DNA of 64,000 nt, taken from assembly GCF_021155765.1 (NCBI RefSeq), contig NC_060107.1, positions 131,501 to 195,500 on the forward strand, given 5' to 3'. The stretch's first letter is position 1; the number at the start of each line of letters is the position of its first letter. Source of the DNA: Diprion similis (taxonomy: Eukaryota > Arthropoda > Insecta > Hymenoptera > Diprionidae). The translations under genes were made by a program, and so were the position numbers. Below the pieces are notes generated by a model. That model had not been told where the DNA came from. It searched no databases and saw only the letters and a program-made list of their open reading frames with translations. Shown in pieces: positions 1 to 64,000 of the stretch.

Positions 1-204
1 GGTCCTGCTCTGACCTATTAAAAGTTACCAGTTTGGTAAATTTCAAACAACTGTATTTCGTGTATAGAAAATTTTCTATACAAATGCAATATTGCAATGC
101 TGCAGATTACCAGAGAAATATGTTGATAGTCTATAAGGCTATAGTCCTGGACCACCCTGTAGTTTTGGGAAGAATTCAACCATAATATCTACATATAAAC
201 TCAC
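1..204 (-). other. Start of an intron of the paraplegin-like gene
   Basis: This stretch follows the splice donor (GTGAGT read on the minus strand, bases 204-199) of the second exon of the neighbouring gene. I see no further exon before the window edge, so the rest of that gene lies to the left. Confidence 0.5.
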
Positions 205-848
205 CTCCCGTTGACTATTATTCGGTGTTAACATCGATACCAAGCTGACAATTAGCCAAAAAGTTGTAATCCACATTAAATACTTGCGAACAATATTAGA
301 AACTTTGTCATCGTCATTTTTTTTCGGATTATCTCCTGAATTTTGAGATGAGGGCTCTCCAGCACGGCCGTCACCTGCCGCTCTATTGCTATTATTCGTA
401 CCCGTGGTACAGAAGCTTCGTCTGCCATGATAAAAGCAGGGTAGTTTTGAATCACTATCAAATCCGCTACGTCGTAACAAGGTATAAATGGCGCGTACCT
501 CCTTATGCATTCGCATATGCATTGGACCCTGAAAGAGAATTAGTCATTTCATCATTCAGTGACATCTTGGAATGCTGTATCTTAAAAGAATTGCCTAATA
601 CTGAATTTGATCTGTTTATTTTTCATAACTAATAATATAAGGTTAGCAACATGCAAGTCGGGCGTATCATATGATAATCTTACGTGAAACGACAGACATC
701 GTGAGAATCGATGGACACGATTCAGAACCAGTCTGAAATCAGGTCTACTCAGTATCGAGTTATATTTTCCCGCAACAGTTGACGCCAATTTAAAAATATC
801 GTTCGCCGAAGGTAAATACCGTTTCGGGCATTTAACAACGCGCTGCAT
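205..848 (-). CDS. SPG7: N-terminal two exons of a mitochondrial m-AAA protease subunit (paraplegin-like), partial
   Basis: Two minus-strand exons join in phase: 848-684 and 528-205. The intron between them (683-529) starts GTAAGA and ends TTCTCTTTCAG. The ATG at 848 opens a basic, acid-poor leader that suits a mitochondrial presequence. The second exon continues with the stretch RRSFCTTG, a charged low-complexity linker (about GDGRAGEPSSQNSGDNPKKNDDD) and then one hydrophobic segment, YLMWITTFWLIVSLVSML, followed by a donor at 204. This order (presequence, charged linker, first membrane span, then a segment leading into ISWN..F) is that of paraplegin, which forms the ATP-dependent m-AAA protease in the mitochondrial inner membrane. 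The AAA and peptidase domains are outside the window, so the family call rests on N-terminal layout only. Another inner-membrane AAA protease, or an unrelated mitochondrial protein, is possible. Confidence 0.45.
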
Positions 849-857
849 ATTCTTCAA

Positions 858-2085
858 TTTAATTTCACAAACACTGTTACCGCGAGTATACTACGCAATG
901 CATAAGAAGAGGTTAGGCCCAGACCGTCATCGAACACGGACATACATAGGTATATTTATGTTACACAAGGGACAAAACTACGTAGACACTTGGTCACGTG
1001 CGGGGAATCTTGCAATCTTTCACGAATACTAAAGTGATTGATAAATCCGCATGTAGGACTCCTCATGTAAATCACAGGATAAACTTTATTTTAAGAAACA
1101 TTCTCATATTTGTGGCTATGTGAAGACGGAATCATCTATACAGATGACAGACCATCTGTACCATGGTGTGGGTATACATCTTAGAGCATATACCTATACT
1201 GTATATGACTACCAGCGCCACAGTGTGGCGAGGAGAGCTTCGTTATCGAAATTTCTGCACTTGCAGACTCAATTAATGTTATAAGTCTGATAACCGATCC
1301 GGTACGTGTAGGGTAAGATAATATATATTATCTTAGTGTAGGGTACTGCCATCAGCCTCACAGCCCTCACGCCCGTCGCTTTCCTTCGTTCAAAACATTA
1401 GCCATGATTGGCTACCTTAGAAATCTTCACCATGGAGATACTCCCAATATAACTAATAGAGGGAAGGGAGTAATACGAATATAAAAATAAAGAAAGCAGG
1501 AGGAGTGTTCCGTCTTTATTTACATTAATTTTAATAATCTTATAATAATAATAGCCGTGTATAAGCGCTCAATCGGCGAGCCATGAGAGATAGCTCTAGT
1601 TGGCTCTAAGTAGTATGGTAATCTCTCTTGGTACCAGTTGTGGTATACCCAACATAATATCCTCCCTTTTTCTATCTACACGCTTTGCCATTGCACCAGC
1701 TTTTGGGAGTTCATGTTTCTGCATTTGAGGTATTCGTGTTCTCAGCAGACTGAACGTGAAATGGACATTGTGTCCAAAGCCTGTCCCAAAGAACAAGAAA
1801 CGAGGCAGGAACAGGTCAATTTATACGTAACGGAAAAAAAATGACTTGTCGAAAACAAATTGTATAATCAATACCTCTAACATGATGCATGTTACTTTCC
1901 CTGTACGTTTGTTAAGATTCAAAATGGGTCCTTGAAGTGAAATGGATGGTTGAGTATGTAGGGATATAGAATTGTTTAGCTATGCCTATTTATCAAGCAA
2001 TTTCACAACACATAATAACCTCCTCAATGTTATCATTATATTAGACAAACTTTACATTAATTCAAATAACAGGAATGTACTCCAA
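858..2085. other. Intergenic region between the paraplegin-like gene and WDR70
   Basis: No convincing coding sequence. It must hold the promoter of the gene starting at 848 and the 3' UTR of WDR70. A near-palindrome (CGCCACAGTGTGGCG) lies near 1,214. A minus-strand AATAAA lies at about 1,516-1,521 and is one possible WDR70 polyadenylation signal. The short ORFs here lack splice or family support. Confidence 0.4.
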
Positions 2086-4059
2086 TCAGGTTTTTTGTTT
2101 TTTACTGGAAGATGGTCCGTCGTCCTCATTTTCAGATTGAAATATAGTTTTAGGCTGGGTTTTTTGGTAAGCAGGTGATATCCAGTATGGATTTTCAGCA
2201 GCATCCTTTGCATACTTGAGAATGGCTTCTCGTGGATCTTGATCATCCTCTATACGTTTACTTAGCCCAAGGTTTCTTATTACATATGAACTGAGCGTAC
2301 CCCCCGATGAGGCGACTCTACCACCTTGTCCAGACGTAATAGGCAAGTCAGGGCGATGAGACTTTACTGGATCCAGTCTATCTTTTTCCATTTGTTTTCT
2401 AACGGACTTTGGCCTATCTTGCCTGAATAAAGGCAGGGCATGTGGTGTAATAATTTGTTGTGTCGACATTATCTCTATGTGCTTCTGCTTATGATGAGAC
2501 TTGACCACGCACAACTTGGCTCCTCTCAAGCTTTTCTTAGGGTCGTAATAAGTCTTGACCACACCGTTACCACAGCTAACAAATATTTGATTTAGTTTCG
2601 GGTGCCAGAGCGTTTTGATAACATGAGAGTTTGTGACGCAAATTTCATTCACTAGATCAAATGTTTTGGTATTAAAAAATAATACCCTCCCAGATGATTG
2701 TCCTTTTCGCAGGGATTCACCTGTTATAACCATACTGTCGTCAGGGCTAAACATACAATCAGTTGTGTCATATCGAGAGAATAAATCATTGGCGGTAAAT
2801 ATAGGACTCTTGAAAGAGCGTAGGTCCCAAAGTTTCAGAGTGTCGTCACAACCTCTTGAAGCAAGCAAGTTACCGAGGTAAGAGAAGCTCAAACTGGATA
2901 TTTCAGAACATGGCTTATGGGCACCTCGAAGAAGCAACGATGTGTTGACAAAATTCTTTCTGTGATCCCACATTTGTATGGACCCATCTGCACAGCCACA
3001 GGCCACTACGCTTCCTTCTCTACTATATGCGCAAGTCGTTGGTATAGTTTTAACACCATTTTGAGCCCGACATTTGATAAGGTTTTTGTGAGCACGAGGT
3101 TTGTACAAAATCCATATACGACAGGTACTATCTTGGGAGCACGTCATGTATTCTTCCTTTGTGTAAGGATGCCAACATCCACTGTTCAAAGCAGCCGTGT
3201 GACCTTTGGTTCTTGCCATATCAGTGATATACTGATCACCTTTTACCGTTTCACATTTTTCAAAACCATCCCGATCCAATACCTTGGCCTGTGCTGCACC
3301 AGACACAACTAAAATAACATCTCCGGTCGTAGAATATTGGAGGCATTTTATAGGGTGATTTTCGCAAGGCTGCAGAGTTCGGAAACTTTTCAAAGATGTA
3401 TCCATGCCAGCGAAATCCCAGAAGCAAACGTCATAGTCAACCGAACCAGATGCCAGACGAGCTCCGGATGGATCTGCCGCTATAGCAATGACAGCTTTTG
3501 ATCCATGATGCATTTCTACTTCATGACTACAGGGAATCTTATTTGTGCTTGTGTCTTGCCGATCTTCTGAGTCATCGCTATCATTGCCGTCCTCATCTTC
3601 GTCATCATCGTCATCACTATTGTTAGTTTGCTTGCATATGCTTGGGTTTAGAGGATTTGTGTTGAGGGGGACTAAACTTGAAGGTTCATTATCGTTTGTT
3701 TTTGTCTTGTCCTCCTTTGCACCTGAGGCATTTTCTAGTTTATGATTTTGTTCAACTAATGCGGGTACCGAATGAACAGACTTACTGGTCCGAACTGTCT
3801 TGGTGATATTGTCCAGCATTTCTTGTACATCAAAACATTTTGCTTTCTTCCCAAAACTTGTCATCCCCATAACCTCTTGTAGGCTACGCGTTTCTTCTTC
3901 ATCTTCAGGATTAATCTCATTTATATCCGTGTAGTTGTTCGGCGAAATTTGCTTGCTGAATGTTCCAAAGCCCTCAACCGTACTGCTTGAACTTGCTGAT
4001 GCATGCTTAGTCAGGTCAGTTTTAATTTTCCCGAAACTAATCACTTTCTTTACATTCAT
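2086..4059 (-). CDS. WDR70: WD repeat-containing protein 70 (gastrulation-defective 1 homologue)
   Basis: A single unbroken frame of 657 codons plus stop. The frame is open a little further upstream, but the first ATG is at 4059 (protein begins MNVKKVISFG). It shows the full WDR70 layout: the family signature MTSFGKKAKCFD near residue 66, an acidic serine/aspartate tract at about 148-168, a WD40 propeller from about residue 180 to 510 (YDVCFWDFAGMD, HPIKCLQYSTTGD, GDQYITDMARTKGH, ASRGCDDTLKLWDLRS), and the conserved tail with RKQMEKDRLDPVKSH, GGTLSSYVI and YWISPAYQKTQPKT. WDR70 is a nuclear protein linked in yeast and humans to CRL4 ubiquitin ligase and histone H2B monoubiquitination in DNA repair. 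The length is normal. The complete lack of introns contrasts with the multi-exon genes around it. Its start lies only about 770 bp from the satellite array. Confidence 0.97.
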   Translation of the reverse strand: MNVKKVISFGKIKTDLTKHASASSSSTVEGFGTFSKQISPNNYTDINEINPEDEEETRSLQEVMGMTSFGKKAKCFDVQEMLDNITKTVRTSKSVHSVPALVEQNHKLENASGAKEDKTKTNDNEPSSLVPLNTNPLNPSICKQTNNSDDDDDEDEDGNDSDDSEDRQDTSTNKIPCSHEVEMHHGSKAVIAIAADPSGARLASGSVDYDVCFWDFAGMDTSLKSFRTLQPCENHPIKCLQYSTTGDVILVVSGAAQAKVLDRDGFEKCETVKGDQYITDMARTKGHTAALNSGCWHPYTKEEYMTCSQDSTCRIWILYKPRAHKNLIKCRAQNGVKTIPTTCAYSREGSVVACGCADGSIQMWDHRKNFVNTSLLLRGAHKPCSEISSLSFSYLGNLLASRGCDDTLKLWDLRSFKSPIFTANDLFSRYDTTDCMFSPDDSMVITGESLRKGQSSGRVLFFNTKTFDLVNEICVTNSHVIKTLWHPKLNQIFVSCGNGVVKTYYDPKKSLRGAKLCVVKSHHKQKHIEIMSTQQIITPHALPLFRQDRPKSVRKQMEKDRLDPVKSHRPDLPITSGQGGRVASSGGTLSSYVIRNLGLSKRIEDDQDPREAILKYAKDAAENPYWISPAYQKTQPKTIFQSENEDDGPSSSKKQKT

Positions 4060-4824
4060 TGTTGATCCAATCTCCAACAGTTCCTTAGTTCTACCGCGGA
4101 CAACCTAACTATTTTGCGGCATGGAGGGACCCGGAGGCTGTCATTTGTTTCGCAGATATGCGATGACGAAGCATAGTATAGCGGGCCGCCGCTGGAGTAC
4201 GCGACGGGCGGCGTGGCGATACTTTTGAATCAAAAGCTCTACATTTCAATGGCGAATACACGTGTTGTATCGTTCAACGATTCTATAAAATTATTTTCTC
4301 TTACTTGTGGTCGATTTGCGGGGTAGCCGTATCCTTCAATATGGCAGAAGAAAAGTCGTGGTGATGTACTGCTTCAGACTAGATAATTTAATATGGGTAA
4401 AAATGTTCTAAATACGAGTAGAATCTTTACTACATAGCAAGGGCAGAGCGCGTAATCTGCGATAATTCATAATTTTATTCGTAAGTTCTACATTCTCAAA
4501 GACAAATATTCGCAGAAAAAATAAGGGCGACAGAAAAATTTTTTAAATTCTTTTTTTTTGTTAAACTGTGAATCAGAATTGTTGAGCAACGTTCAATCAT
4601 ACTTTTGAATTTCTTGTTGTCTTATTTTTTGTACTATGTTACAACATATTAAATTACTGAACACTGACACCTGAACACTTGTACTATAATTAAGGTATAT
4701 TGAATAAACAGCTGAAACTTGATAGCAATGAATTTGTGATTTTTCTTCCCTACCTTTCTGAAAATGCTGAGCAAATTTTGGAATTCTCCCGCCAAGAATA
4801 AATGTGCACAATTTTAATTCGAGT
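4060..4824. promoter_or_regulatory. WDR70 upstream region and spacer before the satellite
   Basis: About 4,100-4,260 is noticeably richer in G+C and CpG than its surroundings (for example GCGGGCCGCCGCTGG near 4,181) and directly precedes the WDR70 start, so it is the likely promoter. No TATA box is obvious. From about 4,380 the sequence turns AT-rich with homopolymer runs and no gene, and then runs into the first degraded satellite copy. Confidence 0.4.
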
Positions 4825-7800
4825 GTTTGGACTCTTAGAAGTGCAAAAAAGAAATATCGAATAGCGTTGGACGCACAGCTGCAGAAATACTCAGCAATTT
4901 CCTCGATTTTCGGCTGTAACTTTTGATGCGTTGCTCGCAGCGTATTAGGACTGCATCAATCAATTTCTCGTGCAAAATTACGTCGGAATAGTGGCCTGGA
5001 GAATTATTTGCAGCACTTTTCGGAGTCGTCGAAATTTTCGCCAAAAATCCAAAAGGGTTAGCCTTACTTTTTTGGTCATTTTCAGGGCTGGAAATTTTTC
5101 GTGTTGGAATCAATTCGTAGGACCATTTCTAGACTAATTGGACCCCCAGGAACTCAGAAAACACGGCAAAAATAGCGTTGGATCAACAGCAGAGAAATGG
5201 CGATGGAAATTTCCAGTTTTTCGGTTGTAACTTCCGATGCATTGATAGCAGCGTATTGGGACTGCGGTTAATCGATTTCTCTCGCAAAAATACATCGGAA
5301 GAGTGCCTCATTGAATTGATTGCAGCACTTTTTGAAATCGTCGAAATTATCGCCAAAAATCCAAAGGGGATAGCCTTACTTTTTGGTCATTTTTGGAGTC
5401 TAAAATTTTTCGTTCTGGAATTGATTTGTACGACGATTTCTAGACTAATTCGACTCCCAGAAACTCGGAAAATACGGCAAAAATAGCGTAGGATCAACAG
5501 CAGAGGAATGATAGTCAAAATCATTGGTTTTTCGGACGTAACTTTTTAGCTATTGCTCGCAGCGTATTGGGACTGCGGTTAATCGGTTTCTCTGGCGAAA
5601 ATACGTCGGAATAGTGCCTTATTGAATTGATTGCAGCACTTTTCGAATTCTTCGAAATTTTCGCCAAAAATCCAAAGGAGTTAGCCTTACTTTTTTGGTC
5701 ATTTTTTGAGTCTAAAATTTTTCGTTCTGGAATTGATTTGTACGACCATTTCTGGACTAATTGGACCCTCAAAAACTCAGAAAACACGGCAAAAACAGCG
5801 TTGGATAAACAGCAGAGAAATGGCGATGAAAATTTTCAGTTTTTCGGCTGTCACTTTTGATGCGTTGATCGCAGCGTATTGGGACTGCGGTTAATCAATT
5901 TCTCTCGCAGAAATACGTGGGAATAGTGCCTCATTAAATCAATTGCAGCACTTCTCAGAACCGTCGAAATTTCCGCCAAAAATCCAAAGGGGTTAGCCTT
6001 ACTTTTTTGGTCCTTTTCGAAGTCGAAAATTTTTCTTTTTGGAATCGATTTGTACGACCATTTCTAGACTAATTCGACTCCCAGAAACTCGGAATACACG
6101 GCAAAAATAGCAAGGGATCAACAGCAGAGAAATGACGATCAAAATCATTGGTTTTTCGGACGTAACTTTTTAGCTGTTGCTTGCAGCGTATTGGGACTGC
6201 GGTTGATCGATTTCTCTTGCAAAAATACGTCGGAATAGTGCCTTATTCAATTGATTGCGGCACTTTTCAAATTCGTCGAAATTTTCGCCAAAAATCCAAA
6301 GGGGTTAGCCTTACTTTTTTGGTCATTTTTGAAGTCTAAAATTTATCGTTCTGGAATTGATTCGTACGACCATTTCTAGACTAATTAGACCCGCAGGAAC
6401 TCAGAAAACACAGCAAAAACAGCGTTGGATAAACAGCAGAGGTATAGCGATGAAAATTTTCACTTTTTCGGCTGTCACTTTTGATGCGTTGATCGCAGCG
6501 TATTGGGACTGCGGTTAATCGATTTCTCTCGCAAAAATACGTCGGAATAGTGCCTAATTGAACTGATTGCAGCACTTTTCAGAATCGTCGAAATTCTCGC
6601 CAAAAATCCAAAGGGGTTAGCCTTACTTTTTTGGTCCTTTGCAAAGCCGAAAATTTTTCGTTTTGGAATCGATTTGTACGACCATTTCTAGACTAATTCG
6701 ACTATCAGGAACGCGGAAAACACGGCAAAAACTGCGTTGGATAAACAGCAGAGAAATGGCGATGAAAATTTTCAGTTTTTCGGCTGTAACTTTTGATGCG
6801 TTGATCGCAGCGTATTGGGACTGCGGTCAATCGATTTCTCTCGCAAAATTGCGTCGGAATAGTGCCTTATCGAACTGATTGCAGCACTTCCCAAATTCGT
6901 CGAAATTCTCGCCAAAAATCCAAAGGGGTTAGCCTTACTTTTTTGGTCATTTTTGGACACTAAAATTTCTCGTTTTGGGATTGATTTGTACGACCATTTC
7001 TAGACTAATTCGACTATCAGGAACGCGGAAAACACGGCAAAAACTGCGTTGGATAAACAGCAGAGAAATAGCGATGAAAATTTTCAGTTTTTCGGCTGTA
7101 ACTTTTGATGCGTTGATCGCAGCGTATTGGGACTGCGGTCAATCGATTTCTCTCGCAAAATTGCGTCGGAATAGTGCCTTATCGAACTGATTGCAGCACT
7201 TCCCAAATTCGTCGAAATTTTCGCCAAAAATCCAAAGGGGTTAGCCTTACTTTTTTGGTCATTTTTGGACACTAAAAATTCTCGTTCTGGGATTGATTTG
7301 TACGACCATTTATAGACTAATTGGACCCCCAGGAACTCAGAAAACACGGCAAAAATAGCGTTGGATGAACAGCAGAGAAATAGCTATGAAAATTTCCAGT
7401 TTTTCGGCTGTCACTTTTGATGCGTTGATCGCAGCGTATTGGGACTGCGGTCAATCGATTTCTCTCGCAAAAATACGTGGGAATAGTGCCTCATTAAATT
7501 GAATGCAGGACTTTTTGAAATCGTCGAAATTTTCGCCAAAAATCCAAAGGGGTTAGCCTTACTTTTTTGGTCATTTTTTGAGTCTGAAATTTTTCGTTCC
7601 GGAATTGATCTGTACGACCATTTCTAGACTAATTGAACCCTCAGGAACTCAGAAAACACGGCGAAAACAGCGTTGGATGAACAGCAGAGAAATGGCGACG
7701 AAAATTTCCATTTTTTCTGCTGTAACTTTTTATGCGTTGATCGCAGCGTATTGGGACTGCGGTCAATCGATTTCTCTCGCAAAAATACGTCGGAATAGTG

Positions 7801-9099
7801 CCTTATTGAACTGATTGCAGCACTTTTCAAATTCGTCGTAATTTTCGCCAAAAATCCAAAGGGGTTAGCCTTACTTTTTTGGTCCTTTTCGAAGCCGAAA
7901 ATTTTTCGTTTTGGAATCGATTCGTACGACCATTTCTAGACTAATTCGACTATCAGGAACGCGAAAAACACGGCAAAAACAGCGTTGGATAAACAGCAGA
8001 GAAATGGCGATGAAAATTTTCAGTTTTTCGGCTGTAACTTTTGATGCGTTGATCGCAGCGTATTGGGACTGCGGTCATTCGATTTCTCTCGCAAAAATAC
8101 GTCGGAATAGTGCCTTATCGAACTGATTTCAGCACTTTCCAAATTCGTCGAAATTTTTGCCAAAAATCCAAAGGGGTTAGCCTTACTTTTTTGGTCCTTT
8201 TCGAAGCCAAAAATTTTTCGTTTCGGAATCGATTTGTACGACCATTTCCAGACTAATTCGACTTCCAGGAACTCGGAAAACACGGCAAAAATAGCGTAGG
8301 ATCAACAGCAGAGAAATGACGATCAAAATCATTGGATTTTCGGATGTAACTTTTAAGCTATTGCTCGCAGCGTATTGGGACTGCGATTAATGGATTTCTC
8401 TCGCAAAAATACGTCGGAATAGTGCCTCATTAAATTAATTGCAGCACTTTTCAGAATCGTCGAAATTTTCGCCAAAAATCCAAAGGGGTTAGCCTTACTT
8501 TTTTGGTCATTTTCAAAGCTGAAAATTTTTCGTTTTGGAATCGATTTGTACGACCATTTCTAGACTAATTCGACTATCAGGAACGCGGAAAACACGACAA
8601 AAACAGCGTTGGATAAACAGCAGAGAAATGGCGATGAAAATTTTCAGTTTTTCGGCTGTAACTTTTGATGCGTTGATCGCAGCGTATTGGGACTGCGGTC
8701 AATCGATTTCTCTCGCAAAAATACGTCGGAATAGTGCCTTATCGAACTGATTTTAGCACTTTCCAAATTCGTCGAAATTTTTGCCAAAAATCCAAAGGGG
8801 TTAGCCTTACTTTTTTGGTCCTTTTCAAAGCCAAAAATTTTTCGTTTCGGAATCGATTTGTACGACCATTTCCAGACTAATTCGACTTCCAGGAACTCGG
8901 AAAACACGGCAAAAATAGCGTAGGATCAACAGCAGAGAAATGACGATCAAAACCATTGGATTTTCGGACGTAACTTTTTAGCTATTCCTCGCAGCGTATT
9001 GGGACTGCGATTAATGGATTTCTCTCGCAAAAATACGTCGGAATAGTGCCTCATTAAATTAATTGCAGCACTTTTCAGAATCGTCGAAATTCTCGCCAA

Positions 9100-12000
9100 A
9101 AATCCAAAGGGGTTAGCCTTACTTTTTTGGTCCTTTGCAAAGCCGAAAATTTTTCGTTTTGGAATCGATTTGTACGACCATTTCTAGACTAATTCGACTA
9201 TCAGGAACGCGGAAAACACGGCAAAAACTGCGTTGGATAAACAGCAGAGAAATGGCGATGAAAATTTTCAGTTTTTCGGCTGTAACTTTTGATGCGTTGA
9301 TCGCAGCGTATTGGGACTGCGGTCAATCGATTTCTCTCGCAAAATTGCGTCGGAATAGTGCCTTATCGAACTGATTGCAGCACTTCCCAAATTCGTCGAA
9401 ATTTTCGCCAAAAATCCAAAGGGGTTAGCCTTACTTTTTTGGTCATTTTTGGACACTAAAATTTCTCGTTCTGGGATTGATTTGTACGACCATTTATAGA
9501 CTAATTGGACCCCCAGGAACTCAGAAAACACGGCAAAAATAGCGTTGGATGAACAGCAGAGAAATGGCTATGAAAATTTCCAGTTTTTCGGCTGTCACTT
9601 TTGATGCGTTGATCGCAGCGTGATGGGACTGCGGTCAATCGATTTCTCTCGCAAAAATACGTGGGAATAGTGCCTCATTAAATTGAATGCAGCACTTTTT
9701 GAAATCGTCGAAATTTTCGCCAAAAATCCAAAGGGGTTAGCCTTACTTTTTTGGTCATTTTTTGAGTCTGAAATTTTTCGTTCCGGAATTGATCTGTACG
9801 ACCATTTCTAGACTAATTGAACCCTCAGGAACTCAGAAAACACAGCGAAAACAGCGTTGGATGAACAGCAGAGAAATGGCGACGAAAATTTCCATTTTTT
9901 CTGCTGTAACTTTTTATGCGTTGATCGCAGCGTATTGGGACTGCGGTCAATCGATTTCTCTCGCAAAAATACGTCGGAATAGTGCCTTATTGAACTGATT
10001 GCAGCACTTTTCAGAATCGTCGAAATTCTTGCCAAAAATCCAAAGGGGTTAGCCTTACTTTTTTGGTCCTTTGCAAAGCCGAAAATTTTTCGTTTTGGAA
10101 TCGATTTGTACGACCATTTCTAGACTAATTCGACTATCAGGAACGCGGAAAACACGGCAAAAACTGCGTTGGATAAACAGCAGAGAAATGGCGATGAAAA
10201 TTTTCAGTTTTTCGGCTGTAACTTTTGATGCGTTGATCGCAGCGTATTGGGACTGCGGTCAATCGATTTCTCTCGCAAAATTGCGTCGGAATAGTGCCTT
10301 ATCGAACTGATTGCAGCACTTCCCAAATTCGTCGAAATTTTCGCCAAAAATCCAAAGGGGTTAGCCTTACTTTTTTGGTCATTTTTGGACACTAAAATTT
10401 CTCGTTCTGGGATTGATTTGTACGACCATTTATAGACTAATTGGACCCCCAGGAACTCAGAAAACACGGCAAAAATAGCGTTGGATGAACAGCAGAGAAA
10501 TGGCTATGAAAATTTCCAGTTTTTCGGCTGTCACTTTTGATGCGTTGATCGCAGCGTATTGGGACTGCGGTCAATCGATTTCTCTCGCAAAAATACGTGG
10601 GAATAGTGCCTCATTAAATTGAATGCAGCACTTTTTGAAATCGTCGAAATTTTCGCCAAAAATCCAAAGGGGTTAGCCTTACTTTTTTGGTCATTTTTTG
10701 AGTCTGAAATTTTTCGTTCCGGAATTGATCTGTACGACCATTTCTAGACTAATTGAACCCTCAGGAACTCAGAAAACACGGCGAAAACAGCGTTGGATGA
10801 ACAGCAGAGAAATGGCGACGAAAATTTCCATTTTTTCTGCTGTAACTTTTTATGCGTTGATCGCAGCGTATTGGGACTGCGGTCAATCGATTTCTCTCGC
10901 AAAAATACGTCGGAATAGTGCCTTATTGAACTGATTGCAGCACTTTTCAAATTCGTCGTAATTTTCGCCAAAAATCCAAAGGGGTTAGCCTTACTTTTTT
11001 GGTCCTTTTCGAAGCCGAAAATTTTTCGTTTTGGAATCGATTCGTACGACCATTTCTAGACTAATTCGACTATCAGGAACGCGAAAAACACGGCAAAAAC
11101 AGCGTTGGATAAACAGCAGAGAAATGGCGATGAAAATTTTCAGTTTTTCGGCTGTAACTTTTGATGCGTTGATCGCAGCGTATTGGGACTGCGGTCAATC
11201 GATTTCTCTCGCAAAATTGCGTCGGAATAGTGCCTTATCGAACTGATTGCAGCACTTCCCAAATTCGTCGAAATTTTCGCCAAAAATCCAAAGGGGTTAG
11301 CCTTACTTTTTTGGTCATTTTTGGACACTAAAATTTCTCGTTCTGGGATTGATTTGTACGACCATTTATAGACTAATTGGACCCCCAGGAACTCAGAAAA
11401 CACGGCAAAAATAGCGTTGGATGAACAGCAGAGAAATGGCTATGAAAATTTCCAGTTTTTCGGCTGTCACTTTTGATGCGTTGATCGCAGCGTGATGGGA
11501 CTGCGGTCAATCGATTTCTCTCGCAAAAATACGTGGGAATAGTGCCTCATTAAATTGAATGCAGCACTTTTTGAAATCGTCGAAATTTTCGCCAAAAATC
11601 CAAAGGGGTTAGCCTTACTTTTTTGGTCATTTTTTGAGTCTGAAATTTTTCGTTCCGGAATTGATCTGTACGACCATTTCTAGACTAATTGAACCCTCAG
11701 GAACTCAGAAAACACGGCGAAAACAGCGTTGGATGAACAGCAGAGAAATGGCGACGAAAATTTCCATTTTTTCTGCTGTAACTTTTTATGCGTTGATCGC
11801 AGCGTATTGGGACTGCGGTCAATCGATTTCTCTCGCAAAAATACGTCGGAATAGTGCCTTATTGAACTGATTGCAGCACTTTTCAGAATCGTCGCAATTC
11901 TTGCCAAAAATCCAAAGGGGTTAGCCTTACTTTTTTGGTCCTTTGCAAAGCCGAAAATTTTTCGTTTTGGAATCGATTTGTACGACCATTTCTAGACTAA

Positions 12001-12843
12001 TTCGACTATCAGGAACGCGGAAAACACGGCAAAAACTGCGTTGGATAAACAGCAGAGAAATGGCGATGAAAATTTTCAGTTTTTCGGCTGTAACTTTTGA
12101 TGCGTTGATCGCAGCGTATTGGGACTGCGGTCAATCGATTTCTCTCGCAAAATTGCGTCGGAATAGTGCCTTATCGAACTGATTGCAGCACTTCCCAAAT
12201 TCGTCGAAATTTTCGCCAAAAATCCAAAGGGGTTAGCCTTACTTTTTTGGTCATTTTTGGACACTAAAATTTCTCGTTCTGGGATTGATTTGTACGACCA
12301 TTTATAGACTAATTGGACCCCCAGGAACTCAGAAAACACGGCAAAAATAGCGTTGGATGAACAGCAGAGAAATGGCTATGAAAATTTCCAGTTTTTCGGC
12401 TGTCACTTTTGATGCGTTGATCGCAGCGTATTGGGACTGCGGTCAATCGATTTCTCTCGCAAAAATACGTGGGAATAGTGCCTCATTGAATTGAATGCAG
12501 CACTTTTTGAAATCGTCGAAATTTTCGCCAAAAATCCAAAGGGGTTAGCCTTACTTTTTTGGTCATTTTTTGAGTCTGAAATTTTTCGTTCCGGAATTGA
12601 TCTGTACGACCATTTCTAGACTAATTGAACCCTCAGGAACTCGGAAAACACGGCGAAAACAGCGTTGGATGAACAGCAGAGAAATGGCGACGAAAATTTC
12701 CATTTTTTCTGCTGTAACTTTTTATGCGTTGATCGCAGCGTATTGGGACTGCGGTCAATCGATTTCTCTCGCAAAAATACGTCGGAATAGTGCCTTATTG
12801 AACTGATTGCAGCACTTTTCAAATTCGTCGTAATTTTCGCCAA
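9100..12843 (+). repeat. Higher-order repeat block, period 936 bp (three monomers)
   Basis: Inside the array, three monomer types alternate so that near-identical sequence returns every 936 bp. One type carries AAAATTGCGTCGG (in the units near 9,340, 10,276, 11,212 and 12,148). A second has CTATGAAAATTTCCAG followed by ACGTGGGAATAG. A third has GACGAAAATTTCCATTTTTTCTGC. A private change, CGTGATGGGACT in place of CGTATTGGGACT, occurs at 9,619 and again at 11,491. These are 1,872 bp apart, and the copy between lacks it, which points to a still longer unit of six monomers. Confidence 0.85.
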
Positions 12844-14899
12844 AAATCCAAAGGGGTTAGCCTTACTTTTTTGGTCCTTTTCGAAGCCGAAAATTTTTCG
12901 TTTTGGAATCGATTCGTACGACCATTTCTAGACTAATTCGACTATCAGGAACGCGGAAAACACGGCAAAAACAGCGTTGGATAAACAGCAGAGAAATGAC
13001 GATCAAAATCATTGGATTTTCGGATGTAACTTTTGATGCGTTGATCGCAGCGTATTGGGACTGCGATTAATGGATTTCTCTCGCAAAAATACGTCGGAAT
13101 AGTGCCTCATTAAATTAATTGCAGCACTTTTCAGAATCGTCGAAATTTTCGCCAAAAATCCAAAGGGGTTAGCCTTACTTTTTTGGTCATTTTCAAAGCT
13201 GAAAATTTTTCGTTTTGGAATCGATTTGTACGACCATTTCTAGACTAATTCGACTATCAGGAACGCGGAAAACACGACAAAAACAGCGTTGGATAAACAG
13301 CAGAGAAATGGCGATGAAAATTTTCAGTTTTTCGGCTGTAACTTTTGATGCGTTGATCGCAGCGTATTGGGACTGCGGTCAATCGATTTCTCTCGCAAAA
13401 ATACGTCGGAATAGCGCCTTATCGAACTGATTTTAGCACTTTCCAAATTCGTCGAAATTTTTGCCAAAAATCCAAAGGGGTTAGCCTTACTTTTTTGGTC
13501 CTTTTCAAAGCCAAAAATTTTTCGTTTCGGAATCGATTTGTACGACCATTTCCAGACTAATTCGACTTCCAGGAACTCGGAAAACACGGCAAAAATAGCG
13601 TAGGATCAACAGCAGAGAAATGACGATCAAAATCATTGGATTTTCGGACGTAACTTTTTAGCTATTCCTCGCAGCGTATTGGGACTGCGATTAATGGATT
13701 TCTCTCGCAAAAATACGTCGGAATAGTGCCTCATTAAATTAATTGCAGCACTTTTCAGAATCGTCGAAATTCTCGCCAAAAATCCAAAGGGGTTAGCCTT
13801 ACTTTTTTGGTCCTTTGCAAAGCCGAAAATTTTTCGTTTTGGAATCGATTTGTACGACCATTTCTAGACTAATTCGACTATCAGGAACGCGGAAAACACG
13901 GCAAAAACTGCGTTGGATAAACAGCAGAGAAATGGCGATGAAAATTTTCAGTTTTTCGGCTGTAACTTTTGATGCGTTGATCGCAGCGTATTGGGACTGC
14001 GGTCAATCGATTTCTCTCGCAAAATTGCGTCGGAATAGTGCCTTATCAAACTGGTTGCAGCACTTCCCAAATTCGTCGAAATTTTCGCCAAAAATCCAAA
14101 GGGGTTAGCCTTACTTTTTTGGTCATTTTTGGACACTAAAATTTCTTGTTCTGGGATTGATTTGTACGACCATTTATAGACTAATTGGACCCCCAGGAAC
14201 TCAGAAAACACGGCAAAAATAGCGTTGGATGAACAGCAGAGAAATGGCTATGAAAATTTCCAGTTTTTCGGCTGTCACTTTTGATGCGTTGATCGCAGCG
14301 TATTGGGACTGCGGTCAATCGATTTCTCTCGCAAAAATACGTGGGAATAGTGCCTCATTAAATTGAATGCAGCACTTTTTGAAATCGTCGAAATTTTCGC
14401 CAAAAATCCAAAGGGGTTAGCCTTACTTTTTTGGTCATTTTTTGAGTTTGAAATTTTTTGTTCCGGAATTGATCTGTACGACCATTTCTAGACTAATTGA
14501 ACCCTCAGGAACTCAGAAAACACGGCGAAAACAGCGTTGGATGAACAGCAGAGAAATGGCGACGAAAATTTCCATTTTTTCTGCTGTAACTTTTTATGCG
14601 TTGATCGCAGCGTATTAAGACTGCGGTCAATCGATTTCTCTCGCAAAAATACGTCGGAATAGTGCCTTATTGAACTGATTGCAGCACTTTTCAAATTCGT
14701 CGTAATTTTCGCCAAAAATCCAAAGGGGTTAGCCTTACTTTTTTGGTCCTTTTCGAAGCCGAAAATTTTTCGTTTTGGAATCGATTCGTACGACCATTTC
14801 TAGACTAATTCGACTATCAGGAACGCGAAAAACACGGCAAAAACAGCGTTGGATAAACAGCAGAGAAATGGCGATGAAAATTTTCAGTTTTTCGGCTGT

Positions 14900-17350
14900 A
14901 ACTTTTGATGCGTCGATCGCACCGTATTGGAACTGCGGTAATCGATTTCTCTCGCAAAAATACGTCGGAATAGTGCCTCACTAAATTAATTGCAGCACTT
15001 CTCAGAATCGTCGAAATTTTCGTCAAAAATCCGAAGGGGTTAGCCTTACTTTTTTGGTCATTTTTTGAGTCTAAAATTTTTCGTTCCGGAATTGATTTGT
15101 ACGACCATTTCTAGACTAATTGAACCCTCAGGAACTCAGAAAACACGGCGAAAACAGCGTTGGATAAACAGCAGAGAAATGGCCACGAAAATTTCCATTT
15201 TTTCTGCTGTAACTTTTTATGCGTTGATCGCAGCGTATTGGGACTGCGGTCAATCGATTTATCTCGCAAAAATACGTCGGAATAGTGCCTTATTGAACCG
15301 ATTGCAGCACTTTTCAAATTTGTCGAAATTTTCGCCAAAAATCTAAAGGGGTTAGCCTTACTTTTTTGGTCATTTTTGGACACTCAAATTCTTTGTCCTG
15401 GAATTGATTTGTACGACCATTTCTAGACTAATTGGACCCCCAGGAACTTAGAAAACACGGCAAAAATAGCGTTGGATGAACAGCAGAGAAATGGCGATGA
15501 AAATATTCAGTTTTTCGGCTGTCACTTTTGATGCGTTGATCGCACCGTATTGGAACTGCGGTAATCGATTTCTCCCGCAAAAATACGTCGGAATAGTGCC
15601 TCACTAAATTAATTGCAGCACTTCTCAGAGTCGTCGAAATTTTCGCCAAAAATCCAAAGGGGTTAGCCTTACTTTTTCGGTCATTTTTGGACACCAAAAT
15701 TTTTTGTCCTGGAATTGATTTGTACGACCATTTCTAGACTAATTGGACCCCCAGGTACTTAGAAAACACGGCAAAAATAGCGTTGGATAAACAGCAGAGA
15801 AATGGCTATGAAAATTTCCAGTTTTTCGGCTGTCACTTTTGATGCGTTGATCGCACCGTATTGGAACTGCGGTAATCGATTTCTCCCGCAAAAATACGTC
15901 GGAATAGTGCCTCACTAAATTAATTGCAGCACTTCTCAGAGTCGTCGAAATTTTCGCCAAAAATCCAAAGGGGTTAGCCTTACTTTTTCGGTCATTTTTG
16001 GACACCAAAATTTTTTGTCCTGGAATTGATTTGTACGACCATTTCTAGACTAATTGGACCCCCAGGTACTTAGAAAACACGGCAAAAATAGCGTTGGATA
16101 AACAGCAGAGAAATGGCTATGAAAATTTCCAGTTTTTCGGCTGTCACTTTTGATGCGTTGATCGCAGCGTATTGGGACTGCGGTCAATCGATTCCTCTCG
16201 CAAAAATACGTGGGAATAGTGCCTCATTAAATTGATTGCAGCACTTTTTGAAATCGTCGAAATTTTCGCCAAAAATCCAAAGGGGTTAGCCTTACTTTTT
16301 TGGTCATTTTTTGAGTCTAAAATTTTTCGTTCTGGAATTGATTCGTACGACCATTTCTAGACTAATTGAACCCTCAGGAACTCAGAAAACACGGCGAAAA
16401 CATCGTTGGATGAACAGCAGAGAAATGGGAACGAAAATTTCCATTTTTTCTGCTGTAACTTTTTATGCGTTGATCGCAGCGTATTGGGACTGTGGTCAAT
16501 CGATTTCTCTCGCAAAAATACGTCGGAATAGTGCCTCACTAAATTAATTGCAGCACTTCTCAGAGTCGTCGAAATTTTCGCCAAAAATCCAAAGGGGTTA
16601 GCCTTACTTTTTCGGTCATTTTTGGACACCAAAATTTTTTGTCCTGGAATTGATTCGTACGACCATTTTTAGACTAATTGGACCCCCAGGTACTTAGAAA
16701 ACACGGCAAAAATAGCGTTGGATAAACAGCAGAGAAATGGCTATGAAAATTTCCAGTTTTTCGGCTGTCACTTTTGATGCGTTGATCGCAGCGTATTGGG
16801 ACTGCGGTCAATCGATTCCTCTCGCAAAAATACGTGGGAATAGTGCCTCATTAAATTGATTGCAGCACTTTTTGAAATCGTCGAAATTTTCGCCAAAAAT
16901 CCAAAGGGGTTAGCCTTACTTTTTTGGTCATTTTTTGAGTCTAAAATTTTTCGTTCTGGAATTGATTCGTACGACCATTCCTAGACTAATTGAACCCTCA
17001 GGAACTCAGAAAACACGGCGAAAACATCGTTGGATGAACAGCAGAGAAATGGGAACGAAAATTTCCATTTTTTCTGCTGTAACTTTTTATGCGTTGATCG
17101 CAGCGTATTGGGACTGCGGTCAATCGATTTCTCTCGCAAAAATACGTCGGAATAGTGCCTCACTAAATTAATTGCATCACTTCTCAGAATCGTCGAAATT
17201 TTCGCCAAAAATCCAAAGGGGTTAGCCTTACTTTTTCGGTCATTTTTGGACACCAAAATTTTTTGTCCTGGAATTGATTTGTACGACCATTTCTAGACTA
17301 ATTGGACCCCCAGGTACTTATAAAACACGGCAAAAATAGCGTTGGATAAA
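14900..17350 (+). repeat. Satellite subfamily with a one-base-shorter (311-bp) unit
   Basis: Units near 14,930, 15,550 and 15,860 read CGCACCGTATTGGAACTGCGGTAATCG where the usual unit has CGCAGCGTATTGGGACTGCGGTCAATCG, giving 311-bp spacing between the units starting near 15,428 and 15,739. Units near 15,678, 15,990, 16,613 and 17,237 share TTTTTCGGTCATTTTTGGACACC. The copies around 16,311 and 16,935 are nearly identical at 624 bp. This marks a local, younger amplification within the array. Confidence 0.7.
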
Positions 17351-18459
17351 CAGCAGAGAAATGGCTATGAAAATTTCCAGTTTTTCGGCTGTCACTTTTG
17401 ATGCGTTGATCGCAGCGTATTGGGACTGCGGTCAATCGATTTCTCTCGCAAAAATACGTAGGAATAGTGCCTCATCAAATTGATTGCAGCACATATTGAA
17501 ATCGGCGAAATTTTTGCCAAAAAATCCAAAGGGGTTAGCCTTACTTTTTTGGTCATCTTTTGAGTCTAAAATTTTTTGTTCCGGAATTGATTTGTACGAC
17601 CTTTGTTAGACTAATTGAACCCTCAGGAACTCAGAAAACACGGCGAAAACAGCGATAGATGAACAGCAGAGAAATGGCGACGAATATTTCCATTCTTTCG
17701 GCTGTAACTTTTTATGCCTCGATCGCAGCGTATTGAGACTGCGGTTAATCGATTTCTCTCGCAACAATACGTCGGAATAGTGCCTCATTAAATTGATTGC
17801 AGCACTTTTTGGAATCGTCGAAATTTTCGCTAAAAATCCAAAGGGGTTAGCCTTACTTTTTTGGTCATGTTTTGAGTCCAAAATTTTTTGTTCCGGAATT
17901 GATTTGTACGACTATTTCCAGACTAATTGAACCCTCAGGAACTCAGAAAACACGGCGAAAACAGCGATGGATGAACAACAGAGAAATGGCGACGAAAATT
18001 TCCATTCTTTCGGCCGTAACTTTCGATGCGTTGATCGCAGCGTATTGGGACTGCGGTCAATCGATTCCTCTCGCAAAAATACGTGGGAATAGTGCCTCAT
18101 TAAATTGATTGCAGCACTTTTTGAAATCGTCGAAATTTTCGCCAAAAATCCAAAGGGGTTAGCCTTACTTTTTTGGTCATTTTTTGAGTCTAAAATTTTT
18201 CGTTCCGGAATTGATTTGTACGACCATTTCTAGACTAATTGAACCCTCAGGAACTCAGAAAACACGGCGAAAACAGCGTTGGATGAACAGCAGAGAAATG
18301 GCCACGAAAATTCCCATTTTTTCTGCTGTAACTTTTTATGCGTTGATCGCAGCGTATTGGGACTGCGGTTAATTGATTTCTCTCGCAAAAGTACTTTGGA
18401 ATAGTGCCTCATTAAATTGATTGCAGCACTTTTTGATATCGGCGAAATTTTCGCCAAAA

Positions 18460-18900
18460 ATCCAAAGAGGTAAGTCTTACTTTCTTAGTCATTTTTGGAG
18501 CCGAAAATTTTTTGTCTCGGAATCGATTTGTATGGCTATCTCTAGAGTAATTCGACCCCCAGGAACTCAGAAAACACGTGAAAAAGAGCCACGGGCCAAC
18601 AGCAGAAAAATGACCATGAGAATTTCGAGTTTTTCGGCTACAACGCTCAGTCCGTTGCTCGCAGCCCATTCCAACTGTGCGCGATCGATTTCTCTCGCAA
18701 AATTACGTTGATATCGTGCAACTAAGAATTGATCCGTTTTTGATTTTTTAAAATTGCTTAAACTTTCACCAATATGCAAAAGCGTCCGACATCACTTCGT
18801 TCGGGACTTTTAGAGCAATTATTTTTTTGTCTCGGAATCTCTTTATGCGCCGTTTTCTAGACTAATTTGGTGATCCTCAGGTGATTCAAAAAAGACATTC
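18460..18900 (+). repeat. Decayed distal edge of the satellite array
   Basis: After about 18,460 the landmark is altered (CCAAAGAGGTAAGTCTTACT) and substitutions rise sharply. A last recognisable piece is near 18,825-18,890 (TTGTCTCGGAATCT, then TTCTAGACTAATTTGG and CCTCAGGTGATTC). The left edge at 4,825-5,170 is likewise diverged. Decay at both ends with homogeneous middle copies is the usual outcome of unequal exchange. Confidence 0.7.
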
Positions 18901-19755
18901 AAATCGTCGTGCAAATAATGGCTGACAAAATACAATTAAAATATGACAAATTCCAATTATGTATATATTTCAATTCAGGTTACATAAATTAGTAACAATA
19001 CAATATCATATAGAACTTTATGATACCTACAAACCACGCCAATGACTATTTGATGTGATAATTTTTTCATTTTGGTTGAGATAATGTATATGGCGTCTAT
19101 TTTCGGCATAATAATACTGATCGACAGTGGTTTGTTGCTCCTGATCTGAAGCGGTGATTTTCAGGCCGACGACAGCGCAATCTTCGGGATAGGCTTGAGT
19201 TCTGTCTTCTCCGACGATGTGCAAAGGTACCCTTTGTGTGCTCCTGATTTCTTCATATCAGGAGATTCCTAAGGCTATCCCCCTAGGCGGTGATGAAGCT
19301 TAGAAGTGATGAAGGTGTAGGAAATATAGTGTGAATTCAGTAGATTTATAGGAGAGCGAGTGCGGTTGCTAGACTTGAGTCATTCTTGCTGGCCTCAGTT
19401 TGAACGTCTATACCTAATGGTTTAAAAAAAAGACATGACGTGATAAAACCATAATAAAACATTCGTGAGATCAAAACTGGTACGTTCAAGGTGGCAACTA
19501 TATAATACTTTATACTGATCATCGAAATTTCACCGTTAACATTTGCAATACTATTTTGTATTCCAAAGTCATGATCATTGATTCTGTGCCTCATTGCAAC
19601 CTTTAAGGTTATGTCATCTCACTTGTACGTTGCTATAAGTACACGATCCGTGGTAAGCATGTAAAGGCTCGCTGTATACATGAACGCAGCAAGTCAGTAC
19701 ATACGGACTTATGTCAGTGCATGCGTGATACGTACATGTGAAGCCAAGTTCCAAT
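18901..19755. other. Spacer between the satellite and DEF8
   Basis: No gene is established. A minus-strand frame of about 80 codons (19,027-19,270) reads fairly protein-like (PEDCAVVGLKITASDQEQQ), but it has no recognised family and no firm splice sites. The DEF8 promoter must lie in the last few hundred bases; no TATA box is evident. Confidence 0.35.
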
Positions 19756-22203
19756 ATGGTTGACATTAGAAGTCAGGATGACGCTGAGCATGACAAGAAA
19801 TTCGAGCGAGAGCCGGGTTATAGTTGTGGAACTGGTGCTTCCACCCCATCCTCTCTGTCTGATTATGTCATGAGTGAAGCCGATGACAGTTCCGACAGTA
19901 GATGTGCTGCACCGTTTACATTGAGATCCATTGAAACGCAACTTGTCTTGACAAGGGTAAGTCTTTGGTATTACGAATGTCGAGATTTATCAATGATATA
20001 GAAAATGCTTGAAATCATTTCCTATTTTGTAAAATTATCAATACAATCAATACGTGACAGGATGCTACGCCAACGGATCTGCGGGAGATGGTCAAACGTT
20101 GTAAAGAGATGGTGATGGAAAGTGCAGAATGCAGTGAAGAACGCAAGTGGCTTGTTAGACGTCTAATTGAATTACGTCTGCGGGCTCAAGAACTAAGAGA
20201 AGTATCCAGTGAGAATCTATTGGAAACGTGCGTTATCTTAGGACATCATTTGGTACCGCAAAAAAATCACGCAGTCACGTATGGGCCAATTTATTGCGAT
20301 AATTGTAGCGCCGCTGTGTGGACAATGCTTCAATCCTGGTACATGTGTAATGGTAAGATCGCAGTTATGAATTATAATTAATCATTCGAACATTGGGGCT
20401 TGAAGCAATATATTTATTTACTTCACTCTTTATAATTGATCAACATTGTTCAATGATTATGCTTCATGTCAAAGTGTTATGTTGACTTCTATGAAATTGT
20501 GTATGAATTTTCGTAAATGTTGATATCAAACCAATAGTGTTACGTTCAAGATTGCGGATTTTGCTGTCATGCGAAGTGTCTAAGCGCCACCTGCCGCGTC
20601 TGTGCGCATGTTGTCGCAAGCGAAGCTGGTGGATATACATTTACCAAGGATATATGCCCTGAGCGTGGTCTCTCCGCACAGTCGTACAGATGCGCCGAAT
20701 GCAATGCCAGCATAACGTTTAGTAAGCAATGACAATTAATGCCTGCACATCTAAAATGATGGTCAACTTCATAGTCAATTAAAGTTACCTATTTATTAAT
20801 ACATCAGATTACACCATTGATGAACTCGAAAAAATCAGATTGACTCTGTTCACACATTATAGTGTAATAAATTACTTGTGTACCTACATTGATACACTGT
20901 TTTTCCCACAAGCTTTCTCCAAAGGATTATTTCTGTCGTGTTTTGGAAGTCCCTTCAAATACACAGGTATATGCTAAGGGTTGCATAGCTGTTACTTTTC
21001 AGCACGTCAAGTTTGAAATGATGTACGCTTGTATCTTGTTAATCCGGTATACGTGTTTAAGTTGATTTCACATGAAATTTAATGGTTGATGTAATTGTTT
21101 GATATTCTTTTACTAGAGGCGGCCTGGATAGAACCACGCCTTTGTGACTATACTGGGCTGTATTATTGTCAACGCTGCCATTGGAATACTACTGCTCCCA
21201 TACCTGCCCGCATAATTCGAAATTGGGATATGGAACCTCGAAAGGTATCGCGAGCAGCAGCTCAGCTGTTGGAAATTCTAGAACAGCGTCCAGTCTTGAA
21301 TCTAGAGCAGCTAAATCCAAAATTATTCACATTGGTTCCAGATTTGTCGCTGGTCAAGGTAAAATTGGCGTTTCTAAAGCACGAAATGAAAATACGTGAA
21401 ATTATAATTGCCATGATAAATCTCACAGAATTATAGGCGATTTATGTAAACTCAACCAAGTCCTGACCCTCATATTATTTATTTTTCCCGAAATTTTTCG
21501 GTCGAGTTGACATGGAATGCCGCATACATACCACGTTTCCTCATTTGAATGCATACTTTTATTTTAGAAGCTACGTGAAGAATTGCAGATGATTAAACGG
21601 TACCTGGTATTTTGCCCAAATGCAAATAACGAAGGATTGCCATGGCGTGCTGGCTTGCGCTCACACATGGTAGAAAACTCTGGAAGCTACGCGATCAAAG
21701 ATTTAATTGATCTTCAGAATGGAACGCTTATAGAGGAAATTCGAGCTGCGCATGATGCTATGCGTACACATATCGCAGAACACTGTAATTTGTGCAGAGC
21801 AAGGTTAGCAAAAATGTATTTGCCATGGTATTTACCACATTTAATGAATACATATTCTTCTGATAATATTTAACGTTAATTCATTGCTCTATGCTGTCAT
21901 CTTTCATTACTTATTTTACGTTACAGGGGTCATTTGTGCGAGTTATGCGGTAATGATGAAGTCATATATCCTTGGGATGCTGGTTCCATTTCTTGTCCTG
22001 AGTGTTCGACAGTCTATCACCGTGCTTGCTGGTCAAAGCGCAACCATCATTGTTCAAAATGTTCTCGTATTCAGAAGCGACTTGCTCTAAACCAATGGCA
22101 GGAAGACGGTGATTCGCAGGCTGCCGTACAAATAGATGAGGCAAAAGGTACTTCCGAGTTTATAGTTTCTGAAATGATTATTATCAACAACCCTAAAATG
22201 TAA
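19756..22203 (+). CDS. DEF8: Differentially expressed in FDCP 8 homologue (DEF8), Rubicon-homology zinc protein
   Basis: Six exons join in phase: 19756-19956, 20061-20352, 20551-20721, 21117-21358, 21568-21803, 21927-22203, giving about 472 residues. All introns are GT-AG. The first ATG is at 19756. After an acidic N-terminus and a helical segment comes a C1-type zinc finger (about 129-185: HHLVPQK, CDNCSAAVW, CNDCGFCCHAKC). The Rubicon-homology region follows (about 190-425: CPERGLSAQSYRCAECN, CDYTGLYYCQRCHWN, IPARIIRNWDMEPRKVSR) and ends in a cysteine/histidine cluster (HCNLCRARGHLCELCG, CPECSTVYHRACW, HHCSKCSR). In vertebrates DEF8 acts with PLEKHM1 and RAB7 in lysosome positioning and osteoclast ruffled-border formation. 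All zinc ligands I can line up are present and the length is normal. The extreme C-terminus after the last CxxC is not conserved and its end is less sure. Confidence 0.93.
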
Positions 22204-22286
22204 GCAGAAGGTTAGCTAATTTCGTACGAGGCAAGAAGCCTAAACTGAATCCAATGTCTAAGGGATAATACAGTCGGACTACACAT

Positions 22287-22774
22287 ATGGGGTGTCCTGA
22301 AACTGAATGCAGAAATTCAAGGGGATAATAGAGGGTGCCAAGCTGGATAAATTCACTGAGGAATTTACCTATAGAGCATATGGTCTCTGAAACAGTAATT
22401 GCTAGATACAACTGATTAAACAGCCGCGCTTGGTAGATAACATCTTCGATTCAATGCATCAGTCACTACTTCATCGAGCTCAACTGTGTATCTAAGTAAC
22501 GAGAGCCTTTTATAAAGTAAAATTTAACACTGAAAGTACTGTTGTTCGAAATTCTTATATTTGGAAGCGTTAAGACTCACATCAGCAGTCGAATGCACTG
22601 AGCAACTAGACTGTCAACCGTCAGTACCTACATGACTACGCCTAGCGCGACTTTTTAACCCTTGATATTTCGCAAACGTTGCTCTGTAGATCATATGTTT
22701 TCTAGGTCAATTTGTTCAACTCGACACCTTCTATTAACTCCTCAAATTTCTGTAGTTGTGGAACACCCTGTATA
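22287..22774. mobile_element. Candidate non-autonomous DNA transposon with inverted termini
   Basis: The left end (about 22,287-22,340: GGGGTGTCCTGAAACTGAAT, then GCAGAAATTCAAGGGGATAA) is an imperfect inverted copy of the right end (about 22,722-22,771: TCCTCAAATTTCTGTAGTTG, then TGGAACACCCTG). Both ends are next to TA. The interior of some 390 bp has no open frame. Terminal GGGTGT(T/C)CC with a TA target suggests a mariner-like MITE, but the arms are diverged and this is tentative. Confidence 0.45.
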
Positions 22775-22818
22775 GGACCCTTGATTGTTCAGAGTATTAT
22801 CTATACCCTGCATTACTC

Positions 22819-22973
22819 TTGAAATATGCCTTTCCAATCCACACGGTCACCGCCTGTGTCAATACATCCACAAATTTTTCCTGAGCTGAGTTGTAGCAAG
22901 CAAATGCTCTCGGGTAATCGTTGTACATGCATGTACAGACAGTGACCGTGTGGCTTGGAAAGACACATTTCAA
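22819..22973. repeat. Imperfect inverted repeat (32-bp arms)
   Basis: The arm 22,819-22,850 ends CCACACGGTCAC and pairs with 22,942-22,973, which begins GTGACCGTGTGG. There are three mismatches in 32, with a 91-base spacer. It could be the terminal repeats of a small MITE or a transcribed hairpin. Confidence 0.65.
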
Positions 22974-23807
22974 AACAGATTCACGATATAAAGTTAAAAT
23001 TCCTCCTTGTACCGTAAAAACCTACAATGGTCCCTATTTAGGCATTCTGAACACAAATCACACACTGTACCGTGCAGACAGGCCGTCCATAAACTATGTA
23101 ATTTCAGGGAAGTATTATAATTTGTTACAGGAGGGGGGGGAGGACACTGTCAGAGCATCTGTTACATGACTACAAATTGAAAAAGTACGACCTAATTATT
23201 TAGATATTCATTACTCTATGAATGTATAAAGAGTAGTGATTTCTTCTCATGAAACTTTTCAATTATCTGTTACATGAATTTTGTGTAGAATAATTTTGTG
23301 CAGGATAATTGTATGTAGAATAATTTGGTATAGGCGCAGTCGATGTAGTAACGGTGCATGCTGATAGTGGTATTAATGTACTATAATTCATGAGGTCATG
23401 GGGTATCGGAGGAACAAATTATGATCGTATATTCGATGAAGTGACTTCTGATGTCAACTTGAAGATGTTTATACGATTAAAAAAAATTTTTTCTCGTAAT
23501 CACTCGAACAAAAATTAATCCAATGAAAGGGTGCTGTTGTAATGTGTGTTTATTTCATGCTAGTTTGTCGATAATCCCCGAGTATGTTGTATGTTGTACA
23601 GTGAGTACATACTTCGATCTCAATTTTTATAAAATTTTTCAGAGAAGGTTTCAAGGAATTCGAGCAACTAATAATGTCACCGCTATCGGTTTCATTGAGC
23701 AACAGTCTGGCTGAGGTCGAGACAATCAACTGGGCACTTCACGGAACGATATACAGATTTTTATAAGATAATCTGCTAATCTGTCTGGCCCAGCTACATG
23801 CCGCAAG

Positions 23808-23832
23808 CCCCCCCCCCCCCCCCACCCCCCCC
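23808..23832. repeat. Poly-C tract
   Basis: An almost pure run of cytosines with one interrupting A. It is unusual in this AT-rich setting and a likely site of polymerase or assembly error. Confidence 0.9.
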
Positions 23833-23971
23833 AATCTTTGAATCTGACACATTACGAATGGTTGATTGTAGATACCAAGAACCCAGAGTTCATTGAATAC
23901 TGAATAAAACATAAACTTAGGGATGATAATGCCTGAAAGAAAAAACTTGAAATACTATTGAAAAAACTAAT

Positions 23972-23977
23972 TTTATT
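23972..23977 (-). terminator. Polyadenylation signal of the SLC36 gene
   Basis: Reads AATAAA on the minus strand, about 118 bases past the stop codon at 24095. Confidence 0.5.
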
Positions 23978-24094
23978 CATAACATTATATCAAAAAATAC
24001 TGAAACAATCCTTTGTTATTAACCTAAACTCTTACACGTATATGGTCTTGATGGACAAATGTACAGCATTCATGTACCAATTGTATAATGCGAC

Positions 24095-27000
24095 CTATAT
24101 ATTAGAATTGTGGAAGGCCTGAATAATAGAGTTTATACTCTCATAGGTTCCCATGAAAAATCCGAAAATACCTATTACTATAATCAGGATGTCCTTTACA
24201 AAGGTACAGATGCTAAGGGTGGAGTCCTGCCAGCCTACGACCATCTCGATGATCGGAGGGAATAGTAACGCCAATGCGGTACTACTTACAGCACCCACCA
24301 AAGATATGAATAGGTCGAGTCGAGGGATAGCCGCTGCCAGGGCGACTGCAGCCGAGAGAAAAGTATGGTTATTATACCTATATTATTAAAATTGCAGATT
24401 CCACTGTCAATAATATAATTACATTATATGATTACGATTGTACGATACGGTCTTTTTTACAACAAATCCTCTGCCTGCATAAGGAATTTGTTTGTCGAAA
24501 GATTAACGACAGTTGGAGCTGTCGTGCACTCTACGGATTACCGAACACGCACATAAATAGTTCTCCGTACCTGGATGCATACTTACACGTAAAAAGGCAG
24601 AGAACTGACCGAAAGGCAATCTCAGCAACAGCGGGACATTGAAAAGGCCCAAATTTGTCAATAATTAACGGCCATATAATTTCCACGGGCACGTAAAATT
24701 GTAGGGCATATGAGAACAGTATCCCCAAACAGATGGCTATTTTAATGCACTGGGATAATCTACGGAAAATGAGAGATGAAAAAAGAAAACTTACATGTGG
24801 CCTGGTATTACGTACAATGATAGAAGTGGTTTGGAACTTCAACTTACATTTGCTCTTTATCAAGATTTAGAGTCACGGATCCTTCAACGAGATCGCCATA
24901 CTTGAGATAAGCTAGAAAACCTGTCGAAACAAACATGACTGACACTAGAACCATCCCTACGTTCAATACACCCAGGGGTTTGTCAAAGTTGCGAGGCTTC
25001 TTCATCTCATTCTTCAAAGGTAATACCTGCGCGACGCATTAAAATTACACACGATATTGAAATACTATTTTCAAACACGTGATGTTAATCGCACATGTGT
25101 CTGCTTGTGTTACACCGCGGGGCCGAAGGGTTTTAGAGCTTAAATTTCGAATAAATGCCTGTATATGTATAGACATATGATATGTACACATATGGACCCA
25201 TAATCGCGTAATTGGTATTGATGGTTGCGTGTTATCTCATAGACGGCATTAATGAAATATTATTACTGTGCAGAATTTTAATAAAAACGAGAATACTTTG
25301 CAATTCGATGGTTTTACTGTCAAATTCGTCGGACAAATCGCTAGCAATTTGAGTCACAAGGTCCGATATTGTATACGATTGTATAAACTATAAACTTCAA
25401 TAATACTTTTTGCCGCGGTATATTATATGCAGTACATTCTCTACACTGTACCCGCTGGAAACGGGTGAATTCATATCGCCTTCCGCCTTCACGAACCTAC
25501 ATATTGTACTATAGGTAATATGCCTCACGTTATACATTATGCGCCATATTGATATAATTACTCACCAGACTGATACCTTCGAAAGAGTAGATAACCGTGC
25601 TAAAGAACAACGGAAGTGTATTCCAAGATGCTATGTATTTACGTTCCTGTGTAATCGATGGCAAGTCGTACGATAAAAGGTAGATCGTACAAGCGTATCC
25701 TCCCACCATAAGGAAATTCGCCACCGAGGATATCGGTATCATATATTCTAGATTTCGCACCCAAGTAGTGAGAAGTATTGGAATAAGCACAATAGCCATG
25801 TGCACATGTACGTCCCATTCTACTCCGTGTACGTCCATCACCTAGGTATCAAATGAATGCCATGCACTCAGACATGTCGAAATTGTAAACGAGGGATAGA
25901 GGCTAATGTTTTCAATTTTCGTGTACTGGCCACGGCTTACTCAGTGATATTCAATATAAGATATTCCACAATCGCCTTTCTTACAATTTGTATATAAGCA
26001 GTTTCCCGCCAATTTTCATGTGATCGTACTTATTTGTAATTCGAATCCAATCTATTCTTCAAAAGTAGAATATTTCTAAATTTCACTCATATAAAAATGA
26101 GTATCACGTTGTTCCAAAAAACTGTTCTCTTTGTGAACTGTGTTACATATGCAGGTACAATAAGCGTATATTACAGCTCCTATTATATACTTATGTATAC
26201 ATATACACTGGGACTCCTCACGTGACTAGGCCACCTTTAGACCTCGAAACCTCCGATTTTGTTACACTCAGTGAGAGAACCTTCCGCGGTTTTTGTGAAC
26301 AAATTTTTGATTTGGTGTTCCGTACCGAAGTTCTTAAGAGTCAAACTTTGACGATTTAAGAAATTCGAGAAGTTTCGATCGGTGGATTTATCACGAAAAT
26401 GGAAACTTGTATGAACGCAAACAAGGTGTGAGTGATGAATTGGCCTCTCCACATTATTTCACTTTGAATAACATCTTACCATAGATGGAAAAATTTGATG
26501 TTACGTCGATTTCCATTTAGTGTATAGAAAAAACATCGAAGTATTTCAAATTGTTTTATGGTAAATATGAGAAATGCGTAGAATTAGAAAAAAATGCGAC
26601 ACTCTCATAAATGACGTAATTTGTGATAAAACAATAGCAAAAATTAATATCATTACTTGGTAAATGGGAATTAAATTTCTCAGTTTGAAGAAAGACAAAA
26701 AGTACGTGTAACGAGACAAGTGGACTTCGAAATTTTTTTAAATCTCAAAATTAACTAAATTTTGGTTTTCCTTTTGAAAATACAAATATTTCGTAAAATC
26801 ACGATATATTATTTTTCAAAAAGTTTGATTCAAGACGAAAAACTTATAGACCATTCTCGAATTTCGTAAACCGCCCAATTTCGTCTCGTAAGAACTCCGG
26901 AACGGGAACCCGAGTAATTTTGAAAAATATCAGGGAAGGTGCTCCAGGTAGTTTAAAAAATTCTAAATACTACAACAAAATCAAAGGTGACGAAGTCCGA

Positions 27001-29545
27001 AGGTGCCCCAGTTCAAATCAAAAGCGCCATGTATATGTATGTACGGTAATTAGCCCATAGGTACTCGTTATACTCGCCTGTTTCACGTTTGAAGAAATGA
27101 ATACAAAGTAAACGCAACAAAATCCTAGTTGCGTCGTACATAAGAATAAGTTGACCAACTTTCTGAAACAAAAAAAAAAAAATAACAAACGAGTAATGTT
27201 ATAAATTCGAACGAATATATTACGTGTAGACAGAAGACAGATGGTAGCGCTTGCTATTATCGCAGACTGGGTATACTACTATGGCCCATTCCGTCAATTA
27301 TCGATAAACGAGTTGTCGATCATACGATACGTTTACAGAACGACATATCGGAATTGCAGCCAAACCAAAATTTTGGCACCTACTGATCGATGATCGATAA
27401 TTGGCGCACGTGTAGGCCCTATTACATATACATATATTTATATGTAGAATGAGCATCAACTCTATATATTTCTACAGCTTGTACCTAGATAACAAATTAA
27501 AGTCTGAATTGGTACTGACGATTTATAGTTCAGAGGAGAGCTGCTAGTTTTGAAATGTGTAGCGTTGATGTATCATAATTACCTCATTGTGATGGAATAT
27601 TTCCGCAACTTGAGCGGCCCTGTAGCGAAACACAGTTCCACGGTTCCAGCGAAGCCGGGATTTTGCACAGCATCATTTCCGAGCCGCCTAGACATTTCTT
27701 CGCTGCAACGAAGCTTTGCCGGACATTTTTAAAGTAATATAATCGCGCGGCATGGACGTAAGTTTCAATCAGATCAGAGATTTTTGATGTCTAGGTGAAC
27801 TATAAGTATAGCATACGCGACTACCTATGACTGACAATGAGTAGCTTGTCATCCACTTACCAAGATGTGTTGAGCATGAACGCATATAACTCCAAGGAAT
27901 ATGGTCAGCGGTGGTGCCAGTATCAGCCCGGCATTTTTATAGGCATCTCCAAGGGCGAACATTCCAGCACCGACGTTACCTTTGAATAGATGCATCAGCG
28001 TCCCTATGTAACTGAAACCAATCGTGTATATACATGCCCTTGTGCATCCTTTTCGACTTCAACAGCGTTTCAGGAGGGTGCCCTGGTCGATTTTGACGTC
28101 GACGCAGGTATATGTCTCCAAACATCGAAGTCCACGTGTCTCAAGCGCGAAAAAGGGCTTAACAGCCCCATTCCACACCGACGCCATTCCGAACTGAAAA
28201 CACTCCGAGCATCTTCATTTGCCGCAGAAATGAGGACATGGCATGGATTCTACAAATTCGCTATTCCGATTTCGTATAATCCGTGCCATTTCTTCATTTC
28301 TGCGTCAAATTAAAATGTGTCGGAATGTTTTCAGTTCCGAATTGTGTATAGAATGGAGCTGTTTAGCCCTTTTTCGCGTTTAAGATACATGGACTTGGAT
28401 TTTTGGAGGTATACAAGAGGTCAACTTCTAAATCGACCAGGGCACCCCCTTAATACGGCGTATCTGCTTTGTGTGATGCGTCTAACATAATTTATGACCT
28501 AGAGCCCACATACGTTAAATAGGTACTTACGAGGTTGGATGGTCGATCTTCACGCTCCGAGGACTCGTTCCGCCGCTCAAAGCAACGTCCCCTTTGCGAG
28601 TGGAAACGACCATAATCGGATCCTTTGATTGAAACGCTCCGTATTCATCGTTACTACACATAGTTAGATGAAAATATAAGATATCCATTTGTATATGGGG
28701 CATTCCACGCCAACTCAGTAATCGGCTGATCATGACATTTTTTTTAATTTCACCAAGGGTCTTCCTTACGTTAATATGACCCTTGAGAAGCTTCAGCGAA
28801 AGTTTGCAAATTTTTTAAATCTTATCTTTACCCTACGATTTTTTAACGCCATCGCAAAAACACCGAAAATTTTATGGAACAAGAAAAAAAGACCTTTGGT
28901 TTCCGAAATGAAACATTTTCACGCAAGACTTAGAGTGAGACCTCGTTTTTTCTGATATTTTAAATAATTCTTTCTATTTTTTAACAGTTTTTTTTTTTTA
29001 TTTTCATACCTGTGAAAAATCTATTATGATACGTACCGCACCTTCGATTTGATTGCTGTTTTTTTTCATCGCTTCTCTAGTTCTAAAATATGCTCTCGAT
29101 TTATTGCAAAAATTTTATAGTAAATGTTTAACATTTCACGAACGTCAGCGTACGAGAATAAAATATCATAACTGCGGGATGATGTTGTGATGTCGATTCT
29201 ATAATGTATATTAGGTATACTTATACGTTGAATGATGCCTACTATATGAGTAGGATAATGAAAGATACTTGGTCAGTTGAATTAATGAAACTCGAGTGGG
29301 TCATTAATTCAGGACAATGACAATGAGAAAAATCTGATTTAACCAATCATAGAACGATTGTTATGGGTGGGTAAACGCAGATTTTTAGCGTACAATTAAC
29401 CGCGGGATAGTCGCTAGTTATACCTGACTGGTTTGGTGGCTTCTTCGAAGGCAGTTTCGTATCCATGGTTGGTGGCTGTTGAGCTTTTTAGAGGTGGCAT
29501 ACCGCTCTGACTGCTGCGCAATTCCATTATCTGGAATTTTGACAT
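24095..29545 (-). CDS. SLC36-type proton-coupled amino acid transporter (pathetic-like)
   Basis: Nine minus-strand exons join in phase: 29545-29424, 28653-28531, 28011-27861, 27713-27583, 27162-27078, 25841-25566, 25026-24848, 24759-24587, 24345-24095. They encode about 496 residues (490 if the second in-frame ATG at 29527 is used). This multi-span plasma or lysosomal membrane protein carries small amino acids with protons and in insects feeds TOR signalling. Visible family motifs are TLMHLFKGNVGAGMFALGDA (first span), NIFL-like LFLCTTQLGFCCVYFVF, NLEYMIPISSVANF, FEGISLVLPLKNEMKKP, SYALQFYVPVEIIWP and IPRLDLFISLVGAVSS. Hydrophobic spans run to the C-terminus and the length is normal. The N-terminal cytoplasmic part (exons 1-2) is variable, as usual. 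The intron after 27078 has a GC donor. Insects carry several close paralogues, so no gene symbol is given. Confidence 0.93.
28072..28452. mobile_element. Fold-back (palindromic) MITE-like element in an SLC36 intron
   Basis: The left half, starting AGGAGGGTGCCCTGGTCGAT at 28,072, is an imperfect reverse complement of the right half, which ends TCGACCAGGGCACCCCCTT near 28,452. The match runs through the whole element: GCGCGAAAAAGGGCTTAACA on the left answers GTTTAGCCCTTTTTCGCG on the right, CCGAACTGAAAACACTCCG answers CGGAATGTTTTCAGTTCCG, and GCAGAAATGAGGACATGGCA answers TGCCATTTCTTCATTTCTGC. The centre is near 28,263 with a loop of about six bases. It has no coding content, and the ORF seen across it is incidental. 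No clear target-site duplication was found. Confidence 0.8.
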
Positions 29546-30647
29546 GATATATCTTTCAAATGAAAGGTACGTATAAGGATCTGTATCACGAATGTATCAA
29601 CAATTTTGAATCAGAGTATCTGACAATTGTAACATTTTATATAATTACAATTATGAAAGGATAATCATGCATTTTTCATGGTATAATATTACATATCTTT
29701 TGTGTCGACATACGCTATGTTCGGAAAAAATTTCAATTATTACTGCAATCGCTACGACGAAGGTATAAATTGTACCCGATGTCTACATTATTCTGATCCG
29801 AGTATATTTATCCTGGAGCGTTAAACGTTTCATATACGACTTATCTCACATACGAGTTGAAATGACCAACGCATGTCGGAAGTAAAAATTTGATGTTACC
29901 ATCTTAAATAAATCAGCATCACTTTTTCTTTTCCAAAGATAGCATATCACATATGTTTATCTATAATAGTTTTCATCTGAAATAAACTTTTATTTACCTT
30001 TACGTTTTTTCAATTACACCTATGCATAAAGATAAGATATTTTTAACAGCCCATCGTATCACCATTCTACACGCTTATCTATTCCACACCAAACGGAGTA
30101 CTGTAGTGTTAGAGGTGTGTATGTAGAAGATTTAAAAACTGATTGAAAAACTTGAATGCAGTTACAGGCAGATTTTATAAGAGTTTTTATTAGATAAAAT
30201 CTCAGCTGACTTTGACTTTTCCTGGGTCTTCAAACAAGCAGTTTGACCCGTCTAGCAAAATGAGCGTCGAAGAAGGGTTTACCAAACATTAGTTTAAGAA
30301 ATTCGGATAGTATCAGATCAAAAGATGTCAAATTTTCGTAAAATCTTCTGTTACTAACTATAAGCTAGTAAAAGAAATGCATTAACGAGCAATGAAAGTG
30401 GTACAATGTGCCAGCTGATCTAAAGTTGATCGGAACATCTGCGTGATTGGTAGGTATAAAATTTGTCTGCCTTGGAGGATAAATGGCGTCGAACTTCTCT
30501 GTCGCCCGATACAGAGTCTGCAAAAATTATTATCATTCCCGTAATTTATTTTTATATCGTTGTCGTTTTAAAAAATATTGTTCACTCTGAATTCAAATTT
30601 TTGAACTGTGTACCTACTTTTTAATTTCATAACTGATAAAGTTGTAT

Positions 30648-30649
<2 letters not shown>

Positions 30650-30688
<39 letters not shown>

Positions 30689-30700
30689 TACACACACGTA
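30650..30700. repeat. (CA)n microsatellite
   Basis: About 20 dinucleotide units, then CATACATACACACACG. Confidence 0.95.
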
Positions 30701-32944
30701 TAGGGCAAACAACACAAAATAACTTAAAAGTGAACGACATGTATATGTGTTTGTACACTGAATAATACGTACTTGTTGATGGCGTGTATAGAAAACACTG
30801 CTATAATCGCTACCACCAAGAATGATGTTAATGGTCCAAGTGATTGACAAGCTCACGGCTGTTGAAGATTTTTAATGACGCTTGTCATTTGAATGCTTTC
30901 ATTCTTTCGTGCACTTTGCGTTGTCTGCAGTCTAAATTAAGCTCGGACCACGCCAGGAGACATTTGGATCGCGCGTGCGACTCGCGTTCGCATATAAGCG
31001 CTATAGTAGTCACTGAAAATAGCGAAATTCAATACATGTGCAGGTATATAGGATTAAGTTTTCACGCGAATAAGTTCCTTCTTATCGTATTGCTGATCAG
31101 CATGGATCCGCGTGCGCGGCCAAAGATATCTCCGCTGTCAGGGGTAATACGAGCAGACGCGCAACTTACGAGTCTCTCCAATATTGTCAGAATTGCAACT
31201 ACACCTACTATTTGAGATAAGTGTATTACGAGCTGCGAGGCCTGACTTTCAGGTAAAACCAGTTTTACGACGATTCTGTAGCTTCGGGATGAAAGTTGAA
31301 ATTATAAGTATACGTATACGTACACACTCACACACACACACACATATTTATGCCACGTATGTTAAGATGGTTAATATTTTCAATGAACAATTACGTTTTC
31401 ACCTAGTTTCGTTCAAGAAACCGACAAGTTTTATGTACACCAACCTCAGTACATACATCCGTATAATATACAGGTATACCTGCAATATCTATAATATTAT
31501 CGAGACAGATTCGTCGTCTGTTCGCAAGGTGTGACTTGGAATGCCCTTCACACTGCCAACTTAAAATTACGATGGTAAAAATATTTCAGCGAATAGGAAA
31601 TATATGCCATTATACATATCGTGCGCTGAAAGCGTGCATTATATTATTTTCTACCTTTATGCCACGACAGGCCAAGAGCGAAGGGGAAAGACTTGTAGTC
31701 AGAATGCGTAGGTATGCTTTCAATTCAACGAGCAGTATATAGTCAGTGAGCAACAAACACGAGGAATTCGAAGGTCTTATTGAAAGACCTATACTTGGCA
31801 TGGTTCAGATTCTCATACACATTCTTCTATCAAATCTTGGAGCTGTTTAACATCAGGAAATGTTGATTTTCACTTATAAATTAAACGAATATCACCCGTG
31901 ATCAGCCGTTCGGCAATCATGGTAGACTTCATGAAACTTAGGTCGTTAGAAAGAAAAATTATATTTGCGCACTTCGCGTAGTAGATAACACTGGACTTAT
32001 GCAGGTATATCAGCACGACTGTTGATTTATTATGCTTTAAAATTGACCGGAGTGAACGGTGAATCATTCAGAACGCACTGTTTGCACAACTTGCAGACGT
32101 TTATTTTTAATCACTCTCCAAGACCGCGGACCCAGATTGGCTGAGCAATAAATCCAACATATCATCGTGCTTTAGCCCCACTCTGACCGCAGCCAAAACC
32201 AAAACGATCCTAAAATGATTATCCCCTAATGCATGGTTACCTATCCGTTACAGGTACGATAGAAGTTGCCTGCCAGTGATATAATATCTATACACTATAC
32301 CATTAGCAATAGGTGTAATATTAATTATTAACATACCAATCAATCATAAACGTCTTTGAACGTTCGTCACTTTTCATTAACCGCACAGTTTTGAATTTAA
32401 ACATATGCCGGGTACGTTGAATTGTGTTCGTATAATAGGGCGTACAAAGATTTTTAAAATAAAGTTACTTCAGACGATTTATCAAGCTTCGAAGGACAAA
32501 AAATTGTAGCCCTAAGATTTATAGGAATGCTACATGTCTGTTGTACCACAGTAAGAGATACCGACTTGAGAATTGTCGTTGGTCGCGAGGTCGACTTAAG
32601 CTTAAGAATCAATGACGACAATAAGAGACGCTGCACCGACTGACTGAATTTTTGCCGTCCCGCCTGCAGAGCATTCACTTTAAATACGCGCGGTGGTTGC
32701 GTCACGTACACTGCATCGGTGTAAACAGACCTACATATGCATATATCCTATATGCATGAGTAGGAGTGCATGCGCTGCGCGTTTCTCCGCGCAAGAACTT
32801 ATCCCTGGAGGAGAGATGCTGCAGGTACCTACGCGGTAGAAAGTGCACTGACGACGAATCTTGCGATCAATTGTATAGATCATATTGCCGGTTGGAACCT
32901 TATTTTCCGATTAGGTACATCATACAGTTTAAGTCTAAGTTCAA

Positions 32945-33130
32945 GTTGCAGACGGAGAGCAAAAAAATTTTCAACCCAGGACCGAGTTGTACGAGCCTTT
33001 CTAGATTAATTGAACCCTCAGGAACGCGAAAAAGACATCCTGAACAGCGTAGACAGCTCAGAAAATACAGAAGAATTATTTAGTAGTTTTTTCATTCTTC
33101 ACTCTTGCAAAATCACGTAGTCTGGAACTG
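32945..33130 (+). repeat. Isolated, diverged copy of the 312-bp satellite
   Basis: GTTGTACGAGCCTTTCTAGA, then TTAATTGAACCCTCAGGAAC, followed by GCGAAAAAGACATCCTGAAC and a later CTCTTGCAAAATCACGT, match the order and spacing of landmarks in the satellite unit (TGTACGACCATTTCTAGACT, AATTGAACCCTCAGGAAC, CTCTCGCAAAAATACGT). It covers roughly half a monomer, is heavily mutated and lies some 14 kb beyond the array. Confidence 0.75.
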
Positions 33131-35461
33131 AGTCGTGTGATAGATTTTCACCACTGATCTAGGTATAGAATCAATTTGGACCGTGCATGTAAGGATTATG
33201 AGCCGCGTAGGTTTGGCCTTTACAGGATTGAACCGTGCATGGTTCCCGAACCTTGTGATTTTAATGATGTCCCCGACTGAATTGCCCGTAGGCCTATAAT
33301 TTTGCGTAGGATCAAATGTGTAGGAACGGGGCATACCGTCCTTCTTCATCTTTGTTTCCCTCACAATCAGTCGAAATGAGTTATTCATGCACTAATGCAC
33401 ATACCTATATAGTGCAGGTATACCACATTCTTTCATATATTCCCGCACCGTTTCCGTTCAGTTCGGGAATCGGCCACTTCGCGCACTCTCTACTGTATAA
33501 GGAGACGAACTTGCAACGGAGGTATATTATAGAAATGTTAATATTACGATAGAGTGATATTTATTCATATAATATATTCGGAGGTATGTATATCGTGTAT
33601 AATATACTTTATGCTTCCTGCGAGGAATGATATGTATGGTATTTTGTCTCGAATATTTCGCGGCATTCGAACATTGTGTTCAATAAATATATATTTATGT
33701 ATAGGTATTACACATTATATCTCTACACGAGCTTTTCTCCTGCAACTATCATACATTTTCTGACCTCGTTCAGTCCAATTTTTCCACACCAGTAAGTAGT
33801 GTATTATACTATATCACTTATGTTTACTATACCAGGTTATCTCGTAGAAATCTTACACGGGCAATTTAACCCAGGGCGAATCTCCCTATGCATTCATGCA
33901 ATTTCAGAATGCATCCTGCCGAAATCTGCCTGCATATAATTCGATAACTGAGAAGAAGATTGTACTGATAAACTTTTGTGCCGTTGGATGTTGACAATTG
34001 GCCGACTCCTCACGTTCTCCAATCTTGAACGATTAGAAAAGCGTCTATCGTTATTATCTACCCTGTGTTGCATAATGCAAGCGGATTCGCCGTATGTTAA
34101 ACCTGCCTACGAAACATTTCTACGAAATAATTTGGTATATATTACCATTGGTACATCACTACTGCAGTGTTTTATTTACTTTCAACATTTTGTTCTATTA
34201 GAATAATGCTCATTAGTCGCAATAACGTTTAGAAGCGGGGAGGAACTTGTGCTTATTCTTTTTATTATACTGCCCCTATTGGGTTGTGTTAAGAATTCCG
34301 AAGGCTCCGTTCGAGAGTCGTAGTTTCGTTTTTCTTTTCCTTTTGACTAGTGTGCATTGAGAAAAAAATACACCTCGATGTTCATTCTTAACGCAGCCCA
34401 GTCGGTGACGTGGATGGAGGTACATATGATATACGGTACGGTATGTGTCTTTTTTCTTAGTTTAAATACTGCTGTTGCGTTGAAACCTTAGTGCGCACAT
34501 TCTTGTAAGATGTAGTATGAATAAATCATTTTTACTGCACTTAATTATTATCCTTCAGGAAAGTATAGTGAAGTTATACGATCGGTTCAATATACATTAT
34601 AAATATCCTTCGTTGGAATGATTAGTCGTAAATCATCCTACTGATTATGGCTTGGAAATCAGACTTTTACACCGAGTCGTTTGATTGTAAAACAATCGAA
34701 TGTGTGATAGCAAAATATAATTTGACCCGGCCGTAGTTAGCGTTTTGTAAAATGAACGGTCAGATTTCTGTGTATATTCAATATGGCTTGTCAAATGTAA
34801 GTAGATTATAAAAGTAATATTCATACTTCGTGTAAATCACTATGATGAGAGTGAAGACAACCAAAAAAAAATGTACAAATTAACCGACAATGAGTTATTT
34901 TCAACTGCTAGCTACATTGAGATGCATAGCCACGTACTTTTTAGTATAATGTGCGTCCGTGTACATGCCATGTTTATGCTTGTGTGGTACCACAGTAAGA
35001 TACAAGAATTATCCGTTATGCATCTGTAATAATTTGTATGTCGTACGAAGCTTCACAATGCATCATAATTATAATCGCACACTAACCGTATGACTGTCGC
35101 ACAAAAAAAAATCACACATACAATGTATATGATGGCGTGCGACTGCTGCAGGTATACACATAGTACTACTGTACGTATAATATGGAAAATAGACCTGTAT
35201 AAATAAAATGATGTAATACTAATAGAGAGGTGTATATGTTATATACACTGATACTCATTTTTGGTCGGCATGACTGTTCCGAGACTCAGCTGCATTTTGA
35301 TCACTGCCGCGAAAATGTTATAGCCAATCAAGGTGTTGAGTTTGTAGTAATGGACGATAGCGAAACGCAACCAAGTTTCGTACACTTTTTTGATTTCACT
35401 ATTCTTAATATACCGGATGTGAACGAACGCAAGTGTTCCATCTATGCTGTAGATTCGATTT

Positions 35462-37658
35462 CTAAATCTGTGGTCGTAGCTGGAAAAGCAGATCCACCAC
35501 AGCTTCGTCGGCCAGAGTTGATGTGTCCCCAACGTTTCTGTCGCCGACAGCTATTTTTCGTAATATACGCCGCATAATTTTCCCCGTACGCGTTTTCGGC
35601 AGGCTAGGGGCATGCTGAACAACATCCGGTTGAGCGAAGGGCCCTATCCTTTCTCGTACTGAAACGAAGAGAAAAGGAAAATTAAAAATCAGTTCAATTC
35701 TTGGGCTGTAAAACAAAGAAACGTAGATTTTGCATCAAGGAGGCAAAGTAGGTTTTTTCACGACAAAAAAACGAACATTTCATTTCAGCTGCATGGGATG
35801 TGTTTGGTAAATATCATATTTACGAGTGTGCTGAATCCAAAAATAACTTCCATTCCCTTCCATCACGTACATTATTTTTGCAAAATACAAGGTGTCTGCA
35901 TAAAAAAAGCATACTAATAATGAAAAAACCAGCATTTCATTGAAATGAAGTAAACAATATTGTTCACAAAATTGAATAAACAATTTCTTCATGAAGTGTA
36001 CTTAACATTCTGTCTTCACTCTTTTTCCCTATGAAATCTTTGCTTCTAATCTTTTATACTTCTCCGAACACGCTTCCACTTTCCATTTTCTATTTTCCTG
36101 TTTGTATTTATTCTTAAGTCTCGTTCTAGTACATATTAAATAGAAGTAAGAAATGAATTTTGCATAGGATTTTCAGAACCAAGAACAGGCTACCAGATTT
36201 CAAATTATACGGGATTTTCACTCTAAACGAAACTACAAAGACGAGTTCAAGGGAAATCCTGACGTGATGGAGTTTTTTGAGTATTTCTGAAACGATTACT
36301 TTGACTACGGAACGCGGGAAAAAAGACGCGTAAACTATACTTGCGTCAGATACAGATCAATCGTAACGATCAAATATAGGATTTTTTGTGGAAAATTCAC
36401 GTAGGTATATATATATCACATCCATACAATTATCTGTCGTAGAGCGATGAGTGATAATGATATGCACCTTTTATCTTCAATTCGTCCTGCAGCTTTCGGT
36501 CAAACGGCGCGTCCTGGTTCGGCGTAATGAAGCAGTAAAGACATTGGCCCTTGACCGGATGTGGCCTGCTTACCACAGCTGCTTCCGCAACGGCTTCGTG
36601 CTCGCTCAAGACACTCTCAACTTCGGCAGTGGACATCAAATGCCCGGACACATTCAGCATGTCATCTACGCGGCCTGTCACCCACAAATAACCATCGGCG
36701 TCTCGTTTCGCACCTGTTGGCATATTTCAAGAATCGTTTCATTTCCACCGTAGGCCTTTATCGATGTAGAGTACCTATAGCGGGAGGAATGTCGGTGGGT
36801 AACTTTTTTTGAATTTCGTAAACTGTGAGATCCCAAATTTTCTAACCCGTCGACTCAGTTTTTACGCGAGAGGCGAGGCAATGTGAAACAAAGCAGTTCA
36901 GCTTCCTCGCGAGGATGCATCTATTAGGCCATGAAGAGCTTGGAATAATTAGAAAAAAATATGTCCGCGTAACTGCTTAAAAATTTCATCGCTTCAACCT
37001 TTCGACAACACCCCCTACCATCATTTCGACAGTCTGAAAAATTATTCCACGTCAACATGCCTATCCAGAAATTAAAAGCCCGACAAATATTCGACTCTCA
37101 CGGCGACCCAACACTCGAAGTTGATCTCGTGACCGATATTGGACTTCTGCGATCCTCCGTCCCCTGTGTTTTCTCGCCTAACCCAAACGAAGCTACCGAA
37201 CTGCGGGACAACAACGAAGCCTCGTACAACGGCCGATCGGTATTCAAAGCAGTTGAAATCATCAACAACACCATAGCTCCGGAGCTTCTTCGCTCGAAGC
37301 TTGAAGTATGTCAGCAGCGCGAAATTGATAATCTGATGACAAGCCTGGACGGAACTGACAACAAGTCAAGGCTTGGAGCAAACGCAATTCTCGCTGTCTC
37401 TGTCGCCTGCTGCAAGGGTGGCGCGGCAAAAAGGGGCCTTCCGCTTTACAGATATATCGCTGAATTGTCAGAAAACACGGAAATAATTATTCCCGTACCA
37501 GCGTTCAATGTAATCAGCGGCGGAAAATATGCTGGAAATTCTCTTGCTTGTCAGGAATTTATGATCCTACCTACAGGTATGTACAGACACACATCGCATT
37601 GAGAGCAACGACTTTAGTAGTAGTAGTAGTAGTAGTAGTAATAATAATAATAATCAGA

Positions 37659-37696
<38 letters not shown>

Positions 37697-40600
37697 AATA
37701 AATAAATACACAGTGTATAGAGTACGTACAATGGTATGTATTTACATACGTTGGTATAATTGGGTGGAACCTACATATGACCTTTGTGTAGCACGAGGAA
37801 TGAAATTGGCTAATAGGATTTCATTTATCCTTCGTTTCGCAAGGTGCGGAAAGTTTTGCCGATGCGATGAAAATGGGCACCGAAGTATTTCGCGTCATAG
37901 AGCGAAAACTTGGCGAACAACAAGATGCGAAACTACCGTTACCGGTAGGCGACGAAGGTAGCTTTATGCCCGAGTTAGAAGACGACAAGGAAGCTTTGTC
38001 TATAATAGACGATGCGATTAAAACGGCGGGCTACGATGGAAAAATTAAAATTGCTCTGGACATGGCAGCATCAACATTTTGCAAGGATGGTTGGTAGCGC
38101 TTGGAAAATTTATCACAACTGTTAGTAACACGTGTGTCTGGTCTACCGAGGCCAACGATGCTGCATTTGGGTAATTGAATCACAGCGTTAGTGTTAAGAT
38201 GTTTTGAGTGTGAGATCGTTGACCGTGAACCGATAGCGTTTTTATTTGGAATTATTAATTAAATTTGGGATTTCTCGTGAAATGACAAGCTCTGTGGTTA
38301 TATTTTGCAAATCATTCGATTATTAATTCATATCACAATTTATCAATCCTATCTGACTAGAATGCACTTTCTAAAATCAAAACGATCGTATCATACAAAA
38401 TTTCAAATCGAATCGCCGTTTTACAAAACAACGAGATGAATTCTCGCAAAAATTCTTTAATCGGTCGGGTGACACAACACTGAAAACACCTCGATACAAA
38501 ATCACGTCGTTGATTTTATCAAACGCGGAAGTAACTGTTTTAATGCAATACAGTACTCGCGCGGTGCAGATCTTTGACTTGTTAAACGAAAATGTGACAG
38601 GGTATTTTCGAGCAACTGCACTCAAATTCCAGTAATTTTGGAAAACGAATTTGGCTGAATTATACTCGATTTAATTGCATGATGTAGCAAGGCATGTACG
38701 ATTTGTCGAGAGATTATGTCGAAACAAATCCAAATGACAACCCGTAGAAAAGTGTCATTCATGCACGTTAAATCTTATACGCAATTGACACAATTGTACA
38801 CGCGATATAGCTACACATAATTCGAAGCAGTCTTGTTTCTTAATTTTATTTATTTCAATTTATAGAATAAGTTCGCCCTGCTCAAAGGGCTTCTCAAGAA
38901 ACTAATGACTTGTCTCTTTTATTGTTTGCTGGAAGGCAAGTGGTGTGATTCGTTTCCATATAATCTACCTGTATACTTCGATTCTCGGAGTCTAACGACT
39001 TATTCAACGGAGATCAGAGTCAGGATGATGAGAATCATATACATATAACTTCTCCTACTGACTCACTTTTCCACTACTGTGAATAACACATGCATATTAT
39101 ATGCATCAGGGCAGTACGATTTATCCTTCAAGAGCGAAGATTCCGACCCGAGTGATTATATTGAGGCGGAAGAGCTCCGCGATCAATACTTGGAGTACAT
39201 GAACGAGTTTCCAGCGATCGTATCGATAGAGGATCCATTTGATTTGGAGGATTGGGACGGGTGGCCGATGTTGAGCGACCAGTCAATTCAAATCGTCGCC
39301 GACGATTTAACGGCAATGAACATCGAACGTATAGAGGAAGCGATTGAAAAACAAACCGCGAACTGTCTACTGATCAGGTTACCTCAGATTGGAACTGTTA
39401 CGGAGGCAATAAATTGTAATCGATTGGCGCGGACCAGTGGCTGGAGTTGTCTGATGTCGGGAGGTTACGGAGAAACTGAAGATACTTTTATAGCAGATAT
39501 GGCCGTCGGCATCTCCGCGGGTCAGCTGAAGGCCGGGGCTCCGTGTCGGAGCGAGAGAATGGCGAAATACAATCAAATTTTGAGGATCGAAGAAGAGTTG
39601 GGGAAAGATGCTAAATATGCCGGCAACAATTTTAGGTATCCCTTCAGCAAGTACAAATAGCTGCTGATGCGGTTGAATTAAAATTTCAGGCAGAGAATAA
39701 ACAGTGACTTTATAATCATAAGTATGATTTATGCATATTAATTTCTATTTTAACTACTGAATGCTGGTAAATTGGGAAGAAACGAACGGTAGCCAAGTCA
39801 TCGATCATTCTCTGTTTTTGTCTGTATCAATGCTTGAGTAATTAAAATACATGTATAAAGTAGTACAAATTTTTTCCCACTCACCGTCTCCTGTGCAGTA
39901 ATAGCCGTGAAATTTTGAGAAATAAGTTGACTGGAATCTTTCGTGATTTCCAAACAATGTCCTCGTCATACCCGGCCACGGCTTGCCGAAGACTAAAAAA
40001 CCTTCACCTTCGCCATTGATCACGGTACCATCTTCATCGAGAAGTTCCGGTGAAACGCCAAAAAATGGAAGCGCCTGGAAAATGCATATTTTCTCCATAA
40101 ATAATTGCAAACGCGTAAATTTTCATACGGATTAACTGAAATGTCTTAAACATTTTGGGCGCGAGGACGATCGTTTTTAGTCTAACGTATTAGAAGAAAC
40201 CAATTTTGCATAATGTTTCCTTTTGCCACTCGAAAGAACAGTACGGGTCTTTGATGATATAAAAATTTATTCGTGGTAATTGTTTGGGGCATTTTTTTTT
40301 CAAAACACGCAGTATGTAAACAAAAACTTGCCAATAGATGGTATTTATCGTTATTGTGGTGTGTCTATTGGCACTTGGCCCCCAATCAGGTGCTTGTCTA
40401 CAATTCCTGCGGCCTTGACAATGATTGTAGTACGTATAATATAAAAATGGCGATGGTGCAGGCAACGCAGGAACATGTGGCGCGCTCACTATCCCATACG
40501 ACAACGTACCAGCAAACATTTGTGATTACTTTTAGGCAACTTGCCGCTTTCTGACTATCAGGCGTCTCGAGCGTCGAAAAGGTATTCGACTTGACGTCTT

Positions 40601-43600
40601 GCTTACTCGATTTGACGCGATCCACACACGAGGTACAGCCTTTTCTATTAGCGTTACCTTTGGTTACGTACCAATTGACACGTCAAATCCCTGAACTGAG
40701 TCAATATGGGCATCATTGAAATGGGCATCAATTTGCACGTCTCTTAGCCTTCCACCATCGCGGTAATTAATGGGTACGGGTGGTTGACTTACCGCGGATC
40801 CGGGTTTCATAGGCGTCGCCCCCGGGAGCGGCGTGATTACGTGACCGCCAGTTTCGGTCTGGAAGAATGTGTCGGCGATACTGCATTTGCCGCCACCGAC
40901 GACGTTATAATACCACAGCCATGCTTCAGAGTTGATGGGCTCTCCAACCGATCCGAGGACCTGAATTGTTAATAACTTAAGTTTCAATAAAACTTTTCCT
41001 TCTCGGCATTGTTTTTTCCTCTATTTATAGGTAATAAAGATTCTTCAGTCCATACCTAATAACAAAACGTTGTATCTGATAAGCAATTACACGTCACCTT
41101 TAATGTTGTAAGATCATGTTTCTTTAGCAAGTCATCTCCAAACTTCATCAGTGACCTCAGAACGGTCGGTGCTGTGTAGAATTGCGTAACCTTATATTTA
41201 TCAACTATGGACCAGTATCTGTCATTCTCCGGATAAAACGGTGTCCCTTCAAACTGTAATAAAACACAGAAAAAGCTATTCTCATTGTTTGACAGTAATA
41301 GTGAGCGTATACTAGTTATAAAATACATTATTGGCATAATCTAATAGCCCGAAAAGTAGTACTATTTTCGAAAAAAATGGACTTTGAATCGACTAATGAA
41401 ATTCGGATTGGTCCAAGATAGATTAACGTGTTAAGGAAAAGTTTCTATGTTCGTTACGCCTTACCAATACAGAGGTGGCACCGTTCGCTAATGGACCGTA
41501 GACAACGTAAGTATGACCTGTGATCCATCCAATGTCAGCTGTACACCAATAAACATCGCCCGGATGATAATCGAAAACATATTTGAACGACGTAGCGGCA
41601 TAAATGAGATATCCGGCTGTAGTGTGGAGAACTCCTTTCGGTTTCCCCGTCGAGCCACTGTGGTAAAACAGACGTCGTTGACAACAATAATGTCCGGAAA
41701 TTAACGGATATCGGGTACATACGTATGAGAAATTTATGCACGCATTTCACGCATTTTAATGACGATCGCGATAGGTCAGACATACGATACGATAAAATCA
41801 ATTGTACCTAGTGTATAAAATAAATAGAGGATCTTCAGCAGCCATCCATACTGGGTAACAGCGAGAGTCAACGTCTTCCATCTCTTCATGCCACCAAAAA
41901 TCTCGATCCTCTATCCAGGCAATCTCAAAATCGTTGGATCTCGGGTTATTTTTTCGCGTACCATTCGTAGATCCATTTGTACCATTTACGCCGACACCTT
42001 CTAATGAAAATTAATTTAATTCGCCACACATCCGCCTAAGAGTGTATTATAGATGATATCAATGAAAGAAACAAGAATAAAATACGTATGTATGGATATA
42101 CATATATCTACATCACGTGATTTCACTCGGAGAGTGAAGTAATCTTACCACTGGATTCTGATTTATTCATAGTGTTGCTGAGCCTTTGAAGATGTGAAAC
42201 TACTATACAGCTTTCTACCAAGTGTCCGCTATTTTTCGCCTTTTCCAAAGCATCGTCGCATATACGTTTTAGGTTCAGCAGTTTTTCACCACGCCATACG
42301 CCGTCCGCAGTTATAAGGATTTTTGATTTTGATTCAAGCATGCGCTCTGCCAGTGAATCCGACGAGTATCCTGCAAACTATTCGCAAGGCAAAATTAGAC
42401 AGAGACCGGGGTTACTGCCTCTGCTCCGTATTCTGCACGCATATAGGATATATTTATCCATTCACTGCTTAGTGTGTTGTACAACGTGTCGTATCATACT
42501 TTCTGTACAAGTCGATGGCACACGGTGTACTGTAGGCTAATTGTAAACCACAACTTACAGTTACGACGTTAACTTGGCTATCAGTTAGCCAAACATTGTT
42601 GGTACCAGCCCGCGTCATGTTGTATAAATTTATAACGTCAAAACTGAGTCTCGATAAAAGTCCGAACTTACCACAATGTTGTGAGTGGCACCTATTCTCG
42701 TGCACGCAAGCATGGCAATGGGCAATTCGAGAATCATTGGCATATAAATTGCCACGCAATCGCCTTTGGCTACACCTTTCGATTTCAAGACATTGGCAAA
42801 TCTGCAAACCTCTTCAAGCAGTTTTCTGTATGTAAGCCGAGAGTAGTCATCCGGATGATTACCTTCCCTGTACAGAGAAACCGGTTGGTATATTCTTCGT
42901 TTGTAACGTTGCACCCTCAATTATTTAACGCAGACTCGGCTCTTGCGTTCAAACGCTACGGCCATCTTTTATCTTAAAGTCAGATGTAATAAGCGCACAA
43001 TGAGAAATCTGGCCTGCATTCCATAGAGGTTCTTCCGTAATTTACACCAAATTTACCTGTCACCGTATTACACGGATTATCATTATCATATTTGGGGCTT
43101 CTTTGATTCCGATTGCTTGACATACCTACACCTACTATAGTTGCATAGAATAAATGACATTGGACGAGAAATTTTTACGGGTATTTCATGTATATCGCCA
43201 GATTCGTGCTGCTTGAAATATTTGCCTGAGAATGATGTATAAACACGTGCAATTTGACATTTGACATGATGCGCGATATGTCACATCGTATGTTCATTAC
43301 TCGCGGCTGAAGGTTAAAGTGGTAACGCCTCCTCATTGCGGTTGAGAGGGGAGAAAAATAGGCAAAAAACGTGAACATCAACGTAAATTAAATTCCTGCA
43401 AATACCTATATAATAGATATATAAACGCGAAGACTGTCACTCTTGACGTAAGCGATTCCCCGGTTGCATTAATTAGTATGTAAAAGCTTCTTTAAACAGG
43501 TGTTTACTCACAAGTATGTACGCGAGTTATTTTAATTTCAGGGTGAAACCTTCATTTTTTCTGATCCACAGTTTGACGTTCTGTTTCTTACGTATTAGTT

Positions 43601-44730
43601 GTAACGCATATTATTAAGTATAACGAACGGTTTGAATAAATCTGTAGGTGAATAGGTATAAAATGCAAGGTTTCGCCAAATACCTAATTTCGAACATCGT
43701 AAAATTGGCAAGTCGGTGGGAGCAATAAATGTTAAGTTTCAACGTGAATGTGAAATTTGAAGGTACCTGTTTGTAATTTAAAAAAGGTGGCATTAATATT
43801 CAATCGTAAGCAATTTGGCCCGATGTACATCTTTATACAGACTTGCAGGCTATAACCACACTTCACATGTTTATCATGCGGATAAAGTTCAACTTTTTTG
43901 CCCATCAACGCCACAAGAAATAAATAAACATTTTTGTAGATATTCGTTGTTACGTAATACAAGTTTGAAAAAAATCCACCACGTGCCTTGCATGTTTCGA
44001 AGCGACCGGATCACATTAATTTGTAGCGATAAGAATGAAAAATAAAAAGAGAATCACGGTCGCATCACGCACAGGCTATTATCTGATACGTTTATTAGAA
44101 ATAATAAATATAAGCTATTAACCATCCGAGCCATTCATATTCTTTATTATGTGCAAATTTTGGAACCATAATCAGTTCGTCACCTTGTCTGCAGGTATTT
44201 ACGGTATACCTGTGATTGGACATTACCATTCATTTATCACATTACAATTCATTTATCTACACATCATCCTGGCCACGAACTTCATCATTGGACATTACCT
44301 TTATTTCAAGGTTTTAGTTATTGCAATATATACAAGGAAAAATTTTCAAAATCACAAGATTGAAAGTCCTCAACTACTGTTGAGATAAATTTGCTACCGG
44401 AAAATTTCGTTTTCAAACTATTTTACCAACCCGTTCGAAGGGGACTTTCATCTTTGAGAACACAATCACCTGGTGACGTTTCTTAATTGGATTAATGAAA
44501 ACGCAACGACTCACCAATAAAAGGCTACTTTGTCGCCATTTCCATTCTTAACGTTTCTGTCTAGAAGGTTGAAACTGATGTTGGTGGAGGCACCTTCCAT
44601 CCACTCGATGAATACGTCTCCTTTACTTACATCGAAATTATACGAGCAAAATTTTCCCTCTTTTACCGGTGTCTCCCAGTGAAATTGTTTGGCCACCTGG
44701 CCCCAAAATTTTTCGGGACTTTCAATCGAT
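35462..44730 (-). CDS. AcCoAS: Acetyl-CoA synthetase (acetate-CoA ligase), first coding exon not found
   Basis: Ten minus-strand exons join in phase: 44730-44515, 42867-42672, 42377-42149, 42000-41808, 41657-41465, 41253-41098, 40960-40793, 40074-39885, 36713-36468, 35658-35462. They give about 660 residues starting at [20 protein letters not shown]. The enzyme makes acetyl-CoA from acetate, ATP and CoA, in the cytosol and nucleus. Diagnostic motifs are present: [32 protein letters not shown] (ATP-binding P-loop, split by an intron after YT), [52 protein letters not shown] and [15 protein letters not shown] with the acetylatable catalytic lysine. A short NG-rich insert ([12 protein letters not shown]) sits before [15 protein letters not shown]. 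About 30-40 N-terminal residues are missing: the exon at 44730 begins in mid-codon behind a good acceptor, and I could not identify the exon upstream. The 3.2-kb intron 39884-36714 contains the enolase-like gene. Confidence 0.96.
37057..39660 (+). CDS. Enolase paralogue lacking catalytic residues (probable pseudoenzyme)
   Basis: Three exons join in phase: 37057-37576, 37844-38089, 39110-39660, giving 438 residues, about the normal enolase length, with no gaps. Both enolase domains are intact: [77 protein letters not shown] and [20 protein letters not shown]. The metal ligands D246, E296 and D320/321, glutamates E167 and E211, and K396 are kept. But the general-base lysine is arginine (R345 in LLIRLPQIG), the SHRSG loop is SGGYG (H373 lost), the SHAG histidine is tyrosine (KYAG, Y158), and the mobile loop SGASTG reads CVFSPN. 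Glycolytic activity is therefore unlikely, yet the frame and metal site are preserved, which suggests selection for another role. It lies wholly inside an intron of acetyl-CoA synthetase on the opposite strand. The second donor (GTTGGT) is weak. Confidence 0.92.
37613..37690. repeat. Compound trinucleotide microsatellite in enolase-like intron 1
   Basis: Runs of GTA, then ATA, then GAT, starting about 37 bases after the splice donor. The resulting ORF (poly-V, I, M) is an artefact. Confidence 0.95.
38090..39109 (+). other. Second intron of the enolase-like gene
   Basis: About 1.0 kb with donor GTTGGT and acceptor ATGCATCAG. No gene or clear repeat was seen inside it. Confidence 0.6.
39696..39701 (+). 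terminator. Polyadenylation signal of the enolase-like gene
   Basis: AATAAA lies 36 bases after the stop codon. Its presence argues that the paralogue is a transcribed gene rather than debris. Confidence 0.6.
42868..44514 (-). other. Intron of acetyl-CoA synthetase
   Basis: 1.65 kb between exons 44730-44515 and 42867-42672. It splits the tryptophan codon of FYW. Nothing recognisable is inside it. Confidence 0.6.
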
Positions 44731-46159
44731 CTGCGAAACGTGAAATACATCAGATACTTAATAACTTACGTATTCGTACTCTACATGACATATGACAGAC
44801 GGTCGTTGTCGTTAAGTTGTTGAAAAAGATTCTTCGCGTCTTATATAGGTACTTTCTTATAACCTTCGCGAAGCTAGATATAGGGTGATCCATTGCTCGT
44901 GGCATTGCAGGTAAGCGAGGTAATATATGTATAATAAATTGTAAATAGCGCTTAGGGTGCAAGAGCGCCGCGGGGGTTCAGAGGTTATCTTTAATGTTGA
45001 TAAAAAACCATTCATATCTTTGCAGCTGATTAATGTTGGTTGATTAATACAGTTGCGATGCAGTGTAAAGCAATTAAACGGAAATTAATGCTATCTATCA
45101 TCGTCATCATCATCATCGTCGAACGATTATTTCCAATAATATTCACCCAGTAAACTAGCAGCTGAAGTTTGAATTCTTTTATAAAATGAAATACCGCAAA
45201 AAGAATAAAAATGCATATCACGCGATTCATATACGTGTTACAAGCGTAGGTTTTACCACAAATTTTAATATCCATGCAAATTATGTACTGTGCATGTACA
45301 TGCGTTAAATTCCGGTCACGTGCAGGTATTTAATTACGTCGGCTGAACACGAATTTTATGCACACGCATTAAATGGCAATTACCGCAAATACATGTGAAT
45401 CTCGTCTGTCCGTAGTTTGGTTTGGGAAGAATAAAGTAACGTGTGATTCTATTGTCAGTTGCTTTATTATTTAAATGTATACATTAGATGAAATTATTAC
45501 CAACACTAATTTCACATCGACAAACAAGAAGGTAATTGGAAGCTACTCGGCGACATATTTCATAGGATTGCTTTACCACGGATTTACGTTTTCAGCAAAC
45601 GTCCGAGTTTGGCTCGCGAATCAAAAATGCACCGTCATTTCAGTCATCGCATTTTCCGACAGGACGACGGGTACGAGGTCAATCTAGGCCAAGGTTGTCG
45701 ATCTCTGTAGGTCAGATCGCGATGCGGGAATATGATTCTTTACTCTTATAAATATTATATGCAAGTGTAAACATATTGACGTTTTTACACCACCCTGAAA
45801 ATATAGTTTCTCCGCCGTTTTCGGAGTTTACCAATTGTATCGATTCGCGGTCCTAACGCGTCATCACAGATATCGATCAAGAGAAACACGGTCAGTGAAT
45901 TTGGCGCAGGAAAGATGGACCAATTACGTACGAACATTGCTGAATGCGATTCGGTGTTTTTTGCACACGGCTATACGGGGCAATAACCTACGTCTGTATC
46001 TCATGCGTGTGTGTAAATTTGCGCAGGTTGTAATTGTTCAACTCACTGTTTGTACAATTCTTGATACTGTTTGAAGCTGCTGCAGTGCGAATTCGCGGCA
46101 ATCGCCGAATTCGGATAGTATATTCTGTCGGCCATATTTATAGTATTAATGTAGTTATT

Positions 46160-46620
46160 TATTCCCTCTCACACCCCTGTATTCCCGTCGGACCAGCGAG
46201 GGTAGGATCAACCCAAACGGACCACCAGACACCGGAGACCCTCGGAGCTCTCGTGTAAATAGAAATCACATGTAAGTACCGAAGAGAAATCGAGCGTGTC
46301 GATACGTGAGAGAAGCGGCTAGAGTACTGACGTGAGACTGACTTCCTCCTCGAAGGTTGGTCGGCGAAACGCTGGTGCGCTACCCGCACTTGTCTTTCGG
46401 CTTGCACTTCTCCAGGGCGCAGGTCGTCGGGGATCCGGGCGATGAGGGGCAGGGGCACTGGTATAGCTGGTGGTACCGCGATCGATACACGTGCTTTTCC
46501 TTCTGGCGGTGTGCGGGACCAGGCCGCCGCGGTGCAACGGAAGGAACTGGGACTCAATTAATGCTGCTCGTGCCTCGAGCGGAGCAAGGACGGTGTCAAG
46601 AGGCCGTAGAGCCGATGGCC
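46160..46620. promoter_or_regulatory. G+C-rich island, candidate promoter of acetyl-CoA synthetase
   Basis: The only markedly G+C- and CpG-rich stretch between the gene and the next locus (for example GGCCGCCGCGG near 46,522). It is open in several frames on both strands, as GC-rich DNA often is. The minus frame ending at 46,380 finishes in a cysteine-rich tail (CPCPSSPGSPTTCALEKCKP) but has no start codon. Confidence 0.3.
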
Positions 46621-46737
46621 ACGACTAGCTGCGATACTTATATTCGATCGTCATCGACTACGCACAACCTCGCCTCAGCTCGATTGCGTCGAATGATACG
46701 ATATATTGTCACTCACCTGCTACAATATACGTGTGTA

Positions 46738-46802
46738 TATTGTATATATATATATATATATATAACGTATATGTGTGTATATATATGTATGTATGTATGT
46801 AT
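46738..46802. repeat. (TA)n and (GTAT)n microsatellite
   Basis: Alternating TA run followed by GTAT units. Confidence 0.9.
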
Positions 46803-49578
46803 GCATATTATTGCATATGTATGAGTGATATAAGGTGGGAGTATAATGACTGTGTACTATGATACGCATAGAGAAAGAGAGAGAGAGAAGGTCATATTAT
46901 TTGTCGGTTCCGGTGTAGTGAAATAGATACACCAAAGAATGAACTCTTCAAAAAATTCAACCAGTTAATGAACAACTATGCCGAATAATTCACTATGCAC
47001 AACAGGTATACTTTTCTATAGTTTGTTCATTTACCGGTGGTGTTCATTCGCTGGTGCAGTTATACCCGTTATACTCTTATAGCAGAATTCACCCGACTAC
47101 TCTTCAAACGAGGTATAAAAGAAAGTGGGAGTGATTTTGGCTGCTGTTGAATACTGATACCGATACTCTCATGATGCACCTGTCAGAGATGATGCACCGA
47201 CAGCCGAAGGCACTTGACTGCGGATACGGTGCCTGATGGCCGTCACAATTAGTCGTGGTGTCTGAGCCCTGGTTCATGCGCCTCCTGAATGCAGGTGGTA
47301 TGGCGAGTAAGTTGAGTGGTTAGTTCTAAGACAAACAGCAAAGGTATTAAGATTGCGGAAACATTGAAATGTCGCAGCCCATGAAGCTGGGAAAAAGCCG
47401 CAAACTAAAAACTGCAACTTAGGTGACGCGTGTATTAAGTGGCTTGTTTGCATAACGAATGGTTGTCATATTATTCAGAAATTCTACAAGCAAAGCTACG
47501 ATGCGGAACGCCAAGTTCTGTTACAGATCTCTGCCAGTATCGTATTCGTGAAGATACAGTACAAGACATATTGGGTGGCTAATTCAATTTTGGGCTGAGC
47601 CTATTTTATTGCATTACGTATCAACCGTCTGTAAATCAGGTTTTGTTCTATCTTATACACTACTCTGCAGAGAAATTTCTCGAACAACAACATTTGATTT
47701 CCAATTCTTTGTTTTTTTAATCAATTCTGGACCGGCCCTTTTCACCTTCGGCGTAGGTGGGTCAAATAGGTATTAGAGTGCTGAACTAATGGCATGGCGT
47801 ATATACTCATCGACTGCAAATGGAAACGCATTACAGACACAGCACGTATAATTTAATCGCACAGAGAAACACGCGCATGAACATTCTCACACGTCTTGCG
47901 TTTGCGTTTAATGTGGCGTCTAACCGATAGTCTAGCCACTGCTGGTCACGCGTGAAGTGTTTCAGTTGGCAATTATTATCATTCCACGACCATATGCAAG
48001 GACAAGGTCTATTATAGGAAGAAGTGAATGGTTGTTGTGATCTGTTATCGCGTAGCAGAGATTTATCATTTATCAAGGACCGGGCAAAGCGGAATAATAG
48101 AAGTAGCACGATACCGATGGTCAAGCTTGGTATTTTTTCTTGGCCCTTTGACGGAATAGAATATAGCTATCCTGATTATAATTCGACTGCCTTATCCCTT
48201 ATCATTGATTGGTAAGGTAAAATTAATTACATTGTTGGTAAAAGAACGACGTAGAAAACTTAAATACCGTTTCTGTCGACAAGTTTGCTTCGGTCGATCG
48301 AACGTCTAAGTACATTCCGTCATTACCGACTTTAACATTGAGTGGTTTAGATGTGATAAGATTTCGCTACGGCATTTGTTAGAAATTAAACTTTGCACGT
48401 CGAGGTTTGTGACAGCTAATATAACAGCAATTCGAGTAGAAATTGGAACTCAAAGAGCCATTTTTCCTTTTTCAATCGCAGTAACACTTGGTCAATAATG
48501 ATTTTGATAGGTTGATGGTCTGTGATGATGATGCTTGTAGTGAAATCTTATCACTCAATCTCTGCTCTTTATAAGTACGTACCAGCATAGATTCTAGGAT
48601 TGGTATAATACTCCTTAGGATACCAAACGTAGATACATAGATGGACGCTTTGGTTTTAGCTAATTGTCAATAAATCGCAGACAGCTTTGTCTGCACCATC
48701 CATGCTCGTATTTGAGTTATTGAGTGTTAAATGTGATATTATTAACGCAAATCTTCTACAGTCATGCTTGATCGTAGCTTACAATCTAATAAGGAACAAG
48801 TCCGATATGATAATCAGCATCTGTATCGGATTATTATCGCATTCACTCAATAAGAGGAGAACACCATCACATGTTGATGGGAACGGAAAACGAGATTGAA
48901 GATTATAGTTTCCGGAGTGAGGTGGAGAACGTCGATAATCATGCGGGTGTGACAGTTTTCACGAATTTCACGGACTCGTTAATGAGCAGCATTTGGACGT
49001 CCGCGAGTCGATGAATGTCTTACTTCGGATGGAGTAGTTATCGCAGCCTCGACGTGATAACTTTCATTGATACTCTTTACTGCACATTTCAAATCGAAGC
49101 TGGTTCCTTATTCGTTTCTTATGAAAAATATCTATTATTGGATAGGTCATACTTTAAAACTTTTTTCAGGACAATAGACAGATAGGCCAAATGAGTAGTG
49201 AATATCCAGAACCGTTTGCTCCGCTGGTCGGCGGTGAAACTGACCAAGGTTACAGGAAAAAACTGCGACCACACAAAGGTAACAATATGTGGCTCGCTTT
49301 AGACAGAGTTCCTTAGAAAGTATTCAGAACCATATTGTTCAGCTGTCAGATGACTACCTCAAATGGTATAAATCTAGCACAATCAGTAAGATTGATTTGA
49401 ACGTTTGCACGCAGCAGATAAAAATCTTTAACGATAATGTCCATCATTTGGGTAATCGCAAAGATCACCAGACTAGATTGATAGAAATTTTCATTTCCTA
49501 ATCAAAAAATCTGACTGTCGTCTCTACTTATCAATACGTGTTTTTGTTGTGGTGACGCGTGTATTAGCAAATCTTGGC

Positions 49579-49586
49579 TATAAATA
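49579..49586 (+). promoter_or_regulatory. TATA box of the carboxypeptidase gene
   Basis: TATAAATA sits about 30 bases before a presumed transcription start near 49,609. A short noncoding exon then ends at the strong donor GTAAGT (49,641), and an 82-base intron ends TTCATTACAG just before the ATG exon at 49,723. TATA promoters with a small 5' UTR intron are common for insect secreted digestive enzymes. Confidence 0.5.
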
Positions 49587-49729
49587 TGGAACACGAAGAA
49601 GATGAGATTGAGCATTTTCACGGTCCCCGACTCAACCGACGTAAGTTCAATGGTGAACGCTCTGTAAAATCTGACCGCTCTCAAGTCTGGTGTCAAATTG
49701 GGTTGTTTCCGTTTCATTACAGGACCGTC

Positions 49730-51529
49730 ATGTTACGTCTTTGGATCATCGCAGCCTGTGCGGCTACAGCCGTATTCGCCGAAGTAGACAGATTCGACAA
49801 TTACAAGGTGTTCGCTGTAACTCCCAACACCACAGCTCATTTGGATTTACTTAGGGAACTCGGTGAAACTGAAAACGGCGTAAGTCACTCCTTTACTACC
49901 TTTACCCACTGAAATATCTTGAAAGATTGACTCGCATCGAAAGAAGAAACACGAGCAGGGCAAAACCTATATGTACGCATCATTATCAAATTAACATGTG
50001 TAACAATGTTATTTCTTTGACGCGCAGTTTGATCTATGGAACAATCCAGCTCGTCTGAATGCACCGGTTCACATTATGGTGCCACCGCATCGGCTTTACG
50101 AATTCGAAGAATACATGGACGTAGTGGGCGCCCATTACACGACCTACATTGAAGACGTGCAGAAATTAATAGACGCTGAGAAAGGCCCGTTGCAGTTACG
50201 GGACGGCAGTTTCGGGTGGACGAGCTATTATACTTTGAATGAAATCTACGAATGGCTGGAATCCTTGGCCGTCAAATATCCGGAAAACGTCGAAGTGGTG
50301 GTGGCTGGCTCGACCTACGAGGGTCGTGAAATAAAGGGCATCAAAATATCATTTGGGTCCGACAATCCTGGGATCTTCATCGAAGGTGGAATCCACGCTC
50401 GTGAATGGATTTCACCAGCAACCGTGACGTATATCATCAACGAACTTTTGACTAGCACAGATCCCGACGTCAGAGAATTGGCTGATCGCCATGACTGGTA
50501 CATTTTTCCCGTTTTCAATCCAGACGGTTACGTGCACACACATGACAGTGTAAGCCTGATTCTTTTTCATAATAGGCTAAAAAAACAGCAAGATATTGAC
50601 GAATGCCTCGATCAAATCCTTGGACTAATAATACTTTACTTTTAATACGACAGAGCCGTTTGTGGCGCAAGACGCGATCCCGAGTGAGCGCCTTATGCCG
50701 TGGAGCTGATCCGAATAGAAATTGGGGATTCCAGTGGAACAGTAAGGAATTTTCAATTGAAACTAGTAACAGAAATCGTGAACTAGAGACAAACGAACAA
50801 AGGCTTCACGATATGTCCTGAAATTTTCAGCCGGTGGCGCGAGCAGCCTGCCCTGCGTGGACACGTACGCTGGTTCAGCACCTTTTTCTGAAATTGAAAC
50901 CAAATCCGCATCCGAGTACATAGACTCTATTAGCGATAAATTCTACGCGTACATATCGTTTCACAGTTACACCCAGTTGTTACTCATACCATACGGACAC
51001 TCCACGGAGCATTTAGACAACTACGACGAATTGGCAAGTATACCTACACGTACACCATGTTTATCAATGTGACAATGTTGAACAAGGGGAGACATGTAAT
51101 TTGGGTATTTATCTGTTTCGTGCAGTTGGAGATTGGACTCATTGCTGCGGATGCTCTCCAACAGAGATACGGAACAACGTACACGGTCGGAAATATTGCC
51201 GAAACTATTTGTAAGTACGAAAATCAGTTTAAATGTGGAATTTCCAAAAATTTGCATGTACTGGAAATTTGCAAACAGTCGTTCCACGGAAAATTTGAAA
51301 GTAAATTTTGACGATCAACTCGATCCAAACAGATGTTGCCACTGGAGCATCCGTAGACTGGGTTAAGGCCACGTACAATACGCCCATCACCTACATTTAC
51401 GAATTGAGGGATCTTGGCCAATGGGGATTCCTTTTACCCGCCTCGCAAATTATACCCACTGGGGAAGAAACTCTGGACTCACTCGTGGCGATGTTCAAGG
51501 CTGCCAAGGCACGTGGACACGGTGTATAA
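49730..51529 (+). CDS. Secreted zinc carboxypeptidase A-like (M14A), with propeptide
   Basis: Six exons join in phase: 49730-49879, 50028-50549, 50654-50741, 50831-51033, 51126-51210, 51333-51529, giving 414 residues. Residues 1-17 ([17 protein letters not shown]) are a signal peptide. An activation propeptide runs to about 105, followed by the peptidase domain. Zinc ligands are H173 and E176 (GGIHAREW) and H298 (SFHSYTQ). Substrate-carboxylate binding residues are N245/R246 (DPNRNWGF) and Y350 (IYVATGAS), and the catalytic glutamate is E373 ([11 protein letters not shown]). The position equivalent to bovine residue 255 is valine (V357), which favours carboxypeptidase A specificity for hydrophobic C-terminal residues. 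It is likely a gut digestive zymogen. All catalytic residues are intact. The fourth intron (after 51033) starts GCAAGT, a GC donor, while the others are GT-AG. Confidence 0.95.
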
Positions 51530-53695
51530 ATTTGATGGAAGAAAGTTAGCAGGTCACTACTGCCACTTTTGAAACGTTAACGTCTTGAACATACTTTAAT
51601 TTTGACTTCCCGATTGGAAGATGGGTTTTTTTTATATTCACCAAAAGCCAGAAATCCTGTAGTACTGAACTTTGTACTGGCATTGTTCGCTCTGTATCTC
51701 ACTACTCGAACATCATATTTATTGTAAATAAGCACTCGTGTGTGTGAGAATATTTGCAAATTAAATGGCACTTGTGATTTAAAATTTTACACCTGTTTTG
51801 TTATTACACGTAGAAGGAATGACCCGAAACCAAGCAGTTCCGTGAACCAATGTCGTTCTGAGAGACAAATGTAAATCGCTTATTTTTGATTAATCCGTTG
51901 ACCAACAAATAAATGATAGATGAAGAGGTTGGTTGGCCAAGAATAGAAATTGTCGAACAATTTTACTATCGAATACGTGTACATATTGCATTCATTAAAT
52001 TGTTATATTCGTAAGCTACGAGAATCTCTTTATAAATACGAACACAGAAAATATTGGAATTATCAACGGACGCTTAGATGTCGATGTTTCATTCTAGATT
52101 GCTTCAAAATTGTTAGAAACCTAGCAGATTCAGTCAATTTCAATTATGCATTTTATCCGAAAGGCCATTTTCTGAAATCCCCCTAAAAAACTTCTTGTGT
52201 CGTGTTGGAATAGTTGAATGCTCAACGTCACAACATTGCACCGACATTAATGGTGATTAATAAATAGCGATAATTAATAGACTACTGAAAGACAGAAAAT
52301 CTGTTTCAGTAACTTTGTATAAAATATTCTTCTGAATAGAATGACTCGTTGTAGAGTGAAATCGACTAAATTTACTAGACTTGAATAATTTTACAGTGAT
52401 TTGAAATGAAATCTCGATATTTAATTGTAAGTTTTCGTTCACTGTTCCGGTATTTTTGAATATTTCAAGAGATCTTCCTTGGTTTCAAATACGATAATTC
52501 GATAAGTATTCGGTGTATGTAGGTACGACTATGCGTTGAGGGATGAATTTAAAGTCAGTTACATCTGGGCAAATTTTTGTCACGAGAATTTTGCGCGTAA
52601 GTGGGCCTGCGTGGGTCGTTTCGGGCTATAAGAAGACGCGTTACCGATCCGGTAGCTTCTTTATCGATGGGAACCGTTTAAAATGCCGTTTCATATCCCA
52701 TAAGTAACACAAAACCCCGTCAGGGTAACCGTCTACAACAGTCTTCAGTCCACGCCGATCTGAAACAGAAAAATCCGTCTACAATAGAGAATGCGCCCAG
52801 TGGCAACGACGGGATGCAATCACTCGTGATTAAAAATCACCTTACTATCACACTTACTATCATAAGATCTTTTTTCGAACACTTGAATTGCTTTGCTATG
52901 GAAACACAGAAAATATATTCCTCGGTATCAGAATTGGCACTTGTAATTTTCGGCCACAGAGAACAAGACGAATAAATTCACCGAGACTGTCAATTTTCCG
53001 AAGACAATCTCATCGCTGGATCGTCATTTTTTCTACTTTTGTTTGCAAACAGTCAAGCCAGTCAGTCATCTGTCTTTTGTAGCGCGTCGCTAATACCACA
53101 GCTCCTCTAAAGAGTAATCTTATTACGCGAATAATTCATCACCGAAGAAGTCATCGAACTCCGAAAGATCCTTTATTCGTTCGACGCAATCGTATCCCAC
53201 TGTGGTTCACGTCCTCAAGACCGATTGAGTTACGCTAGAAGGCTTGCGGTGCTCTTTCATCAATTAGGTGCAACAACAGAAAGGTTTTCACGCTTTTCGG
53301 TTTGAGTCCCGACATTTTAGGTAACGTATGTCAATCGCTGCTATCTTCCTTCCTCCCTACAGATCGATTCGATTATCTGTTAATATCGAACATTCCCTTG
53401 AAAATACTGTCAAAAATTGAATCACTGTCAGTTTCACGCCGGTATGTACGTATACATTATACATTGTATGTAAATATACGTATAACATACTTGAGGAAGA
53501 TAGAATAAACTTCATCTAACCCGTGAGAGCATTTTGGCTAATTGTAAGGATATATATACTATGTCATCGTAATCCAATTATATAACCGCGAGCTTAATTT
53601 ATTACCAAAATTATCCTATTACAAGCGCAAGTAAATATGCGACAAGTTAATGGCATCGACTTTTAAAATAGGTAACAGTATTACAGAGATAAATA
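51530..53695. other. Intergenic region after the carboxypeptidase
   Basis: AT-rich, with the carboxypeptidase 3' UTR at its start. The short ORFs have no recognised product or splice context. I see nothing else. Confidence 0.5.
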
Positions 53696-53697
53696 TA

Positions 53698-54031
53698 CAG
53701 AGTGAATTCGTAACGACTGCACGGTCCGTAGTCTGCTAAAATTTAATGCACACGCGCTACAATACAAGAGCGCGACTGTTTGTCAGGACGAACAACCGTC
53801 ATGAGCGACGGCTCACCGCGATCCATGTAACCTCAAAAATTTTAACTGTGCGAACTGTGAGTAATTGTCACCGGCAACTGTCAAAACTTCGAGGCTACGC
53901 AAATAGCGGCAAACTGTCATTTAAATTTATGACGATTGATCGTCCTGGCAAACAGCCGCTCTCCGATTGTAGCGCGTGCGCATTAAATTTCAGCAGACGA
54001 CGGAATGTACTTTCGTTAGGAATTCACTCTG
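53698..54031. mobile_element. Fold-back MITE with TA target-site duplication
   Basis: Begins CAGAGTGAATTCGTAACG and ends with the inverted CGTTAGGAATTCACTCTG. TA flanks both ends (53,696-53,697 and 54,032-54,033). The inverted match continues inward: CTGCTAAAATTTAATGCACA answers TGCGCATTAAATTTCAGCAG, CGCGCTACAAT answers ATTGTAGCGCG, and TTTGTCAGGACGAACAACCG answers a GATTGATCGTCCTGGCAAAC stretch. The element can thus fold over nearly its whole 334 bp. The TA duplication points to Tc1/mariner-type mobilisation. It has no coding capacity and lies 467 bp upstream of the next gene's ATG. Confidence 0.85.
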
Positions 54032-54033
54032 TA

Positions 54034-54497
54034 TGTTAGCGAAATGAAAGCTACGGTACATATTGTATGTACGAATGCATTGAGCGCTTTGTCAAGATCG
54101 TTTAATTTTGACGGTTAAAAAAATGCTTGTAACAGCAAGAGTCCTGAAATTTTGTAAAAACGTTTTTTTCCATTTTTTACTTTGATGTGTATGTAATCAT
54201 ATTGACCTGTAAGGCCTTGATCAAACGGTTCAAGCGACATTTCTGAATGTCGCGACGAAAGAAATCCCAGTGTGTTCTTACGGTTCGATGCAGAGTCATT
54301 TTTATGCAAATTGATCTATTATTATGCTATCGTTTTTTGCCAACTTCATTCATATAATGGTAGCCTGATTTTACTGCGCGGTAAAAGAACGCGAACAAAT
54401 CGAGGTTCCAAGGTACATTAGACGATGAAAATTGCATGTTATTTCAGGGCTGATAATTGGAAGTTAAACAGTTTTCAAGAATCAAACAGTTTTGAAA
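54034..54497 (+). other. Upstream region of the Myb/SANT-like gene
   Basis: About 460 bp between the MITE and the ATG. No TATA box is clear. Promoter and 5' UTR are presumed here. Confidence 0.35.
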
Positions 54498-57400
54498 ATG
54501 CCACCGTCGAACGCGATGGAAAATGATAAAAAAAGATTGCGAAATCAATTCACCAAAGACGAGCGAACACGACTTTTGGCCATCATGGGGGAATACGGAC
54601 CTCTGCTTGACGATAAAAATATATCAATCCTCAGCCGTAAAGAGATTTGGGAAATCATTGAGAACAAGTTTAATGAGAATGGCCATTCTGGTCGTACTTC
54701 GGCACAGCTCAAGAAGTATTGGCAGAATTACAAATACCACAGCAAACGTGCCAAGATTACCCATAAGGTAATCCACATCATCTGTACATGTAGCTCCAAA
54801 TGTATAATAACGTTTGCTTACAGATTGTTAGACACTTGGGTCTTAGATTTTTATCATTCTCAGAATATGCTGACGAGTTTTGTTTCTTGCAAACGCTAGG
54901 AAACCCCAAAGACTATGAGTCCGACGACGCGGAAAATGGTTAAAATGTTAGCCAAGGTGAACCCTGAAGAGTGGGCGCAATACGACGTTAAAGTTAACGT
55001 GGCATCTAAAAAACAACCAGCAGAATCACCAAAGCCATCTCCTTCGTTGGCAACCTACTCTTCGCCGCTGTTTTGTAGCGGCTTAAACACTGCGGTATCC
55101 GAACGGCGGGAAGAAGACTATTCACCGATTATCAGAAAACTTAATGTTCCACCTCAGAGACATTTCAAGTCGTTCGCCGCTGAGCGTGAGAACGATTGCA
55201 TTTTCACGTCCATACACCCGACGCCTTGCATATTATATCACGTTTATAATTTTGTCTGAAATTGTTGCAGCATTTTCGTCCGCACATGAACCAACGATAA
55301 TATCAAGATGCGAAGGTGTTTGCGTTAAGGATAAAAATAAAATTTCTGAAAGCGATTTGAGAGTTTCGACGACAGACGGTCAGGACCAGGGTAGCAGTGT
55401 TACGGTCTCGGTAATATGTCCAGAAGTTCCATCGCAAATTCGATCCATTTTCAGGAAAAGAAACATGCCTCTGGAGAAAGATGGCTCGAATTTCGGATCG
55501 AGTTACGCCAATGAAAAGGAGCGCGTTACAGAGGGGAGAAATTCACCCGACGGCTTCCGTCATGTCGGTAGGCCGATACGACAGACTAATGGCAACGATT
55601 CCCTTGTTGTTAACGACGCACATCGACACGGTATCATTGGAATGTTTGAAGCAAGTAAACCTGAACGCCTGGCGTTGAACAGGTTGAATTTTTTCGAGAG
55701 GAGGTGCGGAGGATACGATCAGCCGCCGGCAGTGGGTGAACCGTTAGATCAATACGCGGCGATATCTCGTCAAATAGCGAGTGAAAAGCAAATGCTCATA
55801 AATACAATAGAGGCGACAACGAACATGGAGAATAAATATGATTTCGTTAGAAATTTGCAGACCGATTGTGAAATCGTTGACGAAACACCAACCGCCATGG
55901 GTGATCTATCAAGGGATTGTCATTCAATGGATAAATTTTGTACGCCTTCGGCGATAAATGAGGGAAATGATACGAGAATTGTAGGAATGGCTGCAAGTGC
56001 TGATACCGTATCGTCTAGAAGTAGTGTGAAAAAATCACCAGCCAGACAAGTTGTTAGAAACCTTAACAACGACACGGAAGACATTGATTACTCGGAGTTG
56101 AACGAACTACTGCAACAACTTGCCAACGTTCGGAGCTTCAAGCGTACGGAGATTCTCGACGATATTAGGAAGTTGACAGAGTCGTTCGGATTAGATGGGA
56201 GTGTTCATTCGGGAGTAGATACACGTGAGAGTTCAATCCCGTTTATTAGTGAAAAAAGCGAACCGGACGACATGAAAAATACGGCCAATTGTAAGGATTT
56301 AGGGACGCGGGATTTCTTACGATTGAAACTATATCTGAGGTTACTTCGAAGTGTTGGTCAACCTGGAAGTAGGTGGTACCTCGATATGCTGCAAACGATT
56401 CAGCCTCTTCTTTCTACTGCAAATGGTTCAATTGACAAGCGCAACACGGGCAAGGACGAAAGCAACGATAGCGATCAGACAAGAGGCGAACAGGGAAGAA
56501 CAGTGGACGACTATAGAAGGAACGCTGCAAACAGAGTAGACAATTTGAGAGTGAGGAGGGTATCGTCCATGACGCTCGCAGCTGTAGATGATGAAGTTCA
56601 ACGTGAGATTAAAGTGGAATCATCCGAGGAGGAACAAGAAACACCGCCCGTGACTTCTGGTTTGTTTAACGGTAGCCATAAAAGTATTTCCTTTCAAATT
56701 ATAGGTATAAAACGGATTAGCTGCGAATTGAATATTGCACGTAGGACATTTTGGTAATTTGACCTATTTCTTTGACTTCAAGCCAACAACACCGAGGAGA
56801 GTCGAGTGGTAAATTCCATCAGTTTTTTGGTAAAAGCAAAGCTGCAGTGTGCGAAATTGGAATTGGATCATCAGCTCAAACTACAAGAGTTAGAGGTATA
56901 ATTAATTTATCATCTCCAAGGGGGCGTTATTTTTGCAAAACAAAAATATTTGTCGTTATGAAACATATCATATTTGGGAAAAAGATGGAGGAGAAGACGT
57001 TGAAGGTGAAAATAGCCGAGATGACGGTTCACGAAACTAAACTACGAATCCAAGCTCTGATCGAGGAAAGGCTCCGTGGCAGAGAACTTGACGAATTACG
57101 CCTAGCCCAGATGAATGCCGAAAAAGTGAGTATGTTGTATGAAAACGGATATATACGAGAATGGTCGCGTGAAAAAACCACTTAAATATTTCTGAAATCT
57201 CTTCAGATTTGTAATTCTGCTGAAAACTCATAGTTATCCATATTTTACATGCCGGTATGGGTGTGCAGTTACATAAAAAGTACCCCAGAAATGTCCAGAA
57301 TATTCTTTCTATTCTTAATTGCGTCTTGTCCCGGGGCATTCATAAGTTATCGTCGAACGAAAGCTTAACTATCTAAACTGCTCAGTGTATGATCAATTGT

Positions 57401-57971
57401 AATTCAGGCAACAATACAAGTCAATGGTCAGGTCACACCCCGACGTTGTGATGAATTAGCCATAGCCATGGAATAGCGGTGATAAAGCGTTGTTCGTCAC
57501 AAGATGAAATCTTCTACTTTTCGATCTCTGTGCGATTTTATAAGCTGTAGGTACTCTACCGTTCGAAATGATTGGAGCAGCTGATATTGCGATCTGTTCG
57601 TTTAGAATCAACCGCGATAGTCGGATGGGTGAGTTTACTTACTTTTGCAAGTGACTCGCCGAATCGTAGATGGAAAATGATAAGAGAAACGCAACTGGGA
57701 TGTACCAGGACGTCCAGCCTATCCAACGACAACGTCAACAGCTGGTTCTAGAATCTCCATATTATTCAGAAGTTAAGAGCACGTTTGTATGTTAATCCAT
57801 TTTCAGACTCGGTCAGAGGTAGAACACGTAGCCCGACTCGCCGCCTTGGGCGCCACTGGCTCAAAGGACCCGGCTTCTAACGAGAGCGACGCAGGGGATT
57901 GCAAGTGCTGCAGACATCTTTATAAAAGTAACTGCAACGGCGTCAGGTACAAGCAGCATCAGCATCAGTAG
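54498..57971 (+). CDS. Myb/SANT-like DNA-binding domain protein with C-terminal coiled coil
   Basis: Six exons join in phase: 54498-54767, 54900-55185, 55271-56704, 56783-56895, 56985-57125, 57807-57971, giving 802 residues. Residues 10-85 form a Myb/SANT-like (zeste/MADF-related) trihelix: FTKDERTRLLAIMGEYGPLL, IWEIIENKFNENG, then SAQLKKYWQNYKYHSKR. The centre (exon 3) is long, polar and probably disordered, with acidic patches (IKVESSEEEQE). Exons 4-5 encode a heptad-like coiled coil (AKLQCAKLELDHQLKLQELE, then MEEKTLKVKIAEMTVHETKL). The tail is cysteine-bearing (DCKCCRHLYKSNC). This is the plan of insect regulatory proteins that bind DNA through the N-terminus and self-associate through the C-terminus. 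It is likely a nuclear transcription regulator, but the exact gene was not recognised. The acceptor at 56,985 is weak, and the fifth intron (57126-57806) is the longest. Confidence 0.82.
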
Positions 57972-58926
57972 AAGGGAATGTCTCGATTGCAAGACAGCAG
58001 CGGAGATAAAAGTATGCATCTTCCTGACTCCGAGTGACTTGGAAGACTCGCGAGCGTTTTCTGTGTCATATTATGACACTGCAGTAACGGATTATTCGCT
58101 CTACATCTCCGACGAATGCGTTTCGATAAAACCAAATGAAATTTAACACTCAATTATGCTTACCTGCAGAGAATCATATTTAAACCTTCGGTTCATTTGG
58201 GAGTAATTAATATGCCAGTTTTATGTAGGTATCCATACATTTCTGTCCGACGATGACAATATTTTTCCATCAATGTTTGAAATGGATAGTCATTTTCCAC
58301 ATGTGTTGCACTTACTATTGTTCATTATAATAAGGGATATACGTAGACGAATCTGAGCGCTTACCTTTACGGCGGGATGGATGGTTAATTGTGCCGGCCG
58401 TGTAGCCTCGTGAGGTTGAAAAAGGTTTAAACAGCTTGACGCGTTTGAGAAAGGTTCTTTTTCATTTATTTAATGTTCAATTGGGCATATAATCTCGATA
58501 TCGTATCGTTTACAAAACAGATTACCGATCATACAAAATAACAATATATTATGCGCTTATTAATTTCTTTGAGAACGGACAACGTCAACATAGGTATACG
58601 TTATAAGGCGTAACATTCAACAGATCAGCTTTTATTACGATACAAACTATAATAATCATTATTATTAATTCTAGCAAGACACGGCAAAATTTTTTCTCTT
58701 CTTTCTTTTCGTCTTTTAGTTTCCGTTTTATTATTCTTTTTATATTATATTTTCAAATTATATTATTATTATTTAATTTACTTCATGATTTCTTATTGCG
58801 TTTCACTCATTCCTCTTGTAACATTGATTGTTAATAATTATCACAGAAAGTTTATGAAACAAAACGTTGTTAATAAAATGACGAGGATGACGATGAGAGA
58901 CAAATTAATGATAAACTTAGGATTAA

Positions 58927-59005
58927 TAATAATAATAATAATAGTAGTAGTGATAACAATTATAATAAAAATAACAACAACTACAACAACAACGACAACG
59001 ACGAT
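58927..59005. repeat. AT-rich trinucleotide microsatellite
   Basis: Runs of AAT, AGT, ATA and ACA units. The ORF across it is low complexity. Confidence 0.9.
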
Positions 59006-61140
59006 CTTTCAATGAAGATAAAAATACGCAGTATAATTTAAAATATTTAACGCCGGATCGATAATTATTATATCTAACCGTCATGTATGCATAGTATCAA
59101 TGTCTGAATTTGCTCCACCTATGTCGCAAGCAGGTATAAGATATAAATACATACGTACAGGAATCATACCTGAAATTGAGAATGTCAAGGAGTCCTTGTT
59201 TGCTCTGATCCTGTTTTGAACTGTAGCCTCCATGTGTGCTGGGGGAACTCAATTACACTTGCGATTGTTGCTAGTATTGCTCTCAAATACATACGATTAT
59301 GCTTATATTTTTGGCGTAACTGCGAATCTTACTCATCCCATTTTTAGCTATTAATGAATTAACCTAGCCAACTGAAAGCCTCTTTAAGTAATAAGTATTT
59401 TAGTCGCTTAACCATCGCCGTTGAGTCTCGCCAAAGCCACTTTGCGGTTTGCGGCCTGGCAATTAAATTCGCGTGGAGTCTGGGGTGTAAAAAAGTTTTC
59501 TCAATAAGTTACACTTCGTACAATGAACAATTTCGATGACAGGTAAATGCATCCGAAACGCGACCGAGTTGTAGATATTTTGATTGCAAGCCGTTCCAGA
59601 GTTTTCGAATACATAAATCATGTACCTTTTCGCGTTACACCGTATGCAGGGTCTTGTAAGCTACGTGAAAAAAAGTTTCCGATGCTAGGAATATGAAACA
59701 TATTTTATATTATTTTCCTTTAGTATGAGCATAAAGGCAGGTCGCAAGACAGTTTTGCAAGTCTGGAAAGAGGTACCCTGCATTAATGTATAACATTCAG
59801 CGGGTAAGGCTATATCAGTTTTGTTCAACATCTCACGCAAACGATTATTCTGTGATATTTTTACGACTCCGAACCCAATGGTACGGTAGGTGAAATTTGG
59901 CAGACCTTTAAGCTATAAATATCGAGTATTGGAAAAATGGAAAGCGATTTATCTCCGGGGTGATTTCATTTTCGGCGAGTAATTCATTGGAGAAACTCTC
60001 CTTTCCATTTACATCACGTAGCGAATCCAGAACTCGCCACGCCTGCATTGATTTCTTGTCGCGCCAACGAAGGCGGGAGAAGCAAGAGAAAAAATGACTC
60101 GAAAAATTCCAACAACACGTACTTTCGTGAGTAGCACGTGCTGGGCAGTGGGATGATCTTTCAGAACCACAAACGAGATTCCGAAAATACCTACACTGAT
60201 TGATCGACTGATCCCTGTGTGAGGTCCTCGTACATACGCGTTCAAAAAATGATGTCCGTCTCGATGATTATCGGGAACGGAATGTAATTCAGTCATCAAA
60301 CGCTAGTCAAATAACATTGCAAAAGTAGAGAATTATCAAATTTCTCCTTGAGAGCGTCACCAGCTCGCCCTTTAAAGCGGTATGGGGTGAAAGCGCCGGG
60401 GTTTCCATCGAGGGCTGAGAGAAGCGGGAAGTGAGGAGGGGGGTGGCGATAAAAACGTCGAGAAAAAAAGGGATCGTAAAATTCTTGATAGGAACTACGT
60501 AACATTTTATTTGCATTTGAAAGCACCCGAAGCTGTCACGCGGCTGTTCCTCGAATTTTTCTGAGGGAGCGCCGCCATTTCGCCGCTCCTGCGTATCCGA
60601 TACCATCGCTCACTCGCTCATATGTGATAAAATACATACCGAGGGACAGTACACGTGTCGTGGACACGAGGAAGGAGGTTGAAGAAAACTAAAAGGAGTA
60701 AAAGTAAGAAAAGAACAGAAAACGTAGAGTAAGCGAGATCGGAGCTATGTTGGGAAAGGTTTGCCCGAGCTTTCCTTTATCGAGATGCTCGTCAGAATCG
60801 TTTATTCATTCCTTTCCGTCCGGGAAACACAATGAATCGAGGGACGATCGAGGCATCAAAAGAAGCTGCTCTAAGATCATGACGTCGGAATTGTGTCTGA
60901 TTGTGAGGTGCATTTGCATATAGCCACGGTTGAAAAAGGGGCGACGGATTGACCAGAGCAGTCATTGCTGGCGGACAGGCGAAAATTTTGATCGTTATCG
61001 AACACGTGCTATCTATGCCATGGGTGTATTGTATTGCATTTTATACTTATTGTAAGTATAATATTTCATATCAGTTATATGTATATTAAATGTATACTAA
61101 TTATGTCCTCAAATATTTAATTCCTATATTATTGCGTCAT

Positions 61141-61520
61141 CGTTAATCGTTATCTATTATCATTATCACTATCATTATCATTATCATTATCGTTAACGTT
61201 ATCATTATCATCAATAATATAACACTGTGATCATCAAACATACGTATTTAAATACGTCTTATTACAATTAGGATTATTGTCACAGACGCGGTTTTTCGAC
61301 ATCGTTTACATTCTGTGGTGAGGTGCTGACGGTATCAACATATTTATTCTTATTATTGCTATTAAATACGGTCATTAAGAATTAATTTCATTTACAAAAC
61401 TATCATTGTTGTTGTTCTTGTTGCCGCCGTTATCATTATCATTATTTTTATCATTATCATCATTATTATTATTATTGTTATTATTATTATTGTTATTATT
61501 ATTATTATTATCATCATAGG
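61141..61520. repeat. (ATTATC)n / (ATT)n interrupted microsatellite
   Basis: Two clusters, about 61,155-61,215 and 61,430-61,515, of TTATCA and TTATTA units with partial decay. Confidence 0.9.
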
Positions 61521-63439
61521 TGTACAAGTATAGTATTTATAACTGTTTTCTACGTGTAATAGACATGAATTACATCCCCCTACCGCATGTAGCGCCCAGC
61601 GAAAATATAATGAAAGGGCGATGTTATATTTCCCGAAAATGACCCATGACTTACAGTCAGACCTCGTGTGAGTAGAAGCTGGAGACTAGGGGATCACCGA
61701 GGATTAACGAATCACTACTCCTTGGACGCCGCGGCTGCTGCTGCCCGAAACGTCAAAGTAATCATTGAGATTGCGGGTTGAGATCGATCCGTGACTGACA
61801 CTAATTAGACTATGATTAGAATCTCACAGTTGAAAAAACGCGTCGACTATTTGTGTGTCTCTGGGAGATTTCGGGGGCTTGCACGGATTTGGAGGCGGCA
61901 GTTTGGAGATATGTGTAAATTAATTTAGATTGAGCTATTCGAGAAAAGGCATGTCATATCATGTTCATTTCGAATGTACAGTATGGTGAACATATTGCAT
62001 ACAGAAGAAGTAAAAAAAAATCCATCAAAAATTTTGCAGCCAAACTCACGATCAATAAGTGTTCTATAAGCGAATTCCGTGCGTGTGCCAAACGTTAGAA
62101 GATGTAAAAGTGCTTCATGATAATCATAATGCAAAAGTCGATAGAATTGAATTAATTGCTACGAAAGTTCTTAACATTATATTATGCATAGAGGCATTTT
62201 TTTAATAATTATTCAATAAGTACTATTGAATTAAACTCCCTCTAATTTATTAACCGCGAAGAACCAGCCGGCCACACGATACCACAAGAATTAAGCAGCT
62301 ATAGATCTGTCTACGCGGTGTATTCGTTAGTTTTACAGAAAATAGTCGAAGTCGTGCCATTCCTCTCTGCCCGTTTCAACTTATCGTACTAACTCTTCAT
62401 AGGAGGTGTAAGCTATTATCATATCTAAAATGAATACGTACGTACCTACCTACGTATACGTAGGTAATACAATATTTACGTAAGGAGTAACAATTACGTC
62501 TGTCATCATTGTAAGTACAACACGCCTTTTAATTCACTCGCCGGTAATAAAGCCAAAGTTTTTGCCACAGAGAAAATATCGTGCGCCATTTCCAGGAGCA
62601 TATAGCGCTTTTATGGTAAAATACATGCAGCTTCAACAATGGCTTGATTAACCATAATTTTATAGATTGATCGACCGATGAGAATTGTCCAGAAAAATAT
62701 GGTGAATTTAAATAACTTCAAACACCTTCAGTCACCCTCGTTCCTATAGCGAAGTGTAGATTTTCAATTTTGACCACGTCGTAGTTTTAATACGGAAATA
62801 AATAATTGTAGTCTAGAATTATTTGGCAAGCCACTTTCGAAATTACCGTTGCGCATACAATCTGCACCTTGAATATAAAGCCTCAACGACGTGTTAGTAT
62901 TGCTCCATGTCCACTGGATCTGACCAACAATTCCTAGTTCAACCCAAAGAAGTCTATGGGATCTACTATTTCGTATCGAACGAACCTTCCAACTAATAAT
63001 CTACGCGCAACGTTAGTCTAACTAATATTCTACTTTCAGATAAATTTTACGTTCAATTATCTACTTGAATTACAATTTTTTTCCCACTCCTAATGTTAAC
63101 TAACGTCAAAAAGGTGGTGCAGCCAGAGGTTTGATCACAACGGTTAGTCCGAAACATTTTACACATACCTATTCAAAAGTGAAAACTTACTCACTACGTA
63201 CTACTAGACTTTTTATTCATTCGCTTTACTTTTACTCTGATTCATTTTATCGTGAAGTATGAAATCACATATCGTAACTTTTAGACATGCAACTATTCAA
63301 CAATTGTACCAATAGCATAAATGTAGACTTCGCAAATACTTAGTTAAGTTACAGTGCCAACTTTATTCTTGCGTGTGGCATTAGATTGTTTCTTATTGTT
63401 AGCTTATCAATTTTAATTCAATTATTGCTACCGAAATTG

Positions 63440-63490
63440 TTATTATTATTATCATTATTTTTATTATTATTATTGTTGTTGTTATATCAT
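63440..63490. repeat. (ATT)n microsatellite
   Basis: TTATTATTATC-type repeat, then TTGTTGTTG. Confidence 0.85.
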
Positions 63491-64000
63491 CATGTTAAAA
63501 GTTATATTTCAAATGGGTCGAATATTGTAATAACCAGGACTTGATATAGAAAAATCACGCACATCGGGAAAGGTGTGCTGAAGGCTAAAACCCGGTAAAA
63601 CCGTGATACTCGGTAGGTAAATTTTTAATATTCTCAAAAGTTTTTTTCAAAGCGGCAGAATTCGCCCGTACGCTATGGCAACCTGATAGACCGATGAATT
63701 GACTACTCGGGTTCCTTGTGGCAACGATCCTCAAAAATTCATAGCCACGTTACTACTGACAATAAACTAGCGGAATATTATAACTATGGTGCATGTATTG
63801 CAATAATTGCCAGAAATCTTTGGCAAATATCGTTTTTCATGAGAGACCGTAGTAGTCGTCGCCCCAGCAGTTATCTGTATTTAATGTCTATGTTCTTTCC
63901 ATCCCATTACGTATACACAACAAGGAATCCCAAACCTAGGTGGATATACAAATACCAATAAATCGTATTTGAGGGTTTGCTTCGGAGCTTGAAATTCATA

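Follow-up and report, generated by a model that had tools for sequence, protein, structure and literature searches.

An intronic enolase paralogue with an intact reading frame and a dismantled active site in an insect genome

A full-length enolase paralogue with an uninterrupted reading frame, here called enoX, was found inside an intron of an acetyl-CoA synthetase gene, and residues that serve catalysis in enolase are replaced in it while the primary metal ligands are kept. From comparison of sequences, enoX is rather likely to be a selectively maintained enolase pseudoenzyme that would act by binding or dimerisation. Its role is probably other than glycolysis, because the body of the protein is preserved while several parts of the chemistry are gone. 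The point of interest is the dismantled active site of enoX and not the duplication itself.

Gene model of enoX and its surroundings

The window (the whole stretch of DNA analysed, 64 kb in length) corresponds to C3:131501-195500 of a 269 Mb genome in 60 contigs. A full-length enolase paralogue had been placed at 37057..39660 by the first-pass annotation, with coordinates and a reading frame that proved right: three exons give a spliced coding sequence of 1317 nt (ATG to TAG, 0 internal stops, both introns GT-AG) and a protein of 438 aa (Table 1). The alignment with enolase is not free of gaps, as had been supposed, and contains short insertions or deletions around residues 192-206, 291 and 315 as well as three extra C-terminal residues. 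Pfam searches with the protein gave Enolase_N (5.5e-44) and Enolase_C (2.9e-112), and the NCBIfam model TIGR01060 'eno' (phosphopyruvate hydratase) scored 428 bits (cut-off 300); with both domains, this score, the primary Mg2+ ligands and S39, enoX belongs to the enolase family. Automatic annotation would label it 'enolase' on the TIGR01060 score, though the reaction should be absent. The top solved relative was PDB 5wro (537 bits, 57% identity), which we take to be a fly enolase, and the structure matches also included PDB 7n6g, presumably the Chlamydomonas ciliary central apparatus. Relative to the canonical enolase of the same genome (enoC, described below), enoX is more acidic (pI 4.5 vs 5.7), contains 10 cysteines vs 4 and 20 arginines vs 10, and has a single histidine (position 15) vs 6.

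The acetyl-CoA synthetase pieces were trimmed and joined by eye, exact splice sites being given for the enoX-bearing intron and the 5' part of the gene lying outside the map. The nine joined pieces correspond to residues 98 to 644 of a solved acetyl-CoA synthetase (E-value 9e-202), and the intron that holds enoX interrupts this protein between '...YYCTGDG' and 'AKRDADGY...'.

Elsewhere in the window, a 672-residue open frame at 2089-4104 (minus strand) matched WD40 families and probably encodes a WDR70 relative. Rubicon-homology (RH domain) exons were found at 21095-22200 (plus strand), perhaps starting from 20058, where the frame is without a Pfam match; we take this gene to resemble DEF8. 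Between the WD40 protein gene and the Rubicon-homology gene, 44 copies of a 312-bp satellite occupy about 14 kb (4907-18708). A zinc carboxypeptidase exon with activation peptide lies at 50004-50642 (plus strand), perhaps from 49568, and a Myb/SANT-like domain frame at 54468-54896 (plus strand) precedes an open frame of 556 residues at 55087-56754 (region to 57182). Within the 64-kb window, no RNA family at its gathering score and no tRNA was detected.

Table 1. Positions of enoX, its altered active-site segments and its host gene, numbered from the first base of the window
Feature	Position	Strand	Description
Acetyl-CoA synthetase (host gene)	35462..42920	-	Nine exon pieces in order; outer bounds are open-frame bounds
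Acetyl-CoA synthetase intron containing the entire enoX coding region antisense	36714..39884	-	3,171 bp, GT-AG
enoX exon 1	37057..37576	+	Residues 1-173 plus one base; Enolase_N domain; loop 1 and loop 2 altered
Catalytic loop 1 of enoX	37165..37188	+	Canonical SGASTGVH replaced by CVFSPNPN; only the Mg-binding serine (S39) survives
H159 equivalent of enoX	37528..37530	+	Tyrosine (H159Y)
enoX intron 1	37577..37843	+	267 bp, GT-AG, phase 1; contains TAG and ATG trinucleotide runs
enoX exon 2	37844..38089	+	E211 and D246 equivalents kept
enoX intron 2	38090..39109	+	1020 bp, GT-AG, phase 1
enoX exon 3, including stop	39110..39660	+	E295, D320 and K396 kept; K345R, H373G, R374G, S375Y
K345 equivalent (general base) of enoX	39376..39378	+	Arginine (K345R)
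H373-R374-S375 equivalent of enoX	39460..39468	+	Gly-Gly-Tyr
AATAAA, candidate poly-A signal of enoX	39696..39701	+	First past the stop, 36 bases downstream; chance occurrence possible

Canonical enolase and copy number

Profile searches of the 269 Mb genome gave 6 matches with PF00113, from five candidates that were all scored, and 3 matches with PF03952, from four candidates that were likewise all scored. All matches (6/6 and 3/3) were confined to two loci, enoX and one further enolase at C4:26787387-26789198 on the minus strand. This canonical enolase has six coding exons and 434 residues, is identical to enoX at 264 of 438 aligned positions (60%), and is intact at every position checked (S39, H159, E168, E211, D246, E295, D320, K345, H373-S375 and K396). 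Alignment of the two, as the first-pass annotation had proposed, places the checked catalytic residues in the canonical copy and their loss in enoX. Glycolysis need not rely on enoX, because the canonical enolase keeps these residues.

Side observations were made in the same genome. Upstream of the canonical enolase (L020), frames recur with spacings that are multiples of 312 bp. Two loci of the vitellogenin family, at C10:21531497-21533840 (L021) and C1:6775316-6777658 (L024), carry long open frames and stretches rich in serine, with additional vitellogenin-family matches on other contigs; one vitellogenin exon is identical at 162 of 334 positions to the C-terminal part of PDB 9enr, presumably a honey bee structure, and this single comparison would fit a hymenopteran genome.

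Losses at the active site

The pocket residues of enolase comprise H159, E211, K345, H373-S375 and K396 in the portion of the account drawn on here (PMC9933520), and H159, E168, E211, K345 and K396 are listed as catalytic or ligand-binding in the corresponding portion of another (PMC4356359). The latter set is incomplete in enoX, which carries H159Y and K345R and keeps the other three, and the H373-R374-S375 triad of the phosphate and active site is absent. Also retained are the Mg2+ ligands D246, E295 and D320, together with S39 and Q167. The first-pass annotation had named K345R, H373G, H159Y and the loss of the loop-1 glycines and had stated that the metal ligands are kept, all of which was confirmed against the canonical and solved enolases; the loss is wider than it had described, taking in R374, S375, R15 (R15H) and the N that follows 'KV' in LLLKVNQ. 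Useful 2-phosphoglycerate turnover should not be expected of enoX, because K345, H373, R374, S375, H159 and the glycine lid are lost, as judged from enolase biochemistry.

Enolase is highly conserved among animals. For a count of invariant positions, enoX was aligned with the canonical enolase, four solved animal enolases (5wro, 8uel, 4za0 and 1pdy, the last of which we take to be lobster enolase) and 12 prokaryotic enolases, which remained from 13 prokaryotic loci after L010 was dropped (no usable frame). A position was scored as invariant when a single residue was present across all rows with a letter and at most two rows were gapped. The 17 other enolases have 94 invariant positions, 76 of which are retained in enoX and 18 lost (R15, S37, G38, A39, T41, G42, K60, H158, L192, K197, G318, V323, T324, K344, N346, H372, R373 and S374 in the numbering of the canonical copy, which differs by at most 1 from usual enolase numbering). 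Losses fell on 13 of 32 active-site positions vs 5 of 62 elsewhere (Fisher p = 0.0005), on an active-site list that was chosen after the losses were seen and that includes neighbours of catalytic residues; beyond this list, 57 of the 62 invariant positions are retained. When each of the five other animal enolases was scored against the remaining 16, losses were 0/94 for the canonical copy, 3/97 for 5wro, 0/94 for 8uel, 1/95 for 1pdy and 0/94 for 4za0. The loss of invariant positions from enoX exceeds chance, since 18 of 94 are lost there and 0 to 3 in the five other animal enolases.

Selective constraint

The dN/dS comparison proposed by the first-pass annotation was carried out with the in-genome paralogue, where 433 codons gave a saturated pS of 0.86 and a pN of 0.25; no numeric pairwise dN/dS is quoted because dS is saturated between enoX and the canonical copy. 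Neutral decay was simulated by letting the canonical coding sequence drift to 60% protein identity (transition/transversion factor 2, 60% AT, no indels, 300 runs). Stops arose in 300 of 300 runs (mean 9.0, minimum 2) and enoX has none; invariant sites left after neutral decay numbered 55 on average and 68 at most out of 94, and enoX has 76. Since enoX is without a stop and keeps 76 of 94 invariant sites, unlike the neutral runs, it was under constraint for most of its history, in a test that spans the entire branch since duplication and is blind to very recent loss of function. Decay as a simple pseudogene was rejected by the simulation as the main reading. An intact frame, a constrained scaffold and lost catalytic residues are the properties of a pseudoenzyme, and the pseudoenzyme suggested in the first-pass annotation appears sound with respect to the constrained scaffold and the dismantled catalytic residues.

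Origin of enoX

Trees were built leaving out six of the 12 prokaryotic enolases (L005, L006, L007, L009, L011 and L013). enoX, the canonical copy and 5wro formed a group with support of 80/81 when all columns were used and 84/85 without the active-site columns, and the enoX branch was long in both cases (0.68 vs 0.11 for the canonical copy with all columns; 0.57 vs 0.14 without the active-site columns). Identity of enoX as an ENO4 orthologue was considered and is not favoured by this grouping. A tree joining the five other animal enolases to the exclusion of enoX was not rejected (p-AU 0.073), nor was one joining four arthropod enolases to its exclusion (p-AU 0.18), and an origin of enoX in the insect lineage is moderately supported. 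Within the group, the best tree pairs enoX with the canonical enolase (68/53), the two other arrangements having p-AU of 0.21 and 0.31; shared changes (3 for enoX and enoC, 1 for enoX and 5wro, 3 for enoC and 5wro) were too few to help. Searches of genome_contigs with enoX exon 3 returned 13 prokaryotic enolases (41-51% identical) and no animal sequences, and searches of viral_contigs returned 1 stretch matching a pattern for exon 3 and 3 stretches for exon 1, with no relative among them.

The canonical enolase has five coding introns (after codons 21, 79, 131, 232 and 327), and enoX has its introns one base past codons 173 and 255 (phase 1). The two genes share no intron position, as is expected of a retrocopy, and because no position is common with the canonical gene, enoX is most likely an old retrocopy in which two introns were later carried or gained. 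A poly-A tract or target-site duplication from such an event would hardly survive at the present divergence. An older DNA duplicate with both intron loss and intron gain would be a tenable alternative.

What enoX may do

In the favoured course of events, an enolase copy would have entered the acetyl-CoA synthetase intron in the insect lineage and retained the sequence of both enolase domains together with the primary Mg2+ site, while proton abstraction (K345), the phosphate hold (R374, S375), H159/H373 and lid closure (loop 1) would all have been lost. Its product would then work by binding, most likely as a homodimer or paired with the canonical enolase, and such a dimer could anchor, regulate or scaffold a glycolytic enzyme or another partner. 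R9, E21 and the RIEEELG segment, which we take to be dimer-interface positions of enolase, are kept in enoX. What a role in binding only explains poorly is the survival of K396, E211, E168 and the full metal site, which exceed the needs of a pure scaffold, and because these residues persist, altered chemistry is a real rival. Under altered chemistry, enoX would be an enzyme that acts on a new substrate without a 2-phosphate group, in a different enolase-superfamily reaction with arginine at 345; the loss of phosphate-binding R374 and S375 and of the lid would suit such a substrate, and weak Pfam matches of enoX to MR_MLE_C and MAAL_C (both under cut-offs) point the same way. We consider it unlikely nevertheless, since a replacement base is not evident with H159 and H373 gone and the single histidine at position 15, and arginine in place of the general-base lysine usually abolishes the abstraction of the proton.

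The retained K396, E168, E211 and metal ligands, taken with a TIGR01060 'eno' equivalog score over its cut-off, could also indicate a low-activity isozyme with a weak enolase reaction, but K345, H159, H373, R374, S375 and the loop-1 glycines are lost together, and K345 single mutants lose activity by orders of magnitude, which makes residual enolase activity very improbable. That enoX is a pseudogene, or has recently lost its function and has no present role, would account for its fast branch and relaxed active site; this seems quite improbable for a sequence of 438 codons without stop or frameshift, in which synonymous change is saturated, pN is 0.25 and invariant sites outside the active site are largely kept (57/62). 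A binding or dimerising pseudoenzyme is the reading that we prefer. A more specific proposal, which we put forward as doubtful, is that this ancient insect pseudo-enolase in the acetyl-CoA synthetase gene would be a dead subunit that pairs with the catalytic enolase and tunes glycolytic output or anchors it (for example in the sperm tail). If true, it would be a natural means of poisoning a glycolytic enzyme at the subunit level or of targeting it. Restriction to testis, which the first-pass annotation had raised, and the exact role of enoX are guesses. Should enoX be conserved across the order, it would reveal what selection preserves of enolase once catalysis is dispensable and would offer a direct handle on the many proposed non-glycolytic roles of enolase.

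Comparison with known systems

The canonical enolase and 5wro resemble enoX in length (within five residues), in both domains, in the metal ligands and in overall sequence (60% and 57% identity, respectively). The canonical enolase differs in that it keeps the catalytic residues and has five introns in its coding sequence, at other positions; in enoX, the lid and five residues of the pocket are gone, and the coding sequence holds two introns. Mammalian ENO4 is a sperm enolase-like protein, a divergent paralogue with a proposed sperm role, and is longer and far more divergent than enoX; the trees moderately favour a separate insect origin of enoX.

Enolase duplicates have been reported in other insects. 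Two enolase genes are listed for the honey bee, in a 2:1:1 relation of Apis to Drosophila to Anopheles, in the part of PMC1847477 used here, and Table 4 of PMC9933520 counts 3 in T. castaneum, 2 in A. mellifera and 1 each in D. citri, A. pisum and D. melanogaster. On gene counts, the honey bee has, like the genome with enoX, an enolase duplicate, and loss of the active site is unmentioned in the relevant parts of these two papers. Because two enolase genes are reported in the honey bee, the duplicate may not be new, and enoX may represent an old one already listed in bees. Glycolytic proteins are reported to be enriched in the sperm of honey bees, with enolase more abundant but less active in stored sperm (PMC5238380); the portion of that report considered does not bear on enoX, because it leaves unspecified which enolase gene is concerned. 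Reports on enolase in queen larvae leave the genes unseparated in the passages taken from PMC2958119.

In a limited literature search (enolase pseudoenzymes, inactive enolase; including parts of PMC7435893 and PMC8928124), no description of a dead enolase paralogue was met. In Chlamydomonas, enolase forms part of the central apparatus of cilia (PMC8175508), a structural setting in which, in the part of that paper cited, it is not described as being without catalytic residues, unlike enoX. A further parallel is with delta1-crystallin and other metabolic pseudoenzymes, in which a duplicated enzyme has kept its fold and lost catalysis (from the section of PMC7435893 consulted); these belong to a different family from enoX.
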